Of a stretch of 52,248 nt of DNA, positions 1-52,248 are shown in pieces. Location: the NCBI GenBank assembly GCA_029001845.1, contig JAREWP010000027.1:1-52248 (forward strand), read 5' to 3'. The notes under the pieces are model-generated. The model did no database searches. It was not told the origin of the DNA and saw only the letters and a list, made by a program, of their open reading frames with translations. A program made the translations under genes and the position numbers. This DNA comes from Candidatus Magnetocorallium paracelense (GTDB lineage: Bacteria > Nitrospirota > Thermodesulfovibrionia > Thermodesulfovibrionales > Magnetobacteriaceae). Position 1 is the stretch's first letter, and each line of letters opens with the position of its first letter.

Positions 1-1758
1 CAGATGAGTAGCGCTTTGTTTCCCCTGGTTTTTATTCCTTTTGGATTGTATGGAACTCTCCCCTTCTACTAATCCTCCGCTTCCACCGTATTTGAAGAAG
101 TTAATAATGACTTGCAGGTGCTCTGCCTGAGCAGACAGTTCCTCAGACATTGTGGCCATCTCCTCGGAGGCGCTTGCGTTTTGTTGTATTACCTGATCCA
201 ACTGCTGAATAGACTTATTAATTTGTTCGGCTCCTGTATTCTGCTCCGCCGAAGATGCACTGATTTCCTGCACAAGTTCGGCAGTCTTCTGTATGTCAGG
301 TACAAGCTTGTCCAGTAAATCACCGGCTTGCTCCGCTACCTCTACACTGGAAGTCGCTATCTCTGTTATCTCTCCGGCAGCCTGCTGGCTCCTTTCCGCA
401 AGCTCCCTCACCTCTGCGGCGACTACGGCGAAACCCTTTCCGTGCTCACCGGCACGAGCTGCCTCTATAGCTGCATTTAACGCCAATAGATTGGTCTGTC
501 TTGATATCTCTCCAATTATGGATATTTTGTCAGAGATATCCTTCATGGCCTTAACTGTCTTTTTTACCGATTCACCACTTTCTTTCGCATCTTTGGAGGC
601 CTTTAATGCAATCTTCTCGGTTTGCAGGGCATTCTCGGAATTCTGTTTTATATTGGATGCTATCTGTTCCATGGACGATGACGCCTCTTCAGCTGCAGCA
701 GCCTGTTCAGTGGCGCCTTGAGACATCTCCTCGGATGTTGAACTCATCTCTCCGCTTGCATCTGCAACATTATTCGTGGCTGCTGCGGCTTCATCAACCT
801 GATGAAGGATATTTCTTGTTACAACAGTGGATAAAATAATTCCAATTAACAAGACAGAGAGTGTAATTATAATTGAAATATTGTTGGTATCCTCTGTCAT
901 TTGAATCATCTCTCTAACCATGCTGTCTCCTTCACCCTCCATTTCAGAAACAATAGTCGCAATATCCTGAATAGCGGTATCGGCGGCAACATCAAAATCC
1001 TCCATCGCCAGGTTGCCCTTATCCCAATTTTCATGATATGCGTTAAACATGCTATAGCCTTTATCCCACATGAGGCTCAACTCGTGCTTCAATTTTTCCA
1101 TCTTTTTAACATGTTCCACTTCTCCGTTAGATCTATTGATATAGATCGATTCTTCTATATGCCTGTAAGCTGAATCCAAATTCGGCTTAGCTTCTTCTGC
1201 TATGACCGCCTTATCTTTGGTTAGAGAGGCATCAGTAAAAAACTGCCATAAATTGGCGACATTTAATTGCAGTTGTTTGCTGATTTTAATTTCATCCTGC
1301 ACAGATTTGTAATTGAGAATATCAGATCGAAATTCATCTATTTCTCCAATTAAATATATGGCAAAGAGAACTACTATGGAAATAACCACTCCGAATGATA
1401 GATACAATTTTTTGCTTAAGCTCCATCTGTTAAGAATGTTTAAACCTACATTTCTTTTAAACAGTAAATAGAGAACTGCCAGTAATAACACTCCCACTCC
1501 TATAGCTGTCCATGTATTACCGAATATACTCTTTACGTGTGTATCAACACTTTTCTGTGCATACCCTCTCCGTACTTCTCCCTGGCCCCTCATTTTTGTC
1601 ACAGCCTCTTCATTACTGAATTTGTCAGTGTATACTTTCCTCTCGCTTTCTGCGTACCGTCCTTCCTGCACAGAATCGGAAGCAAGAATTTCATTTAACG
1701 GAATCAATACCATCAATGCAATACTTATATAGTACACCAACTTAGGTTTTTCTGGCAT
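1..1758 (-). CDS. Methyl-accepting chemotaxis protein, 5' end replaced by an IS end, 3' end outside window
   Basis: Membrane chemoreceptor that would signal to CheA/CheW. Reading from 1758 downward gives an unbroken frame of 586 residues to the window edge. There is a signal-like hydrophobic start (about 10-26), membrane segments at about 83-99, 118-138 and 278-298, a helical extracytoplasmic domain between the last two, then the signalling coiled coil. The hairpin tip is diagnostic: [20 protein letters not shown] at about 422-441. The HAMP linker expected after the last membrane segment is missing: the chain goes from [13 protein letters not shown] straight into the methylation-helix type sequence [18 protein letters not shown]. 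The present ATG lies in the terminal inverted repeat of the IS630 element. The likely original start, with a good SD, is at 2957 on the far side of the element. Expression is therefore doubtful. The family call is very secure. Confidence 0.93.
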
Positions 1759-1860
1759 ATTAATTGCTATACAGGCACTTTTGGCCTAGAAAACCAAAGC
1801 ATAAATGTAGTACCCTTATAAGTCGTAGAGTATTTCAAACTTTAGACTAAAAGGGGAAAA

Positions 1861-2346
1861 ATGAAAATAACAGAATATGTATTCACTGATAATGAAGTCA
1901 TACTTCTCAGTGAATACAGAGATAACCAGAATGATTCTCGTTTGCAAATGAGGTTCATTGCCATGTTACTTCTTGCAAAAGGATCAGATATTTCATTTAT
2001 CAGCTCTATTGTTGGTAAAGATATAAAAACGATTGAGAACTGGTTTCATCAATACACAACAAAAGGAATTGACAGCCTAAATTCATTTCAATACAAGCCT
2101 AAAAAAACTTTTCTTAAAAAAGAGGAAATTCAAGACCTGGTTTGTTGGGTAAGGAATACAAATCCTTCTAAAGTCAAGGAGATTAGACAATATATTATAG
2201 AGCATTTCAAAGTTATCTATAGTGATGAGGCGGTACGAGTTCTTCTGAAAAAAAATGGCCTCAAGGTGTTACGACCCAAAGTTATTCCAGGTGATCCTCC
2301 CAGTGAGGAAGAGCAAAAAAAAACATCAAAAAATACTTTGACATGA
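1861..2346 (+). CDS. IS630-family transposase, N-terminal part (DNA-binding)
   Basis: 161 residues with a helix-turn-helix-like region at about 25-75 (FISSIVGKDIKTIENWFHQY) and a second winged-helix-type segment up to about 135, as in IS630/Tc1 transposases, where this half binds the terminal repeats. The frame ends at a TGA just after the run of nine A at 2315-2323. A -1 shift on that run joins it to the catalytic half, giving a product of about 348 residues through ...EEQKKNIKKYFDMKSS. This looks like the usual frameshift or slippage arrangement rather than decay, because both halves are otherwise intact. Confidence 0.85.
   Translation: MKITEYVFTDNEVILLSEYRDNQNDSRLQMRFIAMLLLAKGSDISFISSIVGKDIKTIENWFHQYTTKGIDSLNSFQYKPKKTFLKKEEIQDLVCWVRNTNPSKVKEIRQYIIEHFKVIYSDEAVRVLLKKNGLKVLRPKVIPGDPPSEEEQKKTSKNTLT
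2315..2323 (+). promoter_or_regulatory. A9 slippery run between the two transposase frames
   Basis: Nine consecutive A follow GAAGAGC. Slippage by -1 here, by the ribosome or RNA polymerase, puts the N-terminal frame into the catalytic frame with no stop between. Homopolymer A runs serve this purpose in many insertion sequences. That it is used here is inference. Confidence 0.6.
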
Positions 2347-2906
2347 AATCATCCTGCGAACCAGCAACGGTATTTCTGTTCGGAGATGGCATGCATCTGG
2401 TTCATCAAAATGTCCCGGGGCTCTGCTGGGGAGACCCTAAAAGCCCTCCAGTGCTAAAAACCAATACAGGCCGGGAGCGATTAAACATATTAGGCGCATA
2501 CAATCCGGATACCTATAAATTCATTCATCTTACAGGGGAAGAGAATTGTGATGCAAAACGAGCCATCATGTACTTCGAAGTTATAATAAACTTCTATGAT
2601 AGTGCTCCTAAAATCGTTTTGTTTTTGGATAATGCTAAATATTTTAAAGCAGAAATTGTCTCTAAATGGCTTAAAGATCATCCTGTACTTCAATTAGAAT
2701 TTTTACCGGCTTATGCTCCAAACTTAAATCTTATTGAGCGGTTTTGGCGCTTTGTAAAAGAGAAGCTGGTTAAAAATACATATTATGAAAAATACAAAAC
2801 CTTTAGAGCAAAAGTTTTTCAATTGCTTAACCATGTCGATGAATATGTTAGTGAACTTAAAACTTTAATGGTTGAAAAGTTTGAAATCATTAAAACTAAA
2901 GCATAA
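2343..2906 (+). CDS. IS630-family transposase, catalytic DDE part
   Basis: 187 residues containing the RNase H-like DDE core: D15 in LFGDGMH, D96 in LFLDNAKYF and E132 in NLNLIERFWRF. The D-E spacing of about 35 is typical for IS630. It cuts and joins DNA at the inverted repeats during transposition into TA. The ATG overlaps the stop of the upstream half (ATGA-type arrangement), so it could be made separately. The conserved sequence continues upstream in this frame through KKYFD, which argues that the natural product is the frameshift fusion. Confidence 0.88.
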   Translation: MKSSCEPATVFLFGDGMHLVHQNVPGLCWGDPKSPPVLKTNTGRERLNILGAYNPDTYKFIHLTGEENCDAKRAIMYFEVIINFYDSAPKIVLFLDNAKYFKAEIVSKWLKDHPVLQLEFLPAYAPNLNLIERFWRFVKEKLVKNTYYEKYKTFRAKVFQLLNHVDEYVSELKTLMVEKFEIIKTKA

Positions 2907-2933
2907 AACATGCCAGAAAAACCTAAGTTGGAT

Positions 2934-2969
2934 TACTATAAGAATAAATCTTTTCATCTTGTCCTCCTT
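2934..2969 (-). other. Severed 5' end of the chemoreceptor gene (SD and original start codon)
   Basis: On the minus strand, the SD AAGGAGGAC (2961-2969) stands three bases before ATG (2957-2955), followed by codons for MKRFILIV up to the IS junction. A Lys-Arg then hydrophobic start fits the signal-like segment that continues on the other side of the element ([13 protein letters not shown]). If both flanking TA copies are kept, the joined frame is continuous. If one is removed it is off by two bases, so the ancestral junction is not fully resolved. Confidence 0.65.
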
Positions 2970-3023
2970 ATCTCTCAGTATGTATAATCATAAAATCTCT
3001 AGATTGAATAAGCTGATCTTCAG

Positions 3024-3218
3024 TTATATTCCCTCCTTTCCAGCCTCTGCATATTTAAAAGCGTGTTTTTTGTATATCTCACAAATTTCATAATTTTTTT
3101 TACAAAAGTGTATGATTTTCCACGTATCCAGACTCATACCTGTTGCTACATAGCATTCTCCATATGCTTTTTTTAATAATGGACAATATGTTTCTTTTAA
3201 TGAATTATATTTTGTCAT
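3024..3218 (-). CDS. Small Cys-rich protein of unknown function
   Basis: 64 residues, starting with MTKYNSLKETYCPLLKKAY. Four cysteines are arranged CPLLKKAYGEC ... FCKKNYEIC with aromatic and Lys-rich surroundings, which suggests a small zinc- or iron-sulfur-binding fold, although no named family is recognised. A GGTGGGTGAGGG stretch precedes the ATG. It lies 66 bp upstream of the original chemoreceptor start on the same strand, so the two were probably co-transcribed before the IS inserted. Small Cys-rich proteins next to sensors may work as accessory or redox factors, but that is only inference. Confidence 0.55.
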   Translation of the reverse strand: MTKYNSLKETYCPLLKKAYGECYVATGMSLDTWKIIHFCKKNYEICEIYKKHAFKYAEAGKEGI

Positions 3219-3282
3219 CCCTCACCCACCTTGGATATAATAAGAACCATGCCTGAACTCTTAAGCAACTTTAAGTACCTAA

Positions 3283-3460
3283 GGGACTCGAAAATTACTA
3301 ATATACCATAACACATCCCGTCTTCAGGCCAGCTTTGGGTGCGCCTCAATCGCAAAATCCTCAACATAGCGCTGCTATGCCTCCGGTTTTGCTCAATCGT
3401 TGCACCCAAATCTGACCTAAATCCGGGGCGATCCAGGTATATTAGTAATTCGCGAGTCCC
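3283..3460. repeat. 178-bp perfectly centred imperfect palindrome (MITE-like)
   Basis: Left end GGGACTCGAAAATTACTAAT and right end ATTAGTAATTCGCGAGTCCC are complementary, as are the inner arms TTTGGGTGC / GCACCCAAA and the core ATAGCGCTGCTAT. The symmetry axis falls exactly at 3371/3372, so the two arms have equal length with no indels. The element has no gene of its own. It could be a non-autonomous element moved by a transposase acting on its ends, or a long hairpin at the RNA level. It occupies most of the gap between the small Cys protein and the PepSY protein. Confidence 0.7.
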
Positions 3461-3542
3461 TAAAATTGTAACACTTACGGTCCTAAATACATTCACCTGT
3501 AAGGTGAAGCTTATTATTGTCATGAGATCAACACTTTCTTTT

Positions 3543-3580
3543 GCTGAAGGCTGATAGCTGATAGCTGACTGCCGTTTTTA
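3543..3580. repeat. Solo arm of the TCAGC-rich dispersed repeat
   Basis: GCTGAAGGCTGATAGCTGATAGCTGACTGC followed by a T-rich tail matches one end of the roughly 150-bp elements found at 7016, 12081, 14025, 30781 and 44440. Only one arm is present here. The rest of the gap to 3648 shows no gene. Confidence 0.6.
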
Positions 3581-3648
3581 GTTAATGGATAATCCTTAAA
3601 TCGTCATTCGTCAATTAGAAATCTGTAAAAGTCACTGCCTGCGGCAGT

Positions 3649-4188
3649 TTAGCCTGACAGGCCGACTGCTGTCAGAAAAAGTGCTGTTCCACACACTACC
3701 AGTATATAATCAATAACAGTGTATCTAAGTAAAAAAAGCGCAGTTATGACTGTTATTATAATGAAAACCGACAAGATATCGGACAACACAATCCATGATT
3801 TTCCTGTTTTAACAGCCTTATGGAGGTTGTTGAAAAGTGTAATCGGCTGTTTCGGCATTTTCTCTACTTTTTCCATGACTCCCTCTGACGGTTTTATAAT
3901 GTATGTTGTTTTCCCGTGAGAGCCGTAGAGGAGTTCGATAGTTTCATTGCCTTTTATTCTTATCACCTTTGGATCGTCGCTCCTTTTTACCTGGCCTTTA
4001 TAAAAATCAATAAATGACCGCATTTCTCCTGTGTCTGATAGAGGGACACGATGGGTTGATCTCTCTTTATTGATAAAATACTCAAAGCTCTTTCTGTGAT
4101 TCAAAAGTATCCCTGTAATAGAGTAAAAGATGACGATTACCGCAGTTATCAGTCCGCAATAGCGGTGTATCTTAATCAACATACGCAT
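3649..4188 (-). CDS. PepSY-associated transmembrane protein
   Basis: 179 residues. The N-terminal membrane helix carries the signature HRYCGLITAVIVIFYSITG (8-26), followed by a basic segment LLNHRKS, an extracytoplasmic PepSY-like stretch of about 90 residues (RIKGNETIELLYG), the motif LHKAVKTGKSW, and two closing membrane helices. This is the architecture of the PepSY_TM-like family, inner-membrane proteins often linked to metal or haem uptake and periplasmic redox. A cobalamin riboswitch on the same strand lies about 400 bp upstream, which hints at a metal or corrinoid connection, but the distance is large. No SD is obvious at the ATG. Confidence 0.75.
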   Translation of the reverse strand: MRMLIKIHRYCGLITAVIVIFYSITGILLNHRKSFEYFINKERSTHRVPLSDTGEMRSFIDFYKGQVKRSDDPKVIRIKGNETIELLYGSHGKTTYIIKPSEGVMEKVEKMPKQPITLFNNLHKAVKTGKSWIVLSDILSVFIIITVITALFLLRYTVIDYILVVCGTALFLTAVGLSG

Positions 4189-4570
4189 ATATTACAAATT
4201 AACGTCCTTCGACGGATGTTTAAATGCCGCCGTAGGCTTTAGCCTGCGCCCGGGTTCAGCTGACCAACAGTTCGGGCAGGCTAAAGCCTGCGGCGACATT
4301 TTTTGCTCCCTCTCCCCATTTGAAGGGGGAGAGGAGACCTGAAAGGAATTTCTTTGAAATTCCTTTTAATAAACTTGACTTGACAGGGGTAAGTTTACTA
4401 TTAAATAGAACCATTTTTTTGTAAAATGGCTGACTGCTATACATCAAGTTAGTGTTCAAATATTTTTATTTATTTTATCTTAAGTGTCTGTGGATGAGTA
4501 AAAATAAGGTTATTTGACGCTTGAGTATAAAAGAAAAAAGGACAGTTTAAAAAAGGGTGTAGTAGTTATA
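4189..4570. other. Non-coding stretch between riboswitch and PepSY gene
   Basis: Apart from the short inverted repeat at 4224-4299, nothing here looks like a gene. A 67-codon open frame on the minus strand (4256-4459) runs through the repeat and has no recognisable motif or SD. The stretch may be the remains of the riboswitch-controlled gene, but no protein homology can be read from it. Confidence 0.4.
4224..4299. repeat. Short inverted repeat (GGCTTTAGCCTGC arms)
   Basis: GCCGCCGTAGGCTTTAGCC near 4225 is mirrored by GGCTAAAGCCTGCGGCGAC near 4280, with about 30 bp between. Each arm also contains a small palindrome (GGCTTTAGCC / GGCTAAAGCC). It is of the kind scattered between genes in many bacterial genomes. 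It lies just upstream of the PepSY gene start. Confidence 0.6.
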
Positions 4571-4746
4571 AAGATCACCTCCCGAGAGGTTTTCGTTCGA
4601 ACAGGTCTTCCGGCTTAGGGCTGCCTACTTACCCACCTTCCCGGAGAATACAGTGTTTTTTTACTCCAGTGGTTTAAAGGGCTTTCGTTCCCGTTACGGC
4701 TGCTGGGCAGCGGGAGATTCTCACTCCTCTTCCACACATTCGAACG
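4571..4746 (-). promoter_or_regulatory. Cobalamin riboswitch with SD-containing hairpin, apparently orphaned
   Basis: Read on the minus strand, a closing stem CGTTCGAA ... TTCGAACG (4746 to 4594) encloses the conserved B12-box pieces in order: GTGAGAATC, CAGCAGCCGTAACGGG, CCACTG, CCGGGAAGGTGGGTAAGTAG and AGCCCTAAGCCGGAAGACCTG. Just downstream, CCTCTCGGGAGG forms a hairpin whose 3' arm is part of GGAGGTGATC, a full match to the 16S anti-SD. This looks like a translation-control platform for adenosylcobalamin-type ligands. No ATG follows at normal spacing: only ATA and a frame that closes after 19 codons. The controlled gene is probably lost or decayed. The next minus-strand gene is the PepSY protein about 400 bp on. 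Confidence 0.85.
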
Positions 4747-4815
4747 TTTAGAGTGGATTTAACTTTAACATTTTAGCAGATCGGCGCTAATTTATTCAAT
4801 ATCACAATCAATACC

Positions 4816-4935
4816 ATTAACTTAAGGGGTGAAGGACCTTCCGACGGAAGCGGGTCATGTTTGAGAAGGCGCAGCGTAGCGGAGCCTTCGAGTTTAGCCG
4901 CTGAAGGCGGATGGTGCTTTACTCCTTAAGTTAAT
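4816..4935 (-). repeat. 120-bp palindromic repeat, copy 1 (reverse orientation)
   Basis: The element begins ATTAACTTAAGG and ends CCTTAAGTTAAT. It is the reverse complement of the copies at 8887-9006 and 33850-33969 and has exactly the same length. Inner arms GGGGTGAAGGACC and GGTGCTTTACTCC are only partly complementary here. The centre holds GAAGGCGCAGCGTAGCGGAGCCTTC. There is no coding content. It sits between the riboswitch and a PAS-like fragment. Confidence 0.85.
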
Positions 4936-4995
4936 GACAGTGATATCACAATTATAATCCATCTGAAATCGCTGACCTTTGTAAATAAGACGACA

Positions 4996-5178
4996 ATGAC
5001 GGAGATACCTGAGATAACGACAGAGACACAGGAGACGATGATGCTGATAAACGAACCTCCTTCACTGAATGCTTACAAAAAATGTATAATTAAAGAAAGT
5101 GAGCATCCGGTTATCATCACCAGGCTTTCAACAAAAAAACTGTTATACATAAAAGAAACAGATTTATGCCGGATATAA
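4996..5178 (+). pseudogene. Short ORF with PAS-like start, probable gene fragment
   Basis: A 60-codon frame. Its middle part (LNAYKKCIIKESEHPVIITR then LSTKKLLYI) resembles the opening strand and helix of PAS domains in sensor kinases and cyclases, where a xPVxITRLSxxKxLYxN pattern is common. The frame stops right after, with no kinase or cyclase following and no SD before the ATG. It is best read as the leftover of a PAS sensor gene. The resemblance is short, so this is a weak call. Confidence 0.3.
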
Positions 5179-5257
5179 AGTTACCAACACTCGGTTATTA
5201 CCCTGAATTTCCCGGAAAGACAAAAGCAAACCACTCTTTGTCGGAGGAACTAACCAA

Positions 5258-7015
5258 ATGAAACTACCGATTAACAGTAAAGCAAAGAGGCTTCCATATG
5301 GGATGGCTGATTTTGTAAGTATTCGCCGGGAGAATTTCTATTATGTGGATAAAACAAAATATATACCTCTGTTGGAGAAAGCAGGAAAGTATATCTTTTT
5401 AATAAGACCGAGAAGATTTGGCAAGTCTCTCTGGCTGACCACTCTGGCCTGTTATTATGACATATTTCTTGAGGACAAATATGAAACGGTTTTTAAAGAC
5501 ACATACATCTATGACAATCCCACTGAGGAAAAGAGTTCCTATCTGTTACTGAATTTTAATTTCTCAGTGGTAAATCCCGCTCTTTTAAAAGTGGAGAGAT
5601 CATTTGAAGAGCATTGTGAAAATGTATTCTTTATGTTTAAGGAAAAATACAGAAAAATTCTAGGTGATTCATTTTACAGGGAGATAGAAAAGCGAAGCAC
5701 TAGTTATTCTAAACTCGATTTTATATTTAAGTACACCGGACTTGAGGGATTAAAGGTGCTTGTGGAAATAGATGAGTATGACAATTTCGCCAATACGATT
5801 TTAACAACTGAGGGACAGGAGAGGTACAGGGCTTTTACTCATGGGGAGGGATTTTTCAGGCATTTCTTTAATGTGTTGAAGGGAGGTGCAAGTGATTCTT
5901 CTTCAGGTTTGGCCAGGTTATACATAACGGGGGTTTCTCCGGTTACCATGGATGATGTAACCAGCGGATTTAATATAGGAAAAAACATAACCCTGTCCCC
6001 TGAGTTTAATGAGATGATAGGCTTCTCAATGGAAGAGGTGCTTGAAATGCTGGAGTATTATAAAGAGGTTCATGTAATAGAAGAGGAGATAGAGTATCAT
6101 TATGATATCATGTCCAAGTGGTACGACAACTACAGATTTTCAAGGAAAGCAAAAAACCAAGTATTTAACTCTGATATGGTTCTTTATTATATAGACAGTT
6201 TTATCCTGTCAGGCTGCATGCCTGATAACCTGATCGATCAGAATGTAAAAACGGATTATAGTAAGCTGAGGCATTTGATAATGTTAGACAGGGAGTTAAA
6301 CGGAAATTTTGGTAAACTGAAGGAGATAATAGAGGATAATGAAATCAGCTCTACCATAAACATCAGCTTTCCCGTGGAGGAGATACTATATCCTGAAAAC
6401 TTTATATCCCTTTTGTACTTTTTGGGGCTTTTGACAATAGACGATGAGAGAGAGGAGAGTGTTTTGTTGAAGATCCCCAATGAGACGATAAAGAGACTAT
6501 TTTATGGATATTTGAGGAGAGGATATGAGGATACGGGCAAGTTCAGGATTGATGTTTATGAATTCAACAAACTGATGAGAAAGATGGCGATGGAAGGCGA
6601 ATGGGAGGAGGTGTTTGAATTTCTGGCCAAAGAGATAAAGATACAGACCGGGATAAGGGATTATCTGAGCGGAGAAAAGGTGATCGTCGGATTTTTACTT
6701 GCCTATTTGAATATAACGGGTTATTATTTGATCCAAAGCGAGGTTGAGAGCAACAAGGGCTATGCGGATTTGATATTGGAACCCTTCAGGGCCAGGTATG
6801 GAGGGATAGGGTATGGATATTTGATAGAGGTAAAGTATATAAATAGGGGAGAGTATAGTGAGGAGAAGAAGAAGGAGAAGGAGGTCGAGGCGAGGAAGCA
6901 GTTGGATATGTATGGTAAGGATCCAAGAATAGAGAGAATAAGTGAGAATCATAAATTGAGGAGGCTTATTTTGGTGTTTTCAGGTTGGGAGTTGGTTTAT
7001 ATGGAAGAGGTGTAA
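5258..7015 (+). CDS. AAA-ATPase-like protein with C-terminal PD-(D/E)XK nuclease domain
   Basis: 585 residues, with GGAGG at good distance before the ATG. The N-terminal AAA-ATPase-like domain opens with LPYGMADFVSIRRE and YYVDKTKYI, then a P-loop variant RPRRFGKS at 50-57, and an acidic Walker B-like stretch VLVEIDEYDNF. The C-terminus carries a PD-(D/E)XK nuclease-type core: YADLILEP followed by LIEVKYI near 500-535. This two-domain family is widespread in anaerobic bacteria, often in many copies. Its role is unproven, with proposals of DNA processing or a mobile or defence-like function. The last 100 codons are strongly purine-rich. A TCAGC-rich repeat begins directly after the stop codon. 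Confidence 0.88.
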   Translation: MKLPINSKAKRLPYGMADFVSIRRENFYYVDKTKYIPLLEKAGKYIFLIRPRRFGKSLWLTTLACYYDIFLEDKYETVFKDTYIYDNPTEEKSSYLLLNFNFSVVNPALLKVERSFEEHCENVFFMFKEKYRKILGDSFYREIEKRSTSYSKLDFIFKYTGLEGLKVLVEIDEYDNFANTILTTEGQERYRAFTHGEGFFRHFFNVLKGGASDSSSGLARLYITGVSPVTMDDVTSGFNIGKNITLSPEFNEMIGFSMEEVLEMLEYYKEVHVIEEEIEYHYDIMSKWYDNYRFSRKAKNQVFNSDMVLYYIDSFILSGCMPDNLIDQNVKTDYSKLRHLIMLDRELNGNFGKLKEIIEDNEISSTINISFPVEEILYPENFISLLYFLGLLTIDDEREESVLLKIPNETIKRLFYGYLRRGYEDTGKFRIDVYEFNKLMRKMAMEGEWEEVFEFLAKEIKIQTGIRDYLSGEKVIVGFLLAYLNITGYYLIQSEVESNKGYADLILEPFRARYGGIGYGYLIEVKYINRGEYSEEKKKEKEVEARKQLDMYGKDPRIERISENHKLRRLILVFSGWELVYMEEV

Positions 7016-7124
7016 AGCAGTCAGCGGTCAGCCTTCAGCTATGGAGAGAATTGATGTTATGCCAATAATAAGCTTCGCCTTATGGATGAATATGTTTTGA
7101 ACCATAAAGTATTGCAATTGAATT
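7016..7124. repeat. TCAGC-rich dispersed repeat, copy 1 (right part degraded)
   Basis: It starts GCAGTCAGCGGTCAGCC immediately after the stop codon of the AAA-ATPase gene and shares the middle ATAATAAGCTTCGCCTTATGG and CATAAAGTATTGCAATT with the other copies. The right arm has diverged. A further arm-like piece CAGTCTTCAGCCTTCAGTC lies at 7182-7200, just before the antiporter gene. Confidence 0.7.
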
Positions 7125-7232
7125 TGGTGCGTTGATCAATAAAAAGCTTATAGTTTTCTCGATAATGTATGTTTTACTTAACAGTCTTCAGCCTTCAGTC
7201 TATACACCTAAATAGTTACGGAGTTATTTAAT

Positions 7233-8825
7233 ATGTCCCCATTGTGGTTTTTAGCTGCATTTATATTTGGCGCTGCATCCGGCAAAATAGGATTACCCCC
7301 GTTGGTGGGATATTTACTTGCCGGCTTTGTCCTTAATAGTTTTAATATTGAGGGTAATGAAACACTGGTAAAAGTTGCCGATGCAGGCGTTACACTGCTC
7401 CTTTTTACTATCGGTCTGAAACTAAAAATTAAAAGCCTTGCAAAACCGGAAGTTTGGGCCGGTACATCTATTCATATGGTCATCACAGTGGCTGTTTTCA
7501 GTCTTTTAATGTGGACTTTCGGATTGTTTAGACTTCCCTTATTTGATCAGTTGAATGGATATTCCACGGTATTGATTGCGTTTGCTTTGAGTTTTTCAAG
7601 CACTGTATTTGCAGTTAAAGTATTAGAGGAAAAAAAGGAGATGGCATCACGACATGCTGCCGCCGCTATCGGTATTCTAATCATGCAGGATATTGTTGCT
7701 GTTATCTTTTTGGCCGGTTCGACCGGAAAAATACCATCTCCATGGGCATTGCTTCTCTTGGCTTTGCTTTTTATCATGAAACCTGCATTGATAAAGTTCA
7801 TGGCGCGATGCGGTCATGGAGAGCTGCTGATGTTGTTCGGGATACTGATGACTGTTGCCGGTTACAGCAGCTTTGAACTCGTTGGATTAAAAGGAGATTT
7901 AGGCGCGTTGGTTTTTGGAATGCTTTTAGCCAACCATTCCAAGTCCTCTGAACTTGCGGAGAGGCTGCTTGGTTTCAAGGATCTTTTTCTAATCGGCTTC
8001 TTTTTGAATATAGGTATTTCCGGCTCTCCAACAATGACAGGATTTTTAATTGCACTTGTATTGGCTTTTGTCATGCTGTTCAAGGCAGGATTGTTTTTTA
8101 TCATTTTAACACGTTTCAAATTACGCTCGCGAACATCTATGCTCGCCTCTTTTAGTTTGGCGAATTATAGTGAATTCGGCCTTATTGTTGGTTCCATTGG
8201 CGTGGCCAACAGTTGGATCAGCAGTGAATGGCTGGTGGTCATTGCAATTGCACTTTCCATCACTTTTATTATAGCGGCGCCTTTAAATTCGGCCGCCCAT
8301 CGTATTTACGCTCGTTTTTCAAATCGTCTTAAATATTTTGAGACCTCTAAACGTCTGGCTGAGGATAAACCGATTGATACGGGTAATGCCGAGATTGCCA
8401 TTATTGGTATGGGTGGTATCGGTACGAGCGCATATGATGAAATGAGAAATCGTTATGGCAATATTATTATTGGAATTGATTTCAATACCGAAAAAGTTGA
8501 GTCACATCAAAGAGCCGGCAGAAATGTTGTCTATGGAGATGCCGAAGACAGTGATTTCTGGGAACGTATCGAACCTGTCAGTAGTAATGTGATGTTAGTG
8601 ATGCTTGCTTTATCTGATCCAAAGACAAGCATATTTGCAATCCATCAGATGAAAGAAAAAGGTTATAAAGGACAAATCACAGCATCAGTACGCTATGATG
8701 ATGAAATAGAAGTATTGAAAAATGGAGGGGTTGATGCGGTTTACAGTTTATATGAAGAAGCTGGGGTCGGCTTCGCTGATCATGTGTGTGAGCATATGAA
8801 TTACTGTAAACTTAAAAATCAGTAG
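7233..8825 (+). CDS. Kef/CPA2-type monovalent cation/proton antiporter with RCK domain
   Basis: 530 residues. The first ~370 residues form a chain of about 12 hydrophobic helices with the CPA2 start pattern LPPLVGYLLAGFVL, GVTLLLFTIGLKLKIKSL and FSSTVFAVKVLEEK. Residues ~390-520 form a TrkA-N/RCK Rossmann domain with a nucleotide-binding glycine motif (IAIIGMGGIGTSAYDEM) and acidic strand end GIDFN. It would exchange K+ or Na+ for protons across the inner membrane under control of a bound dinucleotide. There is no TrkA-C domain. Assignment to the Kef-like family is secure, but ion specificity cannot be read from sequence. It appears to be a single-gene unit flanked by repeats. Confidence 0.92.
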   Translation: MSPLWFLAAFIFGAASGKIGLPPLVGYLLAGFVLNSFNIEGNETLVKVADAGVTLLLFTIGLKLKIKSLAKPEVWAGTSIHMVITVAVFSLLMWTFGLFRLPLFDQLNGYSTVLIAFALSFSSTVFAVKVLEEKKEMASRHAAAAIGILIMQDIVAVIFLAGSTGKIPSPWALLLLALLFIMKPALIKFMARCGHGELLMLFGILMTVAGYSSFELVGLKGDLGALVFGMLLANHSKSSELAERLLGFKDLFLIGFFLNIGISGSPTMTGFLIALVLAFVMLFKAGLFFIILTRFKLRSRTSMLASFSLANYSEFGLIVGSIGVANSWISSEWLVVIAIALSITFIIAAPLNSAAHRIYARFSNRLKYFETSKRLAEDKPIDTGNAEIAIIGMGGIGTSAYDEMRNRYGNIIIGIDFNTEKVESHQRAGRNVVYGDAEDSDFWERIEPVSSNVMLVMLALSDPKTSIFAIHQMKEKGYKGQITASVRYDDEIEVLKNGGVDAVYSLYEEAGVGFADHVCEHMNYCKLKNQ

Positions 8826-8886
8826 GTAACTGCTGAATTTTGTGTGAAAATACACCAATATATCTTCTATACTAGTATTCAATGTC

Positions 8887-9006
8887 ATTAACTTAAGGAG
8901 CAAAGCACCATCCGCCTTCATCGGCTAAACTCGAAGGCTCCGCTTCGCTGCGCCTTCTCAAACATGACCCGCTTCCGTCGGAAGGTGCTTTGCTCCTTAA
9001 GTTAAT
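8887..9006 (+). repeat. 120-bp palindromic repeat, copy 2
   Basis: The arms ATTAACTTAAGGAGCAAAGC and GCTTTGCTCCTTAAGTTAAT are perfectly complementary over 20 bp or more. The centre CTCGAAGGCTCCGCTTCGCT is the same as in copy 3. It lies between the antiporter and the NDH-2-like gene. Flanks CAATGTC and GGTATTG extend the symmetry slightly. Confidence 0.88.
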
Positions 9007-9098
9007 GGTATTGTACTAGTATTAACAACAATTATTAATATGCCTTTGCATTTAGGAAAATAATCCCTAATCTTGTAAATTCTGTAAGGAGGTTTAAA

Positions 9099-10349
9099 AT
9101 CAAGACAATTCCTAAAATAGTATTAGTAGGGGCAAACTTTGCCGGTTTGGAGCTATCCTTGCAGTTATCAAACGAGATTAAACTAACTGTTATAGATCCG
9201 GAGTCTGATTTTGCATATCTTCCCAATATTCATGAATTGATTTCAGGAACGAAGAGTCCTGAGCAACTCAAACTATCAAAAAGAAAGATACTTCAAATTA
9301 AGGGTCACGAATTTATAGTTGAACGTGTTATTAAAATCGAAACCACTAAAAAATATTTAAAACTTGAATCAGAAGAAAAAATAGGATATGACATATGTAT
9401 AGCCGCCATAGGCGGAGTCAATAATACTTTTGGAATAAAGAATGTCGAAACCAAAAGTATCCCTTTCAAATCAATAGATAACTGCTCTGCCATTGAAGAG
9501 AAGATAAGTCAATTATTTAAAGAGAGAAGAAAAGAAATAAACATAGTAATAGTAGGCGGCGGGATTGAGGGTATTGAGGCTTTAGGAGAAATTCTCAGAA
9601 AATATCGTAAAAAGAAAAACCTTAATGTCAACGTCGTGGAGGCATCCGACCAACTGCTTCCGGGTTTTTCCAATGCCCTTGACATGGAAATCCGCAAGAT
9701 ATGCAAACCATATAAAGTAAATTTCAATACAAAGAGCTCAGTTGTTGTTTTGTCAGACAATAAAGTAGAGCTATCCACCGGTGCGATTCTGCCTTCGGAC
9801 GTCACTATATGGACAGGAGGAGTAAAAGCACCTGCAATTCTTACAGAGTCAGGTCTTATAGGTAATAATGACAAGTGGGCTCTTGTTGATGAGAATCTTA
9901 AGAGTAAATATGCTGATAATGTTTTTATACTTGGAGACGCCGCTCAATTACCTGAACCGATAAGCAAGCAGGCTTATCACGCCATTAAGATGGGGAAGCT
10001 TATGTCAGACAACCTGAATAGAATAATAAAGGGCAAAGTTCTTCAAGCTTTTAAACCGTCAAGCAAGCCTACAATAATAACCTTCGGTGACTTAGATACT
10101 TTTTTTGTTCATAGTGATTTTGTAATAGCAGGTCAAAGTTTATCACTATTAAAGGAAAGCATATATCGCTATGTTATGAACCATTACACATCAACAAACA
10201 ATTTAAGCTCGTTGCTTTCCATTCCGGAAGATATTGGAAAAAGTGCTATCGATATTATAAGAGGTTCCGATAATTTGATTTCCGCCATACTGAGTCTGCC
10301 AAACACAAGAATATTAAGTCAGACATTTCTTAAATTAAGAAATCAGTAA
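9099..10349 (+). CDS. NDH-2-like FAD/NAD(P) oxidoreductase, non-standard start codon
   Basis: About 416 residues if started at ATC 9099. The frame opens IKTIPKIVLVGANFAGLE, the Rossmann FAD motif, which any shorter TTG start at 9147 would destroy. A strong SD, AAGGAGG at 9086-9092, stands six bases before the ATC, exactly where ATG would be expected. No ATG, GTG or TTG occurs between the upstream stop at 9036 and the motif. A second dinucleotide motif IVIVGGGIEGIEALGE lies at about 147-163, and the second FAD motif is VFILGDAAQLPEP. This is the type II NADH dehydrogenase / sulfide-quinone reductase superfamily. The catalytic cysteines of sulfide-quinone reductases are not apparent, so an NADH:quinone-type role is more likely. 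It has a membrane-surface C-terminus rather than membrane helices. Confidence 0.8.
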   Translation: MKTIPKIVLVGANFAGLELSLQLSNEIKLTVIDPESDFAYLPNIHELISGTKSPEQLKLSKRKILQIKGHEFIVERVIKIETTKKYLKLESEEKIGYDICIAAIGGVNNTFGIKNVETKSIPFKSIDNCSAIEEKISQLFKERRKEINIVIVGGGIEGIEALGEILRKYRKKKNLNVNVVEASDQLLPGFSNALDMEIRKICKPYKVNFNTKSSVVVLSDNKVELSTGAILPSDVTIWTGGVKAPAILTESGLIGNNDKWALVDENLKSKYADNVFILGDAAQLPEPISKQAYHAIKMGKLMSDNLNRIIKGKVLQAFKPSSKPTIITFGDLDTFFVHSDFVIAGQSLSLLKESIYRYVMNHYTSTNNLSSLLSIPEDIGKSAIDIIRGSDNLISAILSLPNTRILSQTFLKLRNQ

Positions 10350-10475
10350 AAAAGAGAAAGATTTGATTTTAGTGAGTTTCTTTGACCAATGAGGAGAATA
10401 AATAAGGTAAAAGCAATCGAACTGTGGGAGGCTGTTTTTTTAATCAATGAATTCAAATCATGGAGGTTTACCTGA

Positions 10476-10859
10476 ATGAAATATATCGTAAATACTCAGA
10501 AAACAATAGAGCAGGCAAATAAAGACCTGGAAGAAGCCATTATTCGGAATAAATTCGGAGTGTTACACACACATGACCTAAAAGCGACAATGAAAAGTAA
10601 AGGAGTGGATTTCTCTGACGAGTGCAGAATACTTGAAGTCTGTAATCCCCAAAAAGCAAAGGCCGTATTGTCAGAAGATATGAGTCTAAACATGGTTTTG
10701 CCCTGTAGGATATCAGTGTGGGAAGAAAAGGGACAGGTAAAAATAGGAGCGCTAAAGCCGACTGCTCTCTTATCTTCCTTAAGTAACAGCGAAGAGCTTA
10801 AATCAATTGCAGAAGAGGTAGAACAAACTTTATTAACCATCATTGAAGAGTCAAAATAA
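10476..10859 (+). CDS. DUF302 family protein
   Basis: 127 residues with GGAGG before the ATG. The order of elements matches DUF302: an N-terminal helix with TIEQANKDLEEAIIRNKFGV, the strand-loop FSDECRILEVCNPQKAKAVL, and MVLPCRISVWEEKGQVKIG followed by LKPTALLS. These small alpha/beta proteins are often found beside respiratory or sulfur oxidoreductases, and their function is not established. It follows the flavoprotein by 126 bp on the same strand and may be co-expressed. The cysteine in NPQ context and the PCRI cysteine are typical of the family. Confidence 0.8.
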   Translation: MKYIVNTQKTIEQANKDLEEAIIRNKFGVLHTHDLKATMKSKGVDFSDECRILEVCNPQKAKAVLSEDMSLNMVLPCRISVWEEKGQVKIGALKPTALLSSLSNSEELKSIAEEVEQTLLTIIEESK

Positions 10860-10913
10860 TAGTCGTCATTCCGGTGAAAACCGGAATCCAGGGGAGTTGA
10901 AATAAGGGGAGAG

Positions 10914-11044
10914 AGTTTCTAATGCTTTTTAAAACAGAGGCTTTGGGCTATCTCAAAGAGTCGGATTTAAAGCTGATGGAAGCCCTTTATAATGAATATA
11001 AAAAACTTCTGTCAGAGAAGGAATCAGGTGGAGCAAGGCAGTAA
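10914..11044 (+). pseudogene. Duplicated 3' tail of a PhnD-like gene
   Basis: 131 bp here match 20014-20144, the last 43 codons of the second PhnD-like gene, with only two visible differences (CTGATGG for CCGATGG, and GGAGCAAGG for GGAACAAGG). The frame reads to the same stop codon. Nothing of the preceding gene remains: an inverted-repeat type sequence CCGGTGAAAACCGG lies just upstream. It is followed within 16 bp by another PhnD-like gene, so it probably marks a lost or recombined tandem paralogue. Confidence 0.85.
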
Positions 11045-11059
11045 AATTGAGCGCTTTTT

Positions 11060-12004
11060 ATGAATATACGTCTTTTGTTTATTATAGTCATCATATTTTT
11101 AATAAGCTGTGAGAATGAGACAGCACGGCTTGAGATCAATCCTGAAGACAACATAAACAAGGTTGAACTGAATAAACTTATAGAAAGTACGAATGAAAGT
11201 CTGTTTTTATTTGGCTTCGATTTACGCTCCAGCCCTCAGGAAGACGCGCGACAATATGTCCCCTTTTTGGATTATCTGGAGAAAACAACAGATTTAAGTT
11301 TTGAGCTTCGATTTACTCCTTCCGACAACAATATAATCGATGATTTGGGTAGAGGAATTGTGAAATTTGCGGCAATCGGAGCAGGCAGTTATATACAGGC
11401 CCGGAGAAAGTACGATGTTATTCCCCTGGTAAGAGGGATTAATGAATTTAATAAAGCGGAATACCGTTCAGTTATAGCAGTATCCAACGACAGCCCCATA
11501 AGCACCATACAAGAGCTGTCAGGTAAACGTTTGGCTTTTGGAAGTTTTACATCCACGCAAGGGCATATCATACCCAGAATTGTTCTTATTAATTATGGCA
11601 TAACTCTGGAAGACCTGGGCTATTACGAATACCTCGGATCCCATTTCGACTGTGCGAATGCCGTCATTTCGAACCAATTTGATGCATGTGGCTTACAGGA
11701 TACGATGGGAGAAGGGCTGGCTCAGGAAGGTCGATTTCGAATCATTTACAGATCAAAGTATTACCCCTCCAGCGGTATCGCTGCAAACAAGGATCTATCT
11801 CCTGATGTATTGATTAAAGTAAAGCGAGCGTTACTTGATTTTGAACCTAAAGGAGGTAACGCTGCAAATCTGTACAAATGGGAAAAAACTGAAATGCCAA
11901 ATGGCTTTGTTGAAGCGCATGATGAAGACTATGAGGAGCTTCGTCATTATATTAATGAGTTTAATATTTTCCCGGAACCGGAAAAATCTCATAAAAAAGA
12001 GTGA
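11060..12004 (+). CDS. PhnD-like periplasmic-binding lipoprotein
   Basis: 314 residues. The N-terminus has a short hydrophobic signal and lipobox LISC with the lipidation Cys at 17. The mature part fits the phosphate/phosphonate-binding PhnD family: a first lobe with a DARQYVPFLDYLE helix, the ligand-loop area FAAIGAGSYIQARRKY, and a second-lobe entry PISTIQELSGKRLAFGSFTS. Proteins of this group either feed ABC transporters or act as extracellular sensors for kinases. No permease or ATPase gene is nearby, and a membrane histidine kinase follows 294 bp downstream, so sensing is the better guess. It is likely anchored to the outer face of the inner membrane or to the outer membrane. Confidence 0.82.
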   Translation: MNIRLLFIIVIIFLISCENETARLEINPEDNINKVELNKLIESTNESLFLFGFDLRSSPQEDARQYVPFLDYLEKTTDLSFELRFTPSDNNIIDDLGRGIVKFAAIGAGSYIQARRKYDVIPLVRGINEFNKAEYRSVIAVSNDSPISTIQELSGKRLAFGSFTSTQGHIIPRIVLINYGITLEDLGYYEYLGSHFDCANAVISNQFDACGLQDTMGEGLAQEGRFRIIYRSKYYPSSGIAANKDLSPDVLIKVKRALLDFEPKGGNAANLYKWEKTEMPNGFVEAHDEDYEELRHYINEFNIFPEPEKSHKKE

Positions 12005-12080
12005 CATGCCAGAGCGCCTCTTCCTAAAATGTCGGCAGATGAATAAATCAAGAGGATTGACGAAAAAAGCAATTTATCTA

Positions 12081-12239
12081 AAAACAGCAGTCAGCTATCA
12101 GTGGTCAGCCTTCAGCCATGGAAAGTATTGATGTTATGTTAATAATAAGCTTCACCTTATTGGTGAATCTTTTTTGAACCATAAAGTGTTTCAATGAAAG
12201 AGCTGACAGATGATGACTGACTGCTAAATGCTGTTTTTA
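12081..12239. repeat. TCAGC-rich dispersed repeat, copy 2
   Basis: It starts AAAACAGCAGTCAGCTATCA and ends GACTGCTAAATGCTGTTTTT, so the two ends are imperfectly inverted. The middle has the shared hairpin CTTCACCTTATTGGTGAA. It fills most of the gap between the PhnD-like lipoprotein and the histidine kinase. Confidence 0.8.
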
Positions 12240-12298
12240 TTACTTTAGTTTGAACTATCAGTAAAACACTTTTAAAATCAGGATTTACTTTATGTACT

Positions 12299-13726
12299 AT
12301 GAGATTACAAACTAAATACATACTTCTAATCATTTTTATCATAACGCTCTCTGCTGTTTTGATCTCCATGTTGTCCAATAAAATATTTCATTATACCCTT
12401 GAAAGTGAGTACAAACATAAAGGTGAAATTATAACTTACGTCCTTAAGGAATTAATCAGCAAATCTGTTATTAATAATGATGTGCTCTCAACAAAGGAAG
12501 CGATAGATAAGATTGTGAATGAGAATAATGAGATCGAATATATTTACATTTTCGGATTTGACGGCAGGATTTTTACTTACACCTTTGAGGGGGGCTTCCC
12601 CAGGTCATTGGCGAAGGCGACAAACGATTCTATTGAAAACAACGGAGTAACAATAAATAAATACCTGCTGAGGGGAGTAGAAATTTTTGAAGTATCATCG
12701 TTATTGATTAAAGGTATGAAAGCTCGTGTCCATATTGGCTTAAATGAAAGCCGCATTCATATGCAGGCTGGGAAAATGGACAACCACATAATTATGCTTT
12801 CCTTCATCGTCGCTTTAGTCGGCATTTTACTCAGTTTTTATTTAAGTCATCGTGTATCGGTTCCGCTTAAATTATTAACGAACGCCATAAGAGATTTTGG
12901 CAAGGGAAAGAATAAAACAGATGTCTCACTTTCGAGCGGCAGTACGGAAGTAGTAGAACTAATGAACTCCTTTAATGTAATGATTGAGGAACGAAAGACA
13001 TTGGAGAAGGAATTAAGACAAAGAGAGGCTGAACTGCTTCAATTGAATTCAGAACTGAAGGATTTTACTACGATAGCCTCTCATGACCTGCAGGAGCCTT
13101 TACGAAAAGTAGTCGCCTTTGCAGACAGGTTACAGGATAAATATTCTGCTGTATTAGATGAGAACGGCATGGATTATCTTAAAAGGATGCAAAAAGCCGC
13201 TTTAAGGATGAGTTTATTAATTGAGGACTTGTTGAAGCTTTCAAGAGTATCGACAAAATCATGTTCCTTTGAGCCTGTTGATCTTAACAAAACAATAAAT
13301 AATGTTTTAAATGATCTGGAAATGAGAATATCACAATCTGAAGCTGAAATTACTACAGGACATTTGCCTGTTATAGAAGCCGATAGAGTGCAAATGCATC
13401 AATTATTCCAAAACATACTCTCTAACGCTCTAAAATACAGGACGAGTGGCAGGAATCCTGTTATTACGATAGAAAGTGATATGCACGATGATCGCTTCTG
13501 TGATATAGCAATACATGATAATGGAATTGGATTTGAGGAGCATCATTTTTACCGAATTCTCAAACCTTTCCAACGTTTGCACGGACATACGGAATATGAG
13601 GGTAACGGGATGGGGCTTGCCATATGTAATAAGATAATTCAACGTCACGGAGGCAGCTTTACAGCTAAAAGCGAACCGGGCGAAGGCTCCACTTTTTTTA
13701 TAAAATTACGGCTGAAAAGTAATTAA
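12299..13726 (+). CDS. Membrane histidine kinase (HAMP, HisKA, HATPase)
   Basis: 475 residues. TM1 7-26, a periplasmic domain of about 135 residues, TM2 about 163-183, HAMP about 184-235, a coiled coil, then the phosphoacceptor helix with H262 in ASHDLQEPLRK. The ATPase domain has the N box NILSNALKY, G1 DNGIGFEE, an F-box-like region FQRLHG and G2 GNGMGLAICNKIIQRHGG. The HDLQEPL H box groups it with phytochrome-type kinases. It senses through its periplasmic domain and possibly through the PhnD-like lipoprotein encoded just upstream. No partner regulator lies directly downstream. The start ATG lacks a strong SD, but upstream in-frame options are worse. Confidence 0.9.
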   Translation: MRLQTKYILLIIFIITLSAVLISMLSNKIFHYTLESEYKHKGEIITYVLKELISKSVINNDVLSTKEAIDKIVNENNEIEYIYIFGFDGRIFTYTFEGGFPRSLAKATNDSIENNGVTINKYLLRGVEIFEVSSLLIKGMKARVHIGLNESRIHMQAGKMDNHIIMLSFIVALVGILLSFYLSHRVSVPLKLLTNAIRDFGKGKNKTDVSLSSGSTEVVELMNSFNVMIEERKTLEKELRQREAELLQLNSELKDFTTIASHDLQEPLRKVVAFADRLQDKYSAVLDENGMDYLKRMQKAALRMSLLIEDLLKLSRVSTKSCSFEPVDLNKTINNVLNDLEMRISQSEAEITTGHLPVIEADRVQMHQLFQNILSNALKYRTSGRNPVITIESDMHDDRFCDIAIHDNGIGFEEHHFYRILKPFQRLHGHTEYEGNGMGLAICNKIIQRHGGSFTAKSEPGEGSTFFIKLRLKSN

Positions 13727-14024
13727 AGTGCAACACTTATGGGTTCTGGCCGGCTTACCCAAGGCTGAAAAGCCGGAAGCTGAATATCAAAAAGCAGCGT
13801 AGTTGTATTAGATTTTAAAGGCAATGCACATGATCGATAATGCAATTTCGTCTTTTAATGACCTGTATATGTTAACTTTATTCATATTTGACGAGAGGGG
13901 GACCATTAAAAATGAAACTGTCAGCCCCCTTGCTGAATTATAGAGAATAATACGCCGTGAAATCCTAATTATGGGACAGGCTCTAATTACGGTTTGCTTT
14001 CCGCAACACTCATATGTATAAACT
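13727..14024. other. Non-coding stretch after the kinase
   Basis: A 37-codon frame at 13830-13943 reads MIDNAISSFNDLYMLTLF and then FDERGTIKNETVSPLAEL, but it has no good SD and no recognised family. GGCCGGCTTACCC/GAAAAGCCGG near 13748-13780 can form a small hairpin that may end the kinase transcript. Nothing else is evident. Confidence 0.3.
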
Positions 14025-14182
14025 AAAAACAGCAGTCAGCTATCAGCGGTCAGCTTTCAGCTAAGGAAAATACCGATATTGCGCTAATAATAAGCGTCAC
14101 CGTAAGGGTGAAAGAGTTTTGAACAGCAAAGCTTTGTAATTAAAAGGCTGATAGCTGAAGGCTGACCGCTAAATGCTTTTTT
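14025..14182. repeat. TCAGC-rich dispersed repeat, copy 3
   Basis: It begins AAAAACAGCAGTCAGCTATC and ends GGCTGACCGCTAAATGCTTTTTT. Arms AGCGGTCAGCTTTCAGC and GCTGAAGGCTGACCGCT are closely complementary, making this the most symmetrical copy. The middle hairpin is CGTCACCGTAAGGGTGA. Confidence 0.82.
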
Positions 14183-14279
14183 CAGGCCTGTTGATTTTTT
14201 GCTTCTATTGTGCTAAACTTCATTTGTATTACAAAATATTCTAACATATAGACGATAAAATCAGAGAGAATCTTTACTT

Positions 14280-14471
14280 ATGAAAGATAAGCTGCTCACA
14301 ATAAGAATGTCACATGAAGATTATGAATGCCTCAAAAAGAATGTCGTTGAGGGGGAATCTGTTTCTGCCTATATACGTTTATTAATCAAGCATCATTTAA
14401 AACAAAAATGTTATGAATCTCAAGACATAGATCATTTTGGTCTATATAACTCAAACGAAGGTCGGAGGTAA
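14280..14471 (+). CDS. Small ribbon-helix-helix-type DNA-binding protein
   Basis: 63 residues. The start KLLTIRMSHEDYECLKK followed by ESVSAYIRLLIKHHLKQ fits a ribbon-helix-helix fold: a beta strand with alternating residues, then two helices. Such proteins bind DNA as dimers, often controlling their own or a neighbouring gene. It ends five bases before the ATG of the secreted LamG protein, and the SD of that gene lies inside its last codons, so the two are translationally linked. There is no toxin partner, so an antitoxin role is not supported. Confidence 0.65.
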   Translation: MKDKLLTIRMSHEDYECLKKNVVEGESVSAYIRLLIKHHLKQKCYESQDIDHFGLYNSNEGRR

Positions 14472-14475
14472 ATTT

Positions 14476-15456
14476 ATGAGACGTTTAGTTTTAGGTGCAT
14501 TATTATTAACTTTTGTATTAATCTTCAGTGGAGCAGCTCAGGCTGATCTGGATGACGGATTGGTAGCATATTATCCATTTAACGGCAATGCCAATGATGA
14601 AAGCGGTAACGGGCATGATGGAACCGTGTATGGCGCCACTTTAACCAAAGACAGATTTGGAAATGAGTACAGCGCTTACAGTTTCGATGGTTCAAGTAAT
14701 TATATTGAAATGATATCGTCAGAGAGTTTAAATCCGGGTGCAGACAGTTTTTCTTATTCCCTGTGGTTTAAGACGACCAATAGTTCTTTAGGATATATGG
14801 TTGGCAGGTATGATCATGTCAGCGATTCCGATCCTGAAGTCTGTCAGAACAATACGACCTGGGGTGTACAGTTTTCATCTTCTCAACAATTACTCGGTTA
14901 CTTCAGAGATGAAAACAAATCGGACAGTTGCGATGGAGTGAACATAGAACATCATTCTTTGAGTAATGGTGATTTTCACTTTCTTGCAGCAGTTAGAGAT
15001 AAAGGGACAAACAAGATCAGATATTATATTGACTCTGTGCTCATTGTCGAAACCGACGATTTTTCCGATTCCATTATTGTCGACGACAATTTAAAGGTCG
15101 GCACCCATGGCAATTGGGGAGGCTACTTTAACGGAGTAATCGACGATATACATATTTACAACCGTGCTTTGTCCGAGACCGAGATTCAGGAGCTTTATAG
15201 TGGAAGCGGTATGACAGATGACGAATGCTCGGATGATGACTCTTATCAAAAAGGATTTGATGACGCCATACAGAAATGCAAGAACGATCCTGAATCATGT
15301 GGTATTCATATAAGCGGCGGAGATGGAGACGTTGCCGTTTATGAAAGAGGCACTCTTGATATTCCCTATATTGATGCCGGTATTTTGGGCTGTTATGAGG
15401 ACGCATTGATAACGATTGGCGTGATTTTAGGTTACGAGAAAGTGGAATGTCGGTGA
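14476..15456 (+). CDS. Secreted LamG (concanavalin A-like) domain protein
   Basis: 326 residues. The ATG at 14476 is chosen because GGAGG precedes it and it opens a clear signal peptide (MRRLVLGALLLTFVLIFSGA, cut after AQA). A longer frame from 14437 would bury the signal. The LamG fold follows: DDGLVAYYPFNGNANDESGN, then YSFDGSSNYIEM, SYSLWFKT and the closing GVIDDIHIYNRALSETEIQE. This domain binds carbohydrates or protein surfaces. After it comes an acidic, Cys-containing tail of about 80 residues with no known domain. It is probably released to or displayed on the cell surface, and is co-transcribed with the small ribbon-helix-helix gene. Confidence 0.88.
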   Translation: MRRLVLGALLLTFVLIFSGAAQADLDDGLVAYYPFNGNANDESGNGHDGTVYGATLTKDRFGNEYSAYSFDGSSNYIEMISSESLNPGADSFSYSLWFKTTNSSLGYMVGRYDHVSDSDPEVCQNNTTWGVQFSSSQQLLGYFRDENKSDSCDGVNIEHHSLSNGDFHFLAAVRDKGTNKIRYYIDSVLIVETDDFSDSIIVDDNLKVGTHGNWGGYFNGVIDDIHIYNRALSETEIQELYSGSGMTDDECSDDDSYQKGFDDAIQKCKNDPESCGIHISGGDGDVAVYERGTLDIPYIDAGILGCYEDALITIGVILGYEKVECR

Positions 15457-15477
15457 GAATCGGTTTAATAATCTATT

Positions 15478-15522
15478 GATGTCAAAGAAAGGTATACAAA
15501 ATGACACCTTTTCTTTGGCATC
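15478..15522 (+). terminator. Hairpin after the LamG gene
   Basis: GATGTCAAAGAAAGGT pairs with ACCTTTTCTTTGGCATC around a short loop. There is no long T run directly after, so termination may be weak, but it is followed by a second hairpin at 15562. Confidence 0.55.
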
Positions 15523-15602
15523 ACATTAACTATCCTGAGTATTGTATAATCGGGTTTTGAGAGATGTCCGGCAAGGGTTGTCGGGCATCTTATTGTTTTT
15601 TA
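15519..15602 (+). terminator. Shared 3' module with intrinsic terminator, copy 1
   Basis: The stem AGATGTCCGGCAA / TTGTCGGGCATCT (15562-15590) is followed by TATTGTTTTTT. The stem and about 40 bases before it (ATCACATTAACTA..CCTG, ATTGTAT.ATCGGGTTTTG) closely match the minus-strand sequence 26596-26512, located just after the tandem rhodanese gene. Both copies follow genes for secreted proteins. Confidence 0.75.
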
Positions 15603-15620
15603 AAGCTTGGAGAATGGTTT

Positions 15621-15651
15621 TTGACAGCATCATTCACAAAGGGGATATAAT
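15621..15651 (+). promoter_or_regulatory. Sigma-70-like promoter upstream of the CAGA repeat
   Basis: A consensus -35 TTGACA (15621-15626) and a consensus -10 TATAAT (15646-15651) are separated by 19 bp, slightly long. Transcription would start near 15658, only about ten bases before the CAGA tandem repeat, and run into the beta-helix gene at 15898 with a 240-base leader. Confidence 0.55.
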
Positions 15652-15667
15652 AGTGGCGATAAATTTG

Positions 15668-15715
<48 letters not shown>

Positions 15716-15897
15716 AAACAATTCCTTAAGTGGAACTTTCCGTCAAACATACTTCACATCACATATCCTGCTATACTCCTGTTTTTCATCTCACACACAA
15801 AAGATAATCTTTGCATTTTTTCACATTTCGTATAAAGGGACAACGGTATGTATTGTCCTACATTCTATCTCTATTTATATAATCGGAGGTTCTGGAA

Positions 15898-18489
15898 ATG
15901 AATAGTTACAGATTACTGCAAACAGGAACATTTATTTTATTACTTTTACTGCTCTTGATCCACATCCCGGGCAATGCTTATGCAAAAGATTTTTACGTTT
16001 CCTATACACTTTCAGATGACAGCGATTACGACTTGAGTGACAACGAGTGTAATATATGTGAAGAGGGGGGAGAGTGTTGTACCAATTGGAGTACTCAGAG
16101 TGCTTGCTGTACGTTCAGGGCAGCGATTGAGCAGGCAAATGCCACTGCCGGGGAGGATACAATTTATGTTAATACAAGTTATACAATTGAATTGGAAAGT
16201 GAGCTTCCTGCAATAACGTCCCCTGTTAATATCTATGCAGATAAGTATGCAGATAATCCTACTTTGGACGGAACGAACGCCGGCTCAAACGCGGATGGTT
16301 TGAAAATATATGCCAATACTACAATAATAAACGATGGTGACTATAACTTCAATATAAAAAATTTCCATGGAAACGGAATCTTGGTCGATAATACTGACGC
16401 TGTTTTAAAACTCGATAGTGTCTCGATAAACTCTAACGGAGAGAACGGAATATACGTCAGGAATGGCAAGATTGATAAAGAGTCCTCATTTTCGATTACA
16501 AGTAACGGAGGTCACGGAATATGGCAGGAAACAGATGAGATGCTGGAACTGGGGTATTATCCCATAAGCATTTCCAATAACGGAGGTAGTGGTATTTGGG
16601 CAGGTCGTGAAGACCTTACAAGCAGAGTCCCTGTTCGTATTGTAAGTGGGCTGAATTTTTCCGATGACGATCTTCATGGAATAAGCTATAATCAAGGTTG
16701 GGGGATTTATGCAACCGGATGTCTTGATGGTGGGACATTTGAGTCTTCTGACGTTAATTGTACTTCAGTTGAACTTGACAAAGTGTCGATCAGAGGGAAC
16801 GGCAATTGGGGGATCGAATCTGAAAAAAATATAACCATAACCAATAGTCAAATCATGGAAAACGGTCAGAATGAGGAAGCCGGCGGAATATTAAGTCAAG
16901 AAGGCGCCATAACAGGACTGAGTATCAGAGTAGATTATAATGGCGGGCCAGGTATTCATTCAGTTAAAAGTGACATTTCTTTGGCAGATGTTGTGATTGA
17001 GTATAATAAAGGGGATGGTGTTTTAACAGGAGAAAACGGAAACGTTGCGTTTGACGCTGATCCAAACCTTCTTTACAGTAAAACTTTAGATACAAACAGA
17101 TCAAGTCAGAGATTGAGTTATATAACCAGAAATGACGGGAGAGGAATAAAGGGGAATTCTGTATCGATTCATGAACCAATTTTTATCTCTGGTAACGGCA
17201 GCTGGGGAATTGAGGCCGGTTCTGAAGGATTAATAATGGGGTATCTTGATGATACTGCTACGACCGCTTTTGAGCAATACAGCAAGGTTGATTCAAACGG
17301 AGATGGTGAGCTTTGCTATGAATGGAATGGTTTTCTGGAACCGTTGGACTGTACAGGCGGAGGTATATTTAGTGAGGGCGGCGTACAGGCTGCTAATACA
17401 TATATAACAGATAACGGCGGACCCGGTATCTTTGCTTATGGAACCATAGATTTGCTCAGAATTGTAATTCAATCTAACAAAGGTGACGGTGTTCGAGTGG
17501 GCACCGGGGACGGAAGCGGCCGCGATGGATCTGTTTTGATAGATAGTGACACTGAATACAGCGAGATTAACTATAATCAGGGGAATGGAATTAAGGTAGA
17601 CGGATGTGCGGTAAAATGGGCGAATGATTATTGGTATGACGGTTGTGTTTCCGTAGCAATTCATGCACCGATTAATATAACAGAAAACGGTGGTTGGGGT
17701 ATTGATGCTTCTGACGGAGTATATATGGGTGTAGAATCGGTAGTAACTTATGACGCAGATGTTGTACCGCTAACAGAATTAAGTACAATCAGTGGAAACG
17801 GAAAGGGATTTGACTGCTATAAAGTTGACAGTGACGGAAATATAGATGAAACGGTATGCACGGGAGGCGGGATTTTTGCCGGAAGAGAAGAAGATGGTGA
17901 AGAACTCGATAATGTGAAAATATATAATACCCTGATCGAGAACAATGGAGGCGCCGGAATAGTTGTTGAGGAGGCGATTGCAGAGTTGGCTATGATAAAG
18001 ATCGCTGAGAATGAGGGGCCGGGAATACAGTCAGGCAGTTCTAAAGGAGGCGGAGGTGTCCATATAGTACCAAATGACGGATATGACGGCTATCGTGATG
18101 ACTTTATTGTAGACAATAAAGGAAGCGGGATTTTAGCCAAATCCTGTGTGAATAAAAATATATCGGGCGGGTCCGGTTGTATATCCGTAGCGGTAAGAAA
18201 TTCGACACAAATCGATAGTAACGGAGGCTGGGGCATTGAAGCGGAAGGGGATGTATTTATGTTGGCCTCACCGGAACAACGAAGCAGAGTTGTCAAAAAT
18301 GGTTGGGGAGATGAATGCTATGAGTATCACAGCCTGGATGGAGTAACCTTTCCTGTTGATTGTATAGGCGGAGGAGTGTACAGCAAAAGAAATATTAAAA
18401 TCAAAAGTGCTTACTTTTGTGACCATCAACAAGAGGATATACTTGCCGAAGGTGAAACAATTACAGAAGATGTCATGTATTGTCAATAG
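15898..18489 (+). CDS. Large secreted parallel beta-helix protein
   Basis: 863 residues, with GGAGG well placed before the ATG. The signal peptide spans 1-29 (LLLLLLLIHIPGNAYA). A Cys-rich N-cap contains CCTFRAAIEQANATAGEDTI, equivalent to the CSLREA-type start of many surface beta-helix proteins. The rest is irregular repeats of the form I..NGG.GI.A...I.L..V.I..NKGDGV, typical of right-handed parallel beta-helices, with internal larger repeats each holding Cys pairs (for example VTGGGIF-like turns after a Cys). No membrane anchor or autotransporter barrel is seen. A role in adhesion or polysaccharide binding is likely. Expression may vary with the upstream CAGA run. Confidence 0.85.
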   Translation: MNSYRLLQTGTFILLLLLLLIHIPGNAYAKDFYVSYTLSDDSDYDLSDNECNICEEGGECCTNWSTQSACCTFRAAIEQANATAGEDTIYVNTSYTIELESELPAITSPVNIYADKYADNPTLDGTNAGSNADGLKIYANTTIINDGDYNFNIKNFHGNGILVDNTDAVLKLDSVSINSNGENGIYVRNGKIDKESSFSITSNGGHGIWQETDEMLELGYYPISISNNGGSGIWAGREDLTSRVPVRIVSGLNFSDDDLHGISYNQGWGIYATGCLDGGTFESSDVNCTSVELDKVSIRGNGNWGIESEKNITITNSQIMENGQNEEAGGILSQEGAITGLSIRVDYNGGPGIHSVKSDISLADVVIEYNKGDGVLTGENGNVAFDADPNLLYSKTLDTNRSSQRLSYITRNDGRGIKGNSVSIHEPIFISGNGSWGIEAGSEGLIMGYLDDTATTAFEQYSKVDSNGDGELCYEWNGFLEPLDCTGGGIFSEGGVQAANTYITDNGGPGIFAYGTIDLLRIVIQSNKGDGVRVGTGDGSGRDGSVLIDSDTEYSEINYNQGNGIKVDGCAVKWANDYWYDGCVSVAIHAPINITENGGWGIDASDGVYMGVESVVTYDADVVPLTELSTISGNGKGFDCYKVDSDGNIDETVCTGGGIFAGREEDGEELDNVKIYNTLIENNGGAGIVVEEAIAELAMIKIAENEGPGIQSGSSKGGGGVHIVPNDGYDGYRDDFIVDNKGSGILAKSCVNKNISGGSGCISVAVRNSTQIDSNGGWGIEAEGDVFMLASPEQRSRVVKNGWGDECYEYHSLDGVTFPVDCIGGGVYSKRNIKIKSAYFCDHQQEDILAEGETITEDVMYCQ

Positions 18490-18538
18490 AACGGATATGT
18501 CAGTTGTTCCTTAACCGATCGTTTTTAGACCCTATGCA

Positions 18539-18590
18539 GTCACAAACCGCGTACAACTGTTTATTCTGTACGCGGCTTGTGACTTTTTTA
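18539..18590 (+). terminator. Intrinsic terminator of the beta-helix gene
   Basis: GTCACAAACCGCGTACA pairs with TGTACGCGGCTTGTGAC around a loop of about 11 bases, followed by seven T. It is a strong intrinsic terminator about 50 bp after the stop codon. Confidence 0.88.
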
Positions 18591-18720
18591 CATTCACCTT
18601 CCAATATTTTCACACTTACCATAGGCTTAAAATCAACACTTTTAAATGCAGAGCCTTGATACAAGCGGGTTTGCGGGGGAAGACGTACAGAAATCACATA
18701 AATATTGAACCTCGACAGCA

Positions 18721-18868
18721 AAGGCTGGGGGAGAGAGATATTAATGTTTTGTTACTTGACGTTTCCATGCCTGAAATGGACGGATTTGAGACTTTAAGAT
18801 ATCTGAAAATTAAATATCCGTCAAAGGGTTTTAAAACAGTATCTTTTCCCAAAAACAAGGTTTCATAA
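18721..18868 (+). pseudogene. Receiver-domain fragment
   Basis: Part of a short open frame carries DINVLLLDVSMPEMDGFETL followed by RYLKIKYPS, the phospho-acceptor strand and helix of a CheY-type receiver with its Asp. The acidic pocket before it and the Thr and Lys strands after it are missing. It is a remnant of a response regulator and cannot fold as a whole receiver. Confidence 0.7.
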
Positions 18869-18918
18869 TCTATGGCACCCTGAACTTGACGTTGAGGAAT
18901 TTCAAAGTAAAGATAAAC

Positions 18919-19032
18919 GGCCCGTAGGACAGGCGTCTCGCCTGTCCTTTCTGCAAGCGTAATCGCAAACTGCCGGGAATGGAGGCGGTTCGTTATATTG
19001 AAACGGACAGGCGGGACGCCTGTCCTAGGGCT
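18919..19032. repeat. Inverted repeat with ACAGGCG arms
   Basis: GCCCGTAGGACAGGCGTCTC at the left and GGACGCCTGTCCTAGGGC at the right form complementary ends, and each arm contains its own small palindrome (GGACAGGCG...CGCCTGTCC). About 55 bp of unrelated sequence lies between. It is an intergenic repeat of a type common in bacterial chromosomes. The rest of 18869-19202 shows no gene. Confidence 0.65.
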
Positions 19033-19202
19033 GAAGTTTCTTCATGGGGCTCTCCTAAAAAAGAAAAGTCCGTCCGAAGGACGTTATTTTATGAGATAGT
19101 ATGATTAGTGTATGGGAGTCGGATGACATATTTGAACCAAAACCGGTTGCTTTTTTCAATAACTTTTCTTATTATTGATAGAGGAATTCTCCCGATTTAA
19201 AG

Positions 19203-20144
19203 ATGAGGCAAATTTACAAAACTATATTTCTTGTCTTTCTACTTTTCTTTTTTTACAAAGAGAGCTTATATTCGGAAACAGATAAAGAGCATATCGGGAC
19301 AATTGAACCAGGCGATGTGCCTGTTTTGTCCCTTGGTTATACGATGAAAGATATACTGGCAGGTGATGTGCCTGAAGAAGATACTTTAACGGCAATGGAG
19401 ATGTGGACAAAAGAACTGGCAAGTAAGATTGGTTTAAGAGGCGAAAATAAAGTATATGACGATATGAATTCACTTTTAAAGGACTTTAAAGATGAAAAAA
19501 TTGATTTGGCTGTCGGATCAGCACTTGAGTATATCAAAATCAGGAATGAGATTGAATCGGAACTTGCCATGGGTTTCTTAAAAAGTGGAAGACAAAGCGT
19601 TAAGCATCTGCTTCTTGTACCGCAGAATTCAGGAATTGAACGTATAGAAGACCTTAAAGGCAAAACACTGGCGACTGTTAAAAACAGCAGAAACTCAATG
19701 CTGTTTCTTAATATCGTGCTTCTCAGGAATAAAAAGAGGGAGGCCGATCATTATTTCAGTAAGATAATAAAGAAAAGTAATTCATCTGAAGTTGTCCTTT
19801 CGGTTTTTTTTAAAGAATTTGACGCCGGGATTGCAACGGATACAGCACTTGAAGTAATGTCGGAGTTAAACCCGCAGATCATAAAACGTTTAAAAATAAT
19901 TGAGACTTCACCTCTTTTGATTGAAAGTATAAGTTTTTTTCGTAGGAATTATAAATATAAAGATCTGGTAAGAACGAGGAGCATCACGATAAAAGACAGC
20001 CCAAAGGGAAGACAGTTTCTAATGCTTTTTAAAACAGAGGCTTTGGGCTATCTCAAAGAGTCGGATTTAAAGCCGATGGAAGCCCTTTATAATGAATATA
20101 AAAAACTTCTGTCAGAGAAGGAATCAGGTGGAACAAGGCAGTAA
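19203..20144 (+). CDS. PhnD-like periplasmic binding protein
   Basis: 313 residues with a hydrophobic export signal (about 5-25, FLVFLLFFFYKESLYS). PhnD-family elements are YTMKDILAGDVPEEDTLTAM near the start, the first-lobe FKDEKIDLAVGSALEYIKI and the hinge-to-second-lobe GIERIEDLKGKTLATVKNS. There is no lipobox Cys, so it is probably a soluble periplasmic protein. The last 43 codons are duplicated almost exactly at 10914-11044. There is no ABC permease or ATPase nearby, so the ligand and partner are unknown. It is convergent with the polysaccharide operon that ends at 20232. Confidence 0.75.
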   Translation: MRQIYKTIFLVFLLFFFYKESLYSETDKEHIGTIEPGDVPVLSLGYTMKDILAGDVPEEDTLTAMEMWTKELASKIGLRGENKVYDDMNSLLKDFKDEKIDLAVGSALEYIKIRNEIESELAMGFLKSGRQSVKHLLLVPQNSGIERIEDLKGKTLATVKNSRNSMLFLNIVLLRNKKREADHYFSKIIKKSNSSEVVLSVFFKEFDAGIATDTALEVMSELNPQIIKRLKIIETSPLLIESISFFRRNYKYKDLVRTRSITIKDSPKGRQFLMLFKTEALGYLKESDLKPMEALYNEYKKLLSEKESGGTRQ

Positions 20145-20231
20145 TAGGAAACCCTCGACAGAATATCAGAACAGCGGTTCTCTTAAGGATTTGAGAAAGC
20201 GAAGGAAGAAAAAACGCATGGAGAAATAGGA

Positions 20232-21542
20232 TTATAAATCATTATCCTTTACCGCTTTTGAAGTTTTCCAGGGATTCCACTTGTCCTCAAAGGATACTTT
20301 GAACAGAAGCTCCATCAAATGAGCATAGGTACGAACGATTCTCAGATAGATACCGGTATAAAGAGGCATAAGAGGGAGGAAAAGAGCCAGGGTGACCTCC
20401 TCTCTTTTCAGAGTCTTCCAATAAATTGTCAAAACCATAAGAAACTCCAACACATTTAAAAAGAAATACAAGAGAAAGTTAATGGCGGCAATATAAAGAA
20501 TCGACTCCGTATAAAAGATGGAGACATGAATTACATAAATCCACCATTTTATATTGAAAACCACATTAAACAAAATATTTTCAAAGGAAGAGAGGAAATT
20601 GAGGAGAGAGAAATTTTTGGACGGGAGTAACAGATCCAAGTGTTTTCTGAGTCTGAAGCGGATAAGCGACCGATCCCATCTGTATCTCTGAACAGCGAGC
20701 TTTTTAAATGTATCCGGTACATTCGTATAACAAATCGCTTCATACTGAAAAGCGATTTTATAGTGCAGTTTTCTGATCCGTAAAGTAATGTCTCCGTCCA
20801 GACCCGGGCCTATATCCCAACCTTTGATTCTGTCAAGAATATCCTTACGAAACGCACCGTATGCCCCTGAGATAATACGTAGTATTCCAAACCTGGAGCT
20901 TACGATTCTGCCCAAAGAGATGCCCTTTAGATACTCGATGGCCTGAAGGGTTGTGGAGAGGGTGTCGTTACAATTGCTTACGCGAATGTCGCCGGCCACT
21001 GCGCCTGTTTGTTTATCCAGATAAAAGGGCAGGAGCAGATTTTCTATGGAGTCGTATCTTAAATGGGAGTCAGCGTCAAGATGGACGATATATTTCCCGC
21101 TGCAATATCGTAAAGCCAGATTCGCGGCTGATGCCTTTCCGCCCCTGAATTCGTTTCTGAAAAATTTATCAATCTCTCCCCTTTGCTGCAACACCCTGCA
21201 AATATGGGGCGTGTTGTCATCGGACCCGTCATCTACGATTATAATCTCTATATTCCTGTAAGTCTGCTTTTTTAAGGATTCCGCTAAAGCAGGGATATGG
21301 CGACCTTCGTTTTTTCCCGGCGCAATCACGGAAATAAGGGGTCTTTCGTTAAAAAGCGCTTTCCGGGCTTTCTCTTTTTCGCGGGTCCTTTTGTTCTGTC
21401 CTTTAAAGTGTAAATAGACAATAATTACATCGAAGATTGCGTAACGTATAAAATCGAAGAGAATAAAATACCAGAAGTAAGCAATCAGCTGGGGAATGCT
21501 CTTATCCAAGAGAAAGGTTGTCAGTTCCTCGATGAATGTCAC
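20232..21542 (-). CDS. Processive family-2 glycosyltransferase, membrane bound
   Basis: 436 residues. One membrane helix lies near 20-45, then the GT-A domain: PLISVIAPGKNEGRHI (68-83), VDDGSDD (103-109), the metal-binding HLDADS (154-159), an acidic acceptor site GLDGDIT (247-253) and the QRYRW motif (285-289). These are the D, DxD, xED-like and Q(R)xRW motifs of processive synthases such as cellulose, hyaluronan and alginate synthases. Several membrane helices follow (about 325-400). It would polymerise a polysaccharide from nucleotide sugars and thread it across the inner membrane. It is the last gene of the operon, and its ATG overlaps the previous stop by four bases. The sugar is not predictable. 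Confidence 0.9.
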   Translation of the reverse strand: MTFIEELTTFLLDKSIPQLIAYFWYFILFDFIRYAIFDVIIVYLHFKGQNKRTREKEKARKALFNERPLISVIAPGKNEGRHIPALAESLKKQTYRNIEIIIVDDGSDDNTPHICRVLQQRGEIDKFFRNEFRGGKASAANLALRYCSGKYIVHLDADSHLRYDSIENLLLPFYLDKQTGAVAGDIRVSNCNDTLSTTLQAIEYLKGISLGRIVSSRFGILRIISGAYGAFRKDILDRIKGWDIGPGLDGDITLRIRKLHYKIAFQYEAICYTNVPDTFKKLAVQRYRWDRSLIRFRLRKHLDLLLPSKNFSLLNFLSSFENILFNVVFNIKWWIYVIHVSIFYTESILYIAAINFLLYFFLNVLEFLMVLTIYWKTLKREEVTLALFLPLMPLYTGIYLRIVRTYAHLMELLFKVSFEDKWNPWKTSKAVKDNDL

Positions 21543-22957
21543 AGATCCTCTGTTATGTCCGCGATCAGACCTTCAGAATCCAATTCCATGGAATCCTCTA
21601 TCATTCTGAAAGAGATGTGAACCTCATGTATCTGTTCGAGATTATTATCAAGGAGATTCTTTATACGGGATCTGAGTCGATCGAGACCTGTCTCGGCGCC
21701 CTCTTCCTCTGTCTCTGTAAGGATAATGAGGAAGTCACTTTCACTTAAGGATGTGATCACATCACTTGTCCTCAAGAGGGCCTTTATGGCTGAGCTGAGT
21801 TCGTCGAAAATCTGCTTTGCCCTGTCCCCTGCCTCCATATATACCTTGTCCAGCTCTTTTATGCTTAAAAGACAGAGGGCAGACGTGAAATTTTTATATC
21901 GTTTGATCCTTTTGATTTCGATATTGAGGAATTTTTTAAAAAAATCATAGGGCAGAAGCTCTATCTCCTTTTCCAGAGCTTTTATAAAGAGACTGTCCAT
22001 CCCGTGGATCGAGGCGTTTTCCGCCAGAGGCGTGATGGAGTATTTCTTGATTGTCCGCATAATCTGCTCTTCCGGCTTTGTCAGTTTGCCGCAATTATAG
22101 CAGTCAGTGATAATATTCGGGTTTTGAAAGGAATTGCCGCAGTCATTACAGTTAAAGACGATGGAAGGCTTGTCATGGTCCGTTCCGATATGCTTAACGG
22201 CCCTGTCGCATTTGGGGCACACCAATTTCCCCTCTCTGTTAAAGTCATCGAAAGGCCCTACATAACCGCAGTGAAAATGGTGGATCAGATCGTCTGTCCT
22301 GAGATTTGGGGATTCGCATCTCGTGCAGATCTCTTTGAAATTGAGAAATGCGCTGTGACAGGAACTGCAAAAATAGGCTCTGTCGTAAAAGGTCGATGAA
22401 AAGAGCCGCTGACTCTCCAGGAAATCAAAGGAGTGGAAAATCTCTTTGTCCGGCCGACTGAAAAAAATCTCTACATCGGGGTAAGTAAAGCCATAGATAG
22501 TAGCTGTACTCTTCATCGGAACAAGTTCGGTTGCACGACTGTAAAGATAGCGAAGAATTTTAAAAACCAGATTGGTGTCCGATTCTTTATCTGCATTGTC
22601 GAGAAAAGCTGTTTTTCTGTTTATCCTCTCTATAATATCCTGCAACTGTTGAAAGTATACGCCGTTAAAGCGGCGTACAGACATCGAGCCGTCGCAGGCG
22701 CTTTGGAGCTCTTTGGAAATGTGATCTCCAGGCTCCAATATGATAGTCGGCTTCAAATAGATCGCAGGAACAGGGCTTTGCCTGATCCTTGACAGCACCT
22801 TCCTGGCGAAGTCTTCACTGATTCCTTCGATCAGAAAAAGCCCTGTGTCGATAAAATCACGGTACTGAAACTTATCGATATCTGCACAGTCATAGGCGAT
22901 GACCTCTATGTTGTAACATATCTCGCTTCTTGTAAAAAATATGTTATTCCCTTCCAT
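21539..22957 (-). CDS. TackOD1 zinc-domain protein with degenerate GGDEF domain
   Basis: 472 residues, soluble. Residues ~1-120 look like a divergent receiver-like alpha/beta domain (DTGLFLIEG, PAIYLKP). Residues ~190-290 contain a dense set of metal ligands: C197/C200, C211/C214, HFHC 227-230, C247/C250, C270/C273 and C286/C289. This matches the TackOD1 output domain described in archaeal and bacterial signalling proteins. The C-terminal ~330-455 fits the GGDEF fold (SALCLLSIKELDKVYMEAG), but the signature loop is SLSESDF instead of GG(D/E)EF, so it probably cannot make c-di-GMP and may bind a nucleotide or partner. It is translationally coupled to the glycosyltransferase and HlyD genes, so a regulatory role in polysaccharide synthesis is likely. 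Confidence 0.8.
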   Translation of the reverse strand: MEGNNIFFTRSEICYNIEVIAYDCADIDKFQYRDFIDTGLFLIEGISEDFARKVLSRIRQSPVPAIYLKPTIILEPGDHISKELQSACDGSMSVRRFNGVYFQQLQDIIERINRKTAFLDNADKESDTNLVFKILRYLYSRATELVPMKSTATIYGFTYPDVEIFFSRPDKEIFHSFDFLESQRLFSSTFYDRAYFCSSCHSAFLNFKEICTRCESPNLRTDDLIHHFHCGYVGPFDDFNREGKLVCPKCDRAVKHIGTDHDKPSIVFNCNDCGNSFQNPNIITDCYNCGKLTKPEEQIMRTIKKYSITPLAENASIHGMDSLFIKALEKEIELLPYDFFKKFLNIEIKRIKRYKNFTSALCLLSIKELDKVYMEAGDRAKQIFDELSSAIKALLRTSDVITSLSESDFLIILTETEEEGAETGLDRLRSRIKNLLDNNLEQIHEVHISFRMIEDSMELDSEGLIADITEDL

Positions 22958-24056
22958 ACTTTTTAAACCTTACCTCCACATCAAGAAGGTCATATTTCCT
23001 CCATAACTGCAAAGAGGAATTGTTAAGGGGATAGATTTCCGCCTTTACCTTTACGCCAACAGGATCATAGAATTTTTTTAAGGATTGCTCATATTCATAG
23101 GCAGAGGAATAGATGCTCCCAATTTCACCTTTGTCCGACCTTCCGTCAGGAAACCTGATTTCCACAACTCCTCCCTCCTTCAAAAACCTGAAATCCTTAA
23201 GTTTAAAAAAAGCCTCTATCCTGCCTTCGACAGGACTTTCGATAACCAGCGCCGTTTCGCCTTCCGTAATATACTCATGCAAAGGGCTGTGAATAAACCT
23301 GACAACTCCGGCAACAGGAGAGGTTATGATTTCATAGGGAGCGAAGAGCAATTCTAAGGGGGTGGTTTCGTTCTTCTTCCAGGCATTATCGGGCAAATAG
23401 AGATCGTATCTCTCCTCCAGACCTTGAGAGCGATTTTTGTGACGTTCTTCCATCTCTCTCAATTGCTCTCTGTATACTCCTCTATCTATTGCCAATAGCT
23501 CTATGTTACGCTCCATATCCTCGATCTCTTTTTTTAAAGATGCATACCCGGCGGAACTTCGGCTGTCCCTGAATACTTCCAGAGCCTTACCTGAGGGAAG
23601 CTTTTTAAGACTCTCTCTCTTTTTGTTAAGCAGAGATTTCAAAGATTTCAGCTTTCTTTCCGATGCCTTTACAGCCCCTGTGAGCCGGGCCTTTTCCGAC
23701 AAGTAGTCCTCTGTAAAGGCGTATTTTTGACGTTCAAGGAAAAAGAACATCTCCGTGGAAAGGGATGAGAATTTTATTCTCAATAGTTGTTGATTCGCTG
23801 TAACCACATCTCCGACGGAAACGAAATATTCGACAATATTGCCTTTTTTAGGGGCCTGAATATTATACTTTGTCATACTGACTCTGCCTGCGCCTTCGAT
23901 ATAAATAAAGTTCTTTATTCCGAAGAATAAAAGATAACCTGTAATAAGAAAGAGAATCAGGTAATAGAGCTTCCGTGCAAATTTGACCGATTTTCTTCCG
24001 GCAGGAGAGCCTTCAGGCAGGGAGAGGATCGTGCTTTGTCTGTTTCTAAGATTCAC
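22944..24056 (-). CDS. HlyD-type periplasmic adaptor (membrane fusion) protein
   Basis: 370 residues. One N-terminal membrane helix (about 30-48), then a split biotinyl-lipoyl-like domain: first half YNIQAPKKGNIVEYFVSVGD with VTANQQLLRI (about 64-95), a long coiled-coil hairpin (about 100-220), the second half YEIITSPVAGVVRFIHSPLH (about 240-260), then a beta-barrel region with GVVEIRFPDG. This is the adaptor architecture that bridges an inner-membrane exporter or synthase to an outer-membrane channel. In alginate-type systems an HlyD-like protein (Alg44) joins the synthase and binds c-di-GMP through PilZ, but no PilZ domain is present here. It overlaps the upstream gene by 4 bp and the downstream gene by 14 bp. 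Confidence 0.85.
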   Translation of the reverse strand: MNLRNRQSTILSLPEGSPAGRKSVKFARKLYYLILFLITGYLLFFGIKNFIYIEGAGRVSMTKYNIQAPKKGNIVEYFVSVGDVVTANQQLLRIKFSSLSTEMFFFLERQKYAFTEDYLSEKARLTGAVKASERKLKSLKSLLNKKRESLKKLPSGKALEVFRDSRSSAGYASLKKEIEDMERNIELLAIDRGVYREQLREMEERHKNRSQGLEERYDLYLPDNAWKKNETTPLELLFAPYEIITSPVAGVVRFIHSPLHEYITEGETALVIESPVEGRIEAFFKLKDFRFLKEGGVVEIRFPDGRSDKGEIGSIYSSAYEYEQSLKKFYDPVGVKVKAEIYPLNNSSLQLWRKYDLLDVEVRFKKYGRE

Positions 24057-26110
24057 GGTTGTCGTTCCACCATTGTAATCAGGCGTTTTACATCGTGAAA
24101 AGCGAATCTGTTAATCGCGGTTTCTTTTTTTATCTTTTCAATAAAAGTTTCCATATCAAGCTCTCTGTCGAAGTCCGTGTAACGTAGGGAGAGAACGATC
24201 TGATCTCTGCATGACTCGAGAAAGGGGGCCATTTTGCTCTTCATCTTTTTCCAATCCCTTATACCGTAAGCCATTACATAAACAATATCCGAGAATTCGC
24301 AAATCTCGTTGAGATAATCCCTAAAATGGAGAGGAACGGAAACCGAAAGAGTCTGGTCAGGCTCTTTAAGAAGGCTGATTCCGTGCAGCATTTCCAGATA
24401 ATAACGGATGTAGATATCCCTTTTTTCACTGTAATCCGACAAGATTTGAGGCTCGATATCGAGATGTACAACAGGATTGATCGAATAAAGCCTTTGCACC
24501 CTTTCCTTTACTTTGTGGAAATTTTCGGGAAATATCCACTCTGTACTGCTGCCTACCAATTCCACTGATATTTCGAGCTCCTTTGCTCTGTCAAGGAATC
24601 CAAGGAGCTTTTTACTATTGATTTTTTTTGAAGCGGACAGGAGCGCTCTGTCTATGGATTTGGCTGTGAGGAGGTCGAAAATGAAGTTATTATCATAAAG
24701 ATTGAAAGAGTGGGACCAGATATATATCGCCCTTTCGCCGACTCTCAGTCTCCTCTGATCTTCGACAAAGTCAACACTCTTTATAAAGTCGCTGTTATAT
24801 CCCCTGCCTGAATCGGAGAGAATTTTTAGGGCTCCTATGTAGAGCTTTTCCTTTAAATCGATAATTTCAAAATCTATGTCTGTGAGGTCATTAATTTTGT
24901 TTATTATAATCGGGAGATTTCCCATATTGATTCTATTATAGATAAACTCCCTTCTCAATTTTTCCGTTACATACAACTGCTTATAGTGGAGTTTAATGGC
25001 GTCTCCCACTTTATACCTGTATTCGTAGTAGCTGCGCTTTGTATGTTCCATAATATCGAGTCTCCCAAGTTTGCCGATGAGATCTTTCTCTCTTTTTTCG
25101 ATATCGATCAGGCTTTTGGTGTCCTCAAACAACGGGATGCTCAGGTTCAACCCGAATGTGGTGTTACCTGTGCCCCGATTATTTTCATCTATATCCAGGC
25201 CCTGTCTTACAAATATGTTAAAACGTCTCTTGTCCCACTCGATATTCCTGCCCTCTATAATCTTTTTTTCCATATCCGCGATCTTTTCATAGGTGTCGTC
25301 CTCTTTTATCTCTTGAAGAAGCTTTTCTATATGAATGTCAATAAAGGGAGGTTCAATAAATCCTCTGGCAGTGTCTTTATGATCGAATGCGTTAATATAG
25401 AGCCTAAAATTATCGATCATATTTTCCACGCTTCTGAGGCGTTCTTCGACACGCACTGTTTCATCGAGGTGGATCACTCCCAAAAAGTAGAGTTTTTTAA
25501 GTAAATCATATTGCGCTGAAAGTAACTGAAATTTGATATTGAGGATATTTAATTTCAGATTGTTAAAGTAGTAGATAACACTGTCATGCCTGCACCCGGT
25601 CATTCTGTTAAGCTGCAACGCTTTGTATCTCAGCCTGGAAAGCGCGAGATTGTATTTGGCTGTTTCTGCTCTGTTTTTATTTTCAAAAAGCCCGTCGTCG
25701 AGCATCTTCCATGTAAGGCCGGCGTAAATGGAGTGACTGTCATCGTCAGTCACCTCAATTGTAGATCTGTATCCTATATCGAAATTCAGTCCCGGATCGC
25801 TGTCGAACCTCTCAAACTGCCGATCATAGACTTCCTCTTTTATTTTCAGCTCATCGTGTGACTTGCACTCGCTCTCCATAATCTCCTCTATATAAGGATA
25901 AATGGAGTCTTCCTTCTCTATGGAAATCAATTCGTTATACAATTCGTAAAATCTGGAAACGCTTTTACTGTCAATAATTTCGGAAGGCTCTACAGGGACT
26001 GTATGAATATATGAATCCGTATTTTCGCCATAAACAGAAAGAGAGATAAAAATTACAATTATAGTTAAGACAACAGAGATAATGACTGAATTTCTTATGT
26101 TTATATTCAT
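24053..26110 (-). CDS. TolC-like outer-membrane protein fused to a C-terminal TIM-barrel-like domain
   Basis: 685 residues from the chosen ATG at 26110, which opens a signal peptide (MNINIRNSVIISVVLTIIVI). A longer frame to 26197 would bury it. Residues ~100-440 have the long helices and short strands of TolC-family channels (LNFDIGYRSTIEV, FNIFVRQGLDI, TTFGLNLSIPLFED). The C-terminal ~220 residues do not belong to TolC: RAIYIWSHSFNLYDN, LEISVELVGS, a VVHLDIEPQ strand with D and E, then IVYVMAYG and IVLSLRYTDF. This strand order resembles a TIM barrel of the glycosidase type, with the acidic DxE at a strand end as in some glycoside hydrolases. It is the first gene of the polysaccharide operon. 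The channel assignment is good; the enzymatic part is inference. Confidence 0.72.
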   Translation of the reverse strand: MNINIRNSVIISVVLTIIVIFISLSVYGENTDSYIHTVPVEPSEIIDSKSVSRFYELYNELISIEKEDSIYPYIEEIMESECKSHDELKIKEEVYDRQFERFDSDPGLNFDIGYRSTIEVTDDDSHSIYAGLTWKMLDDGLFENKNRAETAKYNLALSRLRYKALQLNRMTGCRHDSVIYYFNNLKLNILNIKFQLLSAQYDLLKKLYFLGVIHLDETVRVEERLRSVENMIDNFRLYINAFDHKDTARGFIEPPFIDIHIEKLLQEIKEDDTYEKIADMEKKIIEGRNIEWDKRRFNIFVRQGLDIDENNRGTGNTTFGLNLSIPLFEDTKSLIDIEKREKDLIGKLGRLDIMEHTKRSYYEYRYKVGDAIKLHYKQLYVTEKLRREFIYNRINMGNLPIIINKINDLTDIDFEIIDLKEKLYIGALKILSDSGRGYNSDFIKSVDFVEDQRRLRVGERAIYIWSHSFNLYDNNFIFDLLTAKSIDRALLSASKKINSKKLLGFLDRAKELEISVELVGSSTEWIFPENFHKVKERVQRLYSINPVVHLDIEPQILSDYSEKRDIYIRYYLEMLHGISLLKEPDQTLSVSVPLHFRDYLNEICEFSDIVYVMAYGIRDWKKMKSKMAPFLESCRDQIVLSLRYTDFDRELDMETFIEKIKKETAINRFAFHDVKRLITMVERQP

Positions 26111-26197
26111 TTTAAAAAATTTAGGTAACTGTTCAGACAGGATTACAGGATAAATACTATGATCTACAAGACAATAATCTTGCTTTATCTTGTTCAT

Positions 26198-26511
26198 CCT
26201 GTCAAAAAAAATGCTGAATAGTTACAAATTTTGTTTCTATAAGGAGCGTGTTTATACACAGGCCCACAGGATGAATATCTCCACATTTTTCTTAATTTTT
26301 TTGTCTGAGGCCTTTATTATATCACATCCGAATTTAAAGCTTGGTAAAAGGCCTGTAACTACAAATCATATAAGGGGCAGAGGTCTTCAAAAAACATATG
26401 TTCACTTGTTAAAAGGCTGTTAAGGAGGCCAAAGTCATAAAAGAACTTTGGATTTTTAAAAAATCCCTTATGAATATATTCAAGTTTGTAACTGTTACTG
26501 TTAAAGTTGGG
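26198..26511. other. Non-coding stretch upstream of the polysaccharide operon
   Basis: It holds the operon's leader and presumably its promoter, but no clear -35/-10 pair was found on the minus strand. A 77-codon plus-strand frame (26190-26423) has a hydrophobic start but no family resemblance. The sequence AAGGCTGTTAAGGAGGCC near 26410-26428 looks like an SD without a following gene. Confidence 0.3.
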
Positions 26512-26596
26512 TAAAAAAAAGAGATGTCCGACAGCCTTTGCCGGACATCTCTTTCAAAACCCGATCATACAATTCACAGGTTAGTTAATGTGATGG
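26512..26596 (-). terminator. Shared 3' module with intrinsic terminator, copy 2
   Basis: On the minus strand, AGATGTCCGGCAAAGGCTGT then CGGACATCT forms a strong hairpin followed by eight T (26513-26520). Together with about 40 bases upstream it matches the copy at 15519-15602. It begins ten bases after the stop codon of the tandem rhodanese gene. Confidence 0.85.
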
Positions 26597-26605
26597 TTTG
26601 ATTGA

Positions 26606-27967
26606 TTACTCCGTTGAATACTCTACCGGATAATCAGCTTCTCCATCCCATTGCTTGGATTCATCTACGAGGGACTTATTCCAGTCCATCATTCCATATT
26701 TCATATTAATTGCATTGTATCCAAGCATATTTAACAAAGTCGTTACAATTTGCCCGGTATGTCCTGTATAGCAATAAACAATTATTGTTTTCTCAGGATC
26801 AAGTTTTCTTAGATTATCTTCATTAGCTATTTCAGTCCAAGGGATATTTATCGCATACGGTACATGCCCAGTCTCATAATCTTCCGTTGTTCTCACACTA
26901 AGTATCTGATATTGATCCTTATTATTCTCCCAATCATCAACTAAATCTTTAACTGATGAAGAAGACATCGCAACTGTTGCATCAGGTAAATAATTACCGG
27001 CGTTCTCTTTAATGATATCTACAGCATTGTTCTGTTCACTATTGATTGCCGGATATGAGTATTCCATATCTACAACGTTAACTGTAGTCTCCACATCATA
27101 ATCTGCCTCCATATCCCATGGGGTTTTATTAAAAGCTTCCAAATTCCAATCCATCATCCCGAATTTCAAATTATATGCATCATATTCTAAAAGACTCAAA
27201 ATTGTTGTAGACAGCATTCCGGTATGCCCGGTATAACAATATACTATTAATATTTTTGCTGCGTCTAACTTTGACAAACTGCTCTCGTCCACTAAATCTT
27301 TCCACTGTATATTTATTGCCTCCGGCACATGACCAGAATTTGCATAATCATCCTCTGATCTTACACTTACAATTTGATAATTATTCTCCAGATTCTCCCA
27401 GTCATCTACTATGCTTTCCTTCACATATGATGATGTTTTAACAGGTTTATCACTTGCAGCTTCAGATAACCATTCTTCTATATATGCACGTACCGTCTCA
27501 AATTTATCGGAACTTCCATCTACAATGACATTAACGGTATCAATAAAAAATTGTTCATTTAGCATCCCGTCTGTTTCCAGGTCGACAGCAAAATGAAACT
27601 GATATGTTCCTGTTGACAGACCGGATAACACAGAGATATCTATTGGACTAAAATCTTCCAATGCGCCTTGATAAACAGGTTGAAGCGGTAACAGTATATC
27701 CCAGCTTGTCCAATTGAACGTCATGCTGTCTAAATAATACCAACTTCCATCAGGAGCATTCTCTACCAGCCACCAGTCACCACCCTGACCACTGTAATCA
27801 CCACTATCAAGACCTACGGAAATTGTCAGGGATTCATCTGTAGTAATCATAACCGTGTCGTCTAAACCGTTTGCCATTATTTCAGGTTCCGGATTAGCTG
27901 CAATCGACTGATTAACAAAAAATACCATAGAGCATAATACCATTACTAAAGTAATAAACTTATTCAT
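26606..27967 (-). CDS. Exported tandem rhodanese protein
   Basis: 453 residues with a signal peptide (about 1-23, ending QSIAA). An N-terminal beta-rich domain of about 130 residues (DWWLVENAPDGSWYYLD ... GTYQFHFAVDLETDG) is followed by two rhodanese domains, about 185-290 and 335-445. Each has SVR..DDY/EDY...GHVP.AINI and the active-site loop CYTGHTG with the catalytic Cys. Rhodaneses carry sulfane sulfur or transfer it between thiols. A doubled, exported form suggests periplasmic sulfur handling or persulfide relay. It lies 63 bp downstream of another exported rhodanese on the same strand, so the two are probably one operon. The terminator at 26512 ends it. Confidence 0.9.
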   Translation of the reverse strand: MNKFITLVMVLCSMVFFVNQSIAANPEPEIMANGLDDTVMITTDESLTISVGLDSGDYSGQGGDWWLVENAPDGSWYYLDSMTFNWTSWDILLPLQPVYQGALEDFSPIDISVLSGLSTGTYQFHFAVDLETDGMLNEQFFIDTVNVIVDGSSDKFETVRAYIEEWLSEAASDKPVKTSSYVKESIVDDWENLENNYQIVSVRSEDDYANSGHVPEAINIQWKDLVDESSLSKLDAAKILIVYCYTGHTGMLSTTILSLLEYDAYNLKFGMMDWNLEAFNKTPWDMEADYDVETTVNVVDMEYSYPAINSEQNNAVDIIKENAGNYLPDATVAMSSSSVKDLVDDWENNKDQYQILSVRTTEDYETGHVPYAINIPWTEIANEDNLRKLDPEKTIIVYCYTGHTGQIVTTLLNMLGYNAINMKYGMMDWNKSLVDESKQWDGEADYPVEYSTE

Positions 27968-28030
27968 TCATATACCTCCTCATATAATATTAAGTCTGAT
28001 AGAATTATTGTACAATTAATTAAGATTCTT

Positions 28031-28513
28031 CTACCTTTCTACCGGATATCCTGCCTTAACCCAGTCTGCCACCTTCATTCCCACTGCCGTTACATTGGTG
28101 AATCCCACATCCTGTAATGCTTTTGCCGTCATGATTCCTCTTCCTCCGAGTTTGCAGTAGGTATATATTTTTATATCTGTTTTGGTATTATCGGGATAGC
28201 CTGCAACGGCCTTCCATATCTTAAACTCCGCCAACCCCCTCGGTATGTTGATCGCACCGGGAACGTGCCCGGATTTAAACTCTCCCGGTTCTCTTACGTC
28301 TATAATTACTGCGTCTCCCTTATTATCAACGACAGCTTTAAATGCTTCCATATCAATTACTTTTACAGATTTTTTTGCTTCCTTTACATAATCCGTAACA
28401 TGTGGCGGCCAGGGCGGAGCTTTCTTCTCGCCTGCTGTTGATATACCAAGCACAGAGAATGTCATAATTAAAATTGTTAGTAATACAAAACCTGCTTTCA
28501 ACTTTAGTTTCAT
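28031..28513 (-). CDS. Exported single-domain rhodanese
   Basis: 160 residues with a signal peptide (1-27, hydrophobic LLTILIMTFSVLGISTAG). One rhodanese domain: VIIDVREPGEFKSGHVPGAI then NIPRG, and an active-site loop CKLGGRG with the catalytic Cys. The region PPWPPHVTDYVKEAKKSVK before the domain is typical of periplasmic rhodaneses in anaerobes. GGAGG precedes the ATG. It is the first gene of the pair with the tandem rhodanese protein. The substrate (thiosulfate, polysulfide or a protein persulfide) cannot be read from sequence. Confidence 0.9.
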   Translation of the reverse strand: MKLKLKAGFVLLTILIMTFSVLGISTAGEKKAPPWPPHVTDYVKEAKKSVKVIDMEAFKAVVDNKGDAVIIDVREPGEFKSGHVPGAINIPRGLAEFKIWKAVAGYPDNTKTDIKIYTYCKLGGRGIMTAKALQDVGFTNVTAVGMKVADWVKAGYPVER

Positions 28514-28605
28514 AATGGGGCCTCCTTTTATTTGGAATTTGGAATAATATGAAGAGGAGAAAATCAGTTCCCCTCTTTCTTAATGTTTCATCTATTGCCT
28601 TTCCG

Positions 28606-28728
28606 TTAACACGGAGCAGGGACCAGACTTGTAATCATATCTTTCAGTTCGGTAATATCCGATGACTTGACTATGCAAGCATCGGGATCACAGGAATTGG
28701 AGTCGTCATTAACTATCATAATTTTCAT
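28606..28728 (-). CDS. Possible 40-residue Cys-containing peptide
   Basis: A frame of 40 codons: MKIMIVNDDSNSCDPDACIV followed by KSSDITELKDMITSLVPAPC. Three cysteines are placed CDPDAC and at the very C-terminus. GAGG stands ten bases before the ATG. It precedes the exported rhodaneses on the same strand by about 90 bp. No family is recognised. If real, it could belong to the sulfur-transfer group. Short length makes this uncertain. Confidence 0.35.
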   Translation of the reverse strand: MKIMIVNDDSNSCDPDACIVKSSDITELKDMITSLVPAPC

Positions 28729-29029
28729 TAAGATAACCTCATCTAAAACATTACAGTAGATATTTTCCTGTTGTCAGTCTCCCGGTATCACCTGGCAGGG
28801 GTATGTAAGTAGCGAAGCAAAAATTATAGCAGAAGAGAACTTAAAAAGTATGTAGGTAAAATGCTGATTTTTTTGTAGGTAATTTACCTACAAACCATAA
28901 GTAAACAGGAGAAATAAAGGCATCAGGCACTCAAAGAATATTATGTTTTAAGCTTCTGATTTACATTATAAGAAGTAAATTTTGCTTTTTTGAGGAATTT
29001 GAATCTGAAGGGCATATAAGACAAGATTT
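28729..29029. other. Non-coding divergent gap
   Basis: This AT-rich stretch lies between the rhodanese group (minus) and the receiver (plus). GTAGGTAAAATGCTG and GTAGGTAATTTACCTAC around 28850-28895 form a near-palindrome (GTAGGTAAATTACCTAC-like) that could be an operator. No gene is seen. Confidence 0.35.
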
Positions 29030-29395
29030 CTGCGTAGACATAAATTAATCATAGACGATGATCAGGAAATAGTTAAGATTTTAAAAAAACGCCTGAATAA
29101 TGCTGGATATGAAGTCCATGTGGCCGAAAATGGTAAAAAGGGTATTGAAAAGGTGTTCGAAGTCCAGCCTGATATAACCCTAATGGATATTCACATGCCG
29201 GTTATGGACGGTTACGAAGCGACCAAGACATTACGTAAGATGGGTTACAATGGTCTCATAGTAGCTTTCACGGCCTCTGTAAAGAATCATGAAACGAACA
29301 AGTCTATTGACGCAGTGTTCGATTATTTTTTAACTAAAAGTATAAACAAACAGTTTGAAAACAGACTCAAAGAGATACAGGAGGAACATTTTTGA
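29030..29395 (+). CDS. Stand-alone response-regulator receiver, start codon unclear
   Basis: The complete receiver core is present: HKLIIDDDQEIVKILKKRL with the acidic pocket, phospho-Asp in DITLMDIHMPVMDGYEA, Thr in IVAFTASVKN and Lys in DYFLTKSINK. It ends after the last helix, so the product would have only a receiver (about 115-120 residues). No ATG or GTG exists in frame before the acidic pocket. The frame is open from 29009, and only CTG at 29030 offers a near-standard start. A GTG at 29120 would remove the first strand and the Asp pair. The gene may therefore use a rare start or have lost its start. Confidence 0.65.
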   Translation: MRRHKLIIDDDQEIVKILKKRLNNAGYEVHVAENGKKGIEKVFEVQPDITLMDIHMPVMDGYEATKTLRKMGYNGLIVAFTASVKNHETNKSIDAVFDYFLTKSINKQFENRLKEIQEEHF

Positions 29396-29744
29396 GGAAA
29401 ACACTAATATGGGCGACAATCTTTAGACCTCCCGCAAAGAATTTAATTTAATCCGTACTTTTGTATCTCAACTAATATAATTTTATGAGAATCTCATTGG
29501 TTAAGAATATCCTTAGAAAAAAACGTCTTGGACGATTTTCACGCTGTATTGTTTTGGTTACTGCAGAAAAGTTGGAAATTATGGGAAAGATTAAGTGGGA
29601 AATGCTTTTTTGATATGTGGGATAGTCAGGAATTTTCTTTACCAAAGTATAATGATAAGAAATGATTTTTTCCATGATACTTGAAAAAATTCGAATCCCA
29701 TGACACACTTGAAAGCACAACAAAAAGTGGGCTATAATTCCTGC
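29396..29744. other. Non-coding stretch before the methyltransferase
   Basis: A 42-codon plus-strand frame (29485-29613, MRISLVKNILRKKRLGRFSR...) is basic and lacks a convincing SD or family. The reverse frame is hydrophobic and equally unsupported. Nothing else is seen. Confidence 0.3.
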
Positions 29745-30560
29745 ATGGCCCTCCCTCTGTCATTGGATACAATTTCTTCTTATACGAACCTCGCTTTCCC
29801 TCTCAATGTCTATGCTTTTGTTTTGCATATTAATGACGGTAAAGTGGACTGGCTCCATTACGGCCTTGCCGACGAAGGAGAGGATATCAGGGAAATTGGG
29901 GCATGGAATGCGCAGCAGAGGGCAACGGAACTACTCCTTGAGTATCTTCCGAAACCACCTTGCAGGATTCTGGAGACAGGTTCCGGCCTCGGCGCCATGG
30001 CCGCCACACTTTCCGATCACGGTTATGACGTTACTGCAATCGGCCCGGACTCGGAGCAAATCAGGCTTGCCGAAAAACGAGCCGGTGATAAAGCCCGAAT
30101 TCGATGTGTAAAATTCGAAGAGTTCGAAGCCGGACCGGACAGTTTTGATCTTGTGCTGTTTCAGGAGTCTGCTCAATATATCGATACAACCACTCTTTTT
30201 ATAAAGTCCTATAATCTGTTGTCCGATGGGGGAGAGATCGTAATTATGGACGAAACGGCTTTGAAACGAACCGGTGAAGATCATGGTCTGCCGGAATTGC
30301 CTTTACTTGGTGATACTCTGGCTCAGGCCAAACAGTCGGGATTTCGATTAATAGAGGAGATCGATCTCACTACACAGGCCGCACCGACAATAGATTATCT
30401 GTTACACACGATTTCGACGGATAAAGAGCGTTTGTCCGGGATTTTAGATATCCCCTCTTCAGAGATCGATCAACTGCTCGGCGCTCTTCAGTTGTATCGT
30501 TTGAAATACAGAGATAGGGAATACGGTTATGTACTGTTGAGATTTAAAAAAAACACTTGA
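29745..30560 (+). CDS. Class I SAM-dependent methyltransferase
   Basis: About 271 residues from ATG 29745, with an alternative start at 29700 adding 15 residues. SAM-binding motif I is RILETGSGLGAMAATLSDHG, followed by the acidic strand end VTAIGPDSEQI, motif II-like DSFDLVLFQESAQYI and motif III LLSDGGEIVIMDE. This is the Methyltransf_11/25 type fold, acting on small molecules or lipids. Before it lies an N-terminal extension with a WLHYGLADEGEDI segment. The C-terminal 60 residues form a helical cap. The substrate is unknown. It seems to be a single gene followed by an inverted repeat. Confidence 0.82.
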   Translation: MALPLSLDTISSYTNLAFPLNVYAFVLHINDGKVDWLHYGLADEGEDIREIGAWNAQQRATELLLEYLPKPPCRILETGSGLGAMAATLSDHGYDVTAIGPDSEQIRLAEKRAGDKARIRCVKFEEFEAGPDSFDLVLFQESAQYIDTTTLFIKSYNLLSDGGEIVIMDETALKRTGEDHGLPELPLLGDTLAQAKQSGFRLIEEIDLTTQAAPTIDYLLHTISTDKERLSGILDIPSSEIDQLLGALQLYRLKYRDREYGYVLLRFKKNT

Positions 30561-30594
30561 AGACTTTATCCCGAAAATAAGCCCTTAGAGACCG

Positions 30595-30688
30595 GGTTTA
30601 AATAACCACGAAGATGAAGGACACGAAGAAAAAACTCTTTTCTTAAAAAAACTTCGTGCTCTTGGTGAACTTCGTGGTTATTTAAACC
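30595..30688. repeat. Inverted repeat with CCACGAAG arms
   Basis: GGTTTAAATAACCACGAAG at the left and CTTCGTGGTTATTTAAACC at the right are fully complementary 19-base arms, with inner GGACACGAAG / CTTCGTGCTC pairing. It may act as a terminator of the methyltransferase gene as an RNA hairpin. It is an intergenic repeat without coding content. Confidence 0.8.
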
Positions 30689-30780
30689 ATGTTCTTCAAT
30701 CACTATCTATTTTCATGCATTGTGGTGATCCTGAAGATCATGGTGCTTTATCCTGTAATCCCCTCTGAATAGTAATAACT

Positions 30781-30925
30781 AAAAAAAGCAGTCAGCTATC
30801 AGCGGTCAGCCTTCAGCTAAGGAAAGAATTAATGTTATACCAATAACAAGCTTCACCTTATGGGTGAAAGTGTTTTGTACAGTAAAGTGTTGCAATTTAA
30901 AAGCTGACAGCTAAATGCTTTTTTT
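30781..30925. repeat. TCAGC-rich dispersed repeat, copy 4
   Basis: It begins AGCAGTCAGCTATCAGCGGT and ends AAGCTGACAGCTAAATGCTTTTTTT. The middle hairpin is CTTCACCTTATGGGTGAAAG, the best-conserved part of the family. It lies just upstream of the DedA/ATP-grasp gene. Confidence 0.85.
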
Positions 30926-30951
30926 AGGATTATACAGATTAATTTTTCCAC

Positions 30952-32595
30952 ATGAGTGACTTCCTTACTATCGATACCTCTGCCGGTCTCACACAGCAGA
31001 CGATTGCAATTATAACCGGCGCTTTTATTTCAGAGGATATGACTTGCATTGCCGTTGGCCTGCTGATTGGAGAGGACAAAATAAACGCTTTCGTCGGGGT
31101 GTTCGCCTGTTTTCTCGGTATATTCATTGGCGATATACTGCTCTGGGCGGCAGGCAGGTTTTTTGGCAGATCCATGCTCTCCATGAGTTTTGTTTCTCGA
31201 CTTCTGACCAATCGTAAACTCGATAATTTCGGAGAACTGATCGATAAAAGGGCCGCCATCATCATCTTTACGAGCCGTTTTATGCCGGGAACAAGACTGC
31301 CGCTGTATCTGGCGGCCGGGATTTTAGGTAAAAGGCCCTTCACCTTTTTATTTTGGTTTCTTGTCGCATCCGTTGTATGGACGCCTGTGCTTGTATTGTC
31401 AGCGGCCTATATCGGGCCTTCGATCACGGAACCTTTAAAACAGTGGTTTGGATTCGGCCTGCCATCTTTTATCGTTGCTGTCATTATAATATTTGTTTTT
31501 TATCGTTTTATTACATCCATGGCAAACAGAGAGAGACGTATTCTTTTGTATTCTTCGATCTCAAAAGTTTGGAAATGGGAGTTTTGGCCGGTGTGGTTTT
31601 TTTATCTGCCGGTTGTATTATGGATTGTCCGTCTAACAGCGAAATATGGTAATCCCTTGGTTTTGACTACTGTAAATCCCGCTATATTGCACAGCGGGAT
31701 TGTAGGAGAGAGAAAGTCGGAGATTTTAAAGCACCTTCCTGAGCAGTGGATCGTTCCCACATTTTCAATTAATGAGGAAGAGCCGTCTGACAGATGCAAA
31801 AGATTGAATGATGAGATGGCTGATCGTAAATGGTCCTTTCCTCTTGTCTTAAAACCCGATACAGGAGAAAGAGGCGAAGGTTTTAAACTCATCACGGGCA
31901 TGGACGATGTGAAAGATTATTTCGAGTCCTATTCTGCACCTGTTGTTGTTCAGGTCTATCATCCCGGCCCTTATGAGGCCGGAATATTTTATTATCGTTT
32001 CCCCGATAAAAAGAAAGGACGAATATTTTCGATTACAGATAAAGGTTTCCCGGAGATTGTGGGTGACGGTAAATCGGACATAAAGAGTTTAATTCTCAGT
32101 CATAAAAGATATTGTCTGAAGGCTGATGTTTTTTTGAAAAGACATAAAGATGTTTTGGACAAAGTATTATGCAAGGGAGAGAAAATGAGTCTGGCCATTG
32201 CAGGTAATCACTGTCAGGGAACTATGTTTTTAAAAGGCGATCACTTGATTACACCTGCACTGGAGGAACGTATCGATAAAATCAGCAGAGAGTTCAATGG
32301 TTTTTATTTCGGAAGATTTGACGTCAGATATTCCGATACAGAAGAATTCAGGTCAGGGGAAAATTTCAGGATTGTAGAACTGAACGGTCTTACAAGTGAA
32401 TCAGCCGATATTTATGACCCCGATTTCGGATTGATGAATGCATATAAAAAACTTTTCAGGCAGTGGAATATCGCTTTTGAAATCGGTTCTCTAAATTACA
32501 AATCAGGCGTTGATTTGTCGAAAACTAAGGATATTCTTAAAATCATAGTTACACATTACAAGAAACGAAAGGGAATTGAGAAGATATCGGATTAA
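30952..32595 (+). CDS. DedA-family membrane protein fused to an ATP-grasp domain
   Basis: 547 residues. The first ~210 residues are a DedA/VTT (SNARE-associated) domain: five or so membrane helices with FACFLGIFIGDILLWAAGRF, FTSRFMPGTRLPLYLAAG and the amphipathic re-entrant parts. Family members move undecaprenyl phosphate or phospholipids across the membrane. After two more membrane segments comes a cytosolic ATP-grasp domain (about 260-520): LVLKPDTGERGEGFKLI binds nucleotide, and FGRFDVRY with IVELNGLTSESADIYDPDF provides metal and catalytic residues as in carboxylate-amine ligases. A ligase fused to a lipid flippase-like domain suggests modification of a lipid or its headgroup at the membrane. 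This role is inference. The ATG lacks a strong SD. Confidence 0.85.
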   Translation: MSDFLTIDTSAGLTQQTIAIITGAFISEDMTCIAVGLLIGEDKINAFVGVFACFLGIFIGDILLWAAGRFFGRSMLSMSFVSRLLTNRKLDNFGELIDKRAAIIIFTSRFMPGTRLPLYLAAGILGKRPFTFLFWFLVASVVWTPVLVLSAAYIGPSITEPLKQWFGFGLPSFIVAVIIIFVFYRFITSMANRERRILLYSSISKVWKWEFWPVWFFYLPVVLWIVRLTAKYGNPLVLTTVNPAILHSGIVGERKSEILKHLPEQWIVPTFSINEEEPSDRCKRLNDEMADRKWSFPLVLKPDTGERGEGFKLITGMDDVKDYFESYSAPVVVQVYHPGPYEAGIFYYRFPDKKKGRIFSITDKGFPEIVGDGKSDIKSLILSHKRYCLKADVFLKRHKDVLDKVLCKGEKMSLAIAGNHCQGTMFLKGDHLITPALEERIDKISREFNGFYFGRFDVRYSDTEEFRSGENFRIVELNGLTSESADIYDPDFGLMNAYKKLFRQWNIAFEIGSLNYKSGVDLSKTKDILKIIVTHYKKRKGIEKISD

Positions 32596-32681
32596 TTTTT
32601 TTTTAAAGATACTATAAGTCGAAGATTTATTTGTAGTTGGGGAATTTCCGTTACAAAATATATTTATTTATTTATATGTCT

Positions 32682-33119
32682 TTACCGCCACTCTTTTTCC
32701 GGTACAAGGCGATATGTTTCGGTGGAAAGGACATTGTGGACTTCTTCTCTGACGATCTTACGTACTTTCTCCTCATCCGGCTTTTTCGTCAGCTCATATT
32801 CTACATTGCCAAGCCTTGCCTTGACTCCTGTCATATCTCCTTTGACTTCTATTACATCTCTCTTAACGTCAGTCATATCGGACTCTAAGTTTCCGAGCCT
32901 GCCTTTAACTTCAGTCATGTCCTTTTGCATGTCAGTCATGTCTTTTTGCATGTCAGTCATGTCCTTTTGCATGATTGACATGTCCTTTTGCATGATTGAC
33001 ATGTCCTTTTGCATGGTAGTCATGTCCTTTTGCAAAGAACTGACGGCATTAGCAAGAGGCGGGATGATTTCACCTAGTACTTCCTTCAGGTCATTTTTTG
33101 TTAATGGTTTATCGGACAT
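32682..33119 (-). CDS. Heptad-repeat coiled-coil protein
   Basis: 145 residues. Residues about 28-70 are six near-identical heptads MQKDM(T/S)x, encoded by 21-bp direct repeats (about 32919-33040 on the minus strand), continuing as a less regular coiled coil (EVKGRLGNLESDMTDVKRDV). The C-terminus (KKPDEEKVRKIVREEVHNVL) is helical and charged. The start MSDKPLTKNDLKEVLGEI is seen in small coiled-coil proteins that sit near Rpn- or nuclease-type genes. Heptad number probably varies by slippage. No enzymatic motif is present; an oligomeric structural or adaptor role is likely. Confidence 0.75.
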   Translation of the reverse strand: MSDKPLTKNDLKEVLGEIIPPLANAVSSLQKDMTTMQKDMSIMQKDMSIMQKDMTDMQKDMTDMQKDMTEVKGRLGNLESDMTDVKRDVIEVKGDMTGVKARLGNVEYELTKKPDEEKVRKIVREEVHNVLSTETYRLVPEKEWR

Positions 33120-33275
33120 AATTATAGTTTACAGTCATATTATTTAAAAAGTCAATGTAGCATGTTGTAACATAAAGTAAAGTTTTCTTATTGTTACAAG
33201 ACCCCCGGTTCAGCACGCTTGTTTATTTTGTTCATTCTGTTGAATATTTATTCGTTATTAACAGATATACTGCCT

Positions 33276-33785
33276 TTATCGATTAAGACGTAACTTCAGG
33301 CAGTCTTCTATGACCTTTATGTGGGTATCGAATGCGATGTTCGGTAATTTGTCAAGGGGGAAAAAAACAGCATCCTCGGCGTCGTCTCCTGCTTTTGGAA
33401 TTCCCGAAAAGGTTCGTGCGTGGTAAGCGATAACTAAAATCGAACCTTTTAATTCACTGAAACGTGTATACAGTCCGATTAATTCCAAATCGTCGGAGAT
33501 CAACCCGGTCTCTTCATTCAATTCCCTGCCGGCGGCATGTAAGGGATGCTCATTCTCGTCTACAAATCCGCCGGGTAATGCCCATTGATGTCTTGCAGGC
33601 TCAATGCCCCTTTTAATAAGCAGAATTCCGTTGTCTCTTGGTGCGGCTATTACAACGACAGGCACGGGGTTGATAAAATGAATGAAGCCGCACTTGTCAC
33701 AATGCTTCCTGATTTTCATTTCTACCAATTTTTCCTGTAATTCAAGACTACAATAGGGGCAATAAACGTAGGATTTGAATTTCAT
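33276..33785 (-). CDS. NUDIX hydrolase with zinc ribbon
   Basis: 169 residues. The N-terminal zinc ribbon has CPYC (9-12) and CDKC (29-32). The NUDIX box is complete: GGFVDENEHPLHAAGRELNE then ETGL, fitting GX5EX7REUXEEXGU. It hydrolyses a nucleoside diphosphate linked to another group, and the zinc ribbon plus RHQWALPGG resembles the NADH/ADP-ribose pyrophosphatase branch. It probably acts in nucleotide housekeeping. It is a single-gene unit. Substrate choice cannot be settled from sequence. Confidence 0.9.
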   Translation of the reverse strand: MKFKSYVYCPYCSLELQEKLVEMKIRKHCDKCGFIHFINPVPVVVIAAPRDNGILLIKRGIEPARHQWALPGGFVDENEHPLHAAGRELNEETGLISDDLELIGLYTRFSELKGSILVIAYHARTFSGIPKAGDDAEDAVFFPLDKLPNIAFDTHIKVIEDCLKLRLNR

Positions 33786-33849
33786 ATTTTATTACAGTCC
33801 GGGCAGATAATTTTGACATAAGCAGTGGCGCTAGTTCTAAGTCAACACT

Positions 33850-33969
33850 ATTAATTTAAAGGGTGAAGCACCTTCCGCCTTCAGCGGCTAAACTCGAAGG
33901 CTCCGCTTCGCTGCGCCTTCTCAAACATGACCCGCTTCTGTCGGAAGGTGCTTCACCTTTTAAATTAAT
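33850..33969 (+). repeat. 120-bp palindromic repeat, copy 3
   Basis: The ends ATTAATTTAAAGGGTGAAGC and GCTTCACCTTTTAAATTAAT pair with each other, yet differ from the ends of copy 2 (ATTAACTTAAGGAGCAAAGC) at several positions. The differences are matched on both arms. The centre is identical to copy 2 over most of its length. The rest of the 33786-34232 gap has no gene. Confidence 0.88.
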
Positions 33970-34232
33970 GACATTGAATTGTAATTATTATAGTTTATTG
34001 CAATGAGATTGTAAATAGGGGTTGACGTTTTAGGTGGTTCATGCTTCCATATATGATAAACTCTGAACACGTAAATGCCTTCCTGAAACTTTAAGAAATA
34101 ACCGCAGCCATGTTATAATTCTGTGTTTTTTTGAATAGTAAACTTCATATAATCATCTCCCCGGAGAGCAGCTAATCAGGAATTTGAAAATCGTTTTTTT
34201 CTTAATGACGAATAAGCACAGAGGAGAGTTCA

Positions 34233-37200
34233 ATGGAATCTAAGGCCCTTGAAGCAAATATAAAAGAATATGGCGTTGACGTTGAAATAGATCCAAAATA
34301 TAAGGCTATTCAGGAGTTAATGTCAGGTTACTACGGTTTACAAGAATGTCTGGCCAATTATCTGAAAGAGTTAAGCCATCCATATAAAAACTGGAAATAC
34401 ATAGTCGACGAGACAAGGGTGTATTCGCTGGATAAGTTTCATATGATGATAGAAAGTCCGAAAGGAGCCGAGGTGGCGGCATTATTTCTCGAAATATCCT
34501 GTGAAGCTCTTGCAGAGAATAATAAGAGCGACATCCTCGATCATGCTGTTAATAATATCATGCTCTTTTGCCAGAAAATGATTCGTGACAGCAGCGACAG
34601 TTTGGAAACGTTTCTTCCTGTTTTGGAAAGAGCCTTTCGATTCATCGCCGAATGCGATATGGATATTTTCATTCGTTTTGCACGGGGGTTTTACAGGCTA
34701 AACAGAATCGCCGGCTCTTTCATCGAAAATGCTCCTTTAAATACGAACAAAGAGTGGTTAATAAAATCGCTTATCAGGTTTTACGATTATACTTACAGTT
34801 ACTGGTTAGACCTGCCGGACCCGCTTTTATGGTTCAATAATGAAATAGGTCACGATATTCCCGATGAGAAGCTTTCAGATTTATTTCAATTTGTAAAGCA
34901 CGAGAGTATAAGACAATATATGAGTGAGCTGAACGATATAAAAGATGCTGCTGACTCGGCTTCAGTGGAAAATATAGAAAGATTACTCTCCCTGCCGGGT
35001 TACCTGAATATAACGTCTGCCTATGATGCGCTGCCATCCGGATTGTTCAGATTACATGAAGAGAAATCCATGGGAAATCGCTGTAAAATAGTTTTTCTCT
35101 TTCATATCATGAATATAGAGGGACTCTCTTCCATTCATGAAGATACTCTCAGGGAGATTAACAGGACTTTGAAGTGGTTTGTAGAAAATGAAGATATCTA
35201 TAAAAATATGGGGCTCATAGAAAAAACTTTTACCATACTCCATTCATCTGTAAAGAAATTTCCCGATACTACTCTGAACTGCCTGTCCGGCATAGGTAAC
35301 GGCGTATACAAAACAGACGAGAGTGATCTGGTGGATTTTTTTATTGAGAATATTCTCACTCTTGGCTTTCAGCCTCCCGATTTTGCCGGTGTAACGGACG
35401 AATGGCAGATACAGGTGAATACTTCCCATCTAAAAAATATTCGTACTTGGATGGAGACGATATCTCTTAAGCCGAAATGGTCAAAAAGACTAATCTCCTC
35501 TCTTATCATAAATATATCTCTTTCCGGTTTATATATAAAAGACACAGACCTCTTTCCCCGTGACATCACAAAGCTCCTGAACAGTGATATAGAGCCTGTA
35601 TATAATCTGATTAAACAACTTGTAAGGCTTTTCCCCGTTTATTTTAATGAGATCGGCGCCGAAGGAGAACTCAGAGATATCTCCACACGTATAGACGAGA
35701 TAAATAAGAGAGAGGACAGACTCATACATTTTCTGAGAAAACAGTGCCATGTTGAAGGAAGTAACAAGATTATTTCATTTATAGAGGCCGTGCTTCAATT
35801 TTGGATCACAAAATCGAAAGAAGGTCTTGACTCTTTTTTGCCTCCCAATATCTATGACGATATCGACGAAAAGGGCAGGTATGTGGACGGTGTGCATAAA
35901 ATTTTTGACTGTTTGTATAAGCAGCATGGAAGCAGTACACCTTCGGACCTCTGTTTTCTGACCGACAACGATATAAAAGAGTGTTACCATGCCTTTCCCG
36001 ATATTGCAGAGGCCGAGAAGGAGAGGGCCGCGCTGATACTTAAGCTTTATAAGCTTCTGGATCATAAGTACAATATTAGTTTCAGCGAGATAGATGAATA
36101 CCTGGCCGGACTTCAATCGAGCGCTTTCCCTGATCTGTATTCGCTTCGCCAGGTGATCGCTTCAGCGACATTGGAGACTGAAGAAAAATTGTCCTCAATC
36201 CTTGATTATTTGGATAATCTGATGAAAAAGATACTTTCTGAAGAGAAATTCGAAATTCAGGAGGATATTTACAGAAAACGCCATATATCTGTCAATATAC
36301 CTTCCATGTACGGAACCTACCATGAAGTAAAATTCGATGCTCTCGGACTGACTCTCAGACTCGAAACACTGGTAAACGCCTTGTTTGAAGAGTTGATCGA
36401 AGATATGGATATTCACCTGATAACAAGATCGACTTTTTTTCAGATACATCGATTCCTCACCCTCTTTAACAGGGCGCTGAATCTTGACGGCATTTCCTCA
36501 AGAGAGTTTGAGCAGCAGCTCAACCTGCTTTCTCATTCTCTGGATATCGGAGGATTCACTTTTACTCAATATCTCGATATCTTTCGTGGTTTTTCCGAGG
36601 CAGTACACAATATCGTTAATGATTATTACACCAATATTCATATAGAAAATCTGACGACCATACTTGCAGACATACCTGAAGAACGTCTTCCCGGTAAATA
36701 TAAACAGGATATGGTATTGTATACCGAAAACGGTAATAACAGGGAGACATTTATTCATAAAGTTTCGGAAATTTTCCTCAGAGACAGGATTGCATCGGCC
36801 CTCGGACTTCAGCGTTTGGATCTTTTTATAACGCGAATTTTAAATACCTTAAACAGAGAAGCAGATGAACTGCCTGACGAGAGTTTGCAGCAGATACTCA
36901 CTTACGATCCCAAAAGAGCTTTGACTAATATAACCGCTCCTGACCCAGTTGTTTCAAATATTATAAATATGGGCAATAAGGGGCTCAATCTTACCAGGCT
37001 GCAAATGCTGGGTATTCAGATACCGCCCGGCTTTATTGTCACAACCGAGATATTCAGAAACAGAAACCTGATCGAAGACTACCTGCCTGCGCAAAAGAAC
37101 TTCAGAGCCCGCGTCGAACAGCAACTCTCTGTTCTTGAAAAGCAAACGGGAAGTCTCTTTGGAAGTCCCGATAACCCTCTGCTGCTTTCGGTAAGGAGCG

Positions 37201-38414
37201 GATCCGCCTTCTCTCAACCGGGAATGCTGGATACATATTTGAACGTAGGGATCAATGAGGAAATCGTCGAGGTCATTGCTTCTAAAACAGGGAAGAAGTG
37301 GTTTGCCTGGGACAGCTACAGGCGTTTTTTGCAGAGCTATGGTATGTCTTTTGGTATAAAAAGGGATGATTTCGACTCTGTTATCGCTGATTTTAAAGAG
37401 AGATACGATGTACCGAGAAAAAGAAATTTAAAGGGAAATCAGATGAAAGAGGTTGCCCTGGCCTATAAAGAGCTCATCCGTTCAAAAGATATTGCCATAG
37501 AGGATTCGCCTTTGGAGCAGCTGTATATTGCTATTAAAATGGTGCTGAATTCATGGAATTCTCCAAAAGCGGCTGCATATCGCAGGATAATGGGTATTTC
37601 AGATGATTGGGGTACTGCCGTTACGGTGCAAAGGATGATCTTTGGAAATATATCCAATCGCTGCGGATCGGGTGTGTTTTTTACTCATAACCCAAAGTTG
37701 CCGGGAGATACGTTATGGCTCTGGGGAGATTACGCAACATGGGATCAGGGAGAAGATCTGGTGTCAGGTCTCATTAATACATTGCCAATATCCATGAAAC
37801 AGGCGGAAATAGAAAATCGTACTGCCGAACCTACGCTTGAGTATACTTTTCCGGATATATATAACGCTCTCAGAGATGTGGCGAAAAAATTGATATATGA
37901 AGAGAGATGGCCTCCTCAGGATATGGAGTTTACTTTTGAAGGTCCAACGGCAAAAGAGCTTTTTTTTCTCCAAACCAGAGATATGGATATTAGGGAAAGG
38001 AAGATTACAAGAGCATTTGAAATTACTCCTGAAATGTCATCCAGACTACTTGGACACGGGATCGGTGTGTCGGGCGGTGTTATGTCAGGCCGTGTCGTAT
38101 TTACAGGAGAGGAAATTCTTCACTGGAGAAAAAAGGAGCCGTCCACTTTATTGATTTTGGTCAGAATAGATACGGTGCCCGACGATATTCAGGAGATATC
38201 CGAGGCGGACGGGTTGCTTACTTCAAGGGGCGGCTCTACTTCTCATGCCTCTATTGTAGCGAACAGGCTTGGAAAAATATGTGTCGTAGGGTGCGCCGAC
38301 TTGCTCTGTATAGAGAAGGAAAAAAAGTTCCTTTTAAACAGAAAGGAGATTCGCTCTGGCGATTTTATTGGAATAGACGGAATAGACGGCGCCATTTATG
38401 AGGGAAAAATATGA
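34233..38414 (+). CDS. PPDK/PEP-synthase-like protein with large N-terminal helical region, lacking the PEP-binding barrel
   Basis: 1393 residues, with GAGGAGAG before the ATG. Residues ~1-880 are helical with no recognised domain. Residues ~890-1240 form the ATP-grasp (PPDK N-terminal) domain: NMGNKGLNLTRLQMLGIQIP then PGFIVTTE, the Arg-rich LLSVRSGSAFSQPGMLDT loop and DMEFTFEGPTAKELFFLQTR. Residues ~1270-1393 are the phosphohistidine swivel domain with LTSRGGSTSHASIVANRLGK, catalytic His 1338. The usual C-terminal PEP/pyruvate TIM barrel is missing. The domain set resembles glucan-water dikinases and rifampin phosphotransferase in using a His~P to move phosphate from ATP to an unknown acceptor, perhaps bound by the long N-terminus. 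Confidence 0.85.
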   Translation: MESKALEANIKEYGVDVEIDPKYKAIQELMSGYYGLQECLANYLKELSHPYKNWKYIVDETRVYSLDKFHMMIESPKGAEVAALFLEISCEALAENNKSDILDHAVNNIMLFCQKMIRDSSDSLETFLPVLERAFRFIAECDMDIFIRFARGFYRLNRIAGSFIENAPLNTNKEWLIKSLIRFYDYTYSYWLDLPDPLLWFNNEIGHDIPDEKLSDLFQFVKHESIRQYMSELNDIKDAADSASVENIERLLSLPGYLNITSAYDALPSGLFRLHEEKSMGNRCKIVFLFHIMNIEGLSSIHEDTLREINRTLKWFVENEDIYKNMGLIEKTFTILHSSVKKFPDTTLNCLSGIGNGVYKTDESDLVDFFIENILTLGFQPPDFAGVTDEWQIQVNTSHLKNIRTWMETISLKPKWSKRLISSLIINISLSGLYIKDTDLFPRDITKLLNSDIEPVYNLIKQLVRLFPVYFNEIGAEGELRDISTRIDEINKREDRLIHFLRKQCHVEGSNKIISFIEAVLQFWITKSKEGLDSFLPPNIYDDIDEKGRYVDGVHKIFDCLYKQHGSSTPSDLCFLTDNDIKECYHAFPDIAEAEKERAALILKLYKLLDHKYNISFSEIDEYLAGLQSSAFPDLYSLRQVIASATLETEEKLSSILDYLDNLMKKILSEEKFEIQEDIYRKRHISVNIPSMYGTYHEVKFDALGLTLRLETLVNALFEELIEDMDIHLITRSTFFQIHRFLTLFNRALNLDGISSREFEQQLNLLSHSLDIGGFTFTQYLDIFRGFSEAVHNIVNDYYTNIHIENLTTILADIPEERLPGKYKQDMVLYTENGNNRETFIHKVSEIFLRDRIASALGLQRLDLFITRILNTLNREADELPDESLQQILTYDPKRALTNITAPDPVVSNIINMGNKGLNLTRLQMLGIQIPPGFIVTTEIFRNRNLIEDYLPAQKNFRARVEQQLSVLEKQTGSLFGSPDNPLLLSVRSGSAFSQPGMLDTYLNVGINEEIVEVIASKTGKKWFAWDSYRRFLQSYGMSFGIKRDDFDSVIADFKERYDVPRKRNLKGNQMKEVALAYKELIRSKDIAIEDSPLEQLYIAIKMVLNSWNSPKAAAYRRIMGISDDWGTAVTVQRMIFGNISNRCGSGVFFTHNPKLPGDTLWLWGDYATWDQGEDLVSGLINTLPISMKQAEIENRTAEPTLEYTFPDIYNALRDVAKKLIYEERWPPQDMEFTFEGPTAKELFFLQTRDMDIRERKITRAFEITPEMSSRLLGHGIGVSGGVMSGRVVFTGEEILHWRKKEPSTLLILVRIDTVPDDIQEISEADGLLTSRGGSTSHASIVANRLGKICVVGCADLLCIEKEKKFLLNRKEIRSGDFIGIDGIDGAIYEGKI

Positions 38415-38520
38415 TTCCTTTCCCGGTAATCCAAATAGGTATGCGATGATTGTCATGGGAAAACAGTTTCCCGGAATTTTGAAAAATCGGTGGAATAAGA
38501 AGTATTCGAAAAAAATCCGG

Positions 38521-40167
38521 TTACCCGGAGCTTATCGTTTCGTATAGTTTCAGGAGTTGCTGATATTTCTGGTAGGTTGGATCTATTTCAGCGAGGGTGT
38601 CGAGATATCTCTTTACATTATAAAGGAGTTTTTGATCTTTGCCGCTTTTCTGCATATACATTAGCATAACCTGGGCGGCGTTCGCATTTACGACTTTGCT
38701 TTGAGGAATACCTCTGACAGCTTTTTTAAAGAACTCTATGGCTTCTTTATATTTACCCTGCTTGGCCAGCTGAACTCCCTTATTATTTAGTTGAGCCAGT
38801 TCTTTTTTGGTGTTTGCTATAAGATTTTTCCCTACATCCTCTATCCCCGCCTTATTAAAGATGTCCTGAACCTTGTTAACGACGCGATCATCATCGAAAT
38901 TGTTTTTAACAACACTAAGGACAATCTCTTTTCCCTTCTCTGTATCGCCGACCTCAAGGCATGCGCTGGCCAGGTCGAGCACTGCATCGCCGGTAATACT
39001 GTCAATGGATGTGTTGTATGTATTCAGCGCTTCATCAAGCAATTCTTTCGCCTTCTCTTCATTATCCATCTGTTTATATACGACACTTTGAACAGAGAGT
39101 ACCTGCATCCTTTTTTTCAGGTCCTTTTCGAATTCTTTTTCCGCCGCATCAAGTGCTTCAAGAGCTTTTTCAGGTGCTGAAGTTGAAATGTAGACCTTTG
39201 CAAGATTCGTATAATTGGAAGGATCTTTAAAGTATGAGGTCTTGCCCATTGTAATAACTTTTTTAAAAGACTTTTCGGCAGTCTCAATATCACCGTTTTT
39301 TAGTGATAGCTCACCAAGCGCTTTTTGACGCAGAATAGCTTTAGGAGAGTATTTAATGGCTTCTTCCAGTGTTTTTTGGGCCTTATCCATATCTCCCAGA
39401 TCGTGAAGCGTTTTTGAGAGTAAATCATAAGCGTCGACAAAGAGTTTGTTTTTTTCAATAATATCTTCCAGAATTTCTTTCGCCTCCAGCAGGTCTTCTT
39501 CTTTGTAATAGCTGTTTGCAAGACCGTATAAAGCCCATGGTATATTTGTGTCTTTTTCGAGCACCTCTTCACAGGTCTGTCTTGCACTTGGATAATCGCC
39601 TATTAAAAAATGAATCTCCGACTTTAATCTCATCAACTCAAAATAGTGCTGCGGGGTTTTTTGTATATCGTCGTTTATTTGGGAGATTGCTTTTAAATAC
39701 TCCTTTCGTTGCATCAGCTTTTCGACATTTCCGAGAATTTCTTTCTTTTTTATGAGCTTTACGAGATAGTTAAGCAGAGCGTCTCTTGTAAAAGGTTTTG
39801 CCAGGTATCCGTCAGGTTTATACTCCAGGGCTCCCATTACCATCATCATCGTATTCTCGGCAGTAACCATGATGTAGACAGTCGATTGCTTTAAAAGACC
39901 TCTTGTTTTTGCTTCTTCCAGAATCTGGGAACCGTCTCTTTTGTTTTCACCGAGGTTATAATCGCACAACACAATGTCGTATGCGCCCATTGACATCATT
40001 TCTACTGCCTTATTTCCGTCTCCGGTGTCGTCTACGTCAACAGCCCCTATACTCTGTATCATCTTTTTTACAGACTTCCTGAATTCGGAAAAATCGTCTA
40101 CTACCAAATATTTTTTTTTGGTAAAGTCAATTCCGTCCTTTACACCGATTTTAAATGGGAGCGCCAT
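38521..40167 (-). CDS. CheY-type receiver fused to TPR repeats
   Basis: 548 residues. Receiver at about 15-140 with YLVVDDFSEFRKSVKKMI, phospho-Asp D69 in DIVLCDYNLGEN, Thr in YIMVTAENT and Lys in GYLAKPFTRD. The rest is about ten tetratricopeptide repeats (for example AKEILEDIIEKNKLFVDAYD, YKEAIEFFKKAVRGIPQ). Proteins with this build control other proteins by TPR contacts once phosphorylated; there is no DNA-binding domain. It is preceded by a good SD (AGAGGTTATAA). It is the only gene in its transcription unit. The cognate kinase is not adjacent. Confidence 0.9.
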   Translation of the reverse strand: MALPFKIGVKDGIDFTKKKYLVVDDFSEFRKSVKKMIQSIGAVDVDDTGDGNKAVEMMSMGAYDIVLCDYNLGENKRDGSQILEEAKTRGLLKQSTVYIMVTAENTMMMVMGALEYKPDGYLAKPFTRDALLNYLVKLIKKKEILGNVEKLMQRKEYLKAISQINDDIQKTPQHYFELMRLKSEIHFLIGDYPSARQTCEEVLEKDTNIPWALYGLANSYYKEEDLLEAKEILEDIIEKNKLFVDAYDLLSKTLHDLGDMDKAQKTLEEAIKYSPKAILRQKALGELSLKNGDIETAEKSFKKVITMGKTSYFKDPSNYTNLAKVYISTSAPEKALEALDAAEKEFEKDLKKRMQVLSVQSVVYKQMDNEEKAKELLDEALNTYNTSIDSITGDAVLDLASACLEVGDTEKGKEIVLSVVKNNFDDDRVVNKVQDIFNKAGIEDVGKNLIANTKKELAQLNNKGVQLAKQGKYKEAIEFFKKAVRGIPQSKVVNANAAQVMLMYMQKSGKDQKLLYNVKRYLDTLAEIDPTYQKYQQLLKLYETISSG

Positions 40168-40341
40168 TTTATAACCTCTTTTTTGTTGATATTTTGTTGC
40201 TTTCGTCGATATTATTATATAATATTAATATAACGGAGTCAATACCTAAAGTAATTCTTAAGATTTTAGCACAGGAAAGTATATTTTTCAAATATTTTTA
40301 TTTTCTATACACATGTTTTATATTTCATAAAGATAAAAGTA

Positions 40342-41352
40342 TTATTCTCCGTAATAATCTTTGTACCATTTTATAAAATTTTCGATCCCTTTTTCAATGG
40401 GAGTTGCAGGCCTAAACCCGACGTCGTTCATCAGATCATCGATATTTGCAAATGTTGCAGGTACATCTCCCGGCTGGAGAGGGAGGAAATTCTTTTTTGC
40501 CTTTTTCCCGAGACACTCCTCTATTATCTCGATAAATTTCATTAATTCTACGGGATTATTGTTACCGATATTGTTTATTTTGTACGGAGAGAGACTGGAA
40601 GCAGGGTCAGGAGCGTTGCCGTTCCATCTCTCGTTCGATTCCGGAATATGTGCTGTCACTCGTATGATACCTTCAATGATGTCGTCTATATATGTAAAAT
40701 CCCTCTTCATTTTGCCATTGTTAAAAATATCTATCGCCCTGTCTTCAAGTATGGCCTTTGTAAAGAGAAAGAGAGCCATGTCGGGTCTGCCCCAGGGACC
40801 GTACACAGTGAAGAAACGAAGCCCTGTTGTCGGAATTCCATATAAATAACTATAGCTGTGCGCCATCAGCTCATTCGATTTTTTTGTTGCACCATAGAGT
40901 GATATCGGGTGATCTACATTATTATGAACTGAAAAAGGCATTGTCGTGTTTAAACCATAGACAGAGCTGGACGATGCAAAAACCAAGTGCTTCACTTCAT
41001 AGTGTCTGCACCCTTCCAGTATATTTAGAAATCCGTAAATATTACTGTCTACATAGGAGTAGGGATTGATAAGGGAGTACCTTACACCTGCCTGGGCGGC
41101 AAGGTTAATGACGTACTCGAATTTTTCTTTCCTGAACAGAGCGTCAATTTCTTCACGGTCCTCAAGAGAGTGCTTAATAAATGAAAAATTTCTTCTCTCT
41201 TCGAGCTGCTCAAGGCGGGCCTTTTTCAGATTTATGTCATAATAGTCGTTAAGATTATCCAACCCTGTAACAGTGTCTCCGGCTTCAGCCAGCCTGGAGC
41301 ATAAATGAAAACCTATAAAACCGGCAGCTCCGGTAACGAGAATCTTTCTCAT
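40342..41352 (-). CDS. NAD-dependent nucleotide-sugar epimerase (UDP-glucuronate 4-epimerase type)
   Basis: 336 residues. Short-chain reductase fold with NAD motif [12 protein letters not shown] (6-17), [18 protein letters not shown], the Ser-Tyr-Lys centre in FASSSSVYG and [10 protein letters not shown], and the substrate-recognition stretch [20 protein letters not shown]. The segment [11 protein letters not shown] is characteristic of UDP-glucuronate 4-epimerases, which make UDP-galacturonate for capsule or lipopolysaccharide. It could feed the glycosyltransferase operon at 20-26 kb, but it lies far from it. It is the end of a divergent/minus-strand run, followed by the TPR regulator. Confidence 0.92.
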
Positions 41353-41416
41353 ACCTTATGCACCGCCTTTTGCTTAGTTAACGCCGGACGATTCTTCTCT
41401 ATTTTGGTTTCGGTTT

Positions 41417-42337
41417 TCACGCCTTAAGCAGTTCCTCCAAAGTGATAAGGATAGAATCGGAGAGGGCGTCAAGATTATATCCGCCTTCAAGGGTGCAAAT
41501 AACGGGAATCCCCTCTTTTGCTTTTAAGATTCCCTTTACAATATCTCTGATTCCGTTATCTGTTACTCTCAGGCCGGCAAGGGGATCTTTGGCGTGTAAA
41601 TCGTAACCTGACGAGACAAGCATAATGTCAGGCGAAAATGAGTTGACCAATTCGTGAAGTTTACTGTTATATGCCTTATATGTTTCATCGTCACCTGCGC
41701 CGTGACCAAGGGGAATATTACATGTGAACCCCTTGCCCTTGCCTTTTCCGGTATCCGACGCGCCGCCGGTGCCGGGATAATGGGGATACTGGTGAGAGCT
41801 GAAATAAAATACGCTGTCATCATCGTCAAATATATGCTCTGTTCCATTACCGTGATGTACATCGAAATCTACGATAAAGACTTTTTTATACCCTTTTTTT
41901 TGGGCATACCTTGCGCCTACAGCGACATTATTGAATAAACAGAATCCCATGGCCCTGCTTCTCTCGGCATGGTGTCCCGGAGGTCGAACGGCGCAAAAGG
42001 CCCTTTCAATTTCACCCTTTTCACACCTCTCTATCGCAGTTATTACAGCTCCTGCTGCAAAGAGAGCAGCCTCGAGTGTGCCTTCGGACATATACGTATC
42101 AGGATCGAGATAACCCGGCCCCTGCCTTTTTATTGCATCGACATACTCTTTTGAATGTACTGCCGCCAACTCTTCATCGGCTGCTTTCACGGGAGAAAGA
42201 TGCAACAATTTATCCCAAATATCTGACTTCTTTAACTTATTCGTTACAGCGATAAGACGATTCGCGGACTCGGGATGGAAGTCAGGCATTTCGTGACTAA
42301 GAAAGACATCGTCGTAAATAAAAGCTGTTTTTTTCAT
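41417..42337 (-). CDS. Histone deacetylase / acetoin utilisation family deacetylase
   Basis: 306 residues. Zinc-site motifs are RPPGHHAE (double His), VDFDVHHGNGT, SSHQYPHYPGTGG and the Asp of VSSGYDLHAKDPLAG, with the closing LEGGYNLD. These are the arginase-deacetylase fold residues of class II-like HDACs and acetylpolyamine or acetoin-utilisation proteins. It removes acetyl groups from amines, probably from acetyl-lysine of metabolic enzymes or polyamines. It is placed 65 bp downstream of an epimerase gene in the opposite direction of reading order (upstream on the minus strand), so the two could share a transcript. Confidence 0.93.
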   Translation of the reverse strand: MKKTAFIYDDVFLSHEMPDFHPESANRLIAVTNKLKKSDIWDKLLHLSPVKAADEELAAVHSKEYVDAIKRQGPGYLDPDTYMSEGTLEAALFAAGAVITAIERCEKGEIERAFCAVRPPGHHAERSRAMGFCLFNNVAVGARYAQKKGYKKVFIVDFDVHHGNGTEHIFDDDDSVFYFSSHQYPHYPGTGGASDTGKGKGKGFTCNIPLGHGAGDDETYKAYNSKLHELVNSFSPDIMLVSSGYDLHAKDPLAGLRVTDNGIRDIVKGILKAKEGIPVICTLEGGYNLDALSDSILITLEELLKA

Positions 42338-42429
42338 AAATACTCCTTTTAAGACATATACTCAATCGGTTCAGACAAATATGATACAATTATGAACACA
42401 AAGAGACCAATTTATTTTTGCGCAGTCCC

Positions 42430-42470
42430 TTAGCTGATGGCTGACCGCTGGTAGCTGACTGCTGTTTTCT
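42430..42470. repeat. Solo arm of the TCAGC-rich dispersed repeat
   Basis: TTAGCTGATGGCTGACCGCT followed by GGTAGCTGACTGCTGTTTTC is one end of the family seen at 12081 and elsewhere. It lies between the deacetylase and malate dehydrogenase genes. Confidence 0.65.
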
Positions 42471-42543
42471 GACACGGTTTTAAAGTAACAGGTATGATGC
42501 AGAGGTCGTGATCGTTTTGTGCATGATAACTTAAGAGATTGAA

Positions 42544-43470
42544 TCATAAGCCTGTTTTTGACACTAATTCCTTTACCGCATTGGCCGATTTGTGAAACTC
42601 CTCTTTTTCGTTTTTCGATAAAGGCACTTCCACTATTTTACGAATCCCCTCTCTTCCCAAAACTACGGGAACGCCTACATACACTCCGCTTACGCCGAAT
42701 TCTCCATCTACATAAGCCGCCGCAGGGAGAAGGCAGTTTTCATCGAACAATATGGCCTTTATCATCTGGAAAGTAGCTGCTGCAGGTGCGTAATAGGCGC
42801 TGCCTGTTTTGAGCAAAGATACTACTTCGGCGCCTCCGTTTCTCGTTCTTTCGATAATGGAGTCGATTCTGTTTTTTGAAATCAGTTCTGTTATTGGAAT
42901 TCCTCTTACCGTCGTATATGCCGGAAGCGGGACCATTTGGTCTCCGTGTCCTCCAAGTACAAGGGCTTCAACCACAGCGGGAGTTACATTCAGTTCCCAG
43001 GCTACAAACGTCCTGAATCTCACGGAATCCAAAATACCTCCCATTCCCATGACCCTTGCATGGTGAAAGCCCGTTACAGCCCGGGAAAGCTGGGCCATCA
43101 CATCCATCGGATTGGTCACTACGACTACGATTGCTTCAGGGCACAGCTTGGCTATTCCGCTGCTTACTTCTCTTATTACATCGGCATTAAAGCTAAGAAG
43201 ATCGTCCCTTGACATGCCGGGTTTCCTTGCGATGCCCGCTGTGATAACAACAATATCAGAGGCGCTGATATCTTTTAAATCGTTTGTACCTGTAATCGAT
43301 GAAGCGGAGTGCCACAAAGGGCAGGCTTCGGATATGTCCAAAGATTTTCCCTGGGGCATTCCTTCCGTTATATCATAGAGAACAATATCGGAGATTCCGT
43401 GAAAAGCGATTAACTGCGCCAAAGAGGCGCCAACATTACCTGAGCCGACGATTGTTACTTTATTTTTCAT
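42544..43470 (-). CDS. mdh: Malate dehydrogenase, lactate-dehydrogenase-like type
   Basis: 308 residues. NAD motif VTIVGSGNVGASLAQLIA (5-22) and acidic strand end VLYDITEG. The active-site loop ITAGIARKPGMSRDDLL has Arg at the position that selects malate over lactate. The catalytic pair is Asp in the SVRFRTFVAWEL region (DSVRFR) and His in LGGHGDQMVPL. It interconverts malate and oxaloacetate in the TCA cycle or its reductive form. This LDH-like dimer/tetramer type is common in Desulfobacterota, Bacteroidota and Chlorobi. It sits as a single gene in a minus-strand run. Confidence 0.95.
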   Translation of the reverse strand: MKNKVTIVGSGNVGASLAQLIAFHGISDIVLYDITEGMPQGKSLDISEACPLWHSASSITGTNDLKDISASDIVVITAGIARKPGMSRDDLLSFNADVIREVSSGIAKLCPEAIVVVVTNPMDVMAQLSRAVTGFHHARVMGMGGILDSVRFRTFVAWELNVTPAVVEALVLGGHGDQMVPLPAYTTVRGIPITELISKNRIDSIIERTRNGGAEVVSLLKTGSAYYAPAAATFQMIKAILFDENCLLPAAAYVDGEFGVSGVYVGVPVVLGREGIRKIVEVPLSKNEKEEFHKSANAVKELVSKTGL

Positions 43471-43620
43471 GTTAACCTCTTAATAATACCTGTTTTATGT
43501 TTATGACTGTTATAAAAGCCTGATTATGAATTCCTGAATTGAGGGATTTGATTATTATTGAATCCGGAATGGAAAGAGAGATAATACCGGAATTCATAAA
43601 TCGAAACAACCGGGTTTACC

Positions 43621-44217
43621 TCAATCATGAATATCTCCAAGAAATTTAATGGCGATAAAGCCGCCTATAAGGAGTATTATAAACAAATAACTGAGCAGAT
43701 TAAAATATTTATCTATAAAGGACTTTATTGAAGAGCCGAAGAAATAAATCAGCCCGCTGATTATAAAAAACCTTGCCCCTCTGCTCAGAAAAGAGGCGAT
43801 GACAAAAACCAGAAAATCGACTCTGAAAAAGCCGGCCGATATAGTAAAGACCTTATAGGGAATAGGAGTAAAGCCTGCAATAGCGATCGCCCAGGCCTCA
43901 TAGGATTGAAAATATGTTCTCACCTGCTCGATTACCTCCTCATTTACATAATAGAGGAGAATACTGTTCCCTATTTCCCAGAACTGTAGACCTATATAAA
44001 ACCCGGCCATGCCTCCCAAAACGGAGCCTGTCATACACACGGCAGCGTAATACAAAGCCCTCTTGCTCCTTGAAAGACCAAGCGCCATTAACAGCACATC
44101 GGGAGGTATTGGGAAGAATGAAGACTCTGCAAAGGCAAGAATAAAAAGCGCGGGAGTCCCGTAAGGTGTCTCTGCCCAGTGCAGCACCCAATCGTAAAGT
44201 CTGCGTATTATTTTCAT
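43621..44217 (-). CDS. YqaA/DedA-family (VTT domain) membrane protein
   Basis: 198 residues with five or six hydrophobic segments. DedA/VTT signature pieces are present: FAESSFFPIPPDVLLMAL, VLGGMAGFYIGLQFWEIGN and FTPIPYKVFTISAGFFRVDF. Proteins of the YqaA branch are small inner-membrane proteins thought to help lipid carriers cross the membrane. It is separate from, and not closely similar to, the DedA domain of the ATP-grasp fusion at 30952. Terminal residues include a last membrane helix (YLFIILLIGGFIAIKFL). Confidence 0.9.
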   Translation of the reverse strand: MKIIRRLYDWVLHWAETPYGTPALFILAFAESSFFPIPPDVLLMALGLSRSKRALYYAAVCMTGSVLGGMAGFYIGLQFWEIGNSILLYYVNEEVIEQVRTYFQSYEAWAIAIAGFTPIPYKVFTISAGFFRVDFLVFVIASFLSRGARFFIISGLIYFFGSSIKSFIDKYFNLLSYLFIILLIGGFIAIKFLGDIHD

Positions 44218-44439
44218 AACTCTGTGAAACCTAAAGGAGTAACTTTAATAAAATAAAGTGAGAGAAGTCAAATTATTAATAAAAGAAATTCTTTTGAGAA
44301 GGGTACTAATATTTTTCGATAAATTGAGAGGATTTTAGCATGCATGGAGTTAGGAGTACTATTTATGTAAGAAGTAAAAAGAATATGTCGGTTATTGTTA
44401 CAGAATTTGCAGAGCCGCCGCTGATGATGAATTAACCTG
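44218..44439. other. Non-coding stretch
   Basis: AT-rich sequence between the YqaA start and the repeat. No ORF, hairpin or promoter pair stood out. It presumably contains the YqaA promoter. Confidence 0.3.
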
Positions 44440-44583
44440 AAAACAGCTATCAGCTATCAGCGGTCAGCCTTCAGCCATGGAAACTATTGATGTTATGCCA
44501 ATATTAAGCTTCACTTTATGGGTGAAAGTGTTTTAAACTGTAAAGTATTGCAATTAAAAAGCTGACAGCTAGGTGCTTTTTTT
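44440..44583. repeat. TCAGC-rich dispersed repeat, copy 5
   Basis: It begins AAACAGCTATCAGCTATCAG and ends AAGCTGACAGCTAGGTGCTTTTTTT, with CTTCACTTTATGGGTGAAAG in the middle. It abuts the terminator of the PHA operon. Confidence 0.82.
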
Positions 44584-44618
44584 AAAAAAAGGACGGGTTT
44601 GAAACCCGTCCTTTTCTT
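44583..44618 (-). terminator. Intrinsic terminator of phaC
   Basis: On the minus strand, AAAAGGACGGGTTT / AAACCCGTCC forms a hairpin followed by seven T, starting a few bases after the phaC stop. On the plus strand it also has T after the stem and may work both ways. Confidence 0.88.
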
Positions 44619-44620
44619 AT

Positions 44621-45730
44621 CTATTTGGCCGGTGTTTTCTTAGCCGGCGCAGTTTTTCCGTCTGCTCTTTTGTGGAGCCATTCGGATATTGCCGGGGCCA
44701 GTTCTTTTTGGGATTTTCCTCCTACAAAGACACCTATATGTCCGCCTTTGAACTCGTAAAGTTCTTTGTCAGTACTTGAAACCAGGTCGTTTAATGGTTT
44801 TGTGGAACTGGGAGGAACGATATGATCGCCGCTGGCGAAGATATTAAGGAGCGGCATGTTGATATTCTTCAGGTCAACTTCTTTATCACCTATCTTCAAA
44901 CCGCCTTTAACAAGTTTATTGCCCTGATACATATCTTTTATGAATTGTCTCAGAGTCTCACCGGCCTGGGCGGGGCTGTCAAATATCCATTTCTCCATCC
45001 TCAGAAAATTAAGAAGTTTCGTTTTGTCGTCAACCAAATCCAGCATGCCCAAATATTTACTCAGATTGAGAGTAAAGGGCATCAACATTAAAAAACCTTC
45101 GTTCAGGAAATCACCCGGTATGAGACCGTACGTGTCTACCAGTGCATCGATATTCATCTTCTTTGACCAGCAAAACAGGAGTGCGTCATTTGGAGCAAAA
45201 TCTATCGGTGTCACTAATGTAACGAGATTTTTTACTTTTTCCGGATACATTGCCGAATACATAGTGGAAAATGTGCCGCCCTGACATATGCCCATAAGAT
45301 TGACTTTATCGTTATTCGAAGACTCTCTGACATAATCTACACAGTCATTTAAATAAACATTCAGATAGTCATCAAGAGTCAGGCACATATCCCCTTTAGT
45401 AGGATACCCCCAATCGATAATATAGAGGTCCATCCCGTGTTGAAGAAGATTTCTTACTATGCTTCTGTCAGGTTGCAGATCCAGCATATACTGCCTGTTA
45501 ACGAGAGCGTATACGATTATAACCGGGACGCTGCAGGTAACCTTGCCCTCTTGCTTGTAGTGATAGAGCTTTACCTTATCGTCCTGATAAACCAGCTCCT
45601 TGGGTGTTGTTCCCACATCGATTTCTTCTATCTCAGTGAGCACTTCGGAACTTTTGATCAATTTTTTATTTAGCTCGTTTAATTCTGTGACGATGCTTTT
45701 TGTATCGACAGTCATAAAAGGCGAATTCAT
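44621..45730 (-). CDS. phaC: Class III polyhydroxyalkanoate synthase, catalytic subunit
   Basis: 369 residues, the short length typical of class III PhaC. The alpha/beta hydrolase fold has the lipase-like box GICQGG with catalytic Cys 149. The general base pair is Asp 302 (FASGDHIVPP) and His 331 (KGGHIGVFVGG). These numbers equal those known for the Allochromatium vinosum enzyme. It polymerises 3-hydroxyacyl-CoA into PHA at the granule surface together with PhaE. A Lys/Ala/Pro-rich tail (TAPAKKTPAK) is an addition. It is last in the order phasin-like, phaE, phaC, 85 bp after phaE, and is ended by a strong terminator. Confidence 0.96.
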   Translation of the reverse strand: MNSPFMTVDTKSIVTELNELNKKLIKSSEVLTEIEEIDVGTTPKELVYQDDKVKLYHYKQEGKVTCSVPVIIVYALVNRQYMLDLQPDRSIVRNLLQHGMDLYIIDWGYPTKGDMCLTLDDYLNVYLNDCVDYVRESSNNDKVNLMGICQGGTFSTMYSAMYPEKVKNLVTLVTPIDFAPNDALLFCWSKKMNIDALVDTYGLIPGDFLNEGFLMLMPFTLNLSKYLGMLDLVDDKTKLLNFLRMEKWIFDSPAQAGETLRQFIKDMYQGNKLVKGGLKIGDKEVDLKNINMPLLNIFASGDHIVPPSSTKPLNDLVSSTDKELYEFKGGHIGVFVGGKSQKELAPAISEWLHKRADGKTAPAKKTPAK

Positions 45731-45815
45731 ATTTTACCCTCCTCTTTATATGTAAAATTTTTGTATATTTAAAGATTGTTCCGTCGCTTCGCCCGGATTT
45801 CCAAAGAGGCCGGTT

Positions 45816-46874
45816 TTATTTGTCGGCCAGCTTCTTTTCCAGGGTGCGAACTTTTCTTTTCAGGTTGTGTATGGTTTTATAGAGATCGTCCATCTCGGAT
45901 CTGAGAGCGATCGGATAGTCTTCCAGGGAAAGTTCCATTAAGCTCTGAAAACCCTTTCTCGTGGCGAGCCCGGCTTCGAGCAGCTCTCCCTGAAGTTTTG
46001 AAAACTCTTCGGATTGAAGGAGGCCGGCGAATGTCTTTTCGTTCAGACTTACCCAGAGATTAAAAAATTCGTTGTAACTCTTAATCTCGGCGCCCTCAGT
46101 TATTTTCTGTGCGACAGCCTCTATTACCTTTTCCATGCCTTTCTGGCCGGTGACATACATCTTATGTTGAAACTCGGTGTGTTTAGCCAGATATACGGAG
46201 TAATCGTCAAAGGTCTTGAGCAGAAGCTCCATCTTCTCCCTGTCTTTTCCGACAGGCGGCATTTTAAAAACCTTTCCGATTGTCTGTTCAAAGGCCCCGT
46301 ACATATTATTAAATATATTCATTGTTGATTCAGGTTCGCCTGACATAAGACCGGGCATGATATGCATGCTTTTCTGCATTGCATCGATCCAGGGCTTTAA
46401 TGCGTTTTGTGAAGACGATGCCCATGTGGAGAAAACATTCGATGACTGACCATAGAGTTCGTTCAATGCTTCGGGAGTCGTAAAACCAAAGACTTTATCG
46501 ATAACCGCCTTGTATTTCTCGGGATCTATTAAATCCTTGAAAGATTCGACGTTCATTGTTTTTTCCTGCATCGCTTTCACTATTGGGGACCAGAATTCAT
46601 AGAGCTTCATATATGAATCGGCGCCTGTAAACAACTTTGTAAAGGTGTCTTTTCCTAAACCGGAAGGAAAGTTTTTCATCATATCCTCAAAGGATTTACC
46701 GACTGTCGAGGTCCAGCTGCCGTATAAACCGGAAGTGTCTCCCGCTCCCTCTTTATTAAGCCCGTAAGAGTTTAATAATGTCTTGCGAATGGTCTCTGCG
46801 CCTTCCATCCACTTCTTTATAAAATCCTTTTGTGAATTAAACCATGAATCGTAAAAATTTGAAAATTTATCCAT
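45816..46874 (-). CDS. phaE: PHA synthase subunit PhaE
   Basis: 352 residues, helical. The family features are an N-terminal FYDSWFNSQKDFIKKWMEG, the segment YSVYLAKHTEFQHKMYVTGQ, FNLWVSLNEKTFAGLLQSEE and the C-terminal coiled coil LYKTIHNLKRKVRTLEKKL. PhaE has no catalytic residues but is needed for class III PhaC activity, forming the PhaEC complex on granules. A well-formed SD (AGGAGGACC) lies before the ATG. It is directly upstream of phaC and downstream of a phasin-like gene. Confidence 0.93.
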   Translation of the reverse strand: MDKFSNFYDSWFNSQKDFIKKWMEGAETIRKTLLNSYGLNKEGAGDTSGLYGSWTSTVGKSFEDMMKNFPSGLGKDTFTKLFTGADSYMKLYEFWSPIVKAMQEKTMNVESFKDLIDPEKYKAVIDKVFGFTTPEALNELYGQSSNVFSTWASSSQNALKPWIDAMQKSMHIMPGLMSGEPESTMNIFNNMYGAFEQTIGKVFKMPPVGKDREKMELLLKTFDDYSVYLAKHTEFQHKMYVTGQKGMEKVIEAVAQKITEGAEIKSYNEFFNLWVSLNEKTFAGLLQSEEFSKLQGELLEAGLATRKGFQSLMELSLEDYPIALRSEMDDLYKTIHNLKRKVRTLEKKLADK

Positions 46875-47082
46875 ATTGGTCCTCCTGTTAATGAATTGAA
46901 TTATTTATTTTACTATGAAAATAAAGAATTGAGGGATTCCTAATTGAGGAATTCCGAATTCCTCAATTCCTGATTTGTATAGAATGTCACCACAACGTTT
47001 AATGTCATTATCATTCGTGGGGGTGACAAACTCTTGTCATGGATATTTAGCAATTATTCAGTGCTTCATCCTGTCTGAATAA
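46875..47082. other. Gap with hairpin between phasin-like gene and phaE
   Basis: ATTGAGGAATTCCGAATTCC is a near-perfect palindrome (about 46945-46970). TGTCACCAC ... GTGGGGGTGACA (about 46985-47029) can form a stem. Either may end or process the upstream transcript. No gene is seen. Confidence 0.4.
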
Positions 47083-47529
47083 TTACTTTTTTTTATAATT
47101 TTTTCCCATTTCTGTAAAAAAATCCAAAAAATTTCTGGTTATCTCCTGGCTCATGTTTAGTTGTTTGTCTATCGTTTCTTTCCACGCATCCTGTACTTTT
47201 CCGCTGCCTTCGGCAAAAACTTTCAGGTTAAGTTTTTGTATGGTGTCTCTGAGAAATTCGTTTTCTTTTTTTAACTCTTCGTTTTCCTTTACTACTTCAT
47301 CGTATTTACTTTTGTGGACAAAACCGAGGTTTGAATAGAATTCGAACATTTGTTCGAAAAAAGCAGGCGCTTTGTCAAAAAGCTTATTCTTTTCAGGAGA
47401 CATTTCCCATGCTTTCATGGCTGCCTTGATGCCCTGTTCCTGCATCATTTGCGAAAAATCCTGAAATCCCTTCTTAAATAAAGGGTTGTTGTATAGAGTC
47501 GTCATGTATTTAACAAAATCCTCTTGCAA
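47083..47529 (-). CDS. Phasin-like PHA granule-associated protein
   Basis: 148 residues. The N-terminal half (FVKYMTTLYNNPLFKKGFQD) and the QMFEFYSNLGFVHKSKYDEV segment resemble PHA-synthase accessory or phasin-type helices. The middle is a coiled coil (VVKENEELKKENEFLRDTIQ), and the end WKETIDKQLNMSQEITRNFL then DFFTEMG is amphipathic. It lies immediately upstream of phaE and phaC on the same strand, so a granule-coat or synthase-assembly role follows mainly from position. It could be a PhaR-type subunit, but that family cannot be confirmed here. Confidence 0.7.
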   Translation of the reverse strand: MQEDFVKYMTTLYNNPLFKKGFQDFSQMMQEQGIKAAMKAWEMSPEKNKLFDKAPAFFEQMFEFYSNLGFVHKSKYDEVVKENEELKKENEFLRDTIQKLNLKVFAEGSGKVQDAWKETIDKQLNMSQEITRNFLDFFTEMGKNYKKK

Positions 47530-47713
47530 TGTTATCCTCTGTTTTTTTATTTTTTGTTTGCTCCAAGCCTCTTATCGGTTCATTATCCAAGATAGCGATT
47601 GCGATAAGTTAAAAGAAGATTTTTTGGAAGCATTATATATTATAACTTTCCATTAAAGAAGTCAAGGCAGACAGTTTGGCAATTCTGGCGGGCGGCAGGT
47701 TGATCATCCTCTC

Positions 47714-48115
47714 TTAAGAGGTGCTGTTTTTGTTATTAATCATTTTTTGCCTCTTCCTGTATGCGCCCCATATCCTGTCAACAAGTATCTCGATTTCAGG
47801 TGGTTTTGCCAGAAAATCAAAGACGCCCAGGCGTCTGGCTTCCTGCTCGTCCTTATTTGAACTATATCCTGTGAGGATTATTGTCTGGAGATTGGGGCAT
47901 GAATCGGTTACCCATTTTAATACGTCTATTCCGTTCATACCGGGCATTTTCATGTCAAGCACCATTACATCGGGTTCGTTTTCCCTGATATAGGATATAG
48001 CTTCCTCGCCGCTGAAAACAGTTTCAGATTTCAGATCTCTGATACCCAGTCTTAAAGCGAGTGTCTCTACAAATGATTGTTCATCGTCAACGAGTAATAC
48101 TTTGATATCAGACAT
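47714..48115 (-). CDS. Stand-alone response-regulator receiver
   Basis: 133 residues from the ATG at 48115, chosen because GGGAGATAA precedes it. An upstream ATG at 48151 would add 12 unlikely residues. Receiver core: KVLLVDDEQSF, phospho-Asp D54 in VMVLDMKMPGMNGID, Thr in IILTGYSS and Lys in FLAKPPEIE. No output domain. The partner is presumably the degenerate kinase-like protein encoded about 100 bp upstream, or the Cache kinase further up. It lies between that pair and the PHA genes. Confidence 0.9.
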   Translation of the reverse strand: MSDIKVLLVDDEQSFVETLALRLGIRDLKSETVFSGEEAISYIRENEPDVMVLDMKMPGMNGIDVLKWVTDSCPNLQTIILTGYSSNKDEQEARRLGVFDFLAKPPEIEILVDRIWGAYRKRQKMINNKNSTS

Positions 48116-48218
48116 TTTATCTCCCTTTAAATAATAGAGTTTTGCCGGCATTTATTTATCATCCTCCCCAAGGCGGAGAGTTGTGCCTTGTTTGAATTTG
48201 TAAAGGGTTAATTATATT

Positions 48219-48899
48219 TCAATCTGCTTCAGAGATTGCCAGTGGTATTGTCAATGTCGTCTCATTTTTAGAATCATTCTTTGTAATTTCGCCGGAAATG
48301 CTTTTTAAAAAAAGATCAATCGTTTCCGATAAGCAAAAATCGCTTTCCTCTGAGCCTTCTTTTATTGTACCGTTACTTATAATTTTTATATTCATCTTAT
48401 CTCCGGCCTCTTCCGCGCAGACCAGAATACTCCCTCCCGAAGCCAGAGAGAACATCTTTTGCTCGATAATACAATAACAGATGAATTGCACAACAGCGGC
48501 ATTACCGTAAACAGAAGGGAGGTTGTCGCGGAAATTGTTTTCCAGGATCAGTTGTCGATGATTGGCCAATCTGCTCATTAAAACGGTTATGTCCTCAAGG
48601 GCCTCGTTTATATCGTAAGAGTCACGGATACGGTCCATCCTGTGAGAAAATCTGTTGAGATAGGTTATAAAGCCCGATGAACGTTCTGTCTGCTTGTGTA
48701 TCGATTTCAATATGTCGAGATACTTTTTCTTATCTTCTTCGGAGCCTCCGCCTTTGTATTCGATCATATCCGACATCAAGCCGGCTGATTCTCTGATGAT
48801 GGCAAGATGATTTTTCAACTCGTGAGTAAAACTCGCTATAATTTTAGCTATAAAGGCGGGTCTGGCAGTCTCTTTTTTTTCATTCATGTCGTTACTCAT
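48219..48899 (-). CDS. Degenerate histidine kinase-like protein
   Basis: 226 residues, soluble. The phosphoacceptor helix is intact (IASFTHELKNHLAIIRESAG, H26), and the dimerisation helices continue to about 110. The ATPase half is recognisable only by overall pattern: the N box lacks its Asn (FICYCIIEQK), and the DxGxG and GxGL glycine boxes are missing (IISNGTIKEG, no G2). It probably cannot bind ATP and may serve as a phosphotransfer or scaffolding protein between the Cache kinase and the receivers. It sits between two receiver genes on the same strand. Confidence 0.75.
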   Translation of the reverse strand: MSNDMNEKKETARPAFIAKIIASFTHELKNHLAIIRESAGLMSDMIEYKGGGSEEDKKKYLDILKSIHKQTERSSGFITYLNRFSHRMDRIRDSYDINEALEDITVLMSRLANHRQLILENNFRDNLPSVYGNAAVVQFICYCIIEQKMFSLASGGSILVCAEEAGDKMNIKIISNGTIKEGSEESDFCLSETIDLFLKSISGEITKNDSKNETTLTIPLAISEAD

Positions 48900-49179
48900 T
48901 ATTTTTCACCATATCGTTTTGTATATGCGCCTTCTTAAAAAACATGTATATAAACATGCAAATACTTGAAGGAACTTTTATTTTTACATGTTGAGCTTAC
49001 AATTTTCAACTTTAAACATCTGCTTTAAAAGATTATTACATTTATTTTAAACTCTCCCATGTTATCGGCACATGGGAATTAAAGCGCCAACGTAACAGAG
49101 ATAAGATCGATTGCAGTTATTGAACGCTTTTTACTATAAATAACTCCTGATCTTCGATCTCTGTAAAAGCAGTTCTCTT

Positions 49180-49575
49180 TTATTCCTGTACGTTTGCACT
49201 CTCCAACAGAGCTTCTTTTCTCTGCTGGGCCGCTCGCTCTATTCTGGGCAGTATCTCCTTTATATGTACAGGCTTAACTACGTAGTCAAAAACTATACTC
49301 ATAATTTCATCTGTAGACTTTCCATGACCTGTCAGCACGATGATCTCGATCGTATGATCATAAAGCTTTATTGTTCTTATCAGCTCCATACCACTCATTC
49401 CGGGAAGTTTGAGATCCAAAAGAATTACATCAGGCGATTCGTGTCGAATTACAGAGAGCGCATCCTCTGCGCAAAATACGGCCTTGGCGTCAAAGTTACG
49501 CAGGCATAACCTCTCTGACAGTGTCGATGCGAACTCTTTTTCATCGTCTACGAGAAGTACCTTAGTCTGAGGCAT
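49180..49575 (-). CDS. Stand-alone response-regulator receiver
   Basis: 131 residues: KVLLVDDEKEF, phospho-Asp D54 in VILLDLKLPGMSGME, Thr in IIVLTGHGKS, Lys in DYVVKPVHIKE. It is similar to the receiver at 47714 over the whole length, which suggests an old duplication of the kinase-receiver unit. It overlaps the kinase gene upstream by 14 bp, so it is almost certainly its partner. There is no output domain, so it must act by protein contact or phosphorelay. Confidence 0.93.
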   Translation of the reverse strand: MPQTKVLLVDDEKEFASTLSERLCLRNFDAKAVFCAEDALSVIRHESPDVILLDLKLPGMSGMELIRTIKLYDHTIEIIVLTGHGKSTDEIMSIVFDYVVKPVHIKEILPRIERAAQQRKEALLESANVQE

Positions 49576-51328
49576 TACCCCCCTCCTTTATTATTGCATG
49601 TTTAATAGGAATTTCTATAATAAAAGTCGTTCCCTTATCGACCTTGCTGTCAACCGATATGGTTCCACCAAGTTTTTTCATTATACCGTACGATATTGAA
49701 AGCCCCAGGCCTGTCCCTTTATCTTTGTCTTTTGTCGTAAAAAAGGGATCGAATATATGTTTCAATTCGGATTTGGTAATTCCCTTACCATTATCACTGA
49801 TATCGGCTATCACAGTGTCCTTATCTTTTACATAGGTTTTTATCGTTATGAATCCGTTGTCTTCCACAGCGTCTACAGCATTGTTTATAATATTCAGGAA
49901 GACCTGCTGAAGCTGACCTTTATCACTCCTGACCTCAGGCAGGGCTTTACTGAATTGCTGAGTCAGGTGGACGCTTCTCATGGAGATCTCTTTTTCGAGA
50001 AATCCGAGCACCTCTTTAATGACATCGTTTATATCAAGCACTTCATAGGTCATATCCATCCTTCTTGCAAAACCAAGCAGTCGGTGTGTGATTGTTCGAC
50101 AACGATCGACGGTATTGAGAATATCCTCGATTAATTGGAGAAATTTCTCGAAATGTTGACTGTCCTCCGACATCTCAATAATATCTCTCATTAGACCGGC
50201 TTTCTGATTGATGATTGCAAGGGGATTATTAATCTCATGAGCTACGCCAGCAGCCAGTCTTCCTATAGAGGCCAGCTTATTGGAGTGTTCGATTTCGGAT
50301 AGTGCATCCGCCCTTTCGTGGTCAGCTTCCTCTATACGGCCTACCATTATATTGGCCATTCTGATAGCGACTATTATTACGAGAATAATACTACCCAGGA
50401 AAATCGCCAATAACTCATTGTGAAACACTTGAAATACTTTGCTGTTTATCGTCGGTTCAAAAAGGACGCTCAATATCCATGGCGTATTTTTTATATAAGT
50501 ATATCCGAAATACATATCCCCTCTCTTTTCGGTTTCTATTTCGATCATGGAGATGCCCTGCTGCATGAGAGGGATATTTTGAGTGTATTGCTTCAACACG
50601 TCGCCATAGAATCTTGAGGGGGTCTGAAGAGTGCCCTTATGATCGATTATGAATGCGTCGTCATTTTCTTTTAGTTTTATGGCTGCGATAAATCTGTTCA
50701 GTGTGTCCATGTCTATCGCGGCTCGCAGTATCCAGAATGCGCCATCTGCAGGTAAGTCTCTTTTTAAGGCGATTGTAAAATGAGGAATCTGACGATCACC
50801 TATAAAAACATTACTTACATAAAATCCCCTGACAACAACTTCATGAAACCAGTGTTCCTTAGAATAGTCATGACCTGAAAGATTATAAGGACCTATATAA
50901 GATTTCTGTATGCCGCCTGAGTCAACAAGACCAAGGTCCACAAGATCGGAAAACTCTTCTTTTATCTCTCTGAATATTTTCGACAGATTGGCCTGATCGG
51001 AAAGCTCTGAGAAGTCATACTTTGTCGTAATAAATTTAAAAGTAGATATCTTTATATCTACAAAGTACTCTATCGAGTTTCTTGTGCTCTCGATCTGCCA
51101 CTTCACCTGGTTGGAAACATCCTCTTTCAGTATATTGGAAAGCCAGTAATAGCTGACTCCGGAAATTATGAAGAACGGGATTAGCGAGAGGATCGAAATG
51201 AATAATATCATTGCGATCTTGAGCCTTCTGTACCGTGTCTTACTCAGGACGTTAGGCTTTGCGAGAAGATTAAACAGGCAGAGTGTCTGCAAGCACTTTT
51301 TGATTTTTTCCATGATTTTGTAATTCAC
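49562..51328 (-). CDS. Cache-domain membrane histidine kinase
   Basis: 588 residues. TM1 about 37-60, a periplasmic double-Cache-type domain about 65-300 (VDLGLVDSGGIQKSYIGPYN, YSKEHWFHEVVVRGFYVSNV, DAFIIDHKGTLQTPS), and TM2 about 305-330. The HisKA helix has the catalytic His in RLAAGVAHEINNPLAI. The ATPase domain is complete: NIINNAVDAVED, DISDNGKGI, FDPFFTTKDKDKGTGLGLSI. Cache domains of this form bind small organic acids or amino acids. It is the first gene of a signalling cluster just upstream of the PHA genes, so a nutrient signal to storage metabolism is plausible. A second possible start is at 51313. Confidence 0.94.
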   Translation of the reverse strand: MNYKIMEKIKKCLQTLCLFNLLAKPNVLSKTRYRRLKIAMILFISILSLIPFFIISGVSYYWLSNILKEDVSNQVKWQIESTRNSIEYFVDIKISTFKFITTKYDFSELSDQANLSKIFREIKEEFSDLVDLGLVDSGGIQKSYIGPYNLSGHDYSKEHWFHEVVVRGFYVSNVFIGDRQIPHFTIALKRDLPADGAFWILRAAIDMDTLNRFIAAIKLKENDDAFIIDHKGTLQTPSRFYGDVLKQYTQNIPLMQQGISMIEIETEKRGDMYFGYTYIKNTPWILSVLFEPTINSKVFQVFHNELLAIFLGSIILVIIVAIRMANIMVGRIEEADHERADALSEIEHSNKLASIGRLAAGVAHEINNPLAIINQKAGLMRDIIEMSEDSQHFEKFLQLIEDILNTVDRCRTITHRLLGFARRMDMTYEVLDINDVIKEVLGFLEKEISMRSVHLTQQFSKALPEVRSDKGQLQQVFLNIINNAVDAVEDNGFITIKTYVKDKDTVIADISDNGKGITKSELKHIFDPFFTTKDKDKGTGLGLSISYGIMKKLGGTISVDSKVDKGTTFIIEIPIKHAIIKEGGNASD

Positions 51329-51697
51329 GAATTTACTTTAATAAAAGGCCGTTTTAAAGGAGCTGTGTAAGAGGAAATATATTCGGTTTTTCCTGAAGCC
51401 CGTAATGGCTGAATATTATACAAAATCGGGAAACGATTAATAAAGAAGAAAAAAGCCATTGTTCTTAGGCGCTTTATTGCTTCATTTATATGTTTCAATT
51501 ATATGTTTCAATGTCTCTACAGCACCTATACAATCCGGGATAGTCAATAATTTTTTCGAGGTGAGGCAGGTGGAAGGGGGTCGGAGACGCTTTCCTGATA
51601 ATGATAATTGTCTAATATGGGGTTTGCAAAATAATTTATAGTTTTCTAAAGGCTAAGATCGTTGCATGATATCTCTCCTCAGCCGGAAAGTTTTTGC

Positions 51698-51805
51698 CTA
51701 ACCAAATATTTTATCTGTTTCTTCATCAGTAAAACCAAATTGCCTTAAAATACTTAAAATATTAAGGAGGCGATAGTTCTTTTGCTCCCATATCAACAGG
51801 TGCAA
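51698..51805 (-). pseudogene. C-terminal fragment of an unidentified protein
   Basis: An open stretch ending LLIWEQKNYRLLNILSILRQ followed by FGFTDEETDKIFG and a stop. It has the look of a conserved C-terminal helix-turn of Rpn/PD-(D/E)XK-type proteins, like the intact one encoded beyond 51864. No proper start exists upstream. It is probably the remains of a related gene. The rest of 51329-51863 shows nothing recognisable. Confidence 0.35.
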
Positions 51806-51863
51806 TGTTTTTTTCTCTCAGTTAATTACCAAACTGTAAAATGTATGGTCGCCTTTACCTTCT

Positions 51864-52248
51864 CTATAAATTCTCAATTGCTTCTTTTGATAAACCGGTG
51901 AATTTCATGATTATATCTGTATCAACCCCTGATTCAAGCATGTTTAAAGCTTCTTTTATTATGCTTATCTCTATCCCGTCCTCCTTTGCTGTCTCTATCA
52001 CATCGATCTCTGAAGCCAAATCGATTAAATACCTCTCATACCGTTTACGTTCCTCTCTATCCATCCTCAACAAAGCCAGTTTCTCCTTCGCCTTTTCAAT
52101 GTTCTTTGAGTGAAACTCCTCTTTAATTACATCATGCTTTAACATGTATATCCACTCATCTATATCGGACTCTATTATATCTTCAAACCTCTCTACATGG
52201 ATCAGATAATATTCGGGAAACACATCTTTTTCTCTGAACTCATATCGT
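51864..52248 (-). CDS. Rpn-family PD-(D/E)XK recombination nuclease-like protein, C-terminal part
   Basis: The frame enters from beyond the window's right edge (RYEFREKDVFPEYYLIHVER) and runs about 128 residues to the stop. The sequence LIHVERFEDIIESDIDEWIY and MLKHDVIKEEFHSKN fits the conserved middle of PD-(D/E)XK nuclease-family transposase/Rpn proteins. The ending EDGIEISIIKEALNMLESGV followed by DTDIIMKFTGLSKEAIENL is the usual C-terminal repeat-like tail. The nuclease core itself lies outside the window. These proteins are linked to RecA-independent DNA exchange. Confidence 0.85.
   Translation of the reverse strand, partial: RYEFREKDVFPEYYLIHVERFEDIIESDIDEWIYMLKHDVIKEEFHSKNIEKAKEKLALLRMDREERKRYERYLIDLASEIDVIETAKEDGIEISIIKEALNMLESGVDTDIIMKFTGLSKEAIENL

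Follow-up and report, generated by a model that had tools for sequence, protein, structure and literature searches.

A TackOD1-marked gene set with a putative TolC-type route for exopolysaccharide secretion

In a 2020 survey of five synthase-dependent exopolysaccharides, the exporters are TPR/beta-barrel proteins (PMC7112194). Two of the regulators known from such systems, PelD of Pel and BcsE of cellulose synthesis, use a degenerate GGDEF domain with an I-site as a c-di-GMP receptor (PMC8461298). Rhizobial bgsBA, which directs the synthesis of a mixed-linkage glucan, pairs the HlyD-type protein BgsB with BgsA, a GT2 enzyme activated by c-di-GMP (PMC9495663, PMC5567048). In cyanobacteria, XcsA, the HlyD protein XcsB and TolC were proposed by Maeda in 2018 to form a tripartite cellulose exporter with the endoglucanase XcsC as a partner; the model is unproven, and the genes are scattered in Thermosynechococcus rather than gathered in one operon (PMC12430437). 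The mxdABCD cluster of Shewanella oneidensis is needed for the biofilm matrix and encodes MxdA, a degenerate GGDEF protein that binds c-di-GMP, the GT2 protein MxdB, and MxdC, which resembles an efflux-pump component (PMC3691769, PMC7666153, PMC3409153). In the literature searched, the zinc-ribbon domain TackOD1 was found only in a 2018 archaeal survey, which described its function as obscure (PMC5847659).

The four-gene locus described here is real, widespread and apparently unnamed. It is probably a variant of synthase-dependent exopolysaccharide secretion, with a TackOD1 protein as its putative regulator.

Gene arrangement and occurrence

The window, a stretch of 52,248 nucleotides from the Nitrospirota bacterium Candidatus Magnetocorallium paracelense, carries four minus-strand genes whose open reading frames (20232-21542, 21539-22957, 22944-24056 and 24053-26197, or 26110) lie exactly where they had been predicted, overlapping by 4, 14 and 4 bp. 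By ascending plus-strand coordinate they encode a GT2 polysaccharide synthase, a regulator with TackOD1 and degenerate GGDEF domains, an HlyD-family adaptor and a TolC-TIM fusion, an assignment that Pfam matches and AlphaFold modelling bear out. Promoter and terminator scans of the locus gave no clear excess over shuffles, so an operon promoter is not claimed.

Co-occurrence in other genomes had been set beforehand as a test of whether the genes form one conserved, co-encoded set, and the outcome supports that idea. In 80 loci collected from other genomes, the order TolC-TIM, HlyD, regulator, GT2 recurs on one strand, with gaps near zero, in 65; because the regulator served to select these loci and some are near-duplicates, they do not amount to 80 independent events. 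All five domains are present in 67 of the 80, and several exceptions end at a contig edge. Carriers of the operon include Gammaproteobacteria, Bacteroidota, Nitrospirota, delta-type proteobacteria, Acidobacteriota and others. Within the host's own phylum, four of 395 genomes have TackOD1, and strong TIM matches (E<1e-47; next best 5e-22) fall in exactly those four (Fisher p 1e-9). Methylocystis shows the same parts unfused: after regulator and GT2 come an ORF that matches the TIM barrel and, as a gene of its own, TolC. Three-gene loci in Plesiomonas, Photobacterium and alphaproteobacteria have no fused TolC-TIM nearby, which counts against the secretion machine proposed below. Most haloarchaeal TackOD1 genes have no glycosyltransferase beside them, so the link between TackOD1 and GT2 is claimed for bacteria only.

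The original prediction knew of no named system with this set, and none was found in Pfam, NCBIfam or the literature searched. It is nevertheless possible, if somewhat doubtful, that the locus is a distant member of the already named Shewanella Mxd biofilm exopolysaccharide system. In the gammaproteobacterial loci of Plesiomonas and Photobacterium the order, regulator-GT2-HlyD, is that of mxdABC. The degenerate GGDEF and the c-di-GMP binding of MxdA, the GT2 MxdB, the efflux-like MxdC and the loss of three-dimensional biofilm in mutants point the same way. Against this relationship, no Shewanella locus is among the 80 kept, there was no plasmid match, viral contigs gave no match to the mxd promoter primer, and mxdD is described only as a conserved hypothetical gene. 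The Plesiomonas and Photobacterium GT2s also have no adjoining TolC-TIM gene and sit on a separate, very long branch (2.85) in the only GT2 tree, a quick one.

Synthase and predicted export route

The GT2 protein (436 aa; 20232..21542, minus strand) matches Pfam Glycos_transf_2 (E=2e-27) and has membrane helices at its N- and C-terminal ends by hydropathy. Its catalytic D105, D156xD158, D249/D251 and QxxRW (285-289) are unchanged in an alignment of 28 relatives. Motifs and helices together are those of the inner-membrane processive GT2 of synthase-dependent systems (PMC7112194), with processivity predicted from the sequence. The protein scores 21 bits against the BcsA/CelA equivalog TIGR03030, where 699 are required, and so is not assigned to cellulose (bcs) synthases. 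PgaC/IcaA (TIGR03937) is the nearest NCBIfam model, at 147 bits against a curated cut-off of 422.3.

The HlyD-family periplasmic adaptor (370 aa; 22944..24056, minus strand) has a single N-terminal membrane helix by hydropathy and matches HlyD_3 (1.8e-10) and Biotin_lipoyl (1.4e-4). Searches for plasmid relatives of the adaptor and of the TolC-TIM protein found none.

The TolC-TIM fusion (24053..26110, minus strand) comprises 685 aa from Met30 of the longest ORF. This start at 26110, the one originally predicted, is preferred to 26197 because it leads directly to a signal-peptide-like segment and most aligned homologues are gapped before Met30. The window protein has no Pfam match of its own; relatives match OEP/TolC (L017, 3.4e-28; L016, 1e-13) or, under the gathering cut-off, Glyco_hydro_18 (L015, 5.4e-6). 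A sequence-only search of the PDB with the protein found nothing, and a profile search returned weak GH18 matches and entry 10yv. Structural modelling by AlphaFold (mean pLDDT 85.4) confirmed the proposal of a channel with an extra enzymatic-looking domain, giving TolC joined to a GH18/PgaB-type TIM barrel (Z 18-19.5). Residues 104-470 (24788..25888, minus strand) form the TolC-like outer-membrane channel half, with Foldseek E values down to 9e-13 and a VIA Z of 20.0 across 363 residues to Klebsiella TolC. The predicted fold, with four beta strands and a long helical barrel in each subunit, is that of an outer membrane factor.

Residues 486-714 (24053..24742, minus strand) are modelled as a GH18/GH153-like TIM barrel, matching SleL (Z 19.5), chitinases (Z 18-19) and E. 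coli PgaB (Z 17.9). The barrel is more conserved than the TolC half, with 27% against 20% identity to the window protein. After barrel strand 4, at the GH18 position, lies the motif H578-L-D580-I-E582 (24452..24466, minus strand), whose H, D and E are kept in 64, 65 and 67 of 69 sequences; W494, D580, E582, M642 and Y644 are unchanged in a 25-row alignment. The GH18 motif DxxDxDxE here reads xxxHxDxE, with the fold and the last D/E kept. Since the middle Asp has become His, the barrel's activity is unproven. Fused to TolC and with its H/D/E motif conserved, it is a candidate for the periplasmic modifying enzyme of the system.

These matches bear on whether the locus is a divergent PNAG (pga) system with HlyD and TolC-TIM in place of PgaA and PgaB. 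Like pgaABCD, it has a GT2 closest to PgaC and a barrel resembling the C-terminal hydrolase domain of PgaB; once TolC entries are set aside, PgaB also heads the Foldseek matches of the fusion. Unlike pgaABCD, the set has no PgaD, no PgaB-type deacetylase gene and no TPR/beta-barrel PgaA; the GT2 falls far under the PgaC cut-off, and GH18 enzymes match the barrel too, not PgaB alone. A PNAG system is thus improbable.

The usual partners of HlyD/TolC pairs are ABC, RND or MFS pumps. Here the pair could work with a pump whose gene lies elsewhere to release a protein or small molecule, the GT2 serving only to glycosylate the cargo or make a glycolipid. The conserved set has no pump gene, however; its GT2 sits beside the regulator in almost every complete locus, and the fused sugar-hydrolase-like barrel points to polysaccharide, which makes such an arrangement improbable.

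A degenerate GGDEF regulator with a TackOD1 domain

The regulator (472 aa; 21539..22957, minus strand) has no membrane helix. Its AlphaFold model (pLDDT 88.6) aligns over the whole length with PleD, and also with WspR and DgcR. On the basis of these alignments and of the model's secondary structure, residues 1-120 (22598..22957, minus strand) form a receiver-like alpha/beta domain; two alphaproteobacterial relatives carry true receivers in this position by annotation, and by Pfam for L014. The TackOD1 zinc ribbon follows (22034..22585, minus strand), matching PF18551 with E about 1e-51 to 3e-51 and 174-177 bits against a cut-off of 32. It is the most conserved part of the regulator across 84 compared: in its Cys/His cluster, Cys197/200/230/247/250/270/289 and His226/256 are unchanged, and Cys211/214/273/286 are kept in 81-83.

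Residues 325-472 (21542..21985, minus strand) match Pfam GGDEF (1.4e-7) and, in structure, diguanylate cyclase domains (Z 14-16). Control had been ascribed to the zinc-rich TackOD1 domain with a "broken GGDEF", and the catalytic motif is indeed lost. Its slot reads SESDF, five residues after RxxD, and GG(D/E)EF occurs in none of the 84 regulators, which does not fit an active diguanylate cyclase. The I-site RxxD (R396-T-S-D399; 21761..21772, minus strand), however, is kept, so that c-di-GMP control is probable. In the alignment, position 396 is Arg in 58 of 84 and Lys in a further 13, D399 is present in 81, and R427, kept in the window regulator, in 36.

Retention of RTSD and R427 makes a c-di-GMP receptor more likely than a zinc-only switch, and the window regulator is probably such a receptor, like PelD and BcsE. 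With 58 matches to GGDEF, the host probably has c-di-GMP at its disposal. Control through the zinc domain or a receiver-like signal, with the GGDEF as a structural remnant, seems rather unlikely: the intact I-site, its Arg in most relatives and a host rich in c-di-GMP proteins count against it, while the strong conservation of TackOD1, the scarcity of R427 and the alphaproteobacterial relatives, in which a true receiver is present and the I-site is gone, speak for it. Because the I-site Arg is missing in about one third of relatives and R427 in more than half, c-di-GMP binding may not hold family-wide, and the conserved I-site Asp may be structural.

Proposed mechanism and comparison with known systems

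Collectively, these findings make it likely that the locus encodes machinery for synthase-dependent exopolysaccharide secretion that exports by a TolC-type route and is switched by c-di-GMP. The membrane GT2, by its motifs, would polymerise a nucleotide sugar and move the chain across the inner membrane. The HlyD adaptor would link it to the TolC half as the outer-membrane exit, a contact suggested by the folds, and the conserved TIM barrel may trim, hold or guide the polymer as it emerges, like PgaB and BcsZ in their own systems. The soluble regulator would bind c-di-GMP at its I-site and turn on the adjacent synthase via TackOD1. We infer the polymer and the function of the locus; the product would be a secreted polysaccharide, perhaps, as the PgaC-like GT2 and GH18-like barrel faintly hint, one based on N-acetylhexosamine. 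There is about an even chance that such loci form an unnamed, widespread, TackOD1-marked class running from GT2 through HlyD to a TolC with a built-in barrel, with a TackOD1/pseudo-GGDEF c-di-GMP receptor as switch and a first bacterial role for TackOD1. A concrete hypothesis is that, through this domain, a polysaccharide synthase responds to c-di-GMP or phosphorelay signals.

Instead of a TPR domain and outer-membrane beta-barrel pore (PMC7112194), the locus has a TolC-like exit with an HlyD adaptor. It is therefore not of the classical synthase-dependent type, though it probably works alike, and it would add to the TPR/beta-barrel exporters a TolC-based one whose parts are encoded together. 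The c-di-GMP-binding regulatory domain of such systems (PMC7112194) would be the degenerate GGDEF with its RxxD I-site and R427. In this it would resemble PelD and BcsE; the Pel and cellulose systems differ in the membrane-bound, GAF-containing PelD, in TPR/beta-barrel export and in having no TackOD1. Mxd, compared by description only, possibly has three of the four components in common with the locus: a degenerate GGDEF protein, a GT2 and an efflux-like protein in one cluster. It differs in its gene order, that of the three-gene type, and no TolC-TIM is described for it.

The placing of an HlyD/TolC pair where the exporter would stand fits the TolC-like exit and the missing TPR porin, but HlyD proteins with synthases have precedents in XcsAB-TolC and BgsB. 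Like the locus, bgsBA pairs an HlyD-type protein with a GT2; c-di-GMP there binds the BgsA C-terminus, and no TackOD1 regulator, linked TolC or TIM barrel is described. The XcsA-XcsB-TolC model shares a GT2 synthase, an HlyD adaptor and TolC, with a hydrolase as partner. It differs in that XcsA is a cellulose synthase with a PilZ or PCR domain, TackOD1 is absent and the hydrolase is not fused to TolC. If the proposed mechanism holds, the XcsAB-TolC idea becomes directly testable, since here, unlike the Xcs genes, the parts lie in one operon.

Gene layout and co-occurrence

The set consists of four minus-strand ORFs with successive overlaps of 4, 14, and 4 bp, which confirm the genes, places, and overlaps of the original prediction. 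ORF and Pfam analysis identified a GT2 gene (20232-21542), a TackOD1-GGDEF regulator gene (21539-22957; TackOD1 3e-51, GGDEF 1.4e-7), and an HlyD gene (22944-24056), followed by the TolC-TIM gene (24053-26197 as the longest ORF), whose protein alone gave no Pfam match. For this last gene, the predicted start at 26110 appears better than 26197, because Met30 opens a signal-peptide-like segment and most homologues are gapped upstream of it. Model cut-offs rule out the GT2 as a PgaC or BcsA equivalog. A PhnD-like gene (19203-20144) sits just past the end of the GT2 gene.

A GTDB genome scan with the regulator alignment returned at least 568 relatives. The best 80 loci, selected via the regulator and including close relatives, span Gammaproteobacteria, delta-type lineages, Bacteroidota, Nitrospirota, Acidobacteria, Omnitrophota, Caldisericota, and others. 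In 65 of the 80, HMM matches on the called ORFs run TolC-TIM, HlyD, regulator, GT2 along a single strand (median gaps between successive genes of 0, -1, and -1 bp), and a six-frame check found all five domains in 67; several of the remaining loci end at a contig edge. Independently of this selection, TackOD1 occurs in 4 of 395 Nitrospirota genomes, and the same four, with no others, give strong TIM-model matches (E<1e-47), followed by a next best match at 5e-22 (Fisher p 1e-9). The anticipated co-occurrence is thus borne out. Since two of these carriers (L016, L017) keep the genes in the altered order regulator, GT2, TolC-TIM, HlyD, the set persists even where order changes.

The TolC-TIM protein and the regulator

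Relatives of the fourth protein match OEP/TolC in Pfam, and one matches Glyco_hydro_18 slightly under the cut-off. The structure model, built from 47 sequences (pLDDT 85.4), shows a TolC subunit (Z 20 vs TolC) followed by a TIM barrel (Z 18-19.5 vs SleL, GH18 chitinases, and E. coli PgaB); the proposed TolC-TIM fusion is therefore correct. Conservation is higher in the barrel than in the channel (mean identity to the window 27% vs 20%). After barrel strand 4, H578, D580, and E582 are kept in 64, 65, and 67 of 69 proteins, while W494, D580, E582, M642, and Y644 are invariant across an alignment of 25. H578/D580/E582 occupies the GH18 motif position, but His replaces the middle Asp. By fold and motif position, which do not prove activity, the barrel is predicted to be glycoside-hydrolase-like. 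On a Methylocystis plasmid (L012), an ORF matching the TIM and fusion models (12450-13469) adjoins a separate TolC gene (13588-15042), near a TackOD1 regulator and GT2; this pair represents the fourth gene in unfused form. Weaker GH18-like TIM proteins lie outside the TackOD1 system in 46 Nitrospirota genomes, and Pfam gave no GH family match for the three looked at more closely (L105, L104, L102).

In the regulator model (pLDDT 88.6), which aligns along PleD, a receiver-like N-terminus is followed by TackOD1 and then a GGDEF fold. In an alignment of 84 relatives, the Cys/His zinc ligands hardly vary, and no protein has the GG(D/E)EF motif. Of the I-site residues, D399 is kept by 81 and R396 by 58, with 13 others carrying Lys instead; the window regulator retains R396, D399, and R427, a combination found in 36 of the 84. 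D399 may be conserved for structural reasons instead of ligand binding. Given the three retained residues and the precedent of PelD and BcsE, whose degenerate GGDEF domains bind c-di-GMP via the I-site within exopolysaccharide systems (PMC8461298), the window regulator is probably a c-di-GMP receptor. The host genome holds 58 GGDEF and 15 PilZ matches.

Distribution, a second locus type, and other window features

Among 40 relatives searched, TackOD1 was found above cut-off in none besides the window's own genome. A quick GT2 tree places the window inside a mainly Pseudomonadota group (support 99), separate from the phylum's other carriers, and its GT2 is 58% identical to a Chromatiales protein. 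This tree position fits horizontal transfer, without being proof of it. In contigs titled Kuenenia (L066) and Chryseobacterium (L055), the GT2s nest among Crocinitomicaceae, and these are probably mis-binned or misnamed MAG contigs.

Plasmids of Plesiomonas, Photobacterium, Phyllobacterium, Roseibium, and others carry a second locus type, regulator-GT2-HlyD, which lacks the fused TolC-TIM; in some of these loci the regulator contains a true receiver domain and no longer has the I-site. On a Roseibium plasmid (L014, 8068-18471), receiver-TackOD1-GT2-HlyD lies amid Hpt proteins, response regulators, a diguanylate cyclase, and a CHASE protein, and looks like a phosphorelay-controlled version. On the Rhodobacteraceae M382 plasmid (L013, 11351-13389), galE (UDP-glucose 4-epimerase) directly follows regulator-GT2-HlyD, a hint of the sugar donor. 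A Halorussus plasmid (L115, 5031-7992) carries a TackOD1 match, then a DUF2334 gene and a glycosyltransferase; four other haloarchaeal TackOD1 copies are without a GT neighbour.

Elsewhere, the window carries a minus-strand cobalamin riboswitch (4583-4758; 65.1 bits), another PhnD-like (phosphonate-type) substrate-binding protein (11060-12004), an 863-aa ORF (15898-18489) with no Pfam or NCBIfam match, a 1393-aa protein (34233-38414) in which about 900 residues lacking any Pfam match precede PPDK_N and PEP-utiliser domains, and a class III PHA synthase-like pair (44621-46874), a PhaC-like hydrolase-fold gene plus the PhaE subunit.

Proposed route and comparison with known systems

Alongside the observed genes, order, folds, conserved motifs, and co-occurrence, we propose that the GT2 would synthesise and translocate a polymer, HlyD would bridge, and exit would be through TolC, with the barrel processing or holding the polymer and c-di-GMP activating via the regulator. 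That the polymer is of GlcNAc type is no more than a hint from the PgaC-like GT2 and the GH18/PgaB-like barrel. The original outline of synthesis and export stands; its claim of control through TackOD1 with a broken GGDEF is softened by the retained I-site.

A 2020 survey (PMC7112194) counted five exopolysaccharides as synthase-dependent and gave their exporters as TPR/beta-barrel proteins; by its exporter, the four-gene set falls outside this type. The claim that no named system has this set is likewise tempered, as comparable parts are described in other systems. Cyanobacterial XcsAB-TolC is a proposed GT2-HlyD-TolC route whose genes do not form one operon (PMC12430437), and BgsB/BgsA is an HlyD/GT2 pair (PMC9495663). 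S. oneidensis mxdABCD, required for 3-D biofilm, combines a GT2 and an efflux-like protein with a degenerate-GGDEF protein that binds c-di-GMP (PMC3691769, PMC7666153, PMC3409153); by these published descriptions, its possible homology to the window's set is a lead.
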